From Burkholderiales bacterium (GTDB taxonomy: Bacteria > Pseudomonadota > Gammaproteobacteria > Burkholderiales > Ga0077523), in the NCBI GenBank assembly GCA_019745565.1, contig JAIESW010000024.1:188129-252128 (forward strand): a stretch of 64,000 nt of DNA, written 5' to 3'. A program made the translations under genes and the position numbers. Under the pieces are notes generated by a model. That model was not told the origin of the DNA. It saw only the letters and a list, made by a program, of their open reading frames with translations, and did no database searches. Shown here one piece after another: positions 1 to 64,000 of this stretch. Every line of letters begins with the position of its first letter. Within the stretch, counting starts at the first letter, position 1.

Positions 1-587
1 TGCTGCTGATGATCGACAACTACGATTCCTTCACCTACAACCTCGTCCAGTACCTCGGTGAACTGGGCGAGGACGTGAAGGTCGCTCGCAACGACGAGAT
101 CACCCTCGAGGAAATCGAGGCCCTCGGGCCGCAACGCATCGTCATTTCGCCCGGGCCCTGCACGCCGAAGGAGGCGGGCGTGTCGGTGCCGCTGATCCGC
201 CGTTTCGCGGGGCGGATCCCGATCCTGGGCGTATGCCTGGGCCACCAGTCCATCGGCGAAGCCTTCGGCGGCCGGATCGTGCACGCGCAGCAGTTGATGC
301 ACGGCAAGACTTCGCTCATCCACCATCGCGGCGAGGGTGTGTTCCGCGAGCTACCAGAGCCGTTCACCGCCATCCGCTACCACTCGCTCGCCATCGAGCG
401 CGAGACGAAGCCCGAGGTGCTGGACGTGACCGCCTGGACCGACGATGGCGAGATCATGGGCGTGCGGCACAAGACGCTGGCAGTGGAGGGTGTGCAGTTC
501 CATCCGGAATCGATCTTGACCGAGCATGGTCACGCGCTCCTCAAGAACTTCCTCGAGAGTTCCATGGTGGAAGGGACGCCGGCATGA
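1..587 (+). CDS. trpG: Anthranilate synthase glutamine amidotransferase subunit, first base of start codon missing
   Basis: Class I glutamine amidotransferase that supplies ammonia from glutamine to TrpE for anthranilate synthesis, in the cytoplasm. The N-terminal motif DNYDSFTYN, the nucleophile motif GVCLGHQ (Cys about residue 79) and the His-Glu pair in VQFHPES (about residues 168 and 170) are all present. The window opens on the last two bases of what is almost certainly an ATG or GTG codon followed by Leu-Leu-Met, so the gene is complete but for one base. A start at the internal ATG at base 9 would only shorten it by three residues. It overlaps trpD by ATGA. The same subunit often also serves as PabA for folate synthesis; this cannot be decided here. 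Very sure of the family. Confidence 0.96.
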
Positions 588-1609
588 CACCCCAGGAAGC
601 GCTGACTCGCGTCATCGAGCACCGCGAGATCTTCCACGAGGAGATGCTCTCGCTCATGCGGCAGATCATGCGCGGCGAGCTCTCGCCGACACTGATCGCG
701 GCGTTCATCACCGGCCTGCGGGTCAAGAAGGAAACCATCGGCGAAATCGCGGCCGCAGCCACGGTCATGCGCGAGTTCGCGACGAAGGTGCAGGTCACCA
801 GCCACACCAATCTGGTCGACACGTGCGGCACGGGCGGTGACAGCGCGCACACGTTCAACATCTCCACGGCCGCGGCCTTCGTGACCGCCGCGGCCGGTGC
901 GAAGGTGGCCAAGCATGGCGGCCGGTCGGTCTCGAGCAAGTCCGGCAGCGCGGACGTGCTCGAAGCCCTGGGCGCGAAGATCGACTTGACGCCGGAACAG
1001 GTGGCCCGCTGCATCGACGAGATCGGCGTGGGGTTCATGTTCGCACCGGCCCATCACGGGGCGATGAAGCACGCCGCGCCGGTCCGCAAGGAGCTCGGTG
1101 TGCGCACGCTGTTCAACATTCTCGGCCCCCTCACCAACCCGGCCGGGGCGGTCAATCAGGTGATGGGCGTGTTCCACCCGGACCTGGTAGGCATCCAGGC
1201 GCGAGTGCTGCAGCGCCTGGGCAGCCGGCACGTGATGGTGGTGTATGGCCTGGAAGGGCTGGACGAGATCTCCATCTCCGGCGAGACCATGGTGGCGGAA
1301 CTCAAGGACGACCATGTGCGCGAGTACACGATCCGGCCCGAACAGTTCGGCTTCGAGCTTTCGCCCATCGATGCGATCCGGGCGACCAGCGGAGAGGCCT
1401 CGCGCGATCTCCTCGTCGCCGCGCTGGAAGACCGGCCGGGTGCCGCGCGCCACATCGTGGCGCTCAACGCGGGGGCGGCGATCTACGCCGCAGGCATCGA
1501 ATCGAGCCATGAGCACGGCGTGCATCGGGCGCTCGAAGTCATGCGCAGCGGCGACGCCCGCGCGAAGCTCGATCAGTTCGTGAGCCTCACTCAGCGACTG
1601 AAGGCCTGA
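584..1609 (+). CDS. trpD: Anthranilate phosphoribosyltransferase
   Basis: Second step of tryptophan synthesis: transfers phosphoribose from PRPP to anthranilate. The protein has 341 residues, the usual length. The PRPP/Mg site motif GTGGD lies at residues 82-86, followed by the conserved FNISTAAAF and KHGGRS segments; the metal-binding DE pair lies further on. The ATG is part of an ATGA overlap with the trpG stop, so the two are probably translationally coupled. Only three bases separate its stop from trpC, which makes trpG-trpD-trpC one transcription unit. No leader peptide or attenuator can be judged because the upstream region lies outside the window. Confidence 0.97.
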
Positions 1610-1612
1610 TCG

Positions 1613-2401
1613 GTGGCAGACATCCTCGACCGAATCCTCGCGGTCAAGCGAACCGAGATCGCTGCGGCCGGCGGCGCCAAACCGCTCGACGTTCTGGAAC
1701 GCGAGGCGCGCTCGATGCCGCCGGCCCGTGATTTCGTCGGGGCGCTGCGCGCGAAGGTCGCGGCCGGGCGGCCTGCCGTGATCGCGGAAGTGAAGAAGGC
1801 GAGCCCGAGCAAAGGCCTGCTGCGGGCCGATTTCGATCCGCCTGAGATCGCGAAGTCCTATGCCAGGGGCGGAGCCGCCTGCCTGTCAGTGCTTACTGAC
1901 GTTAACTTCTTCCAGGGCAGTCCGGACTACCTTCGGGCCGCGCGGGCTGCGTGCGATCTGCCGGTATTGCGCAAGGATTTCACCATCGACCGCTATCAGG
2001 TGGCCGAGGCCCGCGCCATGGGCGCCGATGCGATTCTGCTGATCGTCGCTGCCCTGGAGCAGGCTCAGATGGTCGCCCTCGAACGGACTGCCCAGGAACT
2101 GGGGCTTGCCGTGCTGGTGGAAGTGCACGATGGCGCCGAGCTCGATCGGGCTCTCGAGCTGCAGACGCCCCTGCTCGGCATCAACAACCGCAATCTCCGG
2201 ACGTTCGATACTCGTCTCGATACGACCTATAGCCTGCTCAAGCGGATTCCAGCCGACCGCCTGGTGATCACGGAGAGCGGCATCCATGCGCCCGAGGACG
2301 TTGCAGCGATGCGGTCGCATGGCGTGAATGCGTTTCTCGTCGGCGAAGCGTTCATGCGTGCCCCCGATCCCGGACTGGAACTCGCGCGGCTCTTCGGATA
2401 G
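1613..2401 (+). CDS. trpC: Indole-3-glycerol phosphate synthase
   Basis: Converts carboxyphenylaminodeoxyribulose phosphate to indole-3-glycerol phosphate on a TIM barrel. The 262-residue protein has the family signatures [10 protein letters not shown] (catalytic Lys), LRKDF, GINNRNL and ESGI in the expected order. It is the single-domain bacterial form, not fused to TrpF. The start is GTG, three bases after the trpD stop. It is the last gene of the visible trp unit; trpF, trpB and trpA are not in this window. No obvious hairpin terminator follows, although the next 377 bases hold no gene. Confidence 0.97.
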
Positions 2402-2778
2402 TCGCTGTTGGGCGTTTCGGGGGTGGTCGCCGGGGCGACGCATCGGCGCCACAGTGCGCGCCCCGGAAACATGCACGATGATTTGAGATCACATCAACAT
2501 CACCGCGTAACTCATTTATTTGGAATAAATTGCGCGATCTCGTGATGTTGCTCTGCAACAATCTCAGAACTGTTGCACAAATACAACAGAATCGCCTTGT
2601 CGGTGGCTTTCCTACGTGGAATTCCTTGCCCGCCTTCTTGCGCGCTGGGCAGAATCGGCTCACCGCTCCGGTAGATCGGGGGGTTCCGCTACGGCGTCTG
2701 CCTTTGCAGTGCCTCGGGGAGGTGCGGTTCTCCGCGCCCGATTGACTAAGTGGGTCTCAACTCAAGTCAGGAGATGAC
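2402..2778. other. Intergenic region upstream of the porin with AT-rich inverted repeats
   Basis: No protein-coding gene is seen in these 377 bases. The middle part is markedly more AT-rich than its surroundings and is full of dyads: caacatcac at 2495-2503 against gtgatgttg at 2542-2550; atttatt/aataaat around a three-base centre at 2514-2530; and ctgttg/caacag at 2570-2589. Such dyads in front of a major porin suggest operators for a regulator, or the promoter itself. I could not fix a convincing -35/-10 pair. A good ribosome binding site (aggag) lies just before the porin ATG. Confidence 0.6.
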
Positions 2779-3984
2779 ATGAAACAGAAGCTGCTCGTAG
2801 TAGCCCTGGCCGGTGCGTTCGCGTCGCCCGCCATGGCCGACGTGACCATCAGCGGTACGGTCAACGCAGGTCCGTACTTCACCCAGTCGGGCGACAGCAC
2901 GGCTGGCCCTGGAAACGCTGTGACCGGCGCAACTACCAAGACGGAAGGTTTCTCCCAGTACGGGATCACGTCCAACTACTCGAACATCAATCTGCGTTCC
3001 GAGGAAGATCTGGGCAATGGTCTGAAGGTTCTGTTCCAGTACCAGATCGACATTTCGCAAACCGGTTCGCCGATCCAGAGCACGAACTCGACGCTTCGGA
3101 CTCGTAACAGCTACCTGGGTCTCGGTGGCGGCTGGGGTGCGGTCAAGTTCGGTACGAACGAAAACGTGTACGAACAGTACCTGTACCAGGCTGACCCGCT
3201 GGACGGCGCTGCCGGTGTCGGCGGCAACCTCCAGATGTTCGGTTCGCCCGGCTACGGTGTGGTGTTCGATGTCGGTCAAAGCGGCGTCAATGCGACGAAT
3301 GGCTCGGCCGGTTTCTATCGTCGTACCGACCAGAACCTGTGGTACGAAAGCCCGGACTTCGGCGGCTTCACCTTCGGCGCGTCCTACTCGCTGAACGCCT
3401 ACCAGACCAGCAGCAACGGTACCAAGCCGCAGGTCATGTCGCTGGGTGGTCAGTTCAAGCCGGCCGACCTGCCCTTCTACGTCAACCTGGCGTATGAGCG
3501 TCACAAGGACCTGTTCGGTCTGGAAGTCATTACCGGCGCAGGCACCGCGACCGAATCGACCGACACCGGCGTGAAGCTGCAAGGTGGCGTGATGTTCGGC
3601 GACCTGACCGTCGGCGCGATCGTCGAACAGCTGAAGTACAAGTCCAGCGGCGGCGCACTGGTCATCACCGAGTACAAGCGTACGGCCTACGGCCTGCACG
3701 CCAAGTACAACCTGCCCAGCGGCTACATCGGTGCCAACTTCGGCATCGCCCAGGACGGCAAGATCCAGACGACCGGCACCGGCGACGCCAAGGATTCCGG
3801 CGCCACCTACTTCGGTCTCGGCTACTTCCACAACCTGAGCAAGCAGACGCAACTCCAGGTCATCGGCTCGATGGTGTCCAACAAGGACAACGCGAGCTAC
3901 ATCCTGGCCGGTTCGTCGACGGCCGTGGTTGCTCCGGGTGCCGATCACCGCGCGATCTACTTCGGTATCAAGCACTCCTTCTGA
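2779..3984 (+). CDS. Trimeric outer-membrane porin (beta-proteobacterial type)
   Basis: A 401-residue outer-membrane beta-barrel porin for passive diffusion of small solutes. It has a classic signal peptide with cleavage after SPAMA (about residue 20), then DVTISGTVNAG, typical of the porin_4 family. The rest alternates short strands and Gly/Asn-rich turns and ends in IKHSF, with the terminal Phe needed for BAM recognition. The start ATG has a strong aggag ribosome binding site seven bases upstream. Base composition is less GC-skewed and codon choice looks optimised, as expected for a highly expressed protein. It stands alone between a regulatory gap and its own terminator. Substrate preference cannot be read from the sequence. 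Confidence 0.95.
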   Translation: MKQKLLVVALAGAFASPAMADVTISGTVNAGPYFTQSGDSTAGPGNAVTGATTKTEGFSQYGITSNYSNINLRSEEDLGNGLKVLFQYQIDISQTGSPIQSTNSTLRTRNSYLGLGGGWGAVKFGTNENVYEQYLYQADPLDGAAGVGGNLQMFGSPGYGVVFDVGQSGVNATNGSAGFYRRTDQNLWYESPDFGGFTFGASYSLNAYQTSSNGTKPQVMSLGGQFKPADLPFYVNLAYERHKDLFGLEVITGAGTATESTDTGVKLQGGVMFGDLTVGAIVEQLKYKSSGGALVITEYKRTAYGLHAKYNLPSGYIGANFGIAQDGKIQTTGTGDAKDSGATYFGLGYFHNLSKQTQLQVIGSMVSNKDNASYILAGSSTAVVAPGADHRAIYFGIKHSF

Positions 3985-4016
3985 TTCCGGCCACAAGCCG
4001 AACTTCAGAAACTGGA

Positions 4017-4047
4017 ACGGGCGCCTTCGGGCGCCCGTTTTCTTTTC
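4017..4047 (+). terminator. Rho-independent terminator of the porin gene
   Basis: A 9-bp perfect stem (acgggcgcc with ggcgcccgt) capped by a ttcg tetraloop is followed at once by a T-rich run. It starts about 33 bases after the porin stop. The next gene is on the opposite strand and ends at 4063, so the element separates converging units. Confidence 0.93.
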
Positions 4048-4062
4048 GCTCGCCGCCGCCGA

Positions 4063-5274
4063 TCAGCGTGTGACCGCGACGCGCCTCCCGAGCGAAAGCG
4101 CCGCAACGAGGCACGCGACGCCACCGATGGCGAGCGTCACCGGCGCACCGGTGCGGTCGGCGAGATAGCCGGCCCACAGACCGCCGAACGGGGCGAGTCC
4201 GAGGAAGGCCATGACATAGAGGCTGATCATCCGGCCGCGGAACTGGTCGTCCACCTGCGTCTGCAACTGCATGTTGACCGATGCCGCGGTGCCGATGATG
4301 CCCGCACCCACGCCGACCATGAGCGGCAGGGCCAGCGGCAGGATCGTCGTAAAAGAGAAGGCTGCGAGGCACAGACCGGCCCCCGCGCATGCAGCGAGGG
4401 TCCATCTTTCGAGGCCGGCGATGCCCGTGCGGGTGGCAAGCAGGGCGGTCGCGGTGACCCCCCCCAGGCCGGCACAACCCACCAGCAGTCCCAGGGTGCC
4501 CGGTCCGCCACCGAAGACATCGCGCGCGATCGCCGGCATGAGCGTGACGTAGGGGCTCGCGAAGAAACTCGTGGCCATCACGAGCGGCAACAGGTTGCGG
4601 ATCACGGGGGTCGCCCACGCATAGCGCAAGGCATCGATCCACCGCGAGCCGTCACGACGATGCGCGTGTTGTGCATGCAAGGCGGTCGGCACCTTCATCG
4701 CCAGCACGGCACCGACCACGGCCGCATAGCTCGCTGCATTCACCAGAAAGCACACGCCCTCCGACACCTGCGCGAGCAGCAGTCCCGCGACCATCGGACC
4801 CAGCAGGCGGCCGCCGTTCATCAGGAAGGAGTTGAGTGCGATCGCGTTCGGCAGGTCCGTCTTGTCGGGCACCATCTCGCCGAGGAAGGACTGGCGGATC
4901 GGCGTATCGAGCCCGCCCAGCACGCCCTGCAGGGCGGCCATCCCGAGCAGCAGCGGCGGGGCGGACCAGCCCGCCAACACCAGGATGCCCAGGCACAGCG
5001 CCTGAACCAGCAGCAATGCCTGCGTGGCGATCAGCAGGCGCCGCCGATCGTAGTGATCACCGAGCCAGCCCGAAAACGGCCCGATGAAGAGCACCGGCGC
5101 CTGCGAGAGGAACGTCGTGAGCCCGAGCAGCGTGGTCGATCCGGTGAGCCGGTACATGAGCCAGGACAGGGCGATCGTCTGCACCCAGGTGCCGATGATC
5201 GAAATGCCCTGGCCTAGGAAGAACAGCCGGAAGCTGCGATGTCGCAGCGCGCGCAGCGCCGCGGCCCGTCTCAC
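4063..5274 (-). CDS. Major facilitator superfamily exporter (MFS_3 / EntS-like)
   Basis: A 403-residue inner-membrane transporter with about twelve hydrophobic segments. The N-terminal segment RSFRLFFLGQGISIIGTWVQ and the loop GWLGDHYDRRRLL (the MFS A-motif between helices 2 and 3) place it with the MFS_3 group that includes the enterobactin exporter EntS and many drug/proton antiporters. The start is GTG, 28 bases after the valS stop on the same strand, so it may be co-transcribed with valS. The substrate is unknown; no siderophore genes lie nearby. Confidence 0.9.
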   Translation of the reverse strand: MRRAAALRALRHRSFRLFFLGQGISIIGTWVQTIALSWLMYRLTGSTTLLGLTTFLSQAPVLFIGPFSGWLGDHYDRRRLLIATQALLLVQALCLGILVLAGWSAPPLLLGMAALQGVLGGLDTPIRQSFLGEMVPDKTDLPNAIALNSFLMNGGRLLGPMVAGLLLAQVSEGVCFLVNAASYAAVVGAVLAMKVPTALHAQHAHRRDGSRWIDALRYAWATPVIRNLLPLVMATSFFASPYVTLMPAIARDVFGGGPGTLGLLVGCAGLGGVTATALLATRTGIAGLERWTLAACAGAGLCLAAFSFTTILPLALPLMVGVGAGIIGTAASVNMQLQTQVDDQFRGRMISLYVMAFLGLAPFGGLWAGYLADRTGAPVTLAIGGVACLVAALSLGRRVAVTR

Positions 5275-5302
5275 GCGGACTCCAGCCGCGCCGCCACGGG
5301 TT

Positions 5303-8125
5303 CTACGCCTTGGCGCGCATGCGCTCGAGCTGTCCCGACACCTTCTCCAGCGTCGCGCGGAAGCCTGCGAGGCGCTCGCGCTCCTGCGCGACTACCGCTG
5401 CCGGCGCACGCTGCACGAAGCTCTCGTTGCCGAGCTTGCCTTCGGCCTTGGTGATCTCGCCCGCGAGCCGCGCTGCTTCCTTCTCCAGGCGCGCCACCTC
5501 CTCGGCGATGTCCACTTCGATGTGCAGCATCAGGCGCGTGTCGCCGACCACGGCGACCGGCGCATCGGCGTCGGGGAAGGCCGTGGCAACGGTCGCATCC
5601 GACAGCCGGGCCAGCGCCTTCAGGTACGGAAACTGGGTCGTCAGGACCGGTTCGTTGCCGATGGCGATCAGCGGGATCTTCTCGCCGGGCCCGATGCTCA
5701 TTTCGCCCCTCAGGTTGCGGCAGGCGTCGGTGAGGGCTTTCAGACTGCCGACGAAGCTCTCGGCGACCGTATCGATCTTCGACGGTTCACTCTTCGGATA
5801 CGGCGCGATGCTGACGCTTGCGCCGGACTTGCCGGCGAGCGGGGCGACGATCTGCCACAGCTCCTCGGTGATGAACGGAATCACCGGATGCGCGAGCCGC
5901 AGGACCGCCTCCAGCACGCGCACCAGCGTGCGGCGGGTGCCGCGCTGCGCCGCTTCGTCGCCCGACTGCAACTGCACCTTCGCCAGTTCGAGGTACCAGT
6001 CGCAGTACTCGTCCCACACGAAGCGATAGATGGCGCCGGCCACGTTGTCGAGACGGTAGTCGGCGAAGCCCTTCTCCACCTCTGCTTCGGTGCGCTGCAG
6101 CTGGCTCACGATCCAGCGGTCGACATCCGACAGCGTGGCCGGCAGCGATTCGTCGGTACCGCAGTCCTTGCCGGCCGTGTTCATCAGCACGAAGCGCGTG
6201 GCGTTCCACAGCTTGTTGCAGAAGTTGCGGTACCCCTCGCAGCGCTTCAGGTCGAAGTTGATGTTGCGCCCGAGCGTCGCGTAGGCAGCCATGGTGAAGC
6301 GCAACGCATCGGCGCCGAAGGCCGGGATGCCCTCGGGAAACTCCTTGCGGGTGCGCGCTTCGATGCGCGGGGCATCCTCGGGCTTGCGCAGCCCCGTGGT
6401 GCGCTTCGCGACCAGCGGCTCCAGCGCGATGCCGTCGATCAGGTCCACCGGGTCGAGCGTGTTGCCCTCGGACTTGGACATCTTCTTGCCTTCCGCATCG
6501 CGGATGAGGCCGTGGATGTAGACGTGCCGGAACGGCACGTGCCCGGTGAAGTGCGTCGTCATCATGATCATCCGGGCCACCCAGAAGAAGATGATGTCGA
6601 AGCCGGTGATCAGCACGCTCGAAGGCAGATACAGGTCGTAGGCCTGCGCGTCGTCGCCCTTCGGTTCGGGCCAGCCGAGCGTGGAATGGCACACGAGTGC
6701 CGACGAGAACCACGTGTCGAGCACGTCGGGGTCGCGCGTGAGTGCGGCGTCAGGTGCGAGGCGCGAGGCGTTGGCGGCGCGCACCTCGGCTTCGCTGCGA
6801 CCCACGTACACGTTGCCCTGTTCGTCGTACCAGGCGGGAATCTGGTGACCCCACCACAGCTGCCGCGAGATGCACCAGTCCTGGATGTTCTCGAGCCACT
6901 GGTTGTACACGTTGACCCAGTTGTCGGGCACGAAGGTCACGTCACCGCGCTTCACCACGTCGAGTGCGACTTCGGCGATGGAACGGCCGGGATGGAGAGT
7001 GCCCGCGGGCGCCGGCTTCGACATCGCGACGAACCACTGGTCGGTCAGCATCGGCTCCACCACGGCGCCGGTGCGGCCGCAGCGCGGCACCATCATGCGA
7101 TGCGGCTTGACCCCGTCGAGCAGTCCGGCGGCCTCGAGGTCGGCAACGATGCGCTTGCGCGCGTCGTAGCGATCGAGGCCGCGATAGGCCTCGGGTCCGT
7201 TCTCGTTGATCTTTGCGTCGAGCGTGAAGATGTTGATCTGCGGGAGATCGTGGCGCTGCCCCACCTGATAGTCGTTGGCGTCGTGGGCCGGGGTGATCTT
7301 CACGCAACCGGTGCCGAACTCGCGATCCACGTAGGCGTCGGCGATCACCGGAATGACCCGCCCGGTCAACGGCAGTTGCAGCTTGCGGCCCACGAGGTGG
7401 GCGTAGCGCTCGTCCTCGGGGTTCACGGCCACGGCGACGTCGCCCAGCATGGTCTCAGGCCGGGTGGTCGCGACGACGAGACCCCGGACACCGTTCACAG
7501 GACCGTCGACGAAGGGGTACAGGATCTGCCAGATCCGGCCCTCTTCCTCCTCGCTCTCCACTTCGAGATCGGACACGGCGGTGCGCAGCACCGGGTCCCA
7601 GTTCACCAACCGCTTGCCGCGATAGATCAGCCCTTGTTCGTGCAGGCGGACGAAGGTCTCGGTGACGACCTTCGACAACTTGTCGTCCATGGTGAAGTAC
7701 TCGCGGTTCCAGTCGCACGAGTCACCGAGGCGCCGCATCTGCCGGGTGATCGTGGCGCCCGATTCGCGCTTCCATTCCCAGACCTTTTCGACGAACTTCT
7801 CGCGGCCGATGTCGCGGCGGTGCGTGCCCTGCGCCTCGAGCTGGCGTTCCACGACGATCTGCGTGGCGATCCCCGCATGGTCCGTCCCCGGCAGCCACAG
7901 CGTGTTGTCGCCGTGCATGCGGTGATAGCGGGTGAGCGCGTCCATGATGGTCTGGTTGAACGCGTGGCCCATGTGCAGCGTGCCGGTCACGTTGGGCGGC
8001 GGCAGCTGGATGGCGAAAGCGGGCTTGCCGGCCACGGCACCCGCGGCGAAATAGCCGCGTTCCTCCCAGACGGGATACCAGCGCCGCTCGATGTCGGCGG
8101 GCTCGAAGCTTTTGGCGAGTTCCAT
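5303..8125 (-). CDS. valS: Valyl-tRNA synthetase
   Basis: Class Ia aminoacyl-tRNA synthetase, 940 residues, that charges tRNA-Val and edits mischarged threonine. The HIGH-type motif HMGH is at residues 51-54, preceded by [13 protein letters not shown] is near residue 546; the editing domain lies between them. The C-terminal 70 residues form the long Arg/Glu/Ala-rich coiled coil typical of ValRS. The start is ATG. It belongs to the minus-strand group pepA-holC-hypothetical-valS, a neighbourhood common in beta- and gammaproteobacteria, but a 271-base gap with repeats separates it from the upstream gene, so it may have its own promoter. Confidence 0.98.
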
Positions 8126-8175
8126 GGGGAGCAGCGAAGCGATATGCGAACCGACGATTATAGCGAGCGTCTCTG

Positions 8176-8207
8176 GCGTGAGGCGTGAGGCGTGAGGCGT
8201 GAGGCGT
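8176..8207. repeat. Short tandem repeat, 7-bp unit gcgtgag, four copies
   Basis: Four perfect head-to-tail copies of gcgtgag at 8176-8203 run into a partial fifth (gcgt). They lie about 50 bases upstream of the valS start, within its likely 5' leader or promoter region on the minus strand. Copy-number change by slippage is plausible. Confidence 0.85.
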
Positions 8208-8228
8208 TCACGTTTTCCCGCGCTGCTG

Positions 8229-8318
8229 CCCCCACCCTAGCCCTCCCCCGGCAAAGCCGGGGGAGGGGACGTACACCCCTTCCCCCACCTTCGGTGGGGG
8301 AAGGTTGGGATGGGGGCC
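8229..8318. repeat. Dispersed bipartite palindromic repeat, copy 1
   Basis: About 90 bases made of two hairpins: a ccctcccccggc...gccgggggagggg stem, a spacer reading gtacaccc, and a cttcccccacc...ggtgggggaag stem, flanked by cccccaccc on the left and gggatgggggcc on the right. Three further loci in this window (13257, 25267, 33240) carry the same layout. Here it lies between two minus-strand genes, valS and the hypothetical gene upstream of it. Confidence 0.9.
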
Positions 8319-8396
8319 CACGGCTGCTGCGGATCTCGCCGCCACATACCACCACGGTGATCCTCCCCCTGTCGTCGACGGGGGAGGAGACTCACA

Positions 8397-8882
8397 CTAT
8401 CCCTGCTCCGGCAAAGGCGGCGGATCGGCGTCCGCGCCCTCCTTGGGCTCTTTCACGCTCTTGTCCAGCGCCTCCTGTACCGCTTCGCGCACCATGTCGC
8501 GCAGCCCGGCCCTCAGATAGTCGGCCGCCTCGCTCACCATCTGCGCCATGGAGTCGGCCGCGCCCGGCATGAGGCGGCGCTCGATCAGCGCGTCGACTTC
8601 ACCGTCGAGGCGATCCTTGATGCGGGAGAACACATACTCTTCCAACCGCCGGATCTGCTCGATCTGCGGTGTGGGCTTGCGCGGCTTGGGTGGGATCGTG
8701 TCGCCGACGGCCCGCAACGGGCCCGACACCACGTCCGTGAGGGTCGGAATGTTCGGCAATGTTGCCTGGCGCGGATCGACCGGCCGCGGCTTGGCCGCCG
8801 GGCGATGCCGCGACATGAAACTGTCCGCCTCGCCCAGGACCTCGTCCGGCGTGCGATTGCCCGGCGGCGGACTGTCGGCCAT
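8397..8882 (-). CDS. Hypothetical protein between holC and valS
   Basis: Encodes 161 residues with no signal peptide or membrane span. The first 85 residues are Pro/Arg-rich and probably disordered (TPDEVLGEADSFMSRHR, then PNIPTLTDVV). The second half is a predicted helical stretch with acidic/basic patterning (RRLEEYVFSRIKDRLDGEVD and onward) that ends in a charged tail. Small proteins of this kind occur beside holC in other betaproteobacteria; I do not recognise a named family with certainty. It starts six bases after holC on the same strand, so it is co-transcribed with pepA-holC. A link to the replisome or to DNA would be guesswork. Confidence 0.8.
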   Translation of the reverse strand: MADSPPPGNRTPDEVLGEADSFMSRHRPAAKPRPVDPRQATLPNIPTLTDVVSGPLRAVGDTIPPKPRKPTPQIEQIRRLEEYVFSRIKDRLDGEVDALIERRLMPGAADSMAQMVSEAADYLRAGLRDMVREAVQEALDKSVKEPKEGADADPPPLPEQG

Positions 8883-8888
8883 GCCGTC

Positions 8889-9320
8889 TCAGGCGCTGCC
8901 GCTCTGGCTGAGATCGTGCGCCCGCACTTCGTAGCCGCGGTCGCGATACCAGCGAAAGCGCGTGCGGCCGGCGGCCACGTCGGGTTCGTCGGTGCTCACG
9001 ATCTCCACCAGCCGCTGGAAGCGGCTGAAGACCTCCGGCGTATCGAGACGAAGATTGAGCAGCAGTTCGTCGCGCTCCACCGACGCGAGATCGTGATCGA
9101 CGATGACGGGCGTGCGCGCCGCGAGCGGATGGCGCGCGCGCACATGGGGAATGAAACCGGTGGCAGGATAGGTCCACAGCATGCGATCGACCCGCTCGGT
9201 GGTTTCCTCGTCCGGCGTCAGGATCATCACCCGCATGCCGCGACCCATTGCCTTGCCGCAGATGAGGCAGGCCGTCTGCAGCTTGTTCGAGACGTGCGTA
9301 TAGAAATCGATCTGCGTCAC
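8889..9320 (-). CDS. holC: DNA polymerase III chi subunit
   Basis: A 143-residue clamp-loader accessory protein that links the polymerase III holoenzyme to SSB. The start MTQIDFYTHV, the ACLICGKAMGRGMRVMILTPD segment, TERVDRMLWTYPATGFIPH and the C-terminal YRDRGYEVRAHDLS match HolC and its usual length. The start is GTG, directly abutting the pepA stop (taa then gtg), as in the widespread pepA-holC arrangement. The psi partner HolD is not in this window. Confidence 0.94.
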   Translation of the reverse strand: MTQIDFYTHVSNKLQTACLICGKAMGRGMRVMILTPDEETTERVDRMLWTYPATGFIPHVRARHPLAARTPVIVDHDLASVERDELLLNLRLDTPEVFSRFQRLVEIVSTDEPDVAAGRTRFRWYRDRGYEVRAHDLSQSGSA

Positions 9321-10808
9321 TTAGGCGGCGCGGCGCATCAGGAAGGTGGTGAGCAGCGGGACGGGGCGGCCGGTGGAACCTTTGTCCCGCCCCGACTTCC
9401 AGGCCGTGCCGGCGATGTCGAGGTGGGCCCACGGATACTTCTTCGCGAACCGTGCGAGGAAGCACGCCGCCGTCACGCTGCCTGCGGGACGGCCGCCGAT
9501 GTTCGCCATGTCGGCGAACGGGCTCTTGATCTGTTCCTGATAGTCGTCCCACAACGGCATGGGCCACACGCGATCCCACGAAGCCGAGCCGGCGGCGGCG
9601 ATCTCGCGCGTGAGCTCGTCGTTGTTTGAGAACAGGCCAGTCGCCACATGGCCCAGCGCGATCACGCAGGCACCGGTCAGCGTGGCGATGTCGATCACCG
9701 CGGCCGGATCGAAGCGCTCGGCGTAGGTGAGCGCATCGCACAGGATCAGGCGGCCTTCGGCATCGGTGTTGAGCACTTCGATGGTCTGCCCGGACATGGA
9801 CGTGACGATGTCGCCCGGCTTGGTGGCCGTGCCGCTCGGCATGTTCTCGCAGGTGGGTACGAGGCCGACCACGTTGATGGGAAGCTTCATCCCGGCCACG
9901 GCCTTGAGCGTGCCGAGCACGCTGCCGGCACCCGACATGTCGTACTTCATCTCGTCCATGTCGCCGGCGGGCTTCAACGAAATGCCGCCGGTGTCGAACG
10001 TGATGCCCTTGCCCACCAGCACCACCGGTTTCTGCTTCTTCGGGCCGCCGCGATACTCCATCACGATGAAGCGCGGCGGCTCCGCGCTGCCGCGCGTCAC
10101 CGACAGGAACGAGCCCATGCCGAGCTTCTCCATGTCCTTCCGGTCGAGCACGGTGACCTTGAACTTGTGCGCCTTGCCGATGCGCTCGGCTTGGGTTCCG
10201 AGGTAGGTGGGCGTGCAGACGTTGCTCGGCAGGTTGCCGAGATCCTTCGCCAGCGCCACACCGGCTCCGAGCGCACTGCCACGGACCACCGCTTCGTTCA
10301 TCGCGGCGGAGGGTTTCTCGGAGGTGCCGAGCGTCACGTTCGCGAGAACGCCCTTGCCGTTGTCGTCCTTCTGGCTCTTCAGCTGGTCGAAGCGGTACGC
10401 GGTCTCATGGCCGACCGCCACCGCATGCAGGGCCAGGTCGGCGCCGGCGGCATCGGTCACGGCCCATTCGGTCGCGAACAGCGTGGCGTCCTTCGCGCCG
10501 GAGCCGGCGGCGGTTTTCAGCGCGGCGGCGACCGCTTCGCGAAACCCTTTCAGCGTGAGAGCACCTTCCTTGCCGAGGCCCACGACGATCACGCGCTCCG
10601 CCGCCACCGACGGCACTGCGTGCAACAGAGTGCACGCACCGCCGGTCGCCTTGAGGTCGCCGCGACGATGCAATGCCGTGAGGTAACCGGACGCTGCGCG
10701 GTCCACTGCCTTCGCCGCCGGCGCGAACTTTCCGCCGTCGTACATGCCCACGATGATGGCGGCGCCTTTCGCGCCATCGGCCCGGATCTGCCTGATGCTG
10801 AAGTCCAC
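9321..10808 (-). CDS. pepA: Leucyl aminopeptidase (M17)
   Basis: Two-metal cytosolic aminopeptidase of 495 residues; E. coli PepA also binds DNA and acts in cer recombination. The metal/catalytic signatures are present: LVGKGITFDTGGISLKP and NTDAEGRLILCDALTYAE. The reading frame is open about 85 codons further upstream, but that part is repeat-derived (see the direct repeat at 10858-10978). The GTG at 10806-10808, preceded by taggagcg, gives the family-like start MDFSIRQIRADG, so I use it. It is divergent from lptF and leads into holC. Confidence 0.95.
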   Translation of the reverse strand: MDFSIRQIRADGAKGAAIIVGMYDGGKFAPAAKAVDRAASGYLTALHRRGDLKATGGACTLLHAVPSVAAERVIVVGLGKEGALTLKGFREAVAAALKTAAGSGAKDATLFATEWAVTDAAGADLALHAVAVGHETAYRFDQLKSQKDDNGKGVLANVTLGTSEKPSAAMNEAVVRGSALGAGVALAKDLGNLPSNVCTPTYLGTQAERIGKAHKFKVTVLDRKDMEKLGMGSFLSVTRGSAEPPRFIVMEYRGGPKKQKPVVLVGKGITFDTGGISLKPAGDMDEMKYDMSGAGSVLGTLKAVAGMKLPINVVGLVPTCENMPSGTATKPGDIVTSMSGQTIEVLNTDAEGRLILCDALTYAERFDPAAVIDIATLTGACVIALGHVATGLFSNNDELTREIAAAGSASWDRVWPMPLWDDYQEQIKSPFADMANIGGRPAGSVTAACFLARFAKKYPWAHLDIAGTAWKSGRDKGSTGRPVPLLTTFLMRRAA

Positions 10809-10857
10809 GTTCGCTCCTAAGTTGAACAGCCCCCGGGCGCACTGCCTGCTGAGGGGT

Positions 10858-10978
10858 GCATCAGCGTCTTGGGGCGGCCCGGCGACACTGATATGAGACA
10901 GCCCCCACGCTCCCTGCGGTCGCTGCCCCCCGAGGGGGCGCATCAGCGTCTTGGGACGGCCCGGCGACACTGATATGA
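10858..10978. repeat. Pair of 39-bp direct repeats between pepA and lptF
   Basis: Two copies at 10858-10896 and 10940-10978 begin gcatcagcgtcttggg and end gacactgatatga; they differ at a single position. The 43 bases between them hold a ccccc/ggggg-type hairpin (gccccccgagggggc). A related, diverged core (gggac-gcccggcga...ctgat) appears after pyrC' near 19020. The pair sits in the divergent promoter region of two conserved genes and reads into an unused upstream extension of the pepA frame. Confidence 0.85.
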
Positions 10979-11071
10979 TCCGCGCTTGAAACGCGCTGAA
11001 TACAATACGAATTTCTGCAATCGAACGAGCCGGATTATCCGTGTTCGCTCCGGGTAAAGTCAAAGCGCAAG

Positions 11072-12160
11072 GTGATCTTCCAGCGTTCCATGCTGCGCGA
11101 ATTCGCGAACACCGGTCTCGCGGTGTTCGTGGTCCTGCTCGCGATCACCGTGACGACGCAGTTGATCCGCATGCTGGGCTGGGCCGCGCAGGGCATGATT
11201 CCCACCGATGGCGTGCTGATCCTGCTCGGTCTCGCGGCGCTGCGCTATCTGCCGATCCTGCTGTCGCTCACCTTGTTCATCTCGGTCCTGGCCACGCTGA
11301 CGCGCAGCTACCGCGATTCGGAGATGGTCGTCTGGTTCGCGTCGGGCCGCAGCCTGGTGGCCTGGTTGAAGCCGGTGCTGGTCTACGCCACACCGTTCGT
11401 GCTGTTGATCGGGCTGCTGTCGCTGGCGTTGTCACCGTGGGCGGTGCGCAAGGCCGAGGAGTTCCGTCATCAGCTCGACAATCGCGACGACGTCACCGCG
11501 ATCTCGCCCGGCGTGTTCAAGGAATCGAAGCACGCCGACCGCGTCTTCTTCGTCGAGAAGCTGACCGAGAACCTCTCGATGGTCGCCAACATCTTCGTGC
11601 ACTCGAAGCAGAACGAGAAGACCGGGGTGATGGTGGCGGCGCGCGGCTTTGCCGAGACGAGACCCAATGGCGACCGCTTCCTGGTGCTCCTGAACGGCCG
11701 GCGCTACGAGGGAACACCCGGCTCGGCGGAGTACAAGATCACCGAGTTCGAGCGCTACGCGATCCGCATCGAGACCGAGGAGGCGGGGAAGTACTTTCCG
11801 TCCAGCAGTTCGGCGCCGACGCGTGAACTGCTCGACGATCGCACGCCACGCAATCTGGGCGAACTGGTCTGGCGCTGCGGCATTCCGGTTTCGGCCCTGC
11901 TGCTGTCGCTGCTCGCGGTGCCCATGAGCTTCGTCAACCCGCGCGCCGGGCGCTCGCTCAACCTGATCCTCGCCGTTCTCCTGTACATGATCTACAGCAA
12001 TCTGCTGTCGATCTCCCAGTCGTGGGTCATGCAGGAACGGTTGCCGCCGATCGTGGGTGCCACCCTGGTGCACTTCGCGATGCTGGGGCTGCTGGCGATC
12101 CTGCTCTGGCGGCGAATATCGGTGGCGCCGCTGCTGCGGCTCAAGAAAGCCGCGCCATGA
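11072..12160 (+). CDS. lptF: LPS export permease LptF
   Basis: One of the two inner-membrane permeases of the LptB2FGC complex that extracts LPS from the inner membrane and feeds it to the periplasmic bridge. It has 362 residues with three N-terminal hydrophobic segments (from about residues 10, 45 and 90), a periplasmic beta-jellyroll region (about 130-255) and three C-terminal segments. The start is GTG with a poor ribosome binding site; the N-terminus MIFQRSMLREFANTGLAVF fits the family. It overlaps lptG by ATGA, so the pair is coupled. The gene sits opposite pepA, as in many proteobacteria. Confidence 0.95.
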   Translation: MIFQRSMLREFANTGLAVFVVLLAITVTTQLIRMLGWAAQGMIPTDGVLILLGLAALRYLPILLSLTLFISVLATLTRSYRDSEMVVWFASGRSLVAWLKPVLVYATPFVLLIGLLSLALSPWAVRKAEEFRHQLDNRDDVTAISPGVFKESKHADRVFFVEKLTENLSMVANIFVHSKQNEKTGVMVAARGFAETRPNGDRFLVLLNGRRYEGTPGSAEYKITEFERYAIRIETEEAGKYFPSSSSAPTRELLDDRTPRNLGELVWRCGIPVSALLLSLLAVPMSFVNPRAGRSLNLILAVLLYMIYSNLLSISQSWVMQERLPPIVGATLVHFAMLGLLAILLWRRISVAPLLRLKKAAP

Positions 12161-13233
12161 AGACTCTGCGCCGCTACATCACCCGCCAGGTATTCGGTGC
12201 CACGGCACTGGTCTTCATGGCCTTGCTGATGCTGTTCGCGTTCTTCGACCTGATCCAGGAGCTGGCCGACGTCGGCAAAGGCCGCAACTGGGTGATGCTC
12301 GCGCTAATCAAGGTGGCGCTCGCGACACCCGGGCACGTCTACGAGCTGTTTCCGATCGCAGCGCTGCTGGGCACCCTGTTCGCGCTCGCGCAACTGGTTG
12401 CGAACTCCGAGTACACGGTGATGCGGGTCGCGGGCGTGTCGTCGCGGGCGATGATCCTGATCGTGCTGCCCCTCGGCCTGGCCTTTGCCGCGACGACCTT
12501 CATCGTCGGCGAGTTCGTCGCGCCGCTATCGGAAGCCGCCGCGCAGAAGCTGCTGCTGAAGGCGCGCAACACGGGCATCATCGCCCAGGAGTTCCGCTCG
12601 GGCCTGTGGGTCAAGGACGACCACAGCTTCGTCAACGTGACGCAGGTCAGTACCGACGCGGTGCTGACCAGCGTGCGCATCTACGAGTTCGACGACCGCC
12701 ATCGCCTGAAGTCGATCAGCGAAGCGCGCACCGGCGAGTTCAAGGGCGGCAATCGCTGGACGCTGACGGACGTCGTCAGCACGGACTTCGAGGACAATCG
12801 CACGGTGGTGCGACGCGAGCAGGAACGCCTGTGGCAGTCGGTGCTGAACCCCGGCATCCTGAACGTGCTGATGGTGGTGCCCGAGCGCATGTCGCTGGGT
12901 GATCTCTACACCTACATCCAGCACCTGCGCGAGAACCATCAGGCGACACAACGCCACGAGATCGCGCTCTACGGCAAGATCACCTATCCGCTCGCGGTGA
13001 TCGTGATGATGATCCTGGCGCTGCCTTTCGCGTACCTGCGCGCCCGCGAGGGCGGCATCAGCGCGAAGATCTTCGCGGGCATCATGCTGGGGCTCGGATT
13101 CCACCTGGCTTCGCGCCTGTTCGGCCATCTCGGCCTGCTGAACGCCTGGCCGCCGCTGTTCAGTGCGGCATTTCCGACGCTGCTGTTCCTGTTCGTGGCG
13201 TTCGGCATGATGGTGTTCATGGAGCGGCGGTAG
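12157..13233 (+). CDS. lptG: LPS export permease LptG
   Basis: Partner permease of LptF, 358 residues. It starts MKTLRRYITRQVFGATALVF, a typical LptG N-terminus, and has the same layout: three spans, a periplasmic jellyroll around residues 130-240, and three spans near the C-terminus ending in MMVFMERR. The ATG overlaps the lptF stop. LptF and LptG form the V-shaped lateral gate for LPS, and here they share the window with core and O-antigen genes further right. The unit ends at a bipartite repeat between converging genes. Confidence 0.95.
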   Translation: MKTLRRYITRQVFGATALVFMALLMLFAFFDLIQELADVGKGRNWVMLALIKVALATPGHVYELFPIAALLGTLFALAQLVANSEYTVMRVAGVSSRAMILIVLPLGLAFAATTFIVGEFVAPLSEAAAQKLLLKARNTGIIAQEFRSGLWVKDDHSFVNVTQVSTDAVLTSVRIYEFDDRHRLKSISEARTGEFKGGNRWTLTDVVSTDFEDNRTVVRREQERLWQSVLNPGILNVLMVVPERMSLGDLYTYIQHLRENHQATQRHEIALYGKITYPLAVIVMMILALPFAYLRAREGGISAKIFAGIMLGLGFHLASRLFGHLGLLNAWPPLFSAAFPTLLFLFVAFGMMVFMERR

Positions 13234-13256
13234 CGATCGCCAGGCGAGCGCAGCAG

Positions 13257-13347
13257 CCCCCACCCTGACCCTCCCCCAGCGGAGCCGGGGGAGGGGATGC
13301 AAGGCTCCTTCCCCCAACTTTGTTGGGGGAAGGTTGGGATGGGGGCC
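13257..13347. repeat. Dispersed bipartite palindromic repeat, copy 2
   Basis: Same layout and orientation as the copy at 8229: a ccctcccc...ggggaggg hairpin, a short spacer, a cttcccccaac...gttgggggaag hairpin, and the outer cccccaccc/gggatggggg flanks. It fills almost the whole space between the stops of lptG and the converging RDD gene, where it could act as a two-way transcription stop. It lacks a T-run. Confidence 0.9.
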
Positions 13348-13350
13348 GCT

Positions 13351-13779
13351 CTAGATCGGTGCCCGAACGATCCGCGTGCCCAGCAGCCGGTCGTGCAGGA
13401 ACTGGCGGTCGCGATCCACGATGACCCAGAGAAAGCCGATGCCGCCCGCCACCAGGCCCGCAAGGGCCAGCGCATAGCGGGCGACCGCCCGGCCGAGCGG
13501 GAGCTTGTCCCCGTTCGTCAGGACCAGGCGCAGGCCCCAGGTCTTCATCCCGAGCGTCTGGCCGGTGCGCCGCCAGCAGTAGACGAAGTACACCCCGCAC
13601 AGAATCGCGAGATAGCCCTGGTACGCGTGCCGCGCGATCCCGTGGGATGCATCGCCGAACAGCTTGAGAAAGACCCAGCTGCCGATGAACACGATGCCGA
13701 CCAGCAACACGCCTTCGTAGACCATCGCGCCGAATCGCGGCCATAGCCCCGCCAGGGGCGCGGGCGTCGGCGCAGTCAT
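13351..13779 (-). CDS. RDD family membrane protein
   Basis: A 142-residue inner-membrane protein with three or four hydrophobic segments. The family hallmarks are the early arginine-containing segment LWPRFGAMVYEGVLL, the RRTGQTLGMKTWGLRLV block and the closing DRDRQFLHDRLLGTRIV. RDD proteins are mostly uncharacterised; a few are linked to ion or metabolite transport. I chose the ATG at 13777-13779, eleven bases after the stop of the DUF3106 gene; the frame is open further upstream but unlike the family. It is the last gene of the sigma factor/DUF3619/DUF3106 unit. Confidence 0.9.
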   Translation of the reverse strand: MTAPTPAPLAGLWPRFGAMVYEGVLLVGIVFIGSWVFLKLFGDASHGIARHAYQGYLAILCGVYFVYCWRRTGQTLGMKTWGLRLVLTNGDKLPLGRAVARYALALAGLVAGGIGFLWVIVDRDRQFLHDRLLGTRIVRAPI

Positions 13780-13790
13780 CGCATCACCGT

Positions 13791-14216
13791 TCACTTCTGT
13801 TGCGGCGGATTCGACCGGAGCTGGTCCTTGTGTTCCTCGGGAAGCTGGTCGTACTCGAGCCATTTCTGCTGCAGCGCCTCGCGTTCCTTCGGCGGCAGGC
13901 TCTGGATCTTCTTCCAACGTTCCCGCGCCTTCGCGCGCTCCTCGGGCGACAGCGTGGCCCAGTGATGCAGCCGCTGCTGGATGCGCTCCTGCTTTTCCTT
14001 GCTGAGGGTCGGGTACTTCTTGGCGAGCGCCAGCAAACGGGCGCGACGCTCCGGTTCCATGGTGTCCCATTCCTGAGCGAAGGGTGCCAGCAGGCTCTGC
14101 TGCTGCGCATTGAGCTGGACCCACGTGGGCGGCGCGTGCTGCGGGTCGGCAGCGCCGGCGCTGCCCGCGGTGAGGAGCAGGGCGAACGCTAGCGCTGCGA
14201 CGAGTCGGTGAGCCAC
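13791..14216 (-). CDS. DUF3106 periplasmic helical protein
   Basis: A 141-residue protein with a clean signal peptide (cleavage about residue 22, after AGSAGA), so it is exported to the periplasm. The mature part is made of repeated short helices with the pattern W-x-x-L-(S/P)-P-E-E/K-R-x-x: LNAQQQSLLAPFAQEW, WATLSPEERAKARERWKKI, SLPPKEREALQQKW. This matches DUF3106 and resembles LTxxQ/CpxP-type periplasmic sensor or chaperone folds. Its start overlaps the end of the DUF3619 gene by 28 bases, so the two are coupled. A sensing or scavenging role for the sigma factor upstream is inference. Confidence 0.88.
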   Translation of the reverse strand: MAHRLVAALAFALLLTAGSAGAADPQHAPPTWVQLNAQQQSLLAPFAQEWDTMEPERRARLLALAKKYPTLSKEKQERIQQRLHHWATLSPEERAKARERWKKIQSLPPKEREALQQKWLEYDQLPEEHKDQLRSNPPQQK

Positions 14217-14572
14217 TGGTCGAAGCCGCGGTCGAGGTACGCGTTGAGGGGCAGTTCACCGGACAGCAGTTCCGCGTCCTCGGATTCGGGCTGATTGGTC
14301 ACTTCGTGCCAGTACGCGATGACCGCGAGGCCGGCGATCAACGCAGCTGCCGGCAACCAGTAGCGGCGGGACATGGGGAGCCGCGACGAATCGCCGAACA
14401 GGCGGATGCCCGCCGCGGACCACGTGAACCCCTGCGCCGCCTCGCTCTGCCGGGCGCGGGCCAGGGCGGCCTCGCGCGCTGCCGCGAGCCGCTGCAACAC
14501 CCCGGGGGCCAGGTCCCCGAGGCTCGCGTCGAGTCTGCGCTTCACCTTTGCGCCGTAGTCGTGCTCGTTCAT
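14189..14572 (-). CDS. DUF3619 single-pass membrane protein, possible anti-sigma factor
   Basis: Encodes 127 residues. A helical, charged N-terminal half (DYGAKVKRRLDASLGDLAPG) is followed by one hydrophobic span at about residues 70-87 (WLPAAALIAGLAVIAYW) and a short acidic C-terminal part that would face the periplasm. This matches the betaproteobacterial family DUF3619. The topology (cytosolic N-terminal domain, one span) and the ATGA overlap with the sigma factor gene are what one expects of an anti-sigma factor, but no ZAS or RseA motif is visible, so that role is inferred from context only. Confidence 0.87.
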   Translation of the reverse strand: MNEHDYGAKVKRRLDASLGDLAPGVLQRLAAAREAALARARQSEAAQGFTWSAAGIRLFGDSSRLPMSRRYWLPAAALIAGLAVIAYWHEVTNQPESEDAELLSGELPLNAYLDRGFDQWLTDSSQR

Positions 14573-15198
14573 GGTTCGATTCCCCTGTCCCGGAGAAACG
14601 CGGCGATGGAATGGGTCGCCCGCGAGCAGTGCGTCTTCACGCTGCCCTCAGAGCAACCCATGGCCGCGGCGGTCTCCGCCACATCAAGTTCCTCCCAGTA
14701 ACGGAGCAGGAAAGCCTCGCGTTGACGGGCCGGCAGGCGCTCGATGGCGAGCCCGATGGCCTCGGCGATCTGGGCGCGCTCGGCCTGTTCCTCGGGGCTG
14801 CCGTCGCGGTTGGCTCCCGCGTCGACGCGCATGTGCTCCAGCGGGTCATCGTCTTCCTCGTCGGCCGGCGACAGCGACGACAGCAGCGTCGTCCACAGCG
14901 ACCGGACCTTCTGCCTCCGGTAGTGATCCCGGACGGTGTTCTGCAGGATGCGCTGGAACAGCAGCGGCAGCTCGGCAGCCGGCTTGCCCGCATAGCGGTC
15001 CGCGAGCTTCAGCATCGCGTCCTGCACCACATCCAGCGCCACGTGTTCGTCGCGCACGGCGAACATGGCTTGCTTGAAAGCCCGGCGTTCCACCTCCGCC
15101 AGGAAGGTTGCGATCTCCTGCTCGGTAGCCAGGTTGCATTCGCCCTTGTTCGAGTCCGCACGACACAGCCGTGCCGGTTCGTTCGATGGTAGCACCAT
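14569..15198 (-). CDS. RNA polymerase sigma factor, ECF-like
   Basis: A sigma-70 family factor with region 2 (AFKQAMFAVRDEHVALDVVQDAMLKL) and region 4 (LPARQREAFLLRYWEELDVAETAAAM...SVKTHCSRA), separated by an acidic linker with ADEEDDD. Its function is promoter recognition, probably for an envelope-related regulon given the membrane and periplasmic proteins coupled to it. The start is uncertain: the nearest ATG, used here, gives 209 residues; family-like sequence (ATEQEIATFLAEVERRAF) begins later, at a CTG codon at 15132. The gene diverges from yqgE, and a dyad covers the chosen start. Confidence 0.88.
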   Translation of the reverse strand: MVLPSNEPARLCRADSNKGECNLATEQEIATFLAEVERRAFKQAMFAVRDEHVALDVVQDAMLKLADRYAGKPAAELPLLFQRILQNTVRDHYRRQKVRSLWTTLLSSLSPADEEDDDPLEHMRVDAGANRDGSPEEQAERAQIAEAIGLAIERLPARQREAFLLRYWEELDVAETAAAMGCSEGSVKTHCSRATHSIAAFLRDRGIEP

Positions 15199-15226
15199 CC
15201 GGGCCAGATCGAACCATCGAACCGGC
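15173..15226. promoter_or_regulatory. Inverted repeats in the sigma factor/yqgE divergent region
   Basis: gatggt/accatc around a three-base centre lies at 15185-15199, nested in a larger imperfect dyad in which gccggttc...gatggt (15173-15190) faces accatcgaaccggc (15213-15226). It spans the possible start of the sigma gene and lies 30-80 bases before yqgE. It could be an operator or a leader hairpin. The sequence shows the dyad; the role is a guess. Confidence 0.5.
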
Positions 15227-15259
15227 CGCGTCGGAGCGGTAGAATAGGCGCCGAAACAC

Positions 15260-15820
15260 ATGGATTCCGTCAACCTGACCCACCACTTTCTGATCGCCAT
15301 GCCCAGCATGGTCGATCCCAATTTCGCAAAGTCCCTCACCTACATCTGCGAACACAACGAGCAGGGTGCGCTCGGTGTGGTGGTGAATCGCCCGACGGAC
15401 ATGACCCTGCGGGCGCTGCTGGAGCAGATCGAGATCGAGGCGGGCGTCGGCGTGGTGGGCGACACCCCCGTGTACTTTGGCGGACCGGTGCAGACCGATC
15501 GCGGCTTCGTGCTGCATCGTCCGATCGGCGACTGGCAATCGACCCTGTCGGTGCAGGGGGATGTGGGACTCACCACCTCGAAGGACATCCTCCAGGCGGT
15601 CGCCGAGGGCAACGGCCCGGGCAATCTGCTGGTGTCGCTCGGCTACGCGGGGTGGGCGCCCGGCCAGCTCGAGGAGGAACTCAAGCAGAACGCCTGGCTG
15701 ACGGTCGCCGCGAAGCCCGACGTGATCTTCTCCACCCCTCCGCAGGATCGGCTCGCCGCCGCCATGCAGTTGCTGGGCGTGAACCTCGCCACGCTGTCCG
15801 ACGTGGCCGGGCATGCGTGA
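15260..15820 (+). CDS. yqgE: YqgE/AlgH family protein (DUF179)
   Basis: A 186-residue cytoplasmic protein of the YqgE/AlgH family. Typical segments are [21 protein letters not shown] near the start, [26 protein letters not shown], and [19 protein letters not shown]. The biochemical function is not established; AlgH was named for an effect on alginate control in Pseudomonas. It overlaps ruvX by eight bases, a very common pairing (yqgE-yqgF), followed here by pyrR-pyrB. The start ATG follows directly from the divergent promoter region. Confidence 0.94.
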
Positions 15821-16280
15821 GGGGCCGTTCGCGTCCATGGCCGGTGGATTGCCCGAACGCGGCGTCGTTCTCGGATTCGATTTCGGGCTCAAGCGCACCG
15901 GGGTGGCCGTGGGCGATTTCGACGTCGGCATCGCGCACCCGGTGACGACCATCGATACCGCGGATCGCGGCGAACGCATGGACCGCATTGCGCGCCTGGT
16001 GGAGGAATGGCGGCCCGTGCTGTTCGTGGTGGGCATGCCGGCCCATGGCGACGGCGCGGAGCACGAGTTGGCCCCGTCGGTGCGCAAGTTCGGTGGTCAG
16101 CTGCACGGGCGCTTCGGGCTGCCGGTGCGCTACGTCGACGAAACGCTCACGTCGAATGCAGCCGAGCGTTCACTCGCAGACGCCGGCGTGCATGGTGCCC
16201 GCCGCAAGGCGGCGCTGGATCGCGTTGCGGCGCAGGAGATCCTGCAGGCATTCTTCGAGTCACCCCATGCCTGCGCCTGA
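15813..16280 (+). CDS. ruvX: Holliday junction resolvase-like YqgF/RuvX
   Basis: RNase H-fold protein that takes part in 16S rRNA 5'-end processing and was named a putative Holliday junction resolvase. Visible are [14 protein letters not shown] (first catalytic Asp), [11 protein letters not shown], the YVDETLTS acidic site and the closing [15 protein letters not shown] (last Asp). It has 155 residues; a second ATG at 15837 would give 147 and a more family-like start, while the first overlaps the yqgE stop and suggests coupling. It overlaps pyrR by 14 bases. Confidence 0.93.
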
Positions 16281-16773
16281 CGCCGAAGCACTGCTCGCGA
16301 CGCTTGCCGCCGCCATGCAGGGCCAGGTGGGTCGCGATACGGCCCTCATCGGCATCCACAGCGGTGGCGTGTGGGTGGCCGAGCGGCTGCACGAGCGGCT
16401 CGGCTTGCCGACCCCGATCGGCACCATCGACGTCGCCTTCTATCGCGACGACTTCGAAAGCCGCGGGCTCAAGGTGGACGTGCGGCCCTCGGCCATGCCC
16501 TTCGAGGTGGAGGGGCGCGACGTCGTGCTCGTCGACGACGTGCTCTACACGGGTCGTACCACCCGCGCGGCGCTGAACGTGCTCTTCGACTACGGTCGCC
16601 CCGCACGCGTGCGTCTCGCGACGCTGGTGGACCGCGGTGGTCGCGAGCTGCCCATCGCGCCGGATTTCGTCGGCGGATCGCTCGAGGTGTCCGCGGACGA
16701 CATCGTGGTGGTCGAGCGCACGCCCGCCGGCCGCCTCTCGCTCACCATCACACGGAGCGACGGTGCAGCGTAA
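16267..16773 (+). CDS. pyrR: PyrR bifunctional pyr operon regulator / uracil phosphoribosyltransferase
   Basis: A 168-residue type I phosphoribosyltransferase. The PRPP-binding motif [19 protein letters not shown] lies at about residues 80-98, with [14 protein letters not shown] near the N-terminus, as in PyrR. In Bacillus PyrR regulates by RNA attenuation; in Pseudomonas-like operons an attenuation leader is absent. Here the gene is embedded between ruvX and pyrB with overlaps on both sides, leaving no room for a leader, so UPRT activity or another regulatory role is more likely. Confidence 0.92.
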
Positions 16774-17716
16774 CCCGCAGTTGAACGAGCGCGGCGAACT
16801 GCAGCACCTCCTGTCGATCGAGGGGCTGCCGGCCGCGGTGTTGCTGCAGATCCTCGACACGGCCAAGTCGTTCATGTCGGTGAGCGAGCGCGACATCAAG
16901 AAGGTTCCGCTGCTGCGCGGCAAGTCGGTGTTCAACCTGTTCTTCGAGCCCTCGACGCGCACGCGCACGACCTTCGAGATCGCGGCCAAGCGGCTGTCCG
17001 CGGACGTGCTCAACCTGAACATCGCCACGTCGTCGCAGACCAAGGGCGAGTCGTTGATCGATACCGTGGCGAACCTCGCCGCGATGCACGCCGACATGTT
17101 CGTCGTGCGTCACGCGTCGAGCGGCGCGCCGTACCTGATCGCGCGCCATCTCTCGCCGGAGATCCACGTGGTCAACGCCGGCGACGGGCGGCATGCGCAT
17201 CCGACCCAGGCGTTGCTCGACGTTTTCACGATCCGTCACTACAAGGGCGATTTCACCGGGTTGAAGGTAGCCATCGTCGGCGACGTCCTGCATTCGCGGG
17301 TGGCCCGTTCCGAGATCCACGCGCTCACGACACTGGGCGTGCCCGAGGTGCGCGTGGTCGGTCCGCGCACGTTGATGCCGGCGCAGGTGGAGAAGCTCGG
17401 CGTCAAGGTGTTCCACGACATGGTTGCCGGCCTGCGCGACGTGGACGTGGTCATGATGCTGCGGCTGCAGAACGAACGCATGAACGGCGCGTTGCTGCCG
17501 TCGGCGCAGGAGTACTTCAAGGCCTACGGTCTCACCGAGGAACGGCTGGCGGTCGCGGCGAAGGACGCGATCGTGATGCACCCGGGTCCCATGAACCGCG
17601 GCGTGGAGATCGATTCCGCCGTGGCCGACGGCGGCCAGTCGGTGATCCTGCCGCAGGTCACGTTCGGCATTGCCGTGCGCATGGCGGTGATGGCCATCCT
17701 GGCGGGGAACGGATGA
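16763..17716 (+). CDS. pyrB: Aspartate carbamoyltransferase catalytic subunit
   Basis: Condenses carbamoyl phosphate with aspartate in pyrimidine synthesis. The 317-residue protein has the carbamoyl-phosphate site [20 protein letters not shown] and the [11 protein letters not shown] loop. The GTG start gives the N-terminus [21 protein letters not shown], an extension typical of the class A enzymes (Pseudomonas type) that assemble with a dihydroorotase-like subunit rather than PyrI. It overlaps pyrR by 11 bases and pyrC' by four. No pyrI is present. Confidence 0.96.
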
Positions 17717-18987
17717 ACCTGCACATCGCCAACGGCCTCCTGGTGGACCCGGTCGCCGGGACCGAGCGCAAGGCCGACCTCTTCATCGTCGGCGAGACCA
17801 TCGCATCCGTGGGGGCAGCGCCCCCCGGTTTCACCGCCGAGCGCACCATCGATGCGAACGGCCTCGTGGTCGCCCCGGGTCTCGTGGACCTGTCGGCGCG
17901 CCTGCGCGAACCCGGCTTCGAGTACCGCGCGACACTCGAGAGCGAAATGGCTGCGGCAGTGGCGGGCGGCATCACGCGGCTCGCGTGTCCGCCCGACACC
18001 GAACCGCCGCTCGACGAACCGGGTCTGGTGGAGATGCTGAAGCGCCGGGCGGCGAGCCTGCGCCTCGCGCGCGTGCATCCGATCGGCGCGCTCACGCAGG
18101 GTCTGCGCGGCGAGCGCCTCACCGAAATGGCCGAGCTCACCGAAGCCGGGTGCATCGCATTCTCCCAGGACGATCGGCCGTTCGCGGACCTGACTATCCT
18201 GTGGCGCGCGCTGCAATACGCGACGACCTACGGATTCCCGGTGTGGTTGCGTCCCGAAGATCCGGGTCTCGCCCGTGGTGGCGTCGCGCACGATGGCGAA
18301 GTGGCCACGCGCCTGGGCCTGCCCGGCATCCCTTCCGTCGCCGAGACGATCTCGCTCGCCGCGATTCTGCTGCTGGTCCGTGAGACCGGTGCGCGCGTGC
18401 ACTTGTCGCGCCTCTCCACGGCCGAGGGCGTGGACATGGTGCGCAAGGCACGTGCCGAAGGTCTTGCCGTCACCTGCGACGTATCGGCGCACCACATCCA
18501 TCTGTCGGAGATGGACATCGGCTTCTTCGATGCGCACTGCCGCCTGTCCCCGCCGCTGCGCAGCCTGCGCGATCGCGAGGCGCTGGTGCGCGGGCTCACC
18601 GACGGGACCATCGATGCGATCTGTTCCGACCACACGCCGGTGGACGAGGACGGCAAGGAGTTGCCTTTCAGCGAAGCGGAGCCCGGTGCGACGGGGCTGG
18701 AACTGCTGTTGCCCCTGGCGCTCAAATGGGGCGCCGAGGCGAAGCTGCCGCTCGCGCAGACCCTGGCGCGGGTGACCGCGCAGCCGGCGCGGGTACTGCA
18801 GGTTGCGGAGCCTACGCTGGCGCCGGGCGCCACGGCCGACCTGTGCATCTTCGATCGCGACGCGTGGTGGAAAGTCGATGCGGCGAGCTTGAAAAGCCAG
18901 GGCAAGAACACACCTTTCACGGGGTATGAGCTGCAGGGCCGTGTGCGCACCACGCTGGTCGGCGGCCGCATCGTATTCGAACCCTGA
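17713..18987 (+). CDS. pyrC': Dihydroorotase-like PyrC', probably non-catalytic ATCase partner
   Basis: A 424-residue amidohydrolase-fold protein homologous to dihydroorotase. The usual metal motif (D-x-H-x-H-x-R) before REPG reads [11 protein letters not shown] here: both histidines are replaced, by Ser and Arg. This matches the inactive PyrC' (PyrX) of Pseudomonas, which forms the class A ATCase dodecamer with PyrB. Later landmarks ([38 protein letters not shown]) remain. It overlaps pyrB by ATGA, supporting a stoichiometric complex. An active dihydroorotase must then be encoded elsewhere. Confidence 0.93.
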
Positions 18988-19066
18988 GGTAAGGGTCCCC
19001 GCCAGGGGGCCGGCCCTCTCGGGACAGCCCGGCGAGGGCTGATCTCCGTCCTACCATTTCCCTGCC

Positions 19067-21097
19067 ATGAACCCTCTGCTCGATTTCTCCGGACTCCCGC
19101 GCTTCGCCGAATTCAAGGCGGAGTTCGTGACGCCGGCCGTGGACCAGCTGCTCGCGGAGAACCGTGCCCTGGTTGCCCGCCTGGCGGACGACCCTGCCGC
19201 CACCTCATGGGACGATTTCGTCCAGCCGCTCGAAGACGCGAACGAACACCTCTATCGCGCCTGGGGCCAGGTCGCACACATGAACGCGGTGATGAATTCA
19301 CCGGAGCTGCGCGAGGCCTACAACGCCAACCTGCCCAAGCTGTCGCTGTACGGTGCCGAGCTGGCGCAGCACGAAGGCCTGTTCCGCAAGTACAAGGCGA
19401 TCCGTTCCGCACCGGGATTCGGCACGCTGTCCGCGGCGCGCCAGCGCATCGTCGAGAATCGTTTGCGCGATTTCCGTCTGGGTGGTGCCGAACTGCCCGA
19501 GGAGAAGAAGACGCGCTACAAGGCCGTCGCGGAGCGCCTCGCCGAATTGTCCTCGCGCTTCAGCGACAACGTGCTCGATGCGACCAACGCTTACTCGCAC
19601 ATCGAGACCGAAGCCGATGCGGTGCGGGGCATTCCGGACGACGTACTGACCGTCGCGGCCGAGGCTGCGAAGGCGGACGGCAAGACCGGCTGGAAGTTCA
19701 CGCTGCACATGCCGTCGTACCTGCCGGTCATGCAGTACGCCGAGCATCGACCCTTGCGCGAGCGGATGTACCGCGCCTACGTGACACGAGCCTCCGAACT
19801 GGGGGAACCCAAGCTCGACAACACTGCGATCATCGCCGAGATCCTGAAGCTGCGGCGTGAGCAGGCCCGGCTGCTGGGCTACGCGAGCTTCGCCGAGGTC
19901 TCGCTCGAGCCCAAGATGGCGGAATCGCCGGCACAGGTGCTGACGTTCCTGCGCGATCTCGCGGTCCGCGCGAAGCCGTTCGCAAAGCGCGATCTCGAGG
20001 ATCTGCGCACGTTCGCGCGCGACTCGCTCGGCCTGGCGGCGCTGGAAGCCTGGGACATCCCGTGGGCGTCCGAGAAGCTGCGCGTCGCGCGCTACGCGTT
20101 CTCCGAGCAGGAGGTGAAGCAGTACTTCCCCGAGGATCGCGTGGTGGCCGGCATGTTCCGCGTCGTCGAGACGCTGTACGGCCTCACTGTCACGCGCGAC
20201 GAGGCGCCGGTGTGGCATCCGGACGTGCGCTTCTTCCGCCTGACCGATGCCTCGGGCAAGCTGGTCGGGCAGTTCTACATGGACCTGTACGCGCGCTCGA
20301 CCAAGCGCGGCGGTGCCTGGATGGACGAAGCCATGGCACGCCGGCGCGTGACCGCCGGCATCCAGCAGCCGGTTGCATATCTCAACTGCAACTTCTCGGC
20401 GCCCGTGGGCGGGAAGCCGGCACTGTTCACCCACGACGAAGTCATCACGCTGTTCCACGAATTCGGCCACGGCTTGCATCACCTGTTGACGCGGGTCGAG
20501 GATCTCGCGGTGTCCGGCATCAACGGCGTCGAGTGGGACGCGGTGGAACTGCCCAGCCAGTTCATGGAGAACTTCTGCTGGGAGTGGGACGTGCTCGCCA
20601 ACATGACGCGGCACGTGGACACTGGCGCCACGCTGCCGCGTGAGCTGTTCGACAAGATGATCGCGGCGAAGAATTTCCAGAGCGGCCTGCAGACGCTGAG
20701 GCAGATCGAGTTCGCCCTCTTCGACATGCGCGTGCACCACGAACTGGATCCTGCCGGTCCGGTCGGGCCGATGCAGCTGCTGGATGAAGTGCGCCGCGAA
20801 GTGGCCGTGCTGATCCCGCCGGACTACAACCGGTTTCCCAGCAGCTTCTCGCATATCTTCGCGGGCGGTTACGCCGCGGGCTACTACAGCTACAAGTGGG
20901 CCGAAGTGCTCTCGGCCGACGCCTACAGCCTCTTCGAGGAGCACGGCGTGCTCGACCCGGTCATCGGCAAGCGCTTCTGGCAGGAGATCCTGGGTGTCGG
21001 CGGCAGCCGGCCCGCACTCGAGTCCTTCACGGCGTTCCGGGGCCGGGAGCCCACGATCGACGCGTTGCTGCGGCACAACGGCATGGTGTCTGCTTGA
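19067..21097 (+). CDS. prlC: Oligopeptidase A (M3 metallopeptidase)
   Basis: A 676-residue cytosolic zinc peptidase that degrades oligopeptides, including cleaved signal peptides. The zinc motif HEFGH is at residues 464-468, followed by the third ligand region in GVEWDAVELPSQFMENF. The N-terminal NPLLDFSGLPRFAEF and the FSHIFAGGYAAGYYSYKW segment are family-typical, and the length matches PrlC/OpdA. It is preceded by a 79-base gap after pyrC' and followed closely by an exported DUF4124 protein, with which it may share a transcript. Confidence 0.96.
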   Translation: MNPLLDFSGLPRFAEFKAEFVTPAVDQLLAENRALVARLADDPAATSWDDFVQPLEDANEHLYRAWGQVAHMNAVMNSPELREAYNANLPKLSLYGAELAQHEGLFRKYKAIRSAPGFGTLSAARQRIVENRLRDFRLGGAELPEEKKTRYKAVAERLAELSSRFSDNVLDATNAYSHIETEADAVRGIPDDVLTVAAEAAKADGKTGWKFTLHMPSYLPVMQYAEHRPLRERMYRAYVTRASELGEPKLDNTAIIAEILKLRREQARLLGYASFAEVSLEPKMAESPAQVLTFLRDLAVRAKPFAKRDLEDLRTFARDSLGLAALEAWDIPWASEKLRVARYAFSEQEVKQYFPEDRVVAGMFRVVETLYGLTVTRDEAPVWHPDVRFFRLTDASGKLVGQFYMDLYARSTKRGGAWMDEAMARRRVTAGIQQPVAYLNCNFSAPVGGKPALFTHDEVITLFHEFGHGLHHLLTRVEDLAVSGINGVEWDAVELPSQFMENFCWEWDVLANMTRHVDTGATLPRELFDKMIAAKNFQSGLQTLRQIEFALFDMRVHHELDPAGPVGPMQLLDEVRREVAVLIPPDYNRFPSSFSHIFAGGYAAGYYSYKWAEVLSADAYSLFEEHGVLDPVIGKRFWQEILGVGGSRPALESFTAFRGREPTIDALLRHNGMVSA

Positions 21098-21123
21098 TCC
21101 TGACCACGGTCATGGAGGCAAAC

Positions 21124-21696
21124 TTGAAGATTCTCGTTCCCGTCGTACTGGCTCTCGCCATGGCGGTATCCGCACAGGCGGCGCAGCTCTACCGCTGGGT
21201 CGATGCCGACGGCAAGGTGCACTACACCGACAAGCCGCCACCCACGGAGGCGAAGGACATCGAGAAGAAGCGCGTGAAGACTGCCGCGGACGCGATCCCG
21301 ATGCCTTACGCGCTGCAGCAGGCCGCCAAGACCTTCCCGGTCACGGTCTACAACGCCGATTGCGGAGCGCCGTGCGATCAGGCGAACGCCCTCATCGAGA
21401 AGCGCGGGATTCCGCACACCGCCCGCAACGCCCGCGATCCCGAAGTGCAGGCCGACCTCAAGAAGCTGACGGGCAGCCAGGATGTCGACGTGCCCGTGCT
21501 GCAGGTGGGCCGCAACGTGGTGAAGGGTTGGGAGGCCGGGCAGTGGAACAACGCGCTCGACGCCGCCGGCTATCCGAAGACCGCGGTCTGGAAGCAGCCT
21601 GCGGCCAAGCCGGAGAAGAAGGCGGACAAGGACGCGCCGAAGGCGCCGGCCGGCGATCAGGCCGAGCCGAAGCCGGCGTCCTCGGCGTCGCAGTAG
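21124..21696 (+). CDS. Exported DUF4124 / glutaredoxin-like protein
   Basis: A 190-residue protein with a signal peptide (cleaved after AVSAQA, about residue 19), a DUF4124 module (AQLYRWVDADGKVHYTDKPP), a thioredoxin-fold part with a CGAPC pair (Cys-x3-Cys instead of the usual CxxC), the cis-Pro region DVPVLQVGRNVVKGW, and a Lys/Pro/Ala-rich tail. The likely location is the periplasm. I chose the TTG at 21124 because ggagg lies five bases upstream and it begins exactly at a signal peptide; an ATG at 21112 would sit on the ribosome binding site. Redox function is inferred; the CxxxC spacing is odd for a glutaredoxin. Confidence 0.85.
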   Translation: MKILVPVVLALAMAVSAQAAQLYRWVDADGKVHYTDKPPPTEAKDIEKKRVKTAADAIPMPYALQQAAKTFPVTVYNADCGAPCDQANALIEKRGIPHTARNARDPEVQADLKKLTGSQDVDVPVLQVGRNVVKGWEAGQWNNALDAAGYPKTAVWKQPAAKPEKKADKDAPKAPAGDQAEPKPASSASQ

Positions 21697-21792
21697 CGTC
21701 CCGCGCGGCCGGCGGGGCCTGGGACGGGCTTCCCGCAAGCGCCCGGCAATCGAGCATCATGGCGCCCTTCTCGACGCCGAGACGGGGCACGA

Positions 21793-22458
21793 ATGATCGA
21801 CCAGACAACCAAGGCGCTGATTCTGCGGGTCTACCCGATGCTGGGCGAGCTGCCGGCGGATGCGCTCGACGAACTGCTGGCCGCCGCGACGTACATGAAG
21901 GTGCCGGCGCGCGCGCTGATGTTCGACGAGAACCAGCCCTGCATGGGGTTTCCCCTGCTGCTGTCCGGCACCGCGCGCGTGATCAAGACCGCGCCCAGCG
22001 GGCGCGAACTGCACCTGTACTACGTGGAACCCGGCGAGGCCTGCATCCTCACCAGCAGCTGCCTGCTCGGCCAGTCGCTCTACCAGGCCCGCTGCCTGGC
22101 TCAGGAGGAGCTCGAACTGGCGGTGCTGCCGCCCGCGACGTTTCGCGCGCTGTTCTCGCAGCTCGAGCCCTTCCGGGAGCACGTGCTGAGCCGCTTTTCG
22201 GAGCGCTTGTCGGACCTGCTGCAACTGGTCTCCGCCGTAACGTTCCAGAAGCTCGACCAGCGGCTGGCCGCCGCGCTCGCCGCCAAGCCGAGTCCGATCC
22301 ATACCACGCACCAGGCGCTCGCGGATGAACTGGGCAGCCTGCGCGAGATCGTGAGCCGGCTGCTGAAGAGCTTCGTGGACCAGGGGTGGGTGCGGCTCGG
22401 GCGGGAGCGGATCGAGGTGGTCGATGCGGCGGCCCTGCGCCGGCTGGCCAACCTGTAG
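21793..22458 (+). CDS. Crp/Fnr family transcriptional regulator
   Basis: A 221-residue regulator with an N-terminal cyclic-nucleotide-binding-type beta roll (about residues 10-120; LLLSGTARVIKTAPSGRELHLYYVEPGEACILTSSCLLG), a dimer helix, and a C-terminal winged helix (HTTHQALADELGSLREIVSRLLKSFVDQGWV). Cysteines cluster in the sensor part, but the N-terminal CxxC pattern of FNR is missing, so a [4Fe-4S] oxygen sensor is not supported; redox sensing by thiols is possible. It precedes peroxiredoxin and an SQR-like flavoprotein on the same strand, which are plausible targets. Confidence 0.9.
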   Translation: MIDQTTKALILRVYPMLGELPADALDELLAAATYMKVPARALMFDENQPCMGFPLLLSGTARVIKTAPSGRELHLYYVEPGEACILTSSCLLGQSLYQARCLAQEELELAVLPPATFRALFSQLEPFREHVLSRFSERLSDLLQLVSAVTFQKLDQRLAAALAAKPSPIHTTHQALADELGSLREIVSRLLKSFVDQGWVRLGRERIEVVDAAALRRLANL

Positions 22459-22537
22459 GCCTGCGTAACGTTTCTCACAGACAGGCGGGGCCGGCGGGTG
22501 GAAACTGCGGGCTCCTCAACCCCGACAGGAGACTGCC

Positions 22538-23197
22538 ATGTCGCTTCGCATCAACGACACCGCCCCCAACTTCACGGCGCTCACGACCCAGGGCGTCATC
22601 GACTTCCATACCTGGATCGGCGACAGCTGGGCCATCCTGTTCTCCCACCCCAAGGACTTCACGCCGGTGTGCACCACCGAACTCGGCTACATGGCGAGGA
22701 TCGAGCCGGAGTTCACCAAGCGCAACGCCAAGCTGATCGGCCTCTCGGTGGACCCGGTGGATAACCACGCACGCTGGGTCAGCGACATCGAGGAAACCCA
22801 GGGCGCCAAGGTGAACTACCCGATGATCGGCGACACCGAACTGACCGTTGCCAAGCTGTACAACATGCTGCCCGCCGACGAGGCCGGCACGTCCGAGGGG
22901 CGTACCGCCGCCACCAACGCGACGGTGCGCTCGGTGTTCATCATCGGGCCGGACAAGAAGATCAAGCTGATGCTCACCTATCCGATGACCACCGGCCGCA
23001 ATTTCGACGAGATCCTGCGCGTGCTGGATTCGATGCAGATGACCGCGCGCTACAAGGTCGCGACGCCGGTCAACTGGAAGAAGGGCGATGACGTCATCAT
23101 CGCCGGTTCGGTGTCGGACGAAGACGCGAAGAAGCTGTTCCCCGAGGGCTGGAAGTCGCCGAAGCCCTACCTGCGCATCGTCAAGCAGCCCGGTTGA
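22538..23197 (+). CDS. 1-Cys peroxiredoxin (Prx6 type)
   Basis: Thiol peroxidase of 219 residues that reduces hydrogen peroxide and organic peroxides. The peroxidatic motif FTPVCTTE has its Cys at residue 45; the C-terminal extension (YKVATPVNWKKGDDVIIAGSV...PYLRIVKQPG) is that of the Prx6 subfamily. No resolving Cys is apparent. The ATG has a good caggaga ribosome binding site. The stop overlaps the TTG start of the following flavoprotein, so the two are coupled; the Crp/Fnr gene upstream may control them. Confidence 0.95.
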   Translation: MSLRINDTAPNFTALTTQGVIDFHTWIGDSWAILFSHPKDFTPVCTTELGYMARIEPEFTKRNAKLIGLSVDPVDNHARWVSDIEETQGAKVNYPMIGDTELTVAKLYNMLPADEAGTSEGRTAATNATVRSVFIIGPDKKIKLMLTYPMTTGRNFDEILRVLDSMQMTARYKVATPVNWKKGDDVIIAGSVSDEDAKKLFPEGWKSPKPYLRIVKQPG

Positions 23198-24336
23198 GCG
23201 GCGTCTTGGGCGCGCGGATCACCGTCCTGGGGGCCGGCTTCGCCGGCCTCGAGCTCTCCACCCTACTGTCGGAGTCGCTCGGCGCCCGGGTGCAGGTCAC
23301 GCTTATCGACCAGAGCGACGCGTTCGTCTTCGGCTACTCGAAGCTGGACGTGATGTTCGGCCGCACGGTGTTGGACGCCGTGCGGCTGCCCTACCGCAAC
23401 TTCGTCAAGCCGGGCGTGCGGCTCCTGCGGGAGTCGGTGCGGGCCATCGATCCCGTCACCCGGCGCGTCACCACGGACGTCGGCATCCACGAGTGCGATT
23501 TTCTCGTCGTGGCCCTCGGGGCCGACTACGACCTGGCGGCGACCCCCGGTCTCGCGGACGTCGATGAGTTCTACTCGGTGGCCGGGGCGAACCGCCTGCG
23601 CGATGTGCTGCCCACGTTCGCCCAGGGTCACGCCGTGGTCGGTGTATGCGGCGCGCCGTACAAGTGCCCGCCCGCGCCCAGCGAATGCGTGCTGATGCTG
23701 CACGACATGCTGGTCGGTCGCGGCGTGCGCGATCGCTGCGAGATCACGCTGGTGCTGCCGCTGCCGAGCCCGGTGCCGCCGTCACCCGAAACCAGCAAGG
23801 CGCTCCTGGCGGCCTTCGACGAACGCGGCATCCGCTTCATGCCCAATCGACGCGTGGCCGCCGTGGACGCGGGCCGTCGCATGGCCAAGCTGGATGACGG
23901 CAGCGAGCTCGCCTACGATCTTTTCCTGGGGGTGCCCAAGCATCGCGCACCGGCGGTGGTGGAAGCTGCCGGCATGGTGGAAAACGGGTGGGTGCCGGTC
24001 AATCCGCGTACGCTCGAAACGCCCTTTCCCAATGTCTATGCGATCGGTGACATCGCCGCCACCGGCACGCCGAAGGCCGGCGTGTTTGCGGAAGGCGCAG
24101 CCAAGGCCGTGGCCACCGCGCTGATCGCACGCATCCGCGGCCAGGGTGAGGGTGTGCTCTACGGGGGTGCAGGCACCTGCTACATCGAATTCGGGGCCGG
24201 CCGCATCGGACGGGTGGACGTGGATTTCTTCTCCGGTCCCAAACCCACCGGGACATATCACGAGCCGGACATCGCTTCGCGCGAACACAAGGAGCACTTC
24301 GGGGCGAGTCGCAAAGCGCGCTGGTTCGGTCTCTGA
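23194..24336 (+). CDS. FAD-dependent oxidoreductase, sulfide:quinone reductase-like
   Basis: A 380-residue pyridine-nucleotide-disulfide-fold flavoprotein. The FAD motif GAGFAG is at residues 13-18, the second FAD site NVYAIGDIA near 285, and the cysteine-bearing segment GAPYKCPPAPSEC is typical of the SQR/flavocytochrome c sulfide dehydrogenase group. A C-terminal GTCYIEFG adds another conserved Cys. The likely role is oxidation of sulfide or persulfide with electrons passed to quinone, or an NADH dehydrogenase-like activity. The start is TTG, either overlapping the peroxiredoxin stop (used here) or the TTG four codons later. Substrate unproven. Confidence 0.86.
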   Translation: MSGVLGARITVLGAGFAGLELSTLLSESLGARVQVTLIDQSDAFVFGYSKLDVMFGRTVLDAVRLPYRNFVKPGVRLLRESVRAIDPVTRRVTTDVGIHECDFLVVALGADYDLAATPGLADVDEFYSVAGANRLRDVLPTFAQGHAVVGVCGAPYKCPPAPSECVLMLHDMLVGRGVRDRCEITLVLPLPSPVPPSPETSKALLAAFDERGIRFMPNRRVAAVDAGRRMAKLDDGSELAYDLFLGVPKHRAPAVVEAAGMVENGWVPVNPRTLETPFPNVYAIGDIAATGTPKAGVFAEGAAKAVATALIARIRGQGEGVLYGGAGTCYIEFGAGRIGRVDVDFFSGPKPTGTYHEPDIASREHKEHFGASRKARWFGL

Positions 24337-24358
24337 CGAGGCCCTGTACCATGCTCGG

Positions 24359-24379
24359 GCCGGCCGCAGTGCGGCCGGC
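24359..24379. other. Perfect 9-bp GC hairpin upstream of exonuclease III
   Basis: gccggccgc and gcggccggc flank an agt loop. It lies 22 bases after the flavoprotein stop. There is no T-run, so it is a weak terminator or a leader hairpin at best. A 22-30 codon open frame with a fair ribosome binding site (ATG at 24404) follows and overlaps the xth start by TTGA; I do not call it a gene. Confidence 0.5.
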
Positions 24380-24468
24380 GTCATGGGAGAGGAAACCGAG
24401 GGTATGGCCGAAGCATCGCAGGAGAAGGTGGAACCGGTAGCCGGCGACGACGTGAAGCGAGGTCGGCG

Positions 24469-25233
24469 TTGAAGCTCGCTACCTGGAACGTCAACTCGCT
24501 CAAGGTGCGGCTGCCGCACCTGCTCGACTGGCTCGCGCGCGAGCAGCCCGACGTGGTCTGCCTGCAGGAGACCAAGCTCGAAGATCCGAAATTTCCTGCG
24601 GCCGAACTCGAGGCGCTGGGCTGGCGCTGCGCCTACTCCGGTCAGAAGACGTACAACGGCGTGGCGATTCTGTCGCGTGCGCCCGCCGCGGATCTGAGCC
24701 TCGGAATCCCCGGCTTCGCCGACGAGCAGAAGCGCGTGATCGCGGCGACCGTCGACGGCGTGCGCGTGGTCTGCGCGTACGTGCCCAACGGTCAGAGCGT
24801 CGATTCCGACAAGTATCGCTACAAGCTGGCGTGGCTCGAGGCGCTGACGGCGTGGCTGCGCGATGAACTGGTGCGCTCGCCTGATCTCGCTCTGCTCGGC
24901 GACTACAACATCGCCCCCGAGGATCGTGACGTGCACGATCCGGCTGCATGGAAGGGGCAGGTGCTGTGCAGCGAACCGGAGCGCGCGGCCTTTCGAGCGT
25001 TGCAGGCGCTCGGGCTGAAGGACAGCTTCCGTCTCTTCGAGCAGCCCGAAGGTGCGTTCACCTGGTGGGACTACCGGATGAACGCGTTCAAGCGCCGCAT
25101 GGGGCTGCGCATCGATCACATCCTGCTGGGCGAGCATCTGGCGCCGCGCTGCAAGGCGGCGCGGATCGACATCGAGCCGCGCAAGCTCGAGCGACCTTCG
25201 GATCATGCTCCCGTGATTGCCGAGATCGCGTGA
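24469..25233 (+). CDS. xth: Exodeoxyribonuclease III
   Basis: AP endonuclease and 3'-5' exonuclease of the ExoIII/EEP family for base excision repair; 254 residues. Active-site motifs are in order: [18 protein letters not shown] (metal Glu), [24 protein letters not shown], and [11 protein letters not shown] (catalytic His). The start is TTG, the only family-like start ([11 protein letters not shown]). It is monocistronic or the last gene of the peroxiredoxin unit; a large repeat cluster follows, facing ntrC. Confidence 0.95.
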
Positions 25234-25266
25234 GCGCGTAGGTCGCGCGGCTGGGGTGGTTCATTG

Positions 25267-25503
25267 CCCCCATCCCAACCTTCCCCCACGCTATTCGCGC
25301 GGGGGAAGGAGAGGAGTGCGACGATCGATGAAGCCGGTCGTCGTAAGTTCGTTCGGCCCCCATCCCAACCTTCCCCCGGCATAGCCGGGGGAAGGAGTGC
25401 CTGTGTCTACCGCCTTGCAATCCCTTCCCCCAACGCGAAGCGTGGGGGAAGCGGTGTACGCCCCCTCCCCCGGCTTTGCCGGGGGAGGGCTCGGGTGGGG
25501 GCC
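25267..25503. repeat. Compound cluster of the bipartite palindromic repeat, copy 3, mostly inverted
   Basis: The space between the converging xth and ntrC genes holds several modules in the opposite orientation to the other copies: cccccatcccaaccttccccc plus hairpin at 25267-25313, the same head again at 25357-25399, then a cttcccccaac hairpin at 25421-25451 joined through gtgtacgcccc to the ccctcccccggc hairpin ending at 25503. It looks like one full element into which extra heads were inserted or duplicated. Confidence 0.88.
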
Positions 25504-25519
25504 AGTTCCCTCCTGACGA

Positions 25520-26941
25520 TCAGGACTCCGCTGCTTCGGGACGCTCGGCGCGGTCCCTGTCCTCGAGTCCCAGCTCCTGGATCTTGCGCGTGAGGGTGTT
25601 GCGGCCCAGTCCGAGCAGATTGGCGGCTTCGATCCGGCGACCGCCGGTGTGGGCCAGCGCGCGCAGGATCAGCGCCTTCTCGAACTGGCGCGTCATCTCG
25701 TCCATGATCTGGGTCTCGCCGCGGTTCAACGCATTCTCGGCCTCGCGCTCGAGCGCTGCGATCCAGCTCTCGGACGGCATGCGTGCGTCGCCTTCGCGGA
25801 TTTCGGGCGGCAGATCGGGCATGTCGACGTTGATGCCCGGCGCCATCACCGTGACCCAGTGGCACAGGTTCTCGAGCTGGCGCACGTTGCCGGGCCAGTC
25901 GAGCGAACCGAGATACTTGAGCGCCCCATCGGTCATGCGCTTCGGCTCGACGCCGAGTTCGCGTGCGCTCTTCGCGAGGAAGTACTTGGCGAGCAGCGGG
26001 ACATCTTCACGTCGCTCGCGCAGTGCGGGCAGACGCAAACGGATCACGTTCAGACGATGGAACAGATCCTCGCGGAACAGACCCAACTTCACCCGCGACT
26101 CGAGGTCCTGGTGCGTCGCTGCGATGATGCGTACATTCGCCTTGATCGGTTGATGGCCGCCGACACGGTAGAACTGACCATCGGACAGCACACGCAGCAG
26201 GCGCGTCTGCAGGTCGGCGGGCATGTCGCCGATCTCGTCGAGGAAGAGCGTGCCGCCTTCGGCCTGCTCGAAGCGGCCGCGGCGCATCGCCTGTGCCCCG
26301 GTGAACGCGCCACGCTCGTGACCGAAGAGTTCGGATTCGAGCAGATCCTTGGGAATGGCAGCGGTGTTGATGGCGATGAACGGTTTCGCGGCGCGCGGAC
26401 TGTGACGATGCAGCGCGCGAGCGACCAGTTCCTTGCCGGTGCCGGATTCGCCGTTGATCAGCACCGTGGCCTGGGATTGGGTGAGGCGGCCGATGGCGCG
26501 AAACACTTCCTGCATCGACGGCGCCTGCCCGAGGATCTCGGGCGATTCCTCGGAGGCCTCCGGCGCGTCGCTCTGGCGCAGGCTCTCTTCCATGGCGCGG
26601 CGAATCAGGTCGACAGCCTGATCGACGTCGAACGGTTTCGGCAGGTATTCGAAGGCACCACCCTGGAAGGCCGCGACCGCGCTCTCGAGGTCCGAGTAGG
26701 CGGTCATGATGATGACCGGCAGATTCGGAAAGCGCGACTTGATCTGCTGCAGCAGATCGAGGCCGGAACTGCCCGGCATGCGGATGTCGCTCACCACCAC
26801 CTGCGGCGGTGTCGCGCCGAGCGCGGCGAGTGCGTCCTGCGCCGAGGAGAAGGTCTTGAAGGCGATGTTCTCGCGCGTGAGCGCTTTCTCGAACACCCAG
26901 CGGATGGAGCGGTCGTCGTCGATGATCCAGACGGGTTTCAT
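25520..26941 (-). CDS. ntrC: Nitrogen regulation response regulator NtrC
   Basis: Sigma-54-dependent activator of nitrogen-limitation genes, 473 residues. It has a receiver domain with phosphoacceptor Asp 52 ([10 protein letters not shown]), an AAA+ domain with Walker A GESGTGKE, the sigma-54 contact loop GAFTGA and Walker [11 protein letters not shown], and a Fis-type HTH at the C-terminus ([21 protein letters not shown]). It lies ten bases downstream of ntrB on the same strand, in the order glnA-DUF4124-ntrB-ntrC. A near-perfect NtrC site is present upstream of glnA at 30346-30362. Confidence 0.98.
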
Positions 26942-26951
26942 GGGGATGGTC

Positions 26952-28043
26952 TCAGTGTTTCTGCGTGCTCGGCGCGACCGACGCGATGACCGTGTCGCGC
27001 AGCGGCAGCAGTATTGTGAAAGAGGTGTTGCCGGGTCGGCTCTCCACTTCGATGATGCCCTGGTGCTGGTTCACGAAGTTCTGGGCGAGCGTCAAGCCCA
27101 GGCCCGTGCCGCCGTCGCGACCCGAGACCAGCGGGAAGAACACGCGGTCGCGGATGTCTTCGGGAATGCCCGGGCCGTCGTCGACCACTTCGAGGACGAT
27201 GGCGAGCCGATAGAGCTTCTTCGCGAGCGTCACGCGCCGCGCGACGCGCGAGCGGAACGTGATGTTCCCCTGGCCGCGCATGGCCTGGGCGGCGTTGCGC
27301 GCGATGTTGAGCACGGCCTGGATCAACTGCTCGCGATCGGCAGTGAGGGGCGGCAGGCTGGTGTCGTAGTCGCGCCGGATGTGGAGATCCGGGTACTCCG
27401 CCACGAGCAGGCTGCGCACGCGCTCGGTGACTTCGTGGATATTGAGCGCCGTGGGCTGCGGCAACCGGTGCGGCGTGAGCAGCCGGTCCATCAGCGACTG
27501 CAGGCGGTCGGCTTCCATCATGATGACCTGCGTGTACTCGTGCAGGTCGGGTCGTTCGAGTTCGCGGTCGAGCAGCTGCGCCGCACCGCGGAGCGCACCC
27601 AGCGGATTCTTGATCTCGTGGGCGAGGTTGCGGATGAGTTCGCGGTTGGCGTGGCTCTGGTCGAGCAGGCGTTCCTCGCGGGCGATGCGCAGCTGCTGCT
27701 GCATCGGCGTGAACTCGAGCAGGAAGCCGTCGGTCGCGTCGAGCTCGACCGGGGTCACGGTGCATGTAAGCGGGTGGCGCAGGCCGCCGCTCACGGTGGC
27801 CGCCACCAGCGTCAGGTCGTGCTGGGTGTAGCTGCAGTTGTCCCGGTCGGCACAGCCGATCGCGACCTGCAGCTCCGAGCTGTCCGCGAAGGCTTCTTCG
27901 AGAGTTTGTCCGACCATGATGTTCTTGCTGACCTGGAACAGGTTTTCACCGGCAGGATTCACGTGCTCGATGACGCGGCGTCGATCGAGCAGCATCACCG
28001 CGGCGGCGAGCAGGTCGAGACCGCGCAGGGCTTCGGGATTCAT
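26952..28043 (-). CDS. ntrB: Nitrogen regulation sensor kinase NtrB
   Basis: Cytosolic histidine kinase/phosphatase, controlled by PII protein, that sets the phosphorylation of NtrC. Its 363 residues hold a PAS domain (about 10-110), the H-box NLAHEIKNPLGALRGAAQLL with His 142, an N-box (AVLNIARNAAQAM), and G-boxes VVDDGPGIPEDI and GGTGLGL. There are no membrane spans, as expected. It follows the DUF4124 gene after 106 bases that contain a small hairpin (gctgcc/ggcagc at 28062-28078), so it may be partly uncoupled from glnA. Confidence 0.97.
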   Translation of the reverse strand: MNPEALRGLDLLAAAVMLLDRRRVIEHVNPAGENLFQVSKNIMVGQTLEEAFADSSELQVAIGCADRDNCSYTQHDLTLVAATVSGGLRHPLTCTVTPVELDATDGFLLEFTPMQQQLRIAREERLLDQSHANRELIRNLAHEIKNPLGALRGAAQLLDRELERPDLHEYTQVIMMEADRLQSLMDRLLTPHRLPQPTALNIHEVTERVRSLLVAEYPDLHIRRDYDTSLPPLTADREQLIQAVLNIARNAAQAMRGQGNITFRSRVARRVTLAKKLYRLAIVLEVVDDGPGIPEDIRDRVFFPLVSGRDGGTGLGLTLAQNFVNQHQGIIEVESRPGNTSFTILLPLRDTVIASVAPSTQKH

Positions 28044-28149
28044 GCGCGACCGCCGGAAGAAGCTGCCTTCATGGCAGCAAGAAGCGATCCAACCGATCGC
28101 AGTCCGTCGGCGAGCGACGTCGCGGGGCGATGCTCGCAGCGCGCGGCCG

Positions 28150-28596
28150 TTACTTCACGCTCGAGAGCTCGCGGCGGATGGCCTCGATGTTCTTCAAGTG
28201 GGTATTGATGGACTCGCGCAGGGGCTGTGCGCGGCGCTCGTCCGTCGGGCTTGCATCGCCCAGGATCTTGCGGGCCTGCTCCAGCAGATTCTGCTCGTCG
28301 GCGAGCTCCTGCTCGAGGATCCGCCGCCGGTCGTCGTCGCGCCGGCGCTGTGTCGTTCCATCCACCCGCGGGAATCCGGCTTCGTCTGCTCCCGGCTTGG
28401 CGGTCGCGGACTTGGGCACGGGCTTCGGCCGCCGCTCCGGCATCGGATCGAAGCAGAGGACCTTGCTGTGGCCCTTGGGAGCAGCGGTGGAGTAGGTGAC
28501 CCGCCCCTCCCCATCCACGTACTTGCAGATCTGATCCGCGGCCCGAGCGGCGGTGCACGAAAGGACCAGGACGGCTGCGGCTAGGAGTGGCTTCAT
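28150..28596 (-). CDS. Exported DUF4124 protein between glnA and ntrB
   Basis: A 148-residue protein with a signal peptide (cleavage near AARA, residue 19) followed by a DUF4124 module (DQICKYVDGEGRVTYSTAAPKG), a Pro/Lys-rich linker and a C-terminal charged helix (DDDRRRILEQELADEQNLLEQARKIL) likely to form a coiled coil. Two Cys may form a disulfide. I placed the start at the ATG at 28594-28596, where the signal peptide begins; the frame is open upstream. Its place in the glnA-ntrBC unit recurs in betaproteobacteria, but the function is unknown. Confidence 0.86.
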   Translation of the reverse strand: MKPLLAAAVLVLSCTAARAADQICKYVDGEGRVTYSTAAPKGHSKVLCFDPMPERRPKPVPKSATAKPGADEAGFPRVDGTTQRRRDDDRRRILEQELADEQNLLEQARKILGDASPTDERRAQPLRESINTHLKNIEAIRRELSSVK

Positions 28597-28690
28597 GGTC
28601 GAGCAGGGCGCACGGTACCAGGCAGCCGGGCGCACGATGCGGTCGAAGAGAAGGACGGCTGTCGAGGGCTCCCATTTTCGCACCGGACCG

Positions 28691-28722
28691 GAAAAAAAAG
28701 GGCGGGAGTCCCCCCGCCCTTT
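28691..28722 (-). terminator. Rho-independent terminator downstream of glnA
   Basis: Read on the minus strand: a 10-bp stem (agggcggg... with ...cccgccct) with a six-base loop is followed by eight T. It lies 23 bases past the glnA stop and would reduce read-through into DUF4124-ntrBC. Confidence 0.92.
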
Positions 28723-28744
28723 CTGCGGCCTCTCGAGTTTTCGG

Positions 28745-30154
28745 TCAGAGGCTGTAGTACATCGCGAACTCGACCGGATGGGTGGTCATGCGGAACGTCG
28801 TGACCTCCTCCATCTTGAGATCGATGTAGGCATCGATCATGTCGTTCGAGAACACGCCGCCGCGCGTGAGGAAGTCGCGGCCCTTGTCGAGATGCTCCAG
28901 CGCCATGTCGAGCGACGAGCACACGTTCGGGACCTTCTTCGCTTCTTCGGGCGGCAGGTCGTACAGGTTCTTGTCGATCGGATCGCCGGGGTGGATCTTG
29001 TTCTGCACGCCGTCGAGGCCGGCCATCATCATGGCAGCGAAGGCGAGGTACGGATTGGCGGTCGGATCGGGGAAGCGCACTTCGATGCGGCGGCCCTTCG
29101 GGCTCGACACGTACGGAATGCGGATCGAGGCCGAGCGGTTCTTCGCGGAGTAGGCGAGGTTGATCGGCGCTTCGAAGCCGGGGACCAGGCGCTTGTACGA
29201 GTTCGTGCCCGGGTTGGTGATCGCGTTCAGCGCCTTGGCGTGCTTGATGATGCCGCCGATGTAGTACAGCGCGAACTCGGACAGGCCGGCATAGCCATTG
29301 CCCGCGAACAGGTTCTCGCCGTTCTTCCATACCGACTGGTGCACGTGCATGCCGGAGCCGTTGTCACCCACGACCGGCTTCGGCATGAAGGTGGCCGTCT
29401 TGCCGAAGGAGTGCGCGACGTTGTGCACGGTGTACTTGAGGATCTGCAGCCAGTCGGCGCGCTGGACCAGCGGCGCGAACTTGGTGCCGATCTCGCACTG
29501 GCCGGGTGCTGCCACTTCGTGGTGGTGAACTTCCACTTCGACGCCCTGTTCCTCGAGCGCCAGGCACATGGCCGAGCGGATGTCCTGCAGCGAATCGACC
29601 GGAGGCACGGGGAAGTAGCCGCCCTTGATCGGCGGACGGTGGCCCATGTTGCCGCCTTCCATCTCGAGACCGGAGGACCACGGGGCCTCCTCGGAGACGA
29701 TCCTCACCGAGGAGCCGGACATGTCCACGTTCCACGTGACCGAGTCGAAGATGAAGAACTCGGGCTCGGGGCCGAAATAGGCGACGTCGCCGATGCCGGT
29801 GGACTTGAGGTAGGCCTCGGCGCGCTTCGCGATGGAGCGCGGGTCGCGGTCATAGCCCTTGCCGTCGGAAGGCTCGACGACGTCGCAGGTCACGATCAGG
29901 GTAGGCTCGTCGGTGAACGGGTCCATGCGAGCGGAAGCAGCGTCGGGCATCAGCAACATGTCGGAGGCCTGGATGCCTTTCCAGCCGGCGATCGAGGAGC
30001 CGTCGAACGCGTGACCGTCTTCGAATTTCGAGTTGTCGAACTGTCTGGCGGGCACGGAAACGTGCTGCTCTTTGCCACGGGTATCCGTGAAGCGCAGGTC
30101 TACGAACTTCACTTCGTTGTCCTTGATCGTTTTTAGGACTTCGGCTGGGGACAT
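28745..30154 (-). CDS. glnA: Glutamine synthetase type I
   Basis: ATP-dependent glutamine synthetase, 469 residues, exactly the length of the enterobacterial enzyme. Visible are the N-terminal [17 protein letters not shown], the DGSS latch, metal and ammonium-site segments ([26 protein letters not shown]) and the adenylylation site NLYDLPPEE (Tyr about 397), so it should be controlled by GlnE. The ATG at 30154 is preceded by gaggaga at good spacing; an upstream in-frame ATG at 30178 adds eight residues but no ribosome binding site. Upstream lie a sigma-54 promoter and an NtrC site. Confidence 0.98.
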
Positions 30155-30238
30155 CTTCAGGTTCTCCTCGAGACTCAAGAATTTGGCGAGAAAAAATAGG
30201 GGTTTATTGCGCTGGATTGGAAACCGGCGCCACTAATC

Positions 30239-30254
30239 CGCAGATTCCGTGCCA
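30239..30254 (-). promoter_or_regulatory. Sigma-54 (RpoN) promoter of glnA
   Basis: On the minus strand the bases read TGGCACGGAATCTGCG, matching the -24/-12 consensus TGGCACG-N4-TTGCW with GG and GC ten bases apart. Transcription would start near 30228, giving a leader of about 70 bases to the glnA ATG. The sequence match is direct; use is inferred from the gene. Confidence 0.85.
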
Positions 30255-30345
30255 CGGCTTCTGGGCGAAAAAGCATTGTGCCACAATTCGTTAGCTAAGC
30301 CGGACCGGTGCCGGCCGCGCCGTTTCGGTGCGATATTGTGATTGA

Positions 30346-30362
30346 TGCACCAATACGGTGCA
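30346..30362. promoter_or_regulatory. NtrC-binding site (enhancer) for glnA
   Basis: TGCACC-AATAC-GGTGCA is a perfect dyad equal to the NtrC consensus TGCACC-N5-GGTGCA. It is centred about 125 bases upstream of the predicted glnA start point, a usual enhancer distance for sigma-54 activation. It also lies about 110 bases before the divergent rhodanese gene. The 310 bases between the two gene starts hold no other gene. Confidence 0.88.
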
Positions 30363-30464
30363 TTCTAATGCTAGTCCTTGATCCATTGCGGTGACCTGCC
30401 TGGCTCTCCGCGATCAGAGGGGTCGCCAGCCCCCAAGGATTTTTTCGAGATGGAGCCTCTTATC

Positions 30465-30917
30465 ATGGGAAAACTGACGGAAATTCTGGACCGCGCCCAG
30501 AACCGGGCGCGCCAACTGGGGCTGCCCTATGATGGTGCATTGACCCCTTCCGAGGCCCACGAGCTGCTGTCGTTGGCACCCGGCGCCAAGCTGGTGGACG
30601 TGCGGACCCGGGCCGAACTTACCTGGGTCGGCCGGGTTCCCGGCAGCGTCGAGATCGAATGGCAGACCTGGCCGGACGGAGCGCCGAACCCGGCGTTCGC
30701 GGCCGATCTCAAGTCGCAGGTGGATCCGGAGTCGCTGGTGATGTTCCTGTGCCGCAGCGGCGCGCGGTCGAGTGCCGCTGCGGCGGCGGCGAAGCAGCTG
30801 GGCTACACCGAGGCGTACAACGTCCTCGAAGGTTTCGAGGGCGACAAGGATGCGTTGAGCCACCGCGGTACGGTGGGTGGGTGGCGGAAGGCGGGGCTGC
30901 CCTGGGTGCAGTCTTAG
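30465..30917 (+). CDS. Single-domain rhodanese
   Basis: A 150-residue rhodanese-fold protein; such proteins transfer sulfane sulfur. The active-site loop FLCRSGARS holds the catalytic Cys (residue 96), with the CH2A-like LVDVRTRAEL before it and a conserved NVLEGFEGD after it. The start chosen has ggag eight bases upstream; an earlier ATG at 30450 adds five residues. It diverges from glnA across the sigma-54/NtrC region and converges on uppP. Substrate unknown. Confidence 0.9.
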   Translation: MGKLTEILDRAQNRARQLGLPYDGALTPSEAHELLSLAPGAKLVDVRTRAELTWVGRVPGSVEIEWQTWPDGAPNPAFAADLKSQVDPESLVMFLCRSGARSSAAAAAAKQLGYTEAYNVLEGFEGDKDALSHRGTVGGWRKAGLPWVQS

Positions 30918-30949
30918 TCGTTCCTGGGGCGGTCGGGGAAGTCTTTCAG

Positions 30950-31041
30950 CACGAAGGACTCGAAGAGCACGAAGGGAGCACGAAGCAAGGTGGGGTTCTG
31001 AAGTTCCTTCGTGCAGCTTCGTGGGCTTCGAGTCCTTCGTG
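30950..31041. repeat. Long inverted repeat (16-bp perfect outer arms) between rhodanese and uppP
   Basis: cacgaaggactcgaag at 30950-30965 is matched by its exact complement at 31026-31041; inside, further cacgaag/cttcgtg copies allow the whole 92 bases to fold into an extended imperfect hairpin. It sits between the stops of two converging genes, so it may terminate transcription in both directions, though it has no T-run. Confidence 0.88.
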
Positions 31042-31060
31042 TTTCACGCTGTTCTTAGCT

Positions 31061-31888
31061 TTAGGACGCGGTACTCCAGTCCACCCAGCCGAACCAAGCG
31101 GTCGCGAGCACGATCAGGCCGAACGCGATCCGGTACCACACGAACACCGTGAAGTCGTGGTGGGCCACGTAGCGGATCAAGGCACGCACGGCCAGCAGGG
31201 CACTCACGAACGCTGCGACGAAGCCCACGCCGAACAATGCCAGGTCATCGGTGCCGAGCAGGCTCCGGTGCTTGTAGAGGTCGTAGAGCGCGGCGGCGGT
31301 CAGCGTCGGGATCGCGAGGAAGAACGAGAACTCGGTCGCGGCACGGCGGGACAGCCCGAAGAAGAGGCCGCCGATGATCGTGGCCCCCGACCGCGACGTG
31401 CCCGGAATCAGCGCGAGCGCCTGGGCGAGCCCCACCTTGAGGGCGTCTGCCGGGCCCATCGCCTCCACTTCCTGGACGCGGATCACGTGCTTGCGCCGCT
31501 CGGCCCAGAGGATCAGCAGACCGCCGACGATGAAGGCCGCCGCGACCGGCACCGGATGGAACAGGTGGCGCTTGATGGCCGAGCCGAACGCGAGCCCGAG
31601 GATGGCCGCCGGCAGGAACGCGATAGCCAGGTTGAGGACGAACCGGCGTGACGAGGCCGAGTTGCCGAGGCTCACTGCGACGTTCGTCAGCCGCGCGCGA
31701 TACTCCCAGACGACCGCGACGATCGCTCCCAACTGGATGACGATCTCGAACAGCTTGCCCTTGTCGTCGTTGAAGTCGAGCAGAGCCCCCACGATGATGA
31801 GGTGCCCGGTGCTGGAGATCGGCAGGAATTCGGTCAGGCCTTCGACCACACCGAGGATGAGGGCCTTCAAGAGCAGTATCGGATCCAT
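31061..31888 (-). CDS. uppP: Undecaprenyl-diphosphatase (UppP/BacA)
   Basis: An integral membrane phosphatase, 275 residues, that recycles undecaprenyl pyrophosphate, the lipid carrier for peptidoglycan and O-antigen. The two active-site segments are [15 protein letters not shown] near residue 17 and [15 protein letters not shown] near 165, with about eight hydrophobic spans. The start is ATG. It stands alone, between the inverted repeat and a divergent HD-GYP gene. Its carrier role connects it with the O-antigen genes at the right of the window. Confidence 0.97.
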
Positions 31889-32002
31889 GGCGGCGGCGGA
31901 TTATAGCGGCGGCCCCGTCATCAAGTTCGATGTCTTCCGGACGTTAATGGCACGTCGGCCGACAGTAACGCCGAACCGCTACCCGATCGCACCACCTGCT
32001 GC

Positions 32003-33211
32003 ATGATCAAGAAGATACTCATCGGGCAGCTGCAGCCCGGGATGTACATCCACGACCTCAACTGCGACTGGATGTCCCATCCGTTCGCGCGCAGCAAGTT
32101 CCTGCTCAAGGATCCCGCGGATATCGGCAAGATCCACGAAGCCGGCATCCCCGAGGTCTACATCGATACCGACAAGGGCCTCGACGTCGTCGATGCGCCT
32201 ACGGAATCCGAGGTACGCGCCGAGACCGAGCATCGCATGCTCGAGCTCGCAGCCGCGCCGGCCCCGGAGCCGATCAAGGTCTCTGCCATCGAGGAGTTGG
32301 CGCGGGCACAACGCATCCACGAGCAGGCCGGCCGGGTCGTCCGCAACGTGATGAACGACGCTCGTCTGGGCCGGGCCGTCCAGGTCGCCGACATCGAGGC
32401 GGTGGTCACGGACATCACCGCGTCGGTCGCGCGCAACAACGGCGCGCTGCTGTCGTTGCTGCGATTGAAGGACGCGGACGACTACACTTACATGCATTGC
32501 GTCGCCGTGGGCACGATGATGGTGACGTTCGCGCGACATCTCGGCCTCGAAGCCGAGATCGTGCGGCAGGCGGGCATCGGCGGGCTGATGCACGACGTGG
32601 GCAAGATGAAGATCCCCGACAAGGTGCTGAACAAGCCCGGCAAGCTGACCGAAGAGGAATTCGCCGTCATCCGCCATCACCCGGAAGAAGGCCATGCGAT
32701 CCTGGTTGCCTCCGGTGCCGTCGGCGAGATCCCGCTCGACATCACGCTGCATCACCATGAGCGGATCGATGGTTCGGGCTACCCGCACAAGCTCACGCAG
32801 GACCGCATCTCCACGCTCGCGAAGATGTCCGCGATCGTCGACGTGTACGACGCCATCACCTCGGATCGCGTCTATCACAAGGGAATGGCGCCCACCGAGG
32901 CGCTGCGCAAGATGTTCGAGTGGAGCAAGTTCCACTTCGAGGAGAAGCTGGTTCACCACTTCATGCGCTGCATCGGGATCTATCCGGTGGGCACGCTGGT
33001 GATGCTGGAAAGCGGGCGACTGGGAGTCGTCACCGACCAGACCGACGGCAATCTCCTGGCACCGCGGGTGCGCGTCTTCTTCAGCACACGCGCCAACTGC
33101 TACATCAAGCCCGAGGAACTGGACCTCACGCGCGGCAGCGATCGCATCACGAGCCACGAACTCCCGGAGAAGTGGGGCGTGGATCCGATGCGGTTTCTGC
33201 AGGCGGCTTAG
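32003..33211 (+). CDS. HD-GYP domain protein, probable cyclic-di-GMP phosphodiesterase
   Basis: A 402-residue cytosolic protein with an N-terminal DUF3391 domain (about residues 1-120; IGQLQPGMYIHDLNCDWMSHPF) and a HD-GYP domain (about 130-330). The HD pair is in MHDVGKMKIPDKVLNKPGKL, followed by RHHPEEGH and the GYP signature HHERIDGSGYP, so the metal ligands look intact. HD-GYP enzymes hydrolyse c-di-GMP to pGpG/GMP. No receiver domain or membrane span is present. The start ATG has no strong ribosome binding site. It converges on thiC over a bipartite repeat. Confidence 0.93.
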   Translation: MIKKILIGQLQPGMYIHDLNCDWMSHPFARSKFLLKDPADIGKIHEAGIPEVYIDTDKGLDVVDAPTESEVRAETEHRMLELAAAPAPEPIKVSAIEELARAQRIHEQAGRVVRNVMNDARLGRAVQVADIEAVVTDITASVARNNGALLSLLRLKDADDYTYMHCVAVGTMMVTFARHLGLEAEIVRQAGIGGLMHDVGKMKIPDKVLNKPGKLTEEEFAVIRHHPEEGHAILVASGAVGEIPLDITLHHHERIDGSGYPHKLTQDRISTLAKMSAIVDVYDAITSDRVYHKGMAPTEALRKMFEWSKFHFEEKLVHHFMRCIGIYPVGTLVMLESGRLGVVTDQTDGNLLAPRVRVFFSTRANCYIKPEELDLTRGSDRITSHELPEKWGVDPMRFLQAA

Positions 33212-33239
33212 GCGGCCTGACTGGCTGCTCGCACTCTTG

Positions 33240-33329
33240 CCCCCACCCCAGCCCTCCCCCGGCGAAGCCGGGGGAGGGGGTGTACGCCCCTTCCCCCAAC
33301 TTCGTTGGGGGAAGGCTGGGATGGGGGCC
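33240..33329. repeat. Dispersed bipartite palindromic repeat, copy 4
   Basis: The same 90-base layout and orientation as the copies at 8229 and 13257: a ccctcccccggc hairpin, a gtgtacgcccc spacer, a cttcccccaac hairpin, and a gggatgggggcc end. It occupies the gap between the stops of the converging HD-GYP and thiC genes. Confidence 0.9.
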
Positions 33330-33339
33330 AGCGCTATCG

Positions 33340-36135
<2,796 letters not shown>

Positions 36136-36259
36136 CAGGTCGAGGAAGGTAGCGCAACCGCGCCGGCCTCGCAAACGTCGCCGGCCTCACCCTGGGGCGG
36201 CATTGTTTTTGTGTGATAATCGGCCGTTCGTCCCCCGGCCCCTGCCCACCTGTCGCACA

Positions 36260-36913
36260 ATGGATTTCGAAGTCGCCCGCGCGAACATGGTCGAGAGCCA
36301 GATTCGCACCTGGGAAGTTCTCGATCAGCGCGTGCTGGATCTCGTCCTGGAAGTGAAGCGCGAGTCCTTCGTGCCGCCGGCTTACCGGGAGCTCGCCTTC
36401 GCCGACATGGAGATTCCGTTGGGGCAGGGCGAGGTGATGCTCGCGCCCAAGCTGGAGGCCCGCCTGATTCAGGAACTCGGGCTGAACCCGACCGACCGCG
36501 TGCTTGAGATCGGCACCGGGTCGGGCTACATGACCGCCTTGCTCGCCCGGCTTGCCGCGCACGTCATCAGCGTGGAGATCGTCCCCGACTTCTCGCGCGC
36601 CGCCAGTGTCCGGCTCGCCGAGCAGGGCATCCGCAATGTCGCGCTCGAGGTCGGTGACGGGGCCCTGGGCTGGGCCCGCAGCGGTCCTTACGATGCGATC
36701 CTGGTCACCGGGTCACTGCCCATCCTGCCCGACGAATTCCCCGCACAGCTCGCTCCCGGCGGCCGCCTGATCGCCGTGGTCGGGCGCTCCCCCATCATGA
36801 CCGCTCAGCTCGTGACCTGTCTCGCCCCCGGCAAGACCACCACGGTGGGGCTGTTCGAAACGTCCATCCCCGCGCTCCAGCACGCTCGCGAACCCGAGCG
36901 CTTCGTGTTCTGA
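36260..36913 (+). CDS. Protein-L-isoaspartate O-methyltransferase family protein
   Basis: A 217-residue SAM-dependent methyltransferase of the PCMT family. It begins MDFEVARANMVESQIRTWEVLD, contains the SAM motif VLEIGTGSGYMTALLARL (about residues 77-94), and IRNVALEVGDGALGWA. The family repairs isoaspartyl residues, but the subgroup placed directly upstream of tolC in beta- and alphaproteobacteria is poorly studied, so repair activity is not certain. I chose the ATG at 36260; the open frame further upstream runs through the riboswitch region. It is 23 bases from the tolC-like gene. Confidence 0.9.
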   Translation: MDFEVARANMVESQIRTWEVLDQRVLDLVLEVKRESFVPPAYRELAFADMEIPLGQGEVMLAPKLEARLIQELGLNPTDRVLEIGTGSGYMTALLARLAAHVISVEIVPDFSRAASVRLAEQGIRNVALEVGDGALGWARSGPYDAILVTGSLPILPDEFPAQLAPGGRLIAVVGRSPIMTAQLVTCLAPGKTTTVGLFETSIPALQHAREPERFVF

Positions 36914-36936
36914 CCCGCGCCGGTTTACCGAGGAGA

Positions 36937-38292
36937 TTGAAAATCGATACCCGCAAACGACCCTCCCGGCTCCTGATCGCCGCACTTCTGGGCTTTGCCG
37001 CCAACGGCGCCCTGGCCGCCGATCTGATCTCGGTCTATCGCGAAGCCCTGGTATCCGATCCGCAGTACGCCGCTGCCCGCGCGAGCTTCCTGGCCGGACA
37101 GGAGAAGATCGCGCAGGGCAAGGCCGGCCTGCTGCCGCAATTGAGCGCCAACGCGAATCTGAACTACACGAACTCGGATGCCCAGTTTCCCGGCAGTCCG
37201 CTGTTCCGCGAAGGCCAACGCGACTTCGGCAGCCGTACCTACGGCGTGCAGCTGACCCAGCCGCTCTATCGCCCGCAGAATCGCGAGACCTACGAGCAGG
37301 GCAAGCTGCAGGCGCTGGTGACCGAGATCCAGCTCACCGCTTCCGGCCAGGACCTCATGGTGCGCGTGAGCCAGGCCTACTTCGACGTGCTGCTGGCGCA
37401 GGCGAACCTTGAGTTCATCCGGGCACAGAAGAGCGCGATCAGCGAACAGCTGGCTCAGGCCAAGCGCAACTTCGTCGTGGGCACGGCGACCATTACCGAC
37501 ACCAACGACGCCCAGGCGCGTTTCGACCTGGCGAACGCCCAGGAAGTGGCGGCGCTCAATGACCTCGAGGTCAAGAACCGCGCGCTGTCGGCGATCATCG
37601 GCAAGTACCCGGGGGCGCTCGCCGGCATTACGTGGCCGCTCACGCTGACTCCGCCGGAGCCCGCCGACATCAACGCCTGGGTCGAGCAGGCACTCGGTTC
37701 CAGCCTGCAGGTGGAGATCCAGAAGACCGCGCTCGAGATCGCGAGCCGCGAAATCCAGAAGGCACGACTGGGACATCATCCGACCCTCGATGCGGTGGCG
37801 AGCTATTCCGATGCCAAGGCGAACTCCAGCCCGCAGGGCTTCGCCAGCGAGATCCGCCAGGGACAGGTGGGCATCCAGTTCAGCATGCCGCTGTATAGCG
37901 GCGGCATCGTCGACTCGCGGGTGCGCGAGGCCTACGCGAACAAGACCAAGGCCGAGCAGGACCTCGAGAACTCCAAACGCCAAGCCACTCTCGCCACGCA
38001 GCAGTCCTACCTCGGCGTGACCAGCGGTCTCGCCCAGGTGCGCGCGCTCGAACAGGCGCTGCGGTCGAGCGAGGTCTCGCTCGAATCCACCAAGCTCGGA
38101 CGCGACGTCGGCGTTCGTACCCAGGTGGACGTCCTGAACTCGCAGCAGCAGGTGGCGAACGCCCGCAAGGATCTCGCGAATGCGCTGTACACCACCATCC
38201 TGGCCCAGCTCAAGCTGAAGCAGGCGGTGGGTCGGCTGACCGTCGAAGACCTCATGGGCGTCAACCGTCTTCTCAAGACCGAAGGGCGCTAG
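36937..38292 (+). CDS. tolC: TolC family outer-membrane channel
   Basis: Outer-membrane efflux protein, 451 residues, that docks with type I secretion or tripartite efflux pumps. It has a signal peptide (LLIAALLGFAANGALA, cleavage about residue 28), then ADLISVYREALVSDPQYAAARA and two copies of the OEP repeat, with VGTATITDTNDAQARFDLANAQ and VGVRTQVDVLNSQQQVANARKDLANALYT typical of TolC. The start is unusual: the TTG used here has aggag almost adjacent, and no ATG is available; a rare ATC at 36943 is better spaced. No pump genes accompany it. Confidence 0.94.
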   Translation: MKIDTRKRPSRLLIAALLGFAANGALAADLISVYREALVSDPQYAAARASFLAGQEKIAQGKAGLLPQLSANANLNYTNSDAQFPGSPLFREGQRDFGSRTYGVQLTQPLYRPQNRETYEQGKLQALVTEIQLTASGQDLMVRVSQAYFDVLLAQANLEFIRAQKSAISEQLAQAKRNFVVGTATITDTNDAQARFDLANAQEVAALNDLEVKNRALSAIIGKYPGALAGITWPLTLTPPEPADINAWVEQALGSSLQVEIQKTALEIASREIQKARLGHHPTLDAVASYSDAKANSSPQGFASEIRQGQVGIQFSMPLYSGGIVDSRVREAYANKTKAEQDLENSKRQATLATQQSYLGVTSGLAQVRALEQALRSSEVSLESTKLGRDVGVRTQVDVLNSQQQVANARKDLANALYTTILAQLKLKQAVGRLTVEDLMGVNRLLKTEGR

Positions 38293-38308
38293 GGCGCCCG
38301 TGTCGGTG

Positions 38309-38334
38309 ACGACCCGGCAGCAGCGCCGGGTCGT
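38309..38334. terminator. Perfect 10-bp hairpin after tolC, without a T-run
   Basis: acgacccggc and gccgggtcgt flank an agcagc loop 16 bases after the tolC stop. The symmetry and position suggest a transcript end or 3' stabiliser, but the lack of a T-run makes intrinsic termination uncertain. Confidence 0.5.
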
Positions 38335-38365
38335 GAGCGCGGGTTCCTGACTCGCGAACGTCGCG

Positions 38366-38977
38366 ATGGCTCGGGATCCGTTGCAGGAGGCGTCGCCGGT
38401 CGCGCAGGCCAAGGCTGATCTGCGTGCGCGAGTGCTCGCGGTCCGCGACGGCATGGAGGCGCAGGTGCGCGCGCACGCGAGTGCCGCGATCACATCGGCG
38501 TTGTGGCAGCTGGAGGCGCTGACGGCCGCCCGTTCCGTGCTGGCTTACTCGTCGTTCGGCGCCGAACTGGATACCCGGGGCTTTCTCGACCGCGTATTCG
38601 AATCGGGACGGAATCTCGTGCTTCCGCGGGTGGACCGCGGGGCGCGGCGACTGCGCCTGTACGCCGTGGCCGACCTCGATCGCGACCTCGCATCCGGGAC
38701 CTGGGGCATCCGCGAGCCCGATCCGGATCGCTGCCGCGAGGTCACGCTGACGGACGTCGACTTCGTGCTGGTGCCGGGCGTTGCCTTCGACGCTCGTGGC
38801 GGGCGTCTGGGCTACGGTGGCGGCTTCTACGATCGACTGCTGGCCGATGCGCACCCGTCACTGCCGTGCGTCGCCGCTGCCTTCGCCATGCAGGTCGTGG
38901 ATACCGTCCCGGTGGAAGATCACGACCGGACCATGACCGCGCTCGTCACCGAGCGCGGGACCATCGCGATTCGATGA
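38366..38977 (+). CDS. 5-formyltetrahydrofolate cyclo-ligase
   Basis: Converts 5-formyl-THF to 5,10-methenyl-THF with ATP; the YgfA/FTHFS cyclo-ligase family. Its 203 residues include AKADLRARVLAVRDGM at the N-terminus, VLPRVDRGARRLRLYAV and the phosphate-binding loop GGRLGYGGGFYDRLL followed by PVEDHDRTM. It follows tolC by 73 bases. Its 3' end overlaps the converging Kdo transferase gene by 32 bases, which is unusual and excludes a separate terminator there. Confidence 0.94.
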   Translation: MARDPLQEASPVAQAKADLRARVLAVRDGMEAQVRAHASAAITSALWQLEALTAARSVLAYSSFGAELDTRGFLDRVFESGRNLVLPRVDRGARRLRLYAVADLDRDLASGTWGIREPDPDRCREVTLTDVDFVLVPGVAFDARGGRLGYGGGFYDRLLADAHPSLPCVAAAFAMQVVDTVPVEDHDRTMTALVTERGTIAIR

Positions 38978-40208
38978 GTTGCAGCGTGCGCGCGGTGGCG
39001 CCCCGATGGGCCGCCGCGAACGCCGCCGCGGCCGAACTCATCCGGTCGCGCAGCGCTGCATCGGACAACACGAGCGCGGCTTGTGCCCCCAGTTCGGCGG
39101 AATCGGCCACGCGTACCGCGGCCCCCGCTTCGACCGCCAGGTCGGTCGCCTCGCTGAAGTTGAACGTGTGCGGCCCGATCAGCACCGGCCGACCCATGGC
39201 GCAGGCCTCGATGAGGTTCTGGCCACCCAGCGGCAGCAGGCTGCCGCCGATGAAGGCGACATCGCACGCACCGTAGTAGGCGAACATCTCGCCCATGCTG
39301 TCGCCGAGCACCGCGCGGACGTCGGCCGGTACCGTGTCACCCGTGCTGCGCCGTCGCCACTTCAGGCCGCGGGCATCCAGCAGCCGGGCGACTTCGTCGA
39401 ATCGCTGCGGATGGCGCGGGACGATCACCAGCAGCACATCCGGGATGCCGATCCGCTCGAAGGCATCCAGCACGAGGGGCTCTTCGCCTTCGCGCGTGCT
39501 GGCTGCCAGCAGGATGGGCCGGGACGGCCCGAAGAGGGCGCGCAATTCGCGGCCACGCGATTCCATCTCGCTGCTCGGCGCGATGTCGAACTTGAGATTG
39601 CCGGTGATCTCGACGCCCGTGGCTCCGAGGGCGGACAGGCGGCCGGCATCGGCCTGCGTCTGGGCGGCGATGCCGCGCAGCGAGCGCAACGCTGCCCGGG
39701 TGAGGCCGGCCAGTCGACCGTAGCCCCGCGCCGAGCGCTCGGACAGGCGCGCGTTCACCAGGAACAACGGGACCTGACGCTTCGCACAGGCGTGAGCGAC
39801 GTTGAACCAGATCTCGGTCTCCATCAGCACGCCGATGCTCGGGGCGAAATGATCGAGGAACCGGTTCACCGCGAACGGCAGATCGTAGGGCAGGTAGGCG
39901 CGGGCGACGCGGTCGCCGAACAACTGCTCGCCGGTGGCACGGCCGGTGGGCGTCGTGTGGGTGAGCAGGATGCGATGGTCCGGATAGCGCTCGCTGAAGG
40001 CCTTCACCAGAGGCTCAGCGGCACGGGTCTCGCCGACGGAGACCGCGTGGATCCAGATGAGGGGGGCCGCGATCTCGAACGGATAGCGCCCGAAGCGTTC
40101 CCCGACGTGCTCTAGGTATTCCGGCTGCTTGCGCGAACGTCGCCACAGGTGCCACAGCGCCCCTGGAACGAGCAGGTACAGCGCCATCGTGTAGAGAAAG
40201 CGCCGCAC
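38946..40208 (-). CDS. waaA: 3-deoxy-D-manno-octulosonic acid (Kdo) transferase
   Basis: Membrane-anchored GT-B glycosyltransferase that adds Kdo to lipid A precursor from CMP-Kdo. The 420-residue protein starts with a hydrophobic anchor (MALYLLVPGALWHLW), then AVSVGETRAAEPLV, the catalytic region LMETEIWFN and the C-terminal GGSLLPLGGQNLIEA. The start is GTG, six bases after the heptosyltransferase stop, so the two are one unit. Whether it adds one or two Kdo residues cannot be read. Confidence 0.96.
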   Translation of the reverse strand: MRRFLYTMALYLLVPGALWHLWRRSRKQPEYLEHVGERFGRYPFEIAAPLIWIHAVSVGETRAAEPLVKAFSERYPDHRILLTHTTPTGRATGEQLFGDRVARAYLPYDLPFAVNRFLDHFAPSIGVLMETEIWFNVAHACAKRQVPLFLVNARLSERSARGYGRLAGLTRAALRSLRGIAAQTQADAGRLSALGATGVEITGNLKFDIAPSSEMESRGRELRALFGPSRPILLAASTREGEEPLVLDAFERIGIPDVLLVIVPRHPQRFDEVARLLDARGLKWRRRSTGDTVPADVRAVLGDSMGEMFAYYGACDVAFIGGSLLPLGGQNLIEACAMGRPVLIGPHTFNFSEATDLAVEAGAAVRVADSAELGAQAALVLSDAALRDRMSSAAAAFAAAHRGATARTLQLIESRWSRAR

Positions 40209-40214
40209 GGGGCC

Positions 40215-41234
40215 CTAATTGGCGACCCTGCCGATCGCTGCGAGCACCATCGCCATCGTCGGCACTTCCTTGCCGCTGCCCACGTCCGCCGCATTCGCGC
40301 CCGCGTACACACCCGTGGCGGTGGGATCGGTGGCAACGTAGATGCCGACGGTGGGCCGCCCCAATGCCGCCGCCAGATGCACGAGCCCCGTGTCGACACC
40401 CACGACGCAGCGAGCTTTGCCCAGCAGGCCGGAGAGCGTGTGCAGGCCCAGGCGCGGCGGCACGACCGCGTTCGGCACGTCCTTCGCGATGCGGATGCTG
40501 CGCGCCTCCTCTTCCGCGCTGCCCCACGGCAGGATGCATGCGATGCCGGCGCCCCCGAAATGGGCCGCGAGCTTCTTCCACTGGTGGTCCGGCCAGAGCT
40601 TGCGCTCGGCGCTGGTGCCGTGCAGGAGCACCATGAAAGACGAGGATGGCATCCAGGCGAAGCGCTGTGTCGCGTCGAGCCAGGGGCGCCGGTCCTCGGC
40701 GGGCGAATCGTCGTCCGCCTCTCCCGGAGGAAAGGCGGGCGCGTCGATGCCGTAGTCCGGCGGACCCTCCACCGCATAGCCGAGCGCCTGGGCCGCCAGC
40801 GACCGGTTGCGTTCGACCGCGTGGCGCCCCCAAGGGACCGAATACGTACGGTCATACGCCCAGCGCAGCGGTTCGCGCGAGCTGCGCCAGTCCAGCCCGT
40901 GGCGGAAGCCCGGTGCCAAGCGCCCGATCAGCGCGCTCTTGAGGAGCCCCTGCGTATCGATCACGTGGTCATACGCGCCCTCGCGAAACACACCGCGCAA
41001 ATCACCGATCTCCTGCCACGTCGAAGGTGTCCAGAGGCGTCGCCGCCACCTTCGCGGAGCGCACGCGATCACGCGCTTGAGACCGCGATGCAGCGCCGGG
41101 ATGGCGGTGAATGCTTCCTCGACGGCCCAGTCGATGGCAACGTCCGGCAGCGCGCGCCGCAGATCGCTCACCACGGGCAGGTTGTGCACTACGTCGCCGA
41201 GCGATGACGTCTTGACGAGAAGGATGGAGGGCAC
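40215..41234 (-). CDS. waaC: Lipopolysaccharide heptosyltransferase I
   Basis: GT9-family glycosyltransferase that adds the first L-glycero-D-manno-heptose to Kdo. It has 339 residues from the GTG at 41232-41234 ([20 protein letters not shown], the exact family start). Other landmarks are [24 protein letters not shown], and the nucleotide-binding [24 protein letters not shown]. The frame is open upstream to 41354, but that would overlap gmd. Divergent from gmd, co-transcribed with waaA. Confidence 0.95.
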
Positions 41235-41285
41235 GAGGCGCAGGGAACAGGGCCCGGCGATCGATCGAATGGCAGGAGAAGTCAT

Positions 41286-41291
41286 TATAAT
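41286..41291 (+). promoter_or_regulatory. Possible -10 box for gmd
   Basis: A perfect tataat lies 31 bases before the gmd GTG, in the short divergent space between waaC and gmd. The -35 region (around 41263-41268) is weak, so this is a tentative promoter for the polysaccharide unit. Confidence 0.4.
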
Positions 41292-41322
41292 CAGCCGTCT
41301 TCCCGAACCCCGGTTTCCCTTC

Positions 41323-42408
41323 GTGAGCAAGACAGCACTCATCACCGGCATCACCGGCCAGGACGGCGCGTACCTCGCCGAGTTTCTCCTCGCGAAGGGC
41401 TATACCGTCCACGGCATCAAGCGCCGCACCTCGCTCTTCAACACCGACCGGATCGACCATCTGTATCAGGATCCGCACGTCGACAATCGCCGCTTCATCC
41501 TGCACTACGGCGACATGACGGATTCGTCGAGCCTGGTGCGGATCATCCAGCAGGTGCAGCCCGACGAGATCTACAACCTCGCAGCGCAGAGCCACGTGGC
41601 GGTGTCGTTCGAAGAACCCGAGTACACGGCCAACTCCGATGCGCTCGGCACGCTGCGGGTGCTGGAGGCGATCCGCATCCTCGGCCTCGAGCGCAAGACG
41701 CGCTTCTATCAGGCTTCGACGTCCGAACTCTACGGTCTCGTGCAGGAGATCCCGCAGAAGGAGACGACGCCGTTCTACCCGCGGTCTCCCTATGCCGTGG
41801 CCAAGCTGTACGGGTACTGGATCACGGTCAACTACCGCGAAGCCTACGGGATGTACGCGTGCAACGGCATCCTGTTCAACCATGAGTCCCCGATCCGTGG
41901 CGAGACCTTCGTCACCCGCAAGATCACCCGCGCCATGGCGCGCATCAAGCTGGGCCTGCAGGACGCGCTCTACCTGGGCAACCTGGATTCCAAGCGCGAC
42001 TGGGGCCACGCGCGCGATTACGTCGAGGCGATGTGGCTCATCCTGCAGCAGAAGGTGGCGGAGGACTTCGTCATCGCCACCGGCGAGCAGCACAGCGTTC
42101 GCGACTTCGTCGACGCTGCCGCGGCCGAGCTCGGCATGCGCATCCAGTGGCGCGGTAAGGGCGTGGAGGAGAAGGGCTACGCAGAGAACGGCAAGTGCGT
42201 CGTGGCGGTGGATCCGCGGTACTTCCGGCCGGCCGAGGTGGAAACGCTGCTCGGCGACCCGACCAAGTCGCGTACGAAGCTCGGTTGGAAGCCGAAGGTT
42301 ACTTTCCGCGAGCTGGTCGCCGAGATGGTGCGTGAGGACCTCAAGGCGGCGGAACGCGACGAACTCGTGAAGAAGCACGGGTTTGCGGCGTACGACTACC
42401 ACGAGTGA
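41323..42408 (+). CDS. gmd: GDP-mannose 4,6-dehydratase
   Basis: Converts GDP-mannose to GDP-4-keto-6-deoxymannose. It has 361 residues. NAD(P) motif GITGQDG at residues 9-15, SQAS-type catalytic [22 protein letters not shown] (Tyr-x3-Lys) and the family-specific [18 protein letters not shown]. The GTG start gives MSKTALITG. It overlaps fcl by GTGA; together they give GDP-L-fucose or a relative. It opens the left end of the O-antigen locus, divergent from the core LPS genes. Confidence 0.97.
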
Positions 42409-43382
42409 GCATGGAGCCGCAGAGCAGGGTCTACGTGGCCGGACATCGCGGGCTGGTGGGGTCTGCACTCGTCCGGCGCCTGGAAGCGGCGGGCCATCGG
42501 AGCATCCTCAAGCGGACCCACGCCGAACTGGAGCTCGGCGATGCCGCGGCTGTGCGCCGCTTCTTCGAAACCGAGAAGCCCGAATACGTGTTCCTGGCGG
42601 CAGCCAAGGTGGGCGGCATCCTGGCCAACAACACCTACCCGGCGCAGTTCATCGCCGAGAATCTTGCGATCCAGACCAACGTCATCCACGAGGCCTACCG
42701 GGCCGGCGTGAAGCGTCTGCTGTTCCTCGGCTCTTCCTGCATCTACCCGCGCGATTGCCCGCAGCCGATCAAGGAGGAATACCTTCTGACCGGGCCGCTC
42801 GAGGCCACCAACCGGCCCTATGCGATCGCCAAGATCGCCGGCATCGAGATGTGCTGGTCGTACAACCGGCAGTACGGGACGCGCTACCTGTCCGTGATGC
42901 CCACAAATCTCTACGGGCCGGGCGACAATTACGATCTACAGACTTCGCACGTGCTGCCGGCGCTGATCCGCAAGATGCATGAGGCGAAGGAGCGGGGCGA
43001 GCGCGAAGTCGTGGTGTGGGGCACGGGAACACCGCGGCGCGAGTTTCTGTATAGCGACGACATGGCTGATGCGTGCGTCATGCTGATGAACCTTCCCGAC
43101 GAGCGCTTCGACTTCATTCTTGCCCAATACCAGCCGCCGCTTATCAATGTGGGATGCGGGGAGGATGTGACTATTCGGGAGTTGGCGGAAACGGTGGCGA
43201 AGGTCGTAGGTTTCCAGGGTAAGCTCGTGTTCGATACGACCAAGCCTGATGGAACGATGCGAAAACTCTTGGACGCAGGCCGATTGCAGGAGCTCGGGTG
43301 GAAGCAACGGGTGTCGCTACATGCGGGAATTGTGTCGGCTTACTCTGCGTTCGTCAGCGATCAGTATGCCGAACTCGACTGA
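42405..43382 (+). CDS. fcl: GDP-L-fucose synthase
   Basis: Epimerase/reductase that turns the gmd product into GDP-L-fucose; 325 residues. Visible are [10 protein letters not shown] (NADP site), [24 protein letters not shown], the YAIAKIAG catalytic Tyr-Lys pair and [13 protein letters not shown]. The GTG start overlaps the gmd stop; an ATG two codons later is equally possible. Composition becomes less GC-rich in its last 250 bases, near the join to the next cassette. Confidence 0.96.
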
Positions 43383-43526
43383 ATATTCGTCGATACGCGT
43401 GACATCGAATTACCGGGCCACTCACGCGGCGATGTCAAAAATCAAGATTGCGCTAGCGATGCTGGCGGCTGGTCGCCGCCGACGTGTTGTGTGCCAACCG
43501 TTTCTGGTCAGTGAGGAAAGTCTCTC

Positions 43527-44465
43527 GTGAAAATACTCGTTACAGGCGGATGCGGTTACAAGGGCAGCGTACTCGTCCCGAAACTGCTCGAGAAAGGGCA
43601 CCACGTCGTCGCGGTAGACACGATGTGGTTTGGCAACTTTCTGCGACCACACCCCAATCTCACCGTGATAGGCGGAGATGTACGGAACCCGGAGGAGGTG
43701 CCGCTCGATGGGATCGACGTCATCGTTCACCTGTCGTCCGTGGCCAACGATCCGTGTGGCGATCTCGATCCCAAGTTGACGTGGGAGGTGAGTGCGTTAG
43801 CAACGATGCAACTGGCCGACCACGCGGCGCGGCGCGGCATCAAGCAATTCATCTACGCCTCGTCCGGCAGCGTGTATGGCGTCAAGGAAGAGGATCAGGT
43901 CACCGAAGATCTGGATCTGACGCCAATCTCCGAGTACAACAAAACCAAGATGGTGGCCGAACGAGTGCTGCTAAGCTACTCGGACAAGATGTCGGTCCAG
44001 ATCGTACGGCCTGCCACCGTCTGCGGCTATTCACCGCGCATGAGACTAGATGTCTCGGTGAACATGCTGACCATGCAGGCGTTGACCAAAGGGGTGATCA
44101 CGGTCTTCGGCGGCGACCAGACACGACCCAATATCCACATGGACGACATTACCGATGTCTACCTGCACTTCCTCGACAATCCGCGGTTCACAGGAATCTA
44201 CAACGCGGGCTTCGAGAACATCTCCATTCTCGACATCGCGAAGCGTGTCACCAAGTACGTACCGGCCGAGATCAAGGTGACTGCATCAAACGACCCACGC
44301 TCCTACCGGGTGAATTCGGACAAGCTGCTTGCCACAGGGTTCAAGCCGAAAAAGACGGTCGAAGACGCTATCCGCGAGATAGTGGACAGGTATCGAGCTG
44401 GCGACATCAAGGACGACGAGCGTTTCTACAACTTGAAATGGATGCAGAAAGAGGTCGTTCGGTGA
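43527..44465 (+). CDS. NAD-dependent sugar-nucleotide epimerase/dehydratase
   Basis: Extended SDR protein, 312 residues. It starts MKILVTGGCGYKGSVLVPKLL (Rossmann motif GxxGxxG), and has catalytic SSGSVYG and YNKTK (Tyr-x3-Lys). It resembles UDP-glucose 4-epimerase-like proteins, but the substrate is unknown. The GTG start has gagga upstream. It opens a nine-gene cassette in which successive genes overlap or nearly abut; it overlaps the SIS gene by GTGA, implying a coupled step on the same or a related sugar. Confidence 0.9.
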   Translation: MKILVTGGCGYKGSVLVPKLLEKGHHVVAVDTMWFGNFLRPHPNLTVIGGDVRNPEEVPLDGIDVIVHLSSVANDPCGDLDPKLTWEVSALATMQLADHAARRGIKQFIYASSGSVYGVKEEDQVTEDLDLTPISEYNKTKMVAERVLLSYSDKMSVQIVRPATVCGYSPRMRLDVSVNMLTMQALTKGVITVFGGDQTRPNIHMDDITDVYLHFLDNPRFTGIYNAGFENISILDIAKRVTKYVPAEIKVTASNDPRSYRVNSDKLLATGFKPKKTVEDAIREIVDRYRAGDIKDDERFYNLKWMQKEVVR

Positions 44466-45043
44466 CTGCAGCGAATCGGTTCTCCGACTACTCGCAGCGT
44501 TTGCAGGCCGTTCTTGCCGCCTCCGACTGGTCCGGTGTGGCGCAGCTCGCCGAAGATCTACTGGATTGCTGGAAGACTCGTCGACAGGTCTTCCTTTGCG
44601 GCAACGGCGGCAGCGCCGGCAACGCGGTGCATCTCGCAAATGATTTTCTGTACGGGATCTCGAAACAGAAGGGGTCGGCACTGCGGGTGACCGCGCTCCC
44701 CGCCAACGGGGCGGTGATGACCTGCTTGGCGAACGACGAGGGCTACGACAGCATCTTCTCGCTTCAACTCGCCGTGCTGGCCAACCCGGGCGACGTCTTG
44801 ATCGCATTGTCGGGCAGCGGCAATTCGCCCAACATCGTCAAGGTGCTCGAGCAGGCCCGGGAGATGGGTGTGCGTTCGTATGCGATCCTCGGATACTCCG
44901 GCGGCAAGGCGAAGGAGCTTGCGAACGTGCCGCTGCACTTCGCTGTGGATGACATGCAGATCTCAGAGGACTTGCAACTGATCGTCGGGCACATGGTCAT
45001 GCAGTGGCTGTACGAGCGCCGGGAGCAGGCGGGACGGCCGTGA
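44462..45043 (+). CDS. SIS-domain sugar-phosphate isomerase (GmhA-like)
   Basis: A 193-residue SIS-fold protein. FLCGNGGSAGNAVHLANDF and ALSGSGNSPNIVKVLEQA are the phosphate-sugar binding loops of the phosphoheptose isomerase (GmhA) family; in GmhA this enzyme turns sedoheptulose 7-phosphate into heptose 7-phosphate. The start is GTG within the epimerase stop overlap. The adjacent split transketolase, which can make sedoheptulose 7-phosphate, fits a heptose-like role, but no heptose kinase of the GHMP type and no nucleotidyltransferase is seen in this cassette. Confidence 0.88.
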   Translation: MTAANRFSDYSQRLQAVLAASDWSGVAQLAEDLLDCWKTRRQVFLCGNGGSAGNAVHLANDFLYGISKQKGSALRVTALPANGAVMTCLANDEGYDSIFSLQLAVLANPGDVLIALSGSGNSPNIVKVLEQAREMGVRSYAILGYSGGKAKELANVPLHFAVDDMQISEDLQLIVGHMVMQWLYERREQAGRP

Positions 45044-46038
45044 GCATGCGATCGAAGGTACTCGTCATCGGCAGCAACTCCTTTTCCGGGGCCAGCTTCG
45101 TCCACTACCTGCTCGAGCAGGGCGAAGCGGTCATCGGGACAAGTCGATCGCCAGAGCCTCATCGCGCCTTCCTGCCCTATCGCTGGCATGACAAGGCCGA
45201 CCGCTTCACCTTTTACAACTACGACCTGAACCGCGATCTGGACGAGATCATGGCGCTGGTCCGGAAGGAGCGACCGGCGGTCGTGGTGAACTTCGCCGCG
45301 CAGAGCATGGTGGCGGAGAGCTGGAAGAACCCGGATCATTGGTTCATGACGAACGTCGTCTCGACCGTGCGGCTGCACGAACGGCTTCGGCACTGCGATT
45401 TCCTGGAGAAATACGTACACGTGACCACGCCGGAGGTCTATGGCAGCACGAGCGGCTTCATCAAGGAAGATACGGTTTTCAACCCGAGCACGCCTTACGC
45501 AGTGTCGCGCGCTGCGGCTGATATGAGCTTGAGGACATTTTTCGATGCCTACAAGTTTCCCGTGGTGTTCACCCGCGCGGCCAACGTGTATGGGCCGGGG
45601 CAGCAGCTGTATCGGATCATTCCGCGCACCATTCTGTTCATCCTGCTCGGTCGGAAGCTGCAGCTGCATGGAGGTGGTCATTCCCGGCGATCCTTCATTC
45701 ACATGAACGACGTGTCCAACGCGACCTGGCGTGTCGCGCTCGAAGGAGAAGCCGGCAACACGTACCACATTTCCACCGACGAGATCGTCACTGTCCGCGA
45801 GCTGGTGGAACGCATCTGCGCGAAACTCGGCGCGGATTTCACCACCTGCGTGGAAGTGGTCGGTGAACGCCTGGGCAAGGATGCCGCCTACATGCTAGAC
45901 AGCAGCAAGCTGCGTCAAGCCCTGGGGTGGCGCGACGAAGTCCCGTTGGAGCAGGGGTTGGACGACTGCATTGCCTGGGTCAAGACGAATCTGGAAAGTC
46001 TGAAAACCGGCCCTTTCGACTACTTACACAAACCCTGA
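45040..46038 (+). CDS. SDR-family sugar-nucleotide dehydratase/epimerase
   Basis: Extended SDR of 332 residues resembling dTDP-glucose/GDP-mannose 4,6-dehydratases: VLVIGSNSFSGASFVHYLL (Rossmann), VVNFAAQSMVAESW, TTPEVYGST (Thr-x-Glu, dehydratase type) and ANVYGPGQQLYRIIPR. The catalytic pair reads YAVSR, with Arg where Lys is normal. The Rossmann glycine pattern is also atypical (GSNSFSG). The GTG overlaps the SIS stop; an ATG two codons later is possible. The substrate may be the NDP form of the cassette's sugar. Confidence 0.88.
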   Translation: MSMRSKVLVIGSNSFSGASFVHYLLEQGEAVIGTSRSPEPHRAFLPYRWHDKADRFTFYNYDLNRDLDEIMALVRKERPAVVVNFAAQSMVAESWKNPDHWFMTNVVSTVRLHERLRHCDFLEKYVHVTTPEVYGSTSGFIKEDTVFNPSTPYAVSRAAADMSLRTFFDAYKFPVVFTRAANVYGPGQQLYRIIPRTILFILLGRKLQLHGGGHSRRSFIHMNDVSNATWRVALEGEAGNTYHISTDEIVTVRELVERICAKLGADFTTCVEVVGERLGKDAAYMLDSSKLRQALGWRDEVPLEQGLDDCIAWVKTNLESLKTGPFDYLHKP

Positions 46039-46065
46039 ACCCGGTTCCGATCGCAGGCATCCAGA

Positions 46066-46887
46066 GTGAACATAGACGAACTGCAAAGCCTCGCCCGCAC
46101 GGTCCGCGCACGAGTGATTTCCACTTCGAGCCGGACGCAAACGCCGCACCTGGGTTCCTGCCTGTCGTGCGTGGACATCCTCGTGGCTGCCTATTTCCAC
46201 GGCTTGCACCTGGAGCCGAAGAAGCCACGCGACGCGGACCGTGACCGCTTCATCCTGAGCAAGGGGCACGGCGCGCCGGCCTTGTTTCAGGTGCTCGCGA
46301 TGCGGGGCTTCTATCCCGAGTCCCTGCTGGACTCCTACGGCGAGGACGGTGGTCTGTTTGCGGAGCATCCTCCCGCACCGAAGCATCTCCCGGGAATCGA
46401 AGCGGCGACGGGCTCGCTGGGGCACGGCCTGCCGATGGGATTGGGGATGGCGCTGGCGGCACGTATTCAGAAGCGCGACTACCGGGTGATTGCGCTCCTG
46501 AGCGATGGGGAATGCAACGAGGGTTCCGTGTGGGAAGCGGCGATGATGGCGGGCGCACAGAAGATCGGAAATCTGATGGTCGTCGTGGACTTCAACAAGT
46601 GGCAAGCGACGGGCCGCAGCGAAGATATCCTCGCGCTCAGCCCGCTTGCAGACAAATGGCGCGCGTTCGGTTGGGATGCGACCGAGATCGACGGCCATGA
46701 CATGCGGGCACTGATGGAGATCATGTCTCGCCCGCTTCGGAACAGGGACAAACCGCTGGCCTTCATCGCGCACACCGTGAAGGGCAAGGGTGTGTCGTTC
46801 ATGGAGGACGACAACAACTGGCACTACCGAATCCCGAATGACGAGGAAGTATTGCGGGCGCATCGGGAATTGGGGGTAACGCCATGA
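46066..46887 (+). CDS. Transketolase, N-terminal (ThDP-binding) subunit
   Basis: A 273-residue protein equal to the N-terminal third of transketolase. It has the KGHG segment, GIEAATGSLGHGLPMGLGMALA, and the ThDP/Mg motif SDGECNEGSVWEA...VVDFNKWQ (Gly-Asp-Gly replaced by Ser-Asp-Gly). The GTG start follows the SDR gene after 27 bases; the stop overlaps the C-terminal subunit gene by ATGA. Split transketolases occur in archaea and in bacterial secondary-metabolite or polysaccharide clusters. It would move a two-carbon ketol unit onto or off a sugar of the cassette; this is not the housekeeping enzyme, which is one chain in most bacteria. Confidence 0.93.
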   Translation: MNIDELQSLARTVRARVISTSSRTQTPHLGSCLSCVDILVAAYFHGLHLEPKKPRDADRDRFILSKGHGAPALFQVLAMRGFYPESLLDSYGEDGGLFAEHPPAPKHLPGIEAATGSLGHGLPMGLGMALAARIQKRDYRVIALLSDGECNEGSVWEAAMMAGAQKIGNLMVVVDFNKWQATGRSEDILALSPLADKWRAFGWDATEIDGHDMRALMEIMSRPLRNRDKPLAFIAHTVKGKGVSFMEDDNNWHYRIPNDEEVLRAHRELGVTP

Positions 46888-47816
46888 GAAACGCGTTTGC
46901 CGACGAGATCACCAAGCTTGGAATGGCCGACCCGCGCGTGGTTTTGCTTTCGGGCGACATCGGCAACAAGTTGTTCGACAAGTTCAAACAGCACAACGAA
47001 GAGCGCTTCTTCAATTGTGGCGTGGCCGAAGCCAACATGATGGGTGTGGCTGCCGGCATGGCGTTGTCCGGTCAGCGCCCGGTCATCTACACCATCACCC
47101 CTTTCACCACCACGCGTTGCTACGAGCAGATCCGAGTGGACGCGTGTTACCACAATGCGCCGGTGATCATAGTCGGCACCGGATCAGGTTTGTCTTACGC
47201 CGAGCTGGGGCCAACCCACCACTCGTGCGAAGACCTGGCGATCATGCGCGTGCTACCGAACCTCACCGTCCTGGCCCCGGCGGATGAGGTGGAGCTGCGT
47301 CTGTGTCTGCGGGCAGCCCTGGAGCTGGACGGTCCTACCTACATGCGTATCGGCAAGAAGGGTGAACCGGTCAACCACAGCACACCTCCGGCGTTCGCGA
47401 TCGGTCGCGCAATTACCGTCCGCGACGGTACCGACGCATGCCTCATCAGCACCGGTACCGTGCTTGCCGTCGCCACCGGAGCCGCCGACATCCTCGCCGC
47501 CCAGGGTATTCGTGCCAGGGTGGAGAGCTTCCACACCGTGAAGCCGTTGGACCAGGACACGTTGAGCGAAGTATTCGAGCGGTTCGCCGTGGTTGGCGTG
47601 GTGGAGGAGCACAGCCGCATCGGTGGACTCGGCGGTGCCGTCGCCGAATGGCTCGCGGCTCGTGGTGGAGCCCGCGGCCGGCTGGTCAGCTTCGGGACTT
47701 CGGACGAATTCATGCCGGAGATCGGTTCCCAGCACTATGCGCGGGCCCGCTATGGCCTCACCGCGAAGAACATCGCCGGGAAGTTGGCCGACGTACTCCA
47801 TCACTCGGGCTTATGA
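46884..47816 (+). CDS. Transketolase, C-terminal (pyrimidine-binding) subunit
   Basis: A 310-residue partner of the preceding gene, with the Pyr domain holding the catalytic Glu in FFNCGVAEANMMGVAAGMAL, the YTITPFTTTRCYEQIR segment, and a C-terminal transketolase_C domain (LISTGTVLAVATGAADIL...VKPLDQDTL). Both halves together match a complete enzyme. It overlaps the HAD gene by ATGA. The complete overlap chain makes equal expression with the isomerase and SDR genes likely. Confidence 0.93.
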   Translation: MRNAFADEITKLGMADPRVVLLSGDIGNKLFDKFKQHNEERFFNCGVAEANMMGVAAGMALSGQRPVIYTITPFTTTRCYEQIRVDACYHNAPVIIVGTGSGLSYAELGPTHHSCEDLAIMRVLPNLTVLAPADEVELRLCLRAALELDGPTYMRIGKKGEPVNHSTPPAFAIGRAITVRDGTDACLISTGTVLAVATGAADILAAQGIRARVESFHTVKPLDQDTLSEVFERFAVVGVVEEHSRIGGLGGAVAEWLAARGGARGRLVSFGTSDEFMPEIGSQHYARARYGLTAKNIAGKLADVLHHSGL

Positions 47817-48445
47817 CCCGCCCGGGCGGAATGCTGATCGGCCTCGACTTCGACAACACGATCGTCAGCTACGACGTACTGTTTCACCGCGCTGCTCAGG
47901 AGAAGGGGTTGATCCCTGATGGGATCGTCGAGTCCAAGCTCGCGGTTCGCGACTACTTGCGCCGCTTGGACCGCGAGGACGAGTGGACGGAGCTGCAAGG
48001 CTATGTCTATGGTGCGCGCATGGCGGATGCGCGGGCATATGAAGGCGTGATTGACTTCATGCGAGAGGCGCGACGACAGGGAGCTCTCGTGGCGATCGTT
48101 AGTCACAAGACGAAGCACCCTTTCCGCGGACCCCAGTACGATTTGCACGAAGCCGCGCGAGCCTGGGTGACGACACAGCTGGTCGGGGCCGGTCTCATCG
48201 AAGCGCAGGAGGTGTTCTTCGAACTTACCAAGGAGGCCAAACTGCGCCGCGTCGGTGCGCTGGGTTGCGACTACTTCATCGATGATTTGCCCGAGATCCT
48301 GTCGGCGCCGGCATTCCCGGCTACTACCACGGGCATCCTGTTCGATCCCGACTATGCGCATGCGCAGTCGGGCGGCAAGTTGAGATTCACCTCTTGGGGG
48401 GAGATCGCCCACTACTTCGAGCCGCTATGGACGGCGAGTCGCTAA
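47813..48445 (+). CDS. HAD-superfamily phosphatase-like protein
   Basis: A 210-residue HAD-fold protein. The nucleophile motif reads LIGLDFDNTIVSYD (Asp-x-Asp-x-Thr), motif II is IVSHKTKHP (Ser then Lys) and motif III/IV is CDYFIDDLPEIL (Asp-Asp), so it is likely an active phosphatase. It lacks the Cys zinc loop of heptose bisphosphatase GmhB and is not close to it by eye. It sits between transketolase and a kinase-like gene, overlapping both, and so could remove a phosphate from the cassette's sugar phosphate. Confidence 0.86.
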   Translation: MTRPGGMLIGLDFDNTIVSYDVLFHRAAQEKGLIPDGIVESKLAVRDYLRRLDREDEWTELQGYVYGARMADARAYEGVIDFMREARRQGALVAIVSHKTKHPFRGPQYDLHEAARAWVTTQLVGAGLIEAQEVFFELTKEAKLRRVGALGCDYFIDDLPEILSAPAFPATTTGILFDPDYAHAQSGGKLRFTSWGEIAHYFEPLWTASR

Positions 48446-49461
48446 CCGATGTTATGCGTGAGCTGCTTCTCCGCGCGGGGCTCGACGCAAGCGACGTGAC
48501 GGTCCAGCCCCTGGCCGGAGGCGGCAACAACCGGGTGTTCGTCGTGAAGTCGGGCAACTGCAGCTATCTCGCCAAGGTCTATTTCAGCCATCCGTCGGAC
48601 GATCGCGATCGTCTCGGCGCAGAGTGGGACCTGCTGTCGTTGGCTTGGGACGCCGGACTGCGCTGCGTTCCGCGGCCGGTCGCAAGTGACCGCCACCATC
48701 ACCTCGGTCTCTACGAGTTCGTCGAAGGCAGGAAGGTCGGTGACGCCGAAGTCACGCAGGATTTCACCGAGCAGGCGCTGACATTCTTCGTGCGATTGAA
48801 CGACCGGCGCATTCGCCAGCACGCTGGCGGCCTGCGCAACGCTTCGGAAGCGTGCTTCGCGATCGAGGATCATCTTGATCTGCTGGATCGCCGCCTGCAG
48901 CGCTTGAGCGCGGCAGCAGCGATTTCCGAAATCGACCAGGAGGCAGAGGCCTTCGTCCACAAGCTGCGCGCGGCTTGGCGGCTTGTCCGCAGCGACTTGA
49001 TGCGGCGTTGCGATGCGGGAGCGCTGACGACGGTCTTGCCCTCGGAGGACCGGTGCGTCTCGCCATCGGACTTCGGTTTCCACAATGCCTTGTTGCGGCC
49101 ATCCGGCGAGCTTTGCTTCATCGACTTCGAGTACGCCGGCTGGGACGACCCAGCAAAGGCGGTCGGCGATTTCTTCTGCCAGCCGGCCATCCCGGTTCCG
49201 CTCCGATACTTCGATGCGTTCGTGTCGCACGCTTTCGGTTATTCCTCCAATCCCGAGAGTCTGGAACTCCGCGCGCGGCTGTTGTTGCCGGTATTCCAGT
49301 TCAAGTGGTGCTGCATCATGCTCAACGAATTCCTGCCAGATGCCGCGCAGCGCCGGCGATTTGCGGATCCGGGCATGGACCCTGAGCGACGCAAGCGCAA
49401 TCAGCTCGACAAGGCACATCGCTATTTTCAATCCACGGTCGGTGAATCATGGCCTACATAG
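48427..49461 (+). CDS. Aminoglycoside-phosphotransferase-fold kinase (APH family)
   Basis: A 344-residue protein of the APH/choline kinase fold. Features include a Gly-rich loop PLAGGGNNRVFVVKSG with a following ATP-site Lys (YLAKVYF), a catalytic-loop motif SPSDFGFHNALL (Asp and Asn), and CFIDFEYAGWDDPAKAVGDF (metal Asp). Such proteins in sugar loci phosphorylate sugars or small alcohols; resistance is unlikely here. The ATG lies inside the HAD gene, whose stop it overlaps by 19 bases; its own stop overlaps the methyltransferase start. Confidence 0.86.
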   Translation: MDGESLTDVMRELLLRAGLDASDVTVQPLAGGGNNRVFVVKSGNCSYLAKVYFSHPSDDRDRLGAEWDLLSLAWDAGLRCVPRPVASDRHHHLGLYEFVEGRKVGDAEVTQDFTEQALTFFVRLNDRRIRQHAGGLRNASEACFAIEDHLDLLDRRLQRLSAAAAISEIDQEAEAFVHKLRAAWRLVRSDLMRRCDAGALTTVLPSEDRCVSPSDFGFHNALLRPSGELCFIDFEYAGWDDPAKAVGDFFCQPAIPVPLRYFDAFVSHAFGYSSNPESLELRARLLLPVFQFKWCCIMLNEFLPDAAQRRRFADPGMDPERRKRNQLDKAHRYFQSTVGESWPT

Positions 49462-50120
49462 ACTTTCTGTCCGCTGTTCACAAGAGCACCACCCGGGACT
49501 ACCTCGCGCGCGTCAACGATCCCGACTATCCGAAGGCCAAAGCGGCCGAGTTGGCGAAGCAATGGGGCTACGACTACTGGGACGGCGACCGCCGCATCAA
49601 CTACGGCGGGTACAAGTACCTGCCGGGCCGCTGGGAGAAGGTGGCGCGTGCCATGGCCGACCGCTACGGCATCAAGGCCGGCGACAAGATCCTGGATGTG
49701 GGATGCGGAAAGGGATTCCTGCTCTACGACTGGACTCTGGTGATACCCGGTGTGGAGGTCTATGGTCTGGACGTATCGACCTACGCAATCGAGAACTCGA
49801 AGGACGAAGTCAGGTCACGGCTCCAGGTCGGCAACGCAAACGCTCTGCCATTTCCCGATGATCATTTTGACCTTGTCTACTCCATCAACACCTTACACAA
49901 TCTGCATAACTACGATCTGGACCGGGCGTTACGCGAGATCCAACGAGTAGGCCGACAGCATAAGTACATCTGCGTAGAGTCGTATCGGAACGAGGTGGAG
50001 AAGGCGAATCTGCTCTATTGGCAGGTGACGTGCGAGGCCTTCTGCACCCCCGAAGAGTGGGAATGGTGGTTCCAGCTCACCGGCTACACCGGTGACCATT
50101 CGTTCATCTATTTCGAGTAG
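49449..50120 (+). CDS. Class I SAM-dependent methyltransferase
   Basis: A 223-residue cytosolic methyltransferase with motif I KILDVGCGKGFLLYDW (about residues 80-95), VYGLDVSTYAI, and the post-I segment NANALPFPDDHFDLVYSINTLHNL. The N-terminal 70 residues (WGYDYWDGDRRINYGGYKYL) are not part of the core fold and may form a substrate-specific cap. Sugar O- or N-methylation in the polysaccharide is the likely role. It lies between the kinase and dehydrogenase genes in the same chain. Confidence 0.88.
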   Translation: MAYIDFLSAVHKSTTRDYLARVNDPDYPKAKAAELAKQWGYDYWDGDRRINYGGYKYLPGRWEKVARAMADRYGIKAGDKILDVGCGKGFLLYDWTLVIPGVEVYGLDVSTYAIENSKDEVRSRLQVGNANALPFPDDHFDLVYSINTLHNLHNYDLDRALREIQRVGRQHKYICVESYRNEVEKANLLYWQVTCEAFCTPEEWEWWFQLTGYTGDHSFIYFE

Positions 50121-50126
50121 CCTGAC

Positions 50127-51182
50127 ATGGAGCTTCCCGATACCACCAAAGCGGCGATTCTGGTCGGACTCAACCAGCCTCTGGTCGTGGACGACGTCGC
50201 TCTGCCGCGCACGCTCGAACCCGGGCAGGTGCTGGTACGCGTCCACTACAGCGGGATCTGCGGTTCTCAACTCGGCGAGATCGACGGTGCGAAGGGCGAG
50301 GACAAGTTCCTCCCGCACCTGCTCGGTCACGAGGGCTCCGGAGTGGTCGAGGCGATCGGACCCGCGGTGCGCTTCGCAAAGCCCGGCGACCGGGTGGTCC
50401 TGCACTGGCGCAAGAGCCAGGGTATCGAGGCAGCTCCGCCAAAATACAGCTGGCGCGGCAAGCCGCTCAATGCCGGATGGGTGACCACCTTCAACCGGCA
50501 CGCCATCGTTTCCGAGAATCGTCTGACGCGTATCGACGACTCGTGCGACATGCAGGTGGCCGCCCTCTACGGCTGCGCGGTAACGACCGGTTTCGGCGTC
50601 GCCGAGAACAACGCCAAGATCCGGTTCGGCGAGTCCGTCGTCGTCTTCGGGGCGGGTGGTGTCGGTCTCAACATCATCCAGGCTGCAGCGCTGCTCTCCG
50701 CTTACCCGATCGTCGCGGTCGACCTGCACGGCAATCGGCTCGAACTCGCGAGGCGCCTGGGGGCTACGCACACGATCGACTCGTCTTCGGTGGACGCAAG
50801 GGAATCCCTCATCCGGATTCTCGGTGCCCAGGGCGCGGATGTCTTCGTCGACAATACCGGACAGCCGGCGATCATCGAACTGGGCTACGAGCTGACCAAG
50901 GCGCAAGGTCGAGTGGTCCTGGTCGGTGTACCGCGCAAGGGCAAGACGATCAACATCTACTCGCTGCCTTTGCACTTCGGTAAGACGATCAGCGGATCGC
51001 ACGGGGGTGAGGCGATCCCGCATCTGGACATCCCGCGCTATCAGAAGCTTCTGGACGCGGGGCGCATTCAGCTGCAACCCCTGATAACCGACCTGTTCGG
51101 TCTCGGCGAGATCAACGACGCCATCGCGGGCATGCGCAACGGGACCATCACGGGAAGATGCCTTGTGAACATGGCCAGCTGA
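50127..51182 (+). CDS. Zinc-type alcohol dehydrogenase family protein
   Basis: Medium-chain dehydrogenase of 351 residues. It has the catalytic-zinc Cys in YSGICGSQLGEIDG, GHEGSGVVEAIG, and the cofactor motif GAGGVGLNIIQAA at about 175. The Cys-rich structural-zinc loop of typical ADHs is missing: the corresponding stretch (VVLHWRKSQGIEAAPPKYSW) has none. This resembles sugar- or polyol-acting members. It is the last gene of the cassette that began at 43527. Its role may be reduction or oxidation of a keto sugar; unproven. Confidence 0.88.
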   Translation: MELPDTTKAAILVGLNQPLVVDDVALPRTLEPGQVLVRVHYSGICGSQLGEIDGAKGEDKFLPHLLGHEGSGVVEAIGPAVRFAKPGDRVVLHWRKSQGIEAAPPKYSWRGKPLNAGWVTTFNRHAIVSENRLTRIDDSCDMQVAALYGCAVTTGFGVAENNAKIRFGESVVVFGAGGVGLNIIQAAALLSAYPIVAVDLHGNRLELARRLGATHTIDSSSVDARESLIRILGAQGADVFVDNTGQPAIIELGYELTKAQGRVVLVGVPRKGKTINIYSLPLHFGKTISGSHGGEAIPHLDIPRYQKLLDAGRIQLQPLITDLFGLGEINDAIAGMRNGTITGRCLVNMAS

Positions 51183-51198
51183 GGGTGCGGCGAGGCCG

Positions 51199-52197
51199 GT
51201 GCGGGTAACCAGGGATGCGAGCGGCGAGATCATGAGCGAGTCCGTCTACGGTTTCATCGACTACGGCATCACGCCCTATGCTCTTGGGGATACGTTCACG
51301 CTGCTCATGAACCTGGAGGTTGAGCGGCTGGTTCGAGACAAGTCGGACATTGCCCAGTTCGTCCTGTCCGATCCGCGCGCGCCGAACTCCCGCCTGCAGC
51401 CGTTCATCAACACGAACAATTTCCGCAACTTTCTGATCGAACTGTTTCCCGCCTATCTGTTCTCGCCCAGCACGTCGCGCTGGACCTTCACCGAGGATCG
51501 ATCCTACTTCTACCATCAGCTCGTCTCCCGTTTTCTCAAACGCCAGGCGATTTGGCCGAGTCTCCTCACTCAGGCGCGTGGTGCCATCGACTTCTTTTCT
51601 CACCGCGCGATCAATCGATTCTTCGAACGGCACGGGCATTTGCCCAAACTCGCACCGCCGGAGGATTTGCGCAAGCGGGCCATCGTACATCTGGCGCGAC
51701 TGTTTCCCGGAAGGCAGGTAGTCACCGTCAACCTCCGCAACAGCAAGAGCGGCTACTTCTTCACCGCGCCGCATCGCGAAGCCGCGATTCCGGAGTGGGA
51801 TGCGTTCTTCTCCATGGCGTCGCAGTCGCACCCCCACGTGGCCTTCCTCATCGTCGGCTCGTTCAACGAATGGAACAGGTCGGTTCTGGGCCATCCGAAT
51901 GTGACCGTCGCACGGCGCGTGGGGCTGACGCTCGCGGACGAACTGGCGATCTTGATGCAGAGTCGCGCCTTCATGGGATCGTCCAGCGGCTTCTCCGCGC
52001 TCGCGACGTTTTCCTCGGTGCCGTACGTGATCACCAATTTCGAGGCCGGTGCCGCCAAGTACGTCGGGCTCGAGGTCGGCGCCCGACGCTACCCGTTTGC
52101 GACCGAGCACCAGGTCATTCTCTGGGGCAAAGAGGAAGCGAGCGTGCTGCACCGGCAGTTGAGCGAGCACATGGCCGGGTCGGCGCAACTCACGTGA
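51199..52197 (+). CDS. Unrecognised protein, possible GT-B glycosyltransferase
   Basis: A 332-residue cytosolic protein without a clear family. The C-terminal half looks like a Rossmann-type domain: QVVTVNLRNSKSGYF, VAFLIVGSFNEWNRSV, ADELAILMQSRAFMGSSSGFSALATFSSVPYVITNFE. The GSSSGFSALA block followed by an Asn-rich loop recalls the donor-site region of fucosyltransferase-like GT-B enzymes. The start is GTG; an ATG at 51232 removes eleven residues. It lies 16 bases from the dehydrogenase and overlaps the next gene by GTGA. It is the best candidate glycosyltransferase in this part of the locus. Confidence 0.7.
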   Translation: MRVTRDASGEIMSESVYGFIDYGITPYALGDTFTLLMNLEVERLVRDKSDIAQFVLSDPRAPNSRLQPFINTNNFRNFLIELFPAYLFSPSTSRWTFTEDRSYFYHQLVSRFLKRQAIWPSLLTQARGAIDFFSHRAINRFFERHGHLPKLAPPEDLRKRAIVHLARLFPGRQVVTVNLRNSKSGYFFTAPHREAAIPEWDAFFSMASQSHPHVAFLIVGSFNEWNRSVLGHPNVTVARRVGLTLADELAILMQSRAFMGSSSGFSALATFSSVPYVITNFEAGAAKYVGLEVGARRYPFATEHQVILWGKEEASVLHRQLSEHMAGSAQLT

Positions 52198-53120
52198 GCA
52201 ACCGCCCGATTCTCATCGTCGTCCTGGCTGCACGGGCACTGGGCTCGCTGCGCCGGATCTACCGCCTGGTGTCGCGGACCGCGATGTTTCGCATGATGGC
52301 GTTCTTCTTCAGGGCCGCCCAGTTCGAACTGGGGGAGCGGCGCGCCGGATCCGAGAAGCAAAGGCTGACGATGGAGCTCGACGCCTCCGCGTCGGTGGAG
52401 ACCGGCGTTGTGGTGCTCGAACGGGCGGCAGAGGAGCAAACGGTGGGGCAGGTATGGTATCGCCTGAGCGTTTCCCGCGATTTGTCCGCCTTCGGAAGGT
52501 TGCCCGAGTCGTTCGCCCTGCTGTCTCTTGCGACGCGCACGCGGGGCATCGTCATCGATACGAACGGTGCGAATGACTCGACGGTCCCGCGGGCAAGGGC
52601 CGTTCCCGGGACAGACGTGTCGTTCGATGCGCTGCTGCATATGGCTGTTCGCGATGCACAGTCCCCTTTGCTCACCAAAGCGTTCTACCAGAGCGAGATC
52701 GCCCCGAACGACTATCTCAAGCGTGTTTGCGGACTGAGAAAGGCGGTGATGGTCTCGCTGCCCTCCGGCGTTTCTGCGCCGGTCTGGGAACGTGTGAAGG
52801 AGACGGTGTGCGCCATCTCGGGACGACGGGCGGACCAACTGTTCTTCCTGGTGGAAGGATTCGCGATCGGCTTCGATACCGGGTACGGCGTGCAGCCGAT
52901 CGAACCGCTCGGATTCACGACTCTCGAACGCATGGCGCTGGCGCGCAACGTGGACTTTCTCGTGTCCGACCGTTTCCTCTACATCCTCTCGGCCTTGTCC
53001 AAGGACGTCGACATCGTCGTACCGAAGGAACCCGTGGTGCCGGTCGCGGGAGCCGCGATCGTATTCGACGTGTACCGCAACGGTACCGCCGCATTGCCGG
53101 TCAGAACTGGAAGTAGATGA
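52194..53120 (+). CDS. Unrecognised protein in O-antigen locus
   Basis: A 308-residue protein starting MSNRPILIVVLAARALGS; the first 20 residues are hydrophobic and may be an anchor or a beta strand. The rest has mixed alpha/beta character, with an Ala/Val-rich middle (ASASVETGVVVLERAAEE), FDALLHMAVRDAQSPLLTKAFYQS, and a stretch with LSDRFLYILSALSKDVDIVVPKEP that resembles the donor-binding end of a glycosyltransferase. I do not recognise the family. The GTG overlaps the preceding stop; the 3' end overlaps the converging MBOAT gene by 20 bases. Confidence 0.68.
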   Translation: MSNRPILIVVLAARALGSLRRIYRLVSRTAMFRMMAFFFRAAQFELGERRAGSEKQRLTMELDASASVETGVVVLERAAEEQTVGQVWYRLSVSRDLSAFGRLPESFALLSLATRTRGIVIDTNGANDSTVPRARAVPGTDVSFDALLHMAVRDAQSPLLTKAFYQSEIAPNDYLKRVCGLRKAVMVSLPSGVSAPVWERVKETVCAISGRRADQLFFLVEGFAIGFDTGYGVQPIEPLGFTTLERMALARNVDFLVSDRFLYILSALSKDVDIVVPKEPVVPVAGAAIVFDVYRNGTAALPVRTGSR

Positions 53121-54525
53121 ATTGCTTGGCACCAAGGTTGCCGAGGAGGAGCGTCGAATAGAACAGTGCGAGATACGCCGTCCACCGTGCAGCCGTGCTG
53201 GCAGCAAAGCGTTGTCGCAACGCATCGCTGCCGTGCCAGAAGTGTTCGACGACCAGGAGCAACAAGCTCGCCAGCATGCCGACGTTGAGATAGCCCAGCG
53301 TGTCCTTGACCCAGCGACCGGCCATCAGGCCAAAGACGTAGTGTTCCTCGATCTTGGTGAGTATTCCGACTGCGGACGTGACCGAATCGGCGCGGAAGAA
53401 CACCCAGGTAATCGCGATGAGATTGAAGGTCAGAAAGATCCGCAGGGGCTTCAGTGCCCGCATCCCCAGAGTCCGCGGAAAGAGCGCGGTCAGTGCCTCG
53501 TTCAGCAGATAGAAGCAGGCGTTGAGCAAGCCCCACACGAGGAACGTCCAATTCGCGCCGTGCCAAATGCCGCTCAAGGCGAACACGATGAAGACTGCCG
53601 CCGTCCGCCCGCCCCACGCTTGAGTGCTCCGGAGCGGCTTGTAGACGTAGTCGCGAAACCAGGAAGTCAGCGAGATGTGCCAGCGCCGCCAGAAGTCGGC
53701 TACGCCGTCTGCCAGATAAGGCGAGCGGAAGTTCACGGCAAGATCGACGCCGAGGAGTTTCGCACTACCGCGCGCGATGTCCGTATACCCGGAGAAATCG
53801 GCGTAGATCTGAAAAGCGAAAGCGTAGGTGGCCAGCAGCAGCGAGGAACCGCTGACTTCTTCCCACGACCCGTAGCATCGGTCGACGTAGACGGCAAGAT
53901 TGTCCGCGATGACGAGCTTCTTGAAGAATCCGATGAGGATCAACAGAAAACCGTCCCGTGCCTGCGCGTAGGAAAAACTGGCCCGCTGGCGCAATTGATG
54001 AATCAGATGGCCGGCGCGTTCGATCGGGCCTGCCACGATCTGGGGGAAGTACGCGATGAACAGCGCGAAGTAGCCCAGGTGATTCTCGGGCTTCACCCGC
54101 TTGTGATATACGTCGAGCGTGTAGCTCATCGCCTGGAAAGTGTGGAAGGAGATTCCAAGCGGCAGAACGATGTCGGCCAAGGGGACGTGTCCTGAAAGCC
54201 CGGACCGGGCGATCAGCTCGTTGACTTGGGCCGCACCGAAGTTGTAGTACTTGAAGAAGAAGAGCATCGACAGGTTCGCGGCGATGCTGCCGGCGAGCCA
54301 TGCTCTTCGCGCGCGCAGAGTCGGCGCGGCGGCAATTCTCTTCCCGGCGAAGAAGTCGACAATCGTGAGTACGACCATGATCAACGCGTACTCGACTTTC
54401 CAGAACGCGTAGAACACGTAGCTCACGAAGAGCAGGAACGCCCAGCGCCACCGGGCGGGGATAGCCCAGAACGCGATGAACACCAAGGGAAGGAAGACGA
54501 GGTACTCTAGTGACGTGAAGATCAT
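53101..54525 (-). CDS. MBOAT family O-acyltransferase (AlgI-like)
   Basis: A 474-residue membrane-bound O-acyltransferase with about ten hydrophobic segments. Landmarks are MIFTSLEYLVFLPLVFIAFW, FFFKYYNFG, PLGISFHTFQAMSYTLDVY, the RSPYLADGVADFWRRWHISLTSWFRDYVY block and the catalytic His in ALSGIWHGANWTFLVWGLLNA. AlgI-type proteins carry acetyl groups across the inner membrane for polysaccharide acetylation. I chose the ATG at 54525; the open frame upstream lacks family sequence. It diverges from an SGNH protein that would complete the transfer. Confidence 0.93.
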   Translation of the reverse strand: MIFTSLEYLVFLPLVFIAFWAIPARWRWAFLLFVSYVFYAFWKVEYALIMVVLTIVDFFAGKRIAAAPTLRARRAWLAGSIAANLSMLFFFKYYNFGAAQVNELIARSGLSGHVPLADIVLPLGISFHTFQAMSYTLDVYHKRVKPENHLGYFALFIAYFPQIVAGPIERAGHLIHQLRQRASFSYAQARDGFLLILIGFFKKLVIADNLAVYVDRCYGSWEEVSGSSLLLATYAFAFQIYADFSGYTDIARGSAKLLGVDLAVNFRSPYLADGVADFWRRWHISLTSWFRDYVYKPLRSTQAWGGRTAAVFIVFALSGIWHGANWTFLVWGLLNACFYLLNEALTALFPRTLGMRALKPLRIFLTFNLIAITWVFFRADSVTSAVGILTKIEEHYVFGLMAGRWVKDTLGYLNVGMLASLLLLVVEHFWHGSDALRQRFAASTAARWTAYLALFYSTLLLGNLGAKQFIYFQF

Positions 54526-54702
54526 TGTGGTAGCTGCGCTGGCAGGCGGTCCTGCGTTTGCCGGGCGTCGGGAGCAGGGGCCGGACGATCGGGGCAGGAT
54601 GATACAGGGCACACCCAGTGTGATGCCCGGTGCGGTCGGAGCTGCCCGAGGGCTGTCGACGAACAGGTGCGGTGCTCCGACCGAAATCGTGCGAGACCGG
54701 AA

Positions 54703-55761
54703 ATGCCGTTCACGCGGATAGGGCTGAAATTCGGATTACTGTTGCTTCCGCTGGTGGCGGTTCAGGTGACCGAACTACTGGTGCTCCCGCTCGACGCGTT
54801 CACCTTTCGTTTTTGGGAGGCGATGATCATTCGTGAGATCTATCTCCTTCCCGGGCCCCTCTATCCGAATCGACGCCTCGACAAGTGGTCGGCGGGCGAT
54901 CAGGCACCTCGCGGGCCGAGAAAGAAGTTCATTCGTCTCCAGTCCGATGAGTTTGGCCAACGTAACCCGCCTGGCCGAAAGGGGCCGTATGAGGTGGTAG
55001 TGATCGGCGACTCGAACATCGTGGGCTCGAATATCGACGAGCATGACACCATCCGGGCAGCCATGGAGCGCGAATGCGGCTGTAGCGTCTATGCATACGG
55101 CGCCGGCCTGCCGCTCAATATCCTGTCTTTTCTCTCCGACAAGCGCTTCGAGCGTGAGCCGCCGAAATGGGTCGTTATGGAGTTCCGGCCCGGCGACGTG
55201 GAGAAGCAGAATCTGCCTATCTTTGAGCCCTGTTTCCAGCCCCAGTATCCAGAGGGAAGCTTGGCTTCGAGAGGGTGCGCATTGAAATTGGCATCGACGA
55301 GCACCGAGCGCCTGTTACAAACGCTTCAGCGACTTGGCCTCGGAGAGCAGCGCGAGATCTTGGAATTGGTGGATAGAGCATTGAAGCAGTCGGCATATCG
55401 GAACCTGCATGCGCGCCTTGGTCTCGTGGCCAAGGACACAAGGATTCAACGGGCCGATCCGGTGACCGCAGACGACGTGGCCCATGCGGTCCGGGCATTC
55501 AACTCGTATCGTGCGGTGTTGGCCGCCCGGGACGTGCGATTGCTGTTGTTCAGCATGCACAATGGGAAGCGTGGGGCCGCTTCGGTCTCGCCTTGGCTCA
55601 AAGACCTGCGAGAGGCAGGTTTCGACGTCATCTCGATCGACACTACTACCACCCCACCGGACCTGTTCTCCCGGTGGTGGCCGGATGACGACTCGCACTG
55701 GCGCGAAGAAAGTATCCGCTACAGCGCGGGTCTGATATGGCGGGAGATCAGTCGCCGATAG
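54703..55761 (+). CDS. SGNH/GDSL-type protein, probable periplasmic acetyltransferase partner
   Basis: A 352-residue protein with an N-terminal hydrophobic anchor (IGLKFGLLLLPLVAVQVTELLVL), then a domain with the nucleophile motif VVVIGDSNIVGSNI (Gly-Asp-Ser) and a C-terminal Asp-x-x-His in WPDDDSHWREES, the usual SGNH catalytic set. The middle part carries ANVYAYGAGL-like YAYGAGLPLNIL. Such AlgJ/AlgX-like proteins complete O-acetyl transfer with an MBOAT partner; the two are divergent here with 177 bases between starts. Composition is less GC-rich than the housekeeping part. Confidence 0.85.
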   Translation: MPFTRIGLKFGLLLLPLVAVQVTELLVLPLDAFTFRFWEAMIIREIYLLPGPLYPNRRLDKWSAGDQAPRGPRKKFIRLQSDEFGQRNPPGRKGPYEVVVIGDSNIVGSNIDEHDTIRAAMERECGCSVYAYGAGLPLNILSFLSDKRFEREPPKWVVMEFRPGDVEKQNLPIFEPCFQPQYPEGSLASRGCALKLASTSTERLLQTLQRLGLGEQREILELVDRALKQSAYRNLHARLGLVAKDTRIQRADPVTADDVAHAVRAFNSYRAVLAARDVRLLLFSMHNGKRGAASVSPWLKDLREAGFDVISIDTTTTPPDLFSRWWPDDDSHWREESIRYSAGLIWREISRR

Positions 55762-55897
55762 CGGTCCCCGCGCCCATGCGGCGGCGAGACCCATGTCCTG
55801 CGGTTCGTGGTAGATTTTGGGATGACAAAGAACCCGGTTGCCCGCCCGTTTGCACGCTTGGCAAGTTCGTCGCCTCCAGCCCGATTGCTGCAGATAC

Positions 55898-55933
55898 GCC
55901 TTGGCAGGAACCGCGGCCTTGGCAGGAACCGCG
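55898..55933. repeat. 18-bp perfect tandem duplication before wzm
   Basis: gccttggcaggaaccgcg occurs twice, head to tail, ending at the base before the wzm ATG. Each copy contains aggaa, so the ribosome binding site is duplicated; only the second is correctly spaced. The upstream in-frame reading would give Ala-Leu-Ala-Gly-Thr-Ala twice. Confidence 0.9.
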
Positions 55934-56764
55934 ATGACGCGTAACGGTCCGGTGCTCGTGATCGAGGCCGGTCGGACGGAGCGGCACTACTGGCGGGATC
56001 TGTGGGGCTATCGCGAATTGTTTTTTTTTCTGGCTTGGCGCGACATCCTGGTGCGCTACAAGCAGGCGGTGATAGGAGTAGCCTGGAGTGTGATCCGTCC
56101 ATTGCTGACTATGGCGATCTTCACGTTCGTATTTGGCAAGCTCGCGAAACTGCCTGCGGACGGGGTTCCTTATCCGATCCTGGTATTCGCAGCATTGCTG
56201 CCCTGGCAATTCATGTCGACAGCCGTGGGCGAGGGAAGCAACAGCCTCATCCAGAACGCAAACATCATCTCGAAGGTCTACTTCCCGCGCGTAATCGTAC
56301 CGATGAGTGCCGTGATGGTGAGCCTGGTCGACTTCCTGATTTCGCTGGTGCTGCTGTCAGGGCTCGTGGTCTGGTATCGATGGTGGCCCGACTGGTCGAT
56401 CCTGGCGCTGCCCTTGATTCTCTTGCTTGCCATGGCCGTTTCGGTGGGTTTCATCCTCTGGCTCGCAGCGCTCAACGTGCGGTATCGGGATTTCCGCTAC
56501 GTGGTCCCGTTCATGATTCAGGTCGGTCTCTTCATTTCACCGGTGGGATTCAGCAGCGCGATCGTGCCCGAGGAATGGAGGCTGCTGTATTCGCTCAACC
56601 CCGTGGTTGGGGTCATCGACGGGTTCCGCTGGGCACTGCTCGGTGGGGCGGGCGACATCTACTGGCCGAGCGTGGTGTTGAGCGCACTCATTTCCGCCGT
56701 CATTCTCGTTTCCGGTCTGCGCTACTTCAGGCACACCGAGCGAACGTTCGCGGACGTCATATAG
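55934..56764 (+). CDS. wzm: O-antigen ABC transporter permease (Wzm)
   Basis: ABC-2 type permease of 276 residues that exports undecaprenyl-linked O-polysaccharide. It has the N-terminal amphipathic WRDLWGYRELFFFLAWRDILVRYKQAVIGVAWSVI, the family's strongest motif, then six hydrophobic segments. I chose the ATG at 55934 with aggaa at good spacing; the frame is open upstream into the 18-bp repeat. A run of nine T (56021-56029) encodes Phe-Phe-Phe within the first part of the gene. It is followed after six bases by wzt. Confidence 0.94.
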   Translation: MTRNGPVLVIEAGRTERHYWRDLWGYRELFFFLAWRDILVRYKQAVIGVAWSVIRPLLTMAIFTFVFGKLAKLPADGVPYPILVFAALLPWQFMSTAVGEGSNSLIQNANIISKVYFPRVIVPMSAVMVSLVDFLISLVLLSGLVVWYRWWPDWSILALPLILLLAMAVSVGFILWLAALNVRYRDFRYVVPFMIQVGLFISPVGFSSAIVPEEWRLLYSLNPVVGVIDGFRWALLGGAGDIYWPSVVLSALISAVILVSGLRYFRHTERTFADVI

Positions 56765-56770
56765 CGATTC

Positions 56771-58051
56771 ATGGATCCAGCAGTCGAAGCGCGTGGCTTG
56801 GGCAAGCAGTACGTGCTGCGCCACCAATCTCAAGGGCGCTACACGTCCCTGCGCGATGTGCTTGCCGAGGGCACGATGCGCCTCGCGCAGCGGGTCCTGG
56901 GGCGGCACGTCGCCAGCACTACGTCCCAGGAGGCCTTCTGGGCCTTGAACGGGGTGTCCTTCGTCATTGGACAGGGCGAGCGTGTGGGGATCATCGGGCG
57001 CAATGGGGCAGGGAAGTCCACGCTATTGAAGATCCTGAGCCGCATCACGGAGCCCAGCGCCGGTAGCGTAGCAATCCGAGGACGGGTCGCCAGCCTACTA
57101 GAGGTCGGTACTGGCTTCCATCCCGAGCTTACCGGGCGCGAGAACATCTACCTCAACGGAGCGATTCTGGGGATGGCGAAGGCGGAGATCGTCCGGAAGT
57201 TCGACGAGATCGTCGCCTTTGCCGAGGTCGAACGCTTCCTGGACACGCCAGTGAAGCGATACTCATCGGGGATGTACGTCCGGCTCGCGTTCTCGGTCGC
57301 CGCCCACCTGGAGGCCGACATCCTGGTCGTGGACGAGGTCCTGGCGGTCGGGGACGTCCAGTTTCAGAGGAAGTGCCTGGGTCGGATGGAGGCAGTGGCC
57401 CAGAGCGGGCGGACGATCCTGTTCGTGAGCCACAACATGGCCACGATCACATCTCTGTGCAGCCGCTGCATCCTCCTGGACGCCGGCAAGGTGGCTGGTG
57501 ACGGCGCACCGTCGGACGTGATCTTGAGCTACTACGCCGGCGGTACGTCGTCTCCGGCGTCGTTTGATACCGCGTCTTGGCCGCGCCAGCCAGGCGACGA
57601 GCATGCGCGGCTGCTGGGCGGAGCCGTCCAGGATTGTGCGGGGCACCCCACCTACGAGCTGCACCTGGGAGATGCGTTCGAAGTCAGCATGCGCTACAGG
57701 ATACTGGCCGGCGCGAAGGCCCGTCCGGTCCCGAACTTCCATTTCTTTCGGGCGGACGGAACCTATGCTTTCGTAACATCCATGCCCAACGTCCAAGTGG
57801 CAGAGCCAGGCGAGTACGTGGCAAAGTGCAAGGTACCGGGCTTCCTCCTCAACGACGGCGGGTACTTCGTGGGCTTGGCGCTCACGTCATACTCGGATGC
57901 CGGCTATGTCGTCAACTTCTACGAGCAGTCGGCCCTGAGCTTCAACGTTCGAGACCCTATGGACGAAAGCAGCAACCGATATGGATACGGCGGTCCCGTG
58001 CCGGGGGTGGTGCGGCCGAGGCTGGACTGGTCTGGCGTGAGGGTCGCGTGA
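56771..58051 (+). CDS. wzt: O-antigen ABC transporter ATP-binding protein with C-terminal carbohydrate domain (Wzt)
   Basis: A 426-residue ATPase of the O-antigen exporter. The N-terminal NBD (to about residue 250) has Walker [10 protein letters not shown], signature motif [27 protein letters not shown] (Walker B) and the H-loop SHNM. The C-terminal extension (about 265-426) matches the Wzt_C domain, which in E. coli O8/O9a recognises the modified non-reducing end of the polymer. This predicts a termination mark, perhaps methylation by one of the nearby methyltransferases. It overlaps rfbF by GTGA. Confidence 0.94.
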
Positions 58052-58818
58052 AAGTCGTCATCCTGGCCGGAGGACTGGGCACCCGGATCAGCGAGGAAAC
58101 CACGGTCCGGCCCAAGCCGATGGTCGACATCGGCGGGCGGCCCGTCCTGTGGCACATCATGAAGATGTACTCTGCGCACGGCTTGAACGATTTCGTGATC
58201 TGCCTGGGTTACAAGGGCTACATGATCAAGGAGTACTTTGCGAACTACTACCTCCACATGTCGGACGTTACCTTCGACATGTCCTCGAACAAGATGGAGG
58301 TGCACCAGAACTCGGCCGAGCCGTGGCGCGTGACGCTGGTCGATACGGGGGAGCAGACCATGACCGGTGGACGCCTGAAGCGGGTGGCCCGCTATCTGGA
58401 CGACGAGGACTTTTGCTTCACCTATGGCGATGGACTGGCCGATATCGACCTGCAGGCGCTGATCGAGTTTCACCACGGTCAGCGGACTCTCGCGACGGTC
58501 ACTGCCGTGCAGCCTCCAGGCCGGTTCGGCGCGCTGGACCTGCAGGAGAACAAGATCCGGAGCTTTCAGGAAAAGCCGCAGGGCGATGGCGGATGGGTCA
58601 GCGGCGGATTCTTCGTTCTGTCTCGCGCCGTTCTCGACTACCTCGATGGCGACGAGACGGTATGGGAGCGTGCACCGATGCAGCGGCTCGCGAGCGAAGG
58701 TCAGCTGTCAGCCTATCTCCACACCGGGTTCTGGCAGCCGATGGACACGCTGCGCGACAAGGTGCTGCTGGAGGATCTTTGGAGTTCCGGCCGAGCTCCG
58801 TGGAAGGCATGGGACTGA
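58048..58818 (+). CDS. rfbF: Glucose-1-phosphate cytidylyltransferase
   Basis: Makes CDP-glucose from glucose 1-phosphate and CTP. It has 256 residues, the normal length. The N-terminal motif [28 protein letters not shown] is diagnostic; [12 protein letters not shown] carries the metal Asp, and [15 protein letters not shown] follows. The GTG start lies in an overlap with the wzt stop, and its stop overlaps the rfbG start by ten bases. It commits glucose to the CDP-6-deoxyhexose branch used by the genes after it. Confidence 0.96.
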
Positions 58819-59885
58819 ACGCAGAGTTCTGGCGAGGTCGCAAGGTCTTCGTCACTGGCCACACGGGGTTCAAGGGCGCGTGGCTGTGCTTGTACTTGCG
58901 TCATCTCGGCGCCAATGTCACCGGTCTTGCGCTGCCGCCCACGACCAATCCGAACCTGTTCGAAGCCGCGGGAGTGAACCTTCGGGCAAAGTCGATCGAA
59001 GCCGACATACGCGACCTCAACGCGCTCCGTCACGCCATGCGCGAAGCTGCGCCCGACATCGTCTTCCACCTTGCGGCGCAGTCCCTGGTGCGCCGGTCCT
59101 ACGACGATCCTGTGGAAACCTACATGACCAACGTCATGGGCACGGTCCACGTGCTTGATGCGTTCAGGGCTGAGAGCTCGGCCCGTGCCCTCGTAGTAGT
59201 CACGAGTGACAAATGCTACGAAGAACACGCCGACGGGCATGCGCATAGCGAGCGCGACCCGCTCGGTGGACACGACCCCTATGCTGCCAGCAAGGCGTGC
59301 GCAGAGATCGTCTCCTCCTCCTATCGCAGGTCGTACTTTTCCGGGGCCGAGGGTGGACGGGCGGTCGCGACGGTGCGAGCCGGCAACGTCATAGGCGGCG
59401 GCGATTGGGCGCAGGACAGGCTCCTGCCGGATCTCGTACGCGCCTTCGCAGCCGGCAAGCCCGCTCACATCAGAAATCCGCACGCCACGCGGCCCTGGCA
59501 ACACGTACTCGATCCTCTTACCGGTTACCTCTTGCTGGCCGAGCGCCTCGTCGAACGCGGCCCGGCGTTCGCGGAAGCGTGGAACTTCGGGCCATTGCTT
59601 GACCGGAGCATGACCGTCGGGGCGATCGCGAGCGCCGTGGCGCGTCGATGGGGCGAGTCCGCGAGCGTCGTCGTCGACGAGACGCCACAACCGAGAGAGG
59701 CACCGCTGCTCGCCCTCGACGCCGCCAAGGCGCAGCGCCGACTGGGATGGATGCCCCGGCTATCCACCGACGAAGCGCTTGCCTGGACGACATCCTGGTA
59801 TCGCGATTGGTACGCGAAGGGCGATGCCGGGAATCTCGCGAGCGCTCAGATACGGCGCTACCTCACGGTCGAGGAGATCGCATGA
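58809..59885 (+). CDS. rfbG: CDP-glucose 4,6-dehydratase
   Basis: Extended SDR, 358 residues, that yields CDP-4-keto-6-deoxyglucose. Landmarks are [18 protein letters not shown] (NAD site), [24 protein letters not shown] and the catalytic YAASKACAE. The TSDKCY and [14 protein letters not shown] motifs are specific for this dehydratase. It overlaps rfbF and, by ATGA, the next C-methyltransferase gene. The usual CDP-3,6-dideoxyhexose gene rfbH (dehydrase) is not seen, so the product is probably not a dideoxy sugar. Confidence 0.96.
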
Positions 59886-61111
59886 CGAACCATCGCTGCC
59901 GGTTCTGCGGCACCGCGCTGAACGTGACGTTCTGCGATCTTGGTCTGTCTCCGCTGTCGAATGCGTTCGTGAAGCCCGCCGAAGCGAACCGCGGCGAAGT
60001 CTTCTATCCGCTTCACGCCCGTACCTGTCCCGAATGTCTGCTGGTGCAACTCGACGAATTCGAGAAACCCGATCACATCTTCCACGACTACGCCTATTTC
60101 TCCTCCTACTCCGAATCCTGGCTGGAGCATGCCAGGACATACGCCGAAGGAATGACGGGGGCATTGGGCCTCGGAGAGGGCAGCCTCGTGCTGGAGGTCG
60201 CGAGCAATGACGGCTACCTGCTTCAGTATTTTCAGCGCGCGGGCATACCGGTTCTGGGAGTCGAGCCCGCGCGCAACGTGGCCGAGGTCGCGCGTGCCAG
60301 GGGAATCCGCACGGTCAGCGAGTTCTTCGGCCGCGCCACCGCGACCCGGCTTGCCTCGGAGTTCGGTCGCGCCGATCTCATCGTGGCGAACAACGTGATT
60401 GCGCACGTCCCGGATCTGAACGATTTCGTTTCCGGATTCCTTCCAATGTTGAAGGCCGACGCGGTGTTGACCGTCGAGTTTCCGCACCTTCTGCGCTTGA
60501 TCGAGGAAGGGCAGTTCGACACCATGTACCATGAACATTTCTCGTACTTCTCGTTCGCCACGCTTCAGCGGGTGCTCGAGAGGCACGGGCTGAGCGTACA
60601 CGACGTCGAACAGATTCCCACGCATGGCGGTTCGTTGCGGGTCCACGCGAGCCCTGCCGCGGTAGGTCGCAAGGCCTCGGACAGAGTCGCTGCTATCCTG
60701 GAGTCCGAGTCGGTAGCGGGGCTGGGCCGTATCGAAACTTACGCGGATTTCAGTGGCCGCGCGGAACGGAGCAAGTGGGCGTTGCTTACGCTGCTGATCG
60801 ATCTCAAGCGCAACGGGAAGTCGATCGTCGGCTATGGTGCTCCAGCGAAGGGAAACACGCTTCTCAACTACTGCGGAATCCGATCGGATTTTCTACCCTT
60901 TACGGTCGACAGAAGTCCGCACAAGCAGGGCTTGTTGCTGCCGGGAACCCGCATTCCCGTGTATTCGCCCGAGAAGATCGCCGCAACCCGGCCCGACTAC
61001 GTACTCATCCTGCCGTGGAATTTGCGGGAGGAGATAGCTGAGCAGATGGCGTTCATCCGGGATTGGGGTGGCCGGTTCATCGTGCCGATCCCGACGGCGA
61101 CAGTCTTTTGA
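59882..61111 (+). CDS. Sugar C-methyltransferase (TylCIII/NovU type)
   Basis: A 409-residue NDP-hexose C-methyltransferase. The N-terminal zinc site uses CRFCGTAL and CPECLLVQ; the central SAM domain has LVLEVASNDGYLLQYF; NNVIAHVPDLNDF follows, with YHEHFSYFS and the His-containing active region (IPTHGGSLRVHAS); the C-terminal Rossmann-like domain starts at IVGYGAPAKGNTLLNYCG. These are the three domains of TylC3/NovU enzymes, which methylate C-3 or C-5 of 4-keto-6-deoxy sugars. It overlaps rfbG, so CDP-4-keto-6-deoxyglucose or its epimer is the likely substrate. Confidence 0.93.
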   Translation: MTNHRCRFCGTALNVTFCDLGLSPLSNAFVKPAEANRGEVFYPLHARTCPECLLVQLDEFEKPDHIFHDYAYFSSYSESWLEHARTYAEGMTGALGLGEGSLVLEVASNDGYLLQYFQRAGIPVLGVEPARNVAEVARARGIRTVSEFFGRATATRLASEFGRADLIVANNVIAHVPDLNDFVSGFLPMLKADAVLTVEFPHLLRLIEEGQFDTMYHEHFSYFSFATLQRVLERHGLSVHDVEQIPTHGGSLRVHASPAAVGRKASDRVAAILESESVAGLGRIETYADFSGRAERSKWALLTLLIDLKRNGKSIVGYGAPAKGNTLLNYCGIRSDFLPFTVDRSPHKQGLLLPGTRIPVYSPEKIAATRPDYVLILPWNLREEIAEQMAFIRDWGGRFIVPIPTATVF

Positions 61112-61117
61112 GGGCGC

Positions 61118-61675
61118 GTGATATTCACCGAAACCAGTCTGGCGGGAGCGTTCATAGTCGACGTCGAGCGCTTGGAAGACGAACGTGGATTCTTTTCCCG
61201 CACGTTTTGTTCGGATGAGTTCGAAGGACGAGGGCTCGAGTCGAGCTTCGTACAGTGCAACGTGTCGTTCAATCGCTTTCGAGGAACGATCCGAGGACTA
61301 CATTTTCAGTCGGCCCCGCATGAGGAAACAAAACTGGTCCGATGCTCGATGGGCGCGATCTGGGACGTGATCGTGGACATACGTGAGGCGTCCGGCACCT
61401 TCGCCCATTGGTTCGCGGTGGAACTGAGCGCGGAGAATCGCCGGGCGGTCTATGTTCCCGGTGGTTTCGCGCACGGTTTCCAGACCCTTACGGACGATGT
61501 CGAGGTGATGTACCAGATGTCGACGAAGTACGCTCCTCACAGTGCGGGAGGAATTCGCTTCGACGATCCCCAACTGGCCGTGCGCTGGCCTCTGCCACCG
61601 CAACGGCTGTCGGATCGGGACCTTGTCTTGCCGATGCTTCGAGAGCTCGATGTGATAGGTTTTCCACGTGCGTGA
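61118..61675 (+). CDS. dTDP-4-dehydrorhamnose 3,5-epimerase homologue
   Basis: Cupin-fold 4-keto-6-deoxyhexose epimerase of 185 residues (RmlC family). Visible are DERGFFSRTFCSDEF, RGTIRGLHFQ (catalytic His), KLVRCSMGAIWDVIVDIR and the VYVPGGFAHGFQTL block with DDVEVMYQMS (catalytic Tyr). The GTG start lies six bases after the C-methyltransferase stop. No rmlA/rmlB partner is present, so it probably acts on the CDP sugar from rfbG rather than on a dTDP sugar; C-3 or C-5 specificity cannot be told. Confidence 0.92.
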   Translation: MIFTETSLAGAFIVDVERLEDERGFFSRTFCSDEFEGRGLESSFVQCNVSFNRFRGTIRGLHFQSAPHEETKLVRCSMGAIWDVIVDIREASGTFAHWFAVELSAENRRAVYVPGGFAHGFQTLTDDVEVMYQMSTKYAPHSAGGIRFDDPQLAVRWPLPPQRLSDRDLVLPMLRELDVIGFPRA

Positions 61676-62543
61676 CCACGAACTTCGAATGCTGACATCC
61701 GAACAGATCGATGATTTTCACCGCACCGGGTTCGTGCACTTGCGCGGCTTCTTCGATATCGACTCCGAGATCGTTCCGATTCTGTCTCAACTGCATCGGC
61801 TGATCGGCATGATCGCGGAGGACGAAGGCATCCGGATCGACCGAAAGCCCTTCTCCATCGAGGGTTTCGACGATGGTTTGTTCGCACTGCTTGCCAAAGA
61901 TCGCCGATTGGTCGGACGTCTGTACGATGCGGCGAAGCAGCTTCCGTCATTCTGCCGTCTCACAGCGTCGGAAAAGCACGAGAAGCTCTACCGGTGCCTC
62001 AGAGGCGAGTCGTTTCCCGCGGTGCCCGCCGGTGGGCAGGGGATTCGCATAGACCTGCCGGGAGAAGAACGCTACCGGGCTCCCTGGCACCAGGACTACC
62101 CGAACCAGCTGCGCAGCATGGACGGCCTGGTGTTCTGGGCGCCGCTGCGAAGTGTCAAGCCGGAGATGGGGCCGGTGGAACTGTGCGTCGGCTCTCATCG
62201 CGGCGGACCGCTGCCGGTCGTCATGGGTGACTCCGCCAATCCGGACAAGACTGGCGCCTACGGCATGCTTCTTCACAAGGAGGAGACCGTGATCTCCGGG
62301 TTCGACCGGATTGCTCCGTTGAGTGAGGTTGGAGACCTACTCGTGTTCGACTATCTGCTCGTGCATCGCTCCGGAAGCAACGTGAGCTCGCAGGTCCGAT
62401 GGTCCATGCAGATGAGGTTCTTCAACTTTGCCGAGTCGACGGGTCGACGCATCGGCTGGCGAGGATCATTCGCCGCCGGCGTCGAGTTGGCCTCGGTGCA
62501 TCCCGACTTGGTCGTTCAGGGCCCGGTCAGGGACGATCGATGA
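61668..62543 (+). CDS. Phytanoyl-CoA dioxygenase-like (Fe(II)/2-oxoglutarate) protein
   Basis: A 291-residue protein starting MLTSEQIDDFHRTGFVHLRGFF from the ATG at 61689 (or seven residues more from the GTG used here, which overlaps the epimerase stop). It has the iron motif WHQDYPNQL (His-x-Asp) and a distal His in YLLVHRSGSN with a following Arg in VRWSMQMRF, as in the PhyH family. It should hydroxylate or oxidise a substrate with 2-oxoglutarate and oxygen. Within this cluster a nucleotide sugar or lipid-linked sugar is a likely substrate. It overlaps the next gene by ATGA. Confidence 0.86.
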   Translation: MRDHELRMLTSEQIDDFHRTGFVHLRGFFDIDSEIVPILSQLHRLIGMIAEDEGIRIDRKPFSIEGFDDGLFALLAKDRRLVGRLYDAAKQLPSFCRLTASEKHEKLYRCLRGESFPAVPAGGQGIRIDLPGEERYRAPWHQDYPNQLRSMDGLVFWAPLRSVKPEMGPVELCVGSHRGGPLPVVMGDSANPDKTGAYGMLLHKEETVISGFDRIAPLSEVGDLLVFDYLLVHRSGSNVSSQVRWSMQMRFFNFAESTGRRIGWRGSFAAGVELASVHPDLVVQGPVRDDR

Positions 62544-63718
62544 ACCGCACGGCCTCTAATCGGGTCTCCTGCAATGTGTGTCATGCCGACCTGCAGGAGC
62601 CGTTGTTTCGGTCCCGCGGTACTCGTTCGGTCACATCGCTCGCACGACTCGTCGATGGAAAGACCGAGGTGTACCTGTGCCGCGCCTGCGGACATGTGCA
62701 GAGCGGTGCGCTAGGCGATCTCGACGCGTACTACGCTTCGGACTATCGCATACTGATCGACAGCGACGAGGAGGATCAGGTCTACGAGGTCATCGAAGGC
62801 AAGCCCGTGTTCCGCTTTGATCATCAGTTGGACACGCTGGTCGGCAAGGTGGACATCCCGGCTGGAGCACTGCTCCTGGACCACGGCTGCGCCAAGAGTG
62901 CGACGGTTCGCAAGCTCCTCGAGCGGCGCAAGGACGTTCGACCTCATTTCTTCGACGTCAGTGGCGACTACGTGCGCTTCTGGGAGAAGATGGCACCCAG
63001 CGACGCGTGGGCAGTCTCGACCATCAGGCCCGAATGGCACGAATTCTTCGACGTCATCACTTCGTTCTTCTCCCTGGAGCACGTGGAAGACGTGGCTGGA
63101 GTGCTGGCCGAGATCCGGTCCGCTCTGAAGCCCGGGGGGACGTTCTACATGATCGTTCCCAATCTCTTGACCAACATTGCAGACTTCGTGGTCGTCGATC
63201 ACGTCAATCACTTTACCGAACGGTCCCTCGAGCGTGCGTTTGCGGACGCCAACCTCTCCGTCACGGAGATCGATACGCGAGCGCATCGGGGGGCGTTCGT
63301 CGTGACCGCGCGGCGCCCGGTTGCCGAGGAGCGGAGTGCAAGAGCCGCGGACGACGTCGACCTGGAGGTAGAGATTCATCGCATAGCGGAGTTCTGGTCG
63401 GAAATCCTGAAACGTATCATCAACGCGGAAGCAGCTGTGGCGACCGGATCGCGCAGTGCCATCTATGGCGCCGGCTTCTACGGAACCTATATCGGCGCCA
63501 GCCTGCTCCATCCGGACCGGGTCTGCTGTTACGTCGATCAGAATCCATTTCTTCAAGGGAAGTCCCTCTTCGGGAAACCCATCATTGCGCCGGACCGCCT
63601 GCCCGACGACGTGAAGCACGTCTACGTCGGCCTGAATCCCGCGATTGCCCGCCGGACCATGGGCGCACTGACCGCGTGGAACGATCGCGGTCTTCGCTAC
63701 ACCTTCCTTTCAGAATGA
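62540..63718 (+). CDS. Class I SAM methyltransferase, C-methyltransferase-like
   Basis: A 392-residue protein with a zinc-like N-terminus (CNVCHADL and CRACGHVQSG), a SAM domain whose motif I is degenerate (LLDHGCAKSATVRKLL), FSLEHVEDVAGVLAEIRSALKPGG, and a C-terminal Rossmann-like region (SAIYGAGFYGTYIGASLL...YVDQNPFLQGKSLFGKPI). This is the same three-part layout as the C-methyltransferase at 59882, though diverged. It may add a second methyl group or serve as the capping enzyme. It overlaps both neighbours by ATGA. Confidence 0.84.
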   Translation: MNRTASNRVSCNVCHADLQEPLFRSRGTRSVTSLARLVDGKTEVYLCRACGHVQSGALGDLDAYYASDYRILIDSDEEDQVYEVIEGKPVFRFDHQLDTLVGKVDIPAGALLLDHGCAKSATVRKLLERRKDVRPHFFDVSGDYVRFWEKMAPSDAWAVSTIRPEWHEFFDVITSFFSLEHVEDVAGVLAEIRSALKPGGTFYMIVPNLLTNIADFVVVDHVNHFTERSLERAFADANLSVTEIDTRAHRGAFVVTARRPVAEERSARAADDVDLEVEIHRIAEFWSEILKRIINAEAAVATGSRSAIYGAGFYGTYIGASLLHPDRVCCYVDQNPFLQGKSLFGKPIIAPDRLPDDVKHVYVGLNPAIARRTMGALTAWNDRGLRYTFLSE

Positions 63719-64000
63719 TGGATCCGGTCAGCGAACGCCTCAAGCAGCACTATGGGAATGCATTTGCCACTCACGGGGCGACGGCTCGCGGCGTCGACTG
63801 GGGTCGAGACGATGACGTCCGCCTGCGGTACGCCAAGATGCTCGCGGTGCTCGACGGCTTCGAAGGCGGCTCGGTACCATCGCTGCTCGATGTCGGTTGC
63901 GGGTACGGCGGCCTGCTGGACTACGCTTCGGCAAGTGGTGTCTCGCTGCGGTACACGGGCATCGATCTGTGCGAACCAATGGTGCTCGAGGGTCGCCGCC
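63715..64000 (+). CDS. SAM-dependent methyltransferase, cut by window end
   Basis: The first 95 residues are seen: MMDPVSERLKQHYGNAFATHG, then SLLDVGCGYGGLLDYASASG (motif I) and YTGIDLCEPMV. It is a class I methyltransferase, a third one in a row. The ATG overlaps the preceding stop, so the operon continues beyond the window. The C-terminal part and specificity are not visible. Confidence 0.85.
   Translation, partial: MMDPVSERLKQHYGNAFATHGATARGVDWGRDDDVRLRYAKMLAVLDGFEGGSVPSLLDVGCGYGGLLDYASASGVSLRYTGIDLCEPMVLEGRR

Follow-up and report, generated by a model that had tools for sequence, protein, structure and literature searches.

A conserved nine-gene cassette with a split transketolase that probably makes and activates an unusual sugar

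It was found that nine genes at 43527-51182 of the window (the whole stretch of 64,000 nucleotides analysed here, from a Burkholderiales bacterium) are inherited together and are linked to a gene for an HldE-like kinase/nucleotidyltransferase and to an NTP_transferase gene. The cassette probably makes and activates an unusual sugar. In the reading that I favour, with a probability of roughly 0.4, it makes one nucleotide-activated unusual sugar of a surface polysaccharide, and its split transketolase (TK) adds a C2 branch to a keto sugar. A wider statement comes only a little short of even odds: that the pathway is widespread and undescribed, that its split TK takes a ketone or some other non-standard acceptor, and that the sugar built in this way, C2-branched or of higher carbon number, is activated in a heptose-like manner with a nucleotide for surface polysaccharides. 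No description of the nine-gene set was found in the open-access literature.

All nine ORFs are intact, lie on the plus strand, and have no internal stop codon. They are tightly packed and adjoin LPS-core and polysaccharide-export genes. The junctions in gene order are -4, +2, +27, -4, +14, -19, -13, and +6 bases, where the +14 between TK-C and the HAD gene becomes -4 if the latter starts at 47813. The junctions had been described as mostly start/stop overlaps; half of them or slightly more do overlap, while the others are merely very close. Upstream on the same strand, a GDP-mannose 4,6-dehydratase gene (gmd, 41323-42408; PF16363, E 1.6e-159) and a GDP-L-fucose-synthase-type SDR gene (fcl, 42405-43382; PF01370, E 1e-67) were considered as cassette members and set aside, as they accompany the cassette in only one of 80 loci. 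They are a separate GDP-sugar pair. The next gene in the run (51199-52197, plus strand) may encode a glycosyltransferase; its product has no Pfam, NCBIfam, or PHROG match, and relatives of 24-34% identity occur near some cassette loci.

The first gene (43527-44465) encodes an NAD-dependent epimerase-like SDR (PF01370, E 3e-35) with an intact and conserved YxxxK motif, whose Lys is present in 42 of 42 aligned sequences. The second (44462-45043) encodes a GmhA-like SIS-domain sugar-phosphate isomerase (SIS_2, E 3e-23); no other gene of this genome was clearly recognised as GmhA-like. Its TIGR00441 score of 112 bits misses the GmhA family threshold of 209.45. The phosphate-binding serines of GmhA (55, 119, 121, and 124) are kept in 34 of 34 sequences. 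Among the catalytic and metal residues, H61 and H180 are kept, and E65D and Q172E are found in all 34; the roles of GmhA E65 and the His residues are described in PMC5387315. The third gene (45046-46038) encodes an RmlB-like SDR of the dehydratase/reductase type (PF16363, E 1e-50). Its best match, TIGR01181, scores 212 bits against a cut-off of 365, below the RmlB dehydratase threshold. Its TPEVYG and YxxxR motifs are conserved and the RmlB catalytic pair is absent; the Tyr-x3-Arg noticed earlier is real, with Arg replacing the Lys of YxxxK in 43 of 47 aligned sequences.

The transketolase halves are followed by a HAD-fold phosphatase gene (47831-48445), an APH/choline-kinase-fold small-molecule kinase gene (48427-49461; PF01636, E 3e-11), a class I SAM methyltransferase gene (49449-50120; PF13847, E 2e-21), and a medium-chain dehydrogenase gene (50127-51182; PF08240/PF00107). 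All cassette proteins have Pfam support but for the HAD protein, for which Pfam gives no match. The HAD assignment is based on the DxD, S, K, and DD motifs (D6, D8, S91, K137, D151, and D152, all invariant) and on an AlphaFold model (pLDDT 96.3) whose Foldseek matches are HAD phosphatases. The APH kinase has a conserved SPSDFGFHN...DFEY motif, and its Foldseek matches are choline kinases, with N-acetylhexosamine 1-kinase ranking lower. In other genomes it is often fused to a HAD domain. A PDB sequence search with the HAD and APH proteins gave nothing useful, and the fold searches gave broad superfamily matches with no hint of a substrate. The methyltransferase is very conserved (74-84% in close relatives). 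The dehydrogenase had been called a Zn-less-loop enzyme; the structural zinc lobe is indeed absent, but the catalytic zinc site is kept, with Cys45 and His68 invariant in 69 sequences and Cys150 present in 56 of the 69.

Is the cassette conserved elsewhere? The search for conserved co-occurrence in this order, suggested from the sequence, was run on the 80 closest named loci. The exact nine-gene order was found in 25 of them, and most of the others have rearranged, largely complete sets. The carriers, which include plant- and water-associated bacteria, belong to Proteobacteria, Verrucomicrobia, Planctomycetes, Chlamydiae, and Cyanobacteria. Since the order is kept across phyla and also in named isolates, among them Herbaspirillum huttiense (L041, a complete chromosome), Polynucleobacter (L099), and Thalassospira alkalitolerans (L059), chance adjacency and a contig artefact are ruled out. 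An Azospirillum strain is a carrier as well. The cassette is a single inherited unit that moves horizontally; the call of a nine-gene sugar cassette stands, and the conserved order strongly supports its being a dedicated one. The TK, HAD, and APH genes form the tightest core among the loci. For six HAD-APH loci with no adjoining TK gene, a related split TK is still encoded in the same genome: a clearly cassette-type TK in two (57-61% identity) and a 40-47% relative carrying D469L and R520K in the other four.

The TK is encoded by two adjacent ORFs with a 4-base overlap within the sugar cluster: the ThDP-binding half, TK-N (46066-46887; PF00456, E 1.5e-34), and TK-C (46884-47816; PF02779/PF02780). 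The nearest solved chains are 6yak, itself the N-terminal half of a split transketolase, and 6yaj, respectively. The best-matching families of this ThDP enzyme are transketolases and not decarboxylases of the YerE class. The ThDP and catalytic residues (Ec H26, H66, D155, E160, N185, H261, E411, and H473) are invariant in 75 cassette relatives. In contrast to canonical TK, the acceptor site has H461G in 74 of 74, D469L in 71 of 74, and R520K in 74 of 74 relatives, and S385 is replaced with Lys or Arg in 72 of 74. Positions 461 and 469 correspond to Gly100 and Leu108 of TK-C, and Asp469 aligns with the residue that touches the acceptor C2 hydroxyl in canonical transketolases. Positive charge persists at the phosphate site (R358, K/R385, and K520). 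As judged from the aligned residues, the cassette TK has a catalytically complete set of residues and an altered acceptor pocket. The residue pattern cannot show ketone acceptance, and the charge at the three positions also fits a phosphorylated acceptor before nucleotide activation; both points count against the branched-sugar model.

In the phylogenetic tree, the cassette TKs group with split TKs of rfbF-rfbG (CDP-glucose 4,6-dehydratase) operons (UFBoot 86). The nodes uniting them have moderate support (UFBoot 75-86; FastTree 0.71-0.83), which weighs against the branched-sugar model. These relatives include an SDR-TK-N fusion, and another has a yersiniose-like layout of rfbF-rfbG-reductase-rfbH-TK. 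A sister relationship with FGGY-linked TKs, seen with FastTree, was dropped, as IQ-TREE puts other split TKs between them. In the phage collection, only distant transketolase matches were found, with 35-38% identity among the matches listed.

It was revealed that the HldE-like gene and the NTP_transferase gene lie together just outside the window, about 20 kb downstream from the dehydrogenase gene. In many relatives, they adjoin the cassette. The HldE-like protein consists of a nucleotidyltransferase and a PfkB kinase domain in an order reversed relative to HldE, which has the kinase first. Both TIGR domains were matched below their cut-offs (TIGR02198, 181 against 345 bits; TIGR02199, 62 against 181.5 bits), and the protein of this genome carries the HPGH (HxGH) and GAGD motifs. 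HldE co-occurs with the cassette (hypergeometric p = 8e-7, query genome left out), which argues against HldE being an unrelated neighbour, although the test covers HldE alone. The statement that the set has no heptose kinase or nucleotidyltransferase is thus correct within the nine genes and misleading as to the locus, where activation may follow a heptose-type route.

I infer the product and the reaction order of the pathway as follows. The SIS protein would convert a ketose phosphate into an aldose phosphate, and the SIS, HldE-like, HAD, and nucleotidyltransferase enzymes would perform a heptose-style activation, in which the anomeric position is phosphorylated, the terminal phosphate removed, and the nucleotide transferred. 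The most natural guess for the APH-fold kinase is a swap of the terminal phosphate for an anomeric one. The RmlB-like SDR, the epimerase, and the zinc dehydrogenase may act on keto groups by creating, inverting, or reducing them. The TK would transfer a two-carbon ketol unit to the keto sugar, giving a C2-branched sugar with a tertiary alcohol, and the methyltransferase would cap it. The TK-HAD-APH core suggests that the TK may act at the sugar-phosphate level, a point against the branched-sugar model.

A similar C2 branching is known for yersiniose. Its ThDP enzyme YerE is a member of the decarboxylase class (PMC12247030) and, like the cassette TK, is encoded in a polysaccharide locus next to keto-sugar SDRs. 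The cassette has a split transketolase instead, and its donor would be a ketose rather than pyruvate. For miharamycin and amipurimycin, it has been proposed, without proof, that the C2 branches are added by split TKs (PMC12247030), and that their step is itself unproven counts against the branched-sugar model. Judged by description, they resemble the cassette TK as split-gene pairs in sugar-modifying clusters, but they belong to Streptomyces natural-product clusters, while heptose-type enzymes accompany the cassette TK, in a polysaccharide locus. If the model is right, the cassette would offer a testable case of a transketolase forming tertiary alcohols; on the wider statement given at the start, no earlier branched sugar of bacterial glycans would have been shown to come from a transketolase. 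The cassette would also be a diagnostic signature for a branched or higher-carbon sugar that current genome annotation fails to predict, telling glycan chemists which strains merit analysis.

The earlier reading had offered two roles for the TK, local supply of a heptulose phosphate and two-carbon transfer making a branched sugar. In the former, the TK would only raise the supply of sedoheptulose 7-phosphate from which a heptose-type nucleotide sugar is made, with the SIS, HldE-like, and HAD proteins replacing GmhA, HldE, and GmhB and the rest modifying the heptose. The ADP- and GDP-heptose pathways (GmhA, HldE or HddA, GmhB, HldE or HddC) indeed share a SIS, a HAD, and the HldE-like and NTP_transferase genes with the locus; the linked HldE-like domains and the lone GmhA-like SIS favour this role, as does L043, where a near-canonical GmhA gene adjoins HldE and NTP_transferase. 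In contrast, the cassette adds a split TK, an APH-fold kinase, an RmlB-like SDR, a zinc dehydrogenase, and a methyltransferase, its isomerase differs from GmhA at E65 and Q172, and the heptose-family scores of the SIS and the domain-reversed HldE-like protein are under the curated cut-offs. Full-length transketolases occur elsewhere in the same genome, and nearly all relatives carry the changes at 461 and 469. Thus, heptulose-phosphate supply is disfavoured and improbable. With the altered acceptor residues, the grouping with CDP-sugar-operon TKs, and the genome's own full-length TKs, dedicated C2 transfer that makes a branched or otherwise non-standard nucleotide-activated sugar is preferred, and the branched sugar itself is favoured but unproven.

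Does the TK instead lengthen a chain? It may extend an aldose phosphate by two carbons, for example to octulose 8-phosphate, giving a higher sugar such as an unbranched octose; the SIS would form the aldose phosphate, and the HldE-like, HAD, and nucleotidyltransferase enzymes would activate it. The C8 sugar of lincomycin is built by LmbR and LmbN (PMC7014725), likewise with C-C bond formation before isomerase and nucleotide-activation steps, but the lincosamide pathway uses a transaldolase and makes an antibiotic sugar. The phosphate-binding serines of the SIS, the TK-HAD-APH core, and the positively charged pocket suit this reading, whereas an aldose acceptor would use the lost Asp469, and the nearest split TKs include members of CDP-keto-sugar operons. 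I consider it rather unlikely. Less probable than either is a ketose, an apiose-like branched pentose, or a cyclitol, for which the acceptor of the ketol unit in the TK step would be a small phosphorylated ketone, for example dihydroxyacetone phosphate, with activation by the SIS, HAD, APH kinase, and nucleotidyltransferase. It is consistent with the APH fold, which includes an N-acetylhexosamine anomeric kinase, with the frequent HAD-APH fusions, and with D469L, which is common to the cassette TK and the split TKs of apiose catabolism, including aptB of E. coli SE15 (the catabolic genes are named in PMC13001218). However, AptA/AptB-type enzymes differ from the cassette TK at 461 and 520, and the HldE-like linkage indicates a larger sugar. 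AptA/AptB are catabolic and lie beside an FGGY kinase and transporters, while no FGGY kinase was found among the neighbouring genes scanned at the cassette. Apiose, the substrate of this D469L-type pathway, is itself branched, a point for the branched-sugar model.

Literature searches gave no transketolase link for the Coxiella virenose/dihydrohydroxystreptose and Leptospira rfb loci, which had been considered as known homes of the cassette. A split TK pair in a polysaccharide cluster was found in the wps-2 EPS cluster of Actinoplanes missouriensis (PMC13390465). The passage describing it mentions no SIS, HAD, or APH genes, and DegT aminotransferases accompany the TK, unlike in the cassette.

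All nine ORFs of the sugar cassette (window 43527-51182) are intact and lie on the same strand, with junctions of -19 to +27 bases. Pfam assigns a family to eight of the nine proteins, the exception being the HAD protein, whose motifs D6-x-D8, S91, K137 and D151-D152 are invariant among its relatives and whose predicted model (pLDDT 96) has HAD phosphatases as structural matches. The model predicted for the APH protein (pLDDT 94) matches choline-kinase and APH folds, and N-acetylhexosamine 1-kinase ranks lower among its fold matches. Is the same gene set present in other genomes? HAD relatives were found in eight of 274 class genomes (window genome included), and the full nine genes stand in the same order in three besides the window's, at 43-78% identity. 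Scanning of GTDB contigs yielded 499 relatives. Conserved co-occurrence of the genes, the check named in the sequence-only reading, was borne out by the exact nine-gene order in 25 of the best 80 of these 499. Among the same best 80, both halves of the split transketolase (TK) are present in 74 loci, APH in 78, the dehydrogenase and the SDR in 68 each, the methyltransferase in 67, the epimerase in 61 and SIS in 39.

Among the carriers with a name are Herbaspirillum huttiense, H. rhizosphaerae, Thalassospira alkalitolerans, an Azospirillum and a Polynucleobacter; the cassette is rearranged in Jezberella, Phreatobacter, Marivibrio, Verrucomicrobia, Gemmataceae, Chlamydiae, Marinimicrobia and Oscillatoriales; some metagenome-bin titles among the carriers look misassigned (e.g. 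'Bordetella parapertussis', 'Akkermansia muciniphila'). In several clades HAD and APH form one fused protein. All six genomes with HAD-APH and no TK nearby encode a related split TK elsewhere, 57-61% identical in two and 40-47% in four. Loci of Oscillatoriales (L096, L100) and Marinimicrobia (L062, L077) have a PhyH-like dioxygenase gene alongside the cassette, and the partial cassettes in L020 and L021 have Radical SAM/SPASM proteins as neighbours, which share 54% identity with each other. The G+C content of the cassette is 61.2% vs 66.2% over the window's first 36.9 kb, and the HAD gene was found in only two of 12 same-genus genomes searched (window genome counted), where the second copy shares no more than 56% identity. 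The low G+C content and the patchy distribution within the genus fit acquisition of the cassette by horizontal transfer.

The cassette is inherited as a unit and is linked to HldE-like activation genes. The sequence-only reading had noted that a GHMP heptose kinase and a nucleotidyltransferase are missing. This holds for the nine genes but not for the locus, since HldE-like and NTP_transferase genes lie at C95:259043-261225 on the window's own contig, 7 kb beyond the window end and about 20 kb from the dehydrogenase on its downstream side. The HPGH and GAGD motifs are both present in this HldE-like protein. In related loci, the corresponding protein has its CTP_transferase-like domain ahead of the PfkB kinase domain, the reversed order of HldE, and the HldE-like proteins score under the curated HldE cut-offs. 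The two genes directly follow the dehydrogenase in L034 and L059 (T. alkalitolerans) and lie nearby in L036, L038, L041 (H. huttiense) and L043, while non-proteobacterial cassettes have a more distant HldE-like gene within the run itself. Six class genomes have HldE-like matches, five of them together with HAD matches (window genome included); with the query genome left out, the co-occurrence has a hypergeometric p of 7.7e-7, which takes both 274-genome searches as one sample, the handles of the listed genomes having agreed. A canonical heptose-kinase domain is also encoded elsewhere in the window genome.

By alignment with E. coli TktA, the cassette TKs have an intact thiamine-diphosphate (ThDP) site and an altered acceptor site. 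H26, H66, D155, E160, N185, H261, E411 and H473 are kept without exception, and position H100 is His in 58/75 and Gln in 17/75. The changes are H461 to Gly (74/74), D469 to Leu (71/74), R520 to Lys (74/74), F434 to Ile (74/74) and S385 to Lys/Arg (72/74), the last in a column that aligns unstably in one small alignment. In canonical enzymes, to judge from E. coli and yeast structures, positions 358, 385, 461, 469 and 520 make contact with the phosphate and the C2 hydroxyl of the acceptor. H461 and D469 are retained in E. coli TktA and the Carboxydothermus split TK. Leu at 469 is shared by split TKs adjacent to FGGY kinases, among them aptA/aptB of SE15 (so named in PMC13001218), but these TKs differ from those of the cassette at 461 and 520.

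In the tree, the cassette TKs cluster with sugar-locus split TKs of Azospirillum, Methylovirgula and Paenibacillus. The node uniting this whole group has moderate support (UFBoot 86), and for Azospirillum the grouping with the argentinense plasmid copy has UFBoot 100. On a plasmid of Methylovirgula sp. HY1 (L109 2773-8748), the order is rfbF-rfbG-reductase-rfbH-TK-TK; the operon resembles that of yersiniose in layout, but the split transketolase, which comes last, takes the expected place of YerE. On a Paenibacillus cellulosilyticus plasmid (L014 6882-9712), an SDR-TK-N fusion adjoins a CDP-glucose 4,6-dehydratase gene, with rfbF-rfbG there. Split transketolases also occur on Streptomyces plasmids (L106, L107), in a cluster of the LysW/amino-acid-carrier type that includes aminotransferase and GNAT genes, and two different ones share a pseudaminic-acid-type locus on Solidesulfovibrio carbinolicus plasmid pDCAR1 (L010), one adjoining HAD and APH genes.

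In the proposed pathway, a sugar phosphate would be activated by the isomerase, kinase, phosphatase and nucleotidyltransferase, keto groups would be handled by the SDRs and the dehydrogenase, the transketolase would make a new C-C bond, and methylation would be the final step. Branch formation is ranked first among the readings, an octose second and heptulose supply third. The relatives in CDP-sugar operons argue that TK acts after nucleotide activation; an earlier step is favoured by the TK-HAD-APH core and by the positive charges that the TK has kept. Tertiary-alcohol formation by ThDP enzymes has been reviewed (PMC12247030); it is shown for YerE-type decarboxylases and alpha-keto-acid dehydrogenases and only proposed for split transketolases (miharamycin, amipurimycin and 13 Streptomyces sequences). 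A split TK is also reported in an Actinoplanes EPS cluster, without analysis in the passage that mentions it (PMC13390465). No description of the nine-gene set was found in open-access full texts, a coverage that makes this weak evidence of absence.

In the SIS protein, H61 and H180 are retained along with the serines that bind phosphate, while Glu65 is replaced by Asp and Gln172 by Glu in 34/34 aligned sequences; the proposed catalytic pair of GmhA is E65 and the histidine (PMC5387315). Since this gene (C95:232686-233135) is the only clear GmhA-like one found in the window genome (92.6% complete), its product may also work in core heptose synthesis. In the RmlB-like SDR, Arg replaces the catalytic Lys and the TPE motif is conserved, and the dehydrogenase keeps the catalytic zinc ligands.

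The whole region resembles an LPS/O-polysaccharide locus served by ABC-type export. Upstream, Kdo transferase (38946-40208) and heptosyltransferase-family (40215-41354) genes, both on the minus strand, place the cassette beside LPS-core genes, and a GDP-mannose 4,6-dehydratase and a GDP-fucose-synthase-type SDR (plus strand) lie between these and the cassette. Downstream lie a gene of unknown family (51199), an ABC-2 permease (55838) and an ABC ATPase (56771) that carries a Wzt C-terminal domain. Beyond the ATPase follow an SDR, a C-methyltransferase (Methyltransf_13/14) and a PhyH dioxygenase (58149-62543), suggesting a second, C-methyl-branched sugar from the same locus, and then another methyltransferase. 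Within 53101-55761, an MBOAT acyltransferase (53101-54612, minus) adjoins a 364-aa protein without an assigned family (plus), perhaps as a polysaccharide O-acetylation pair.
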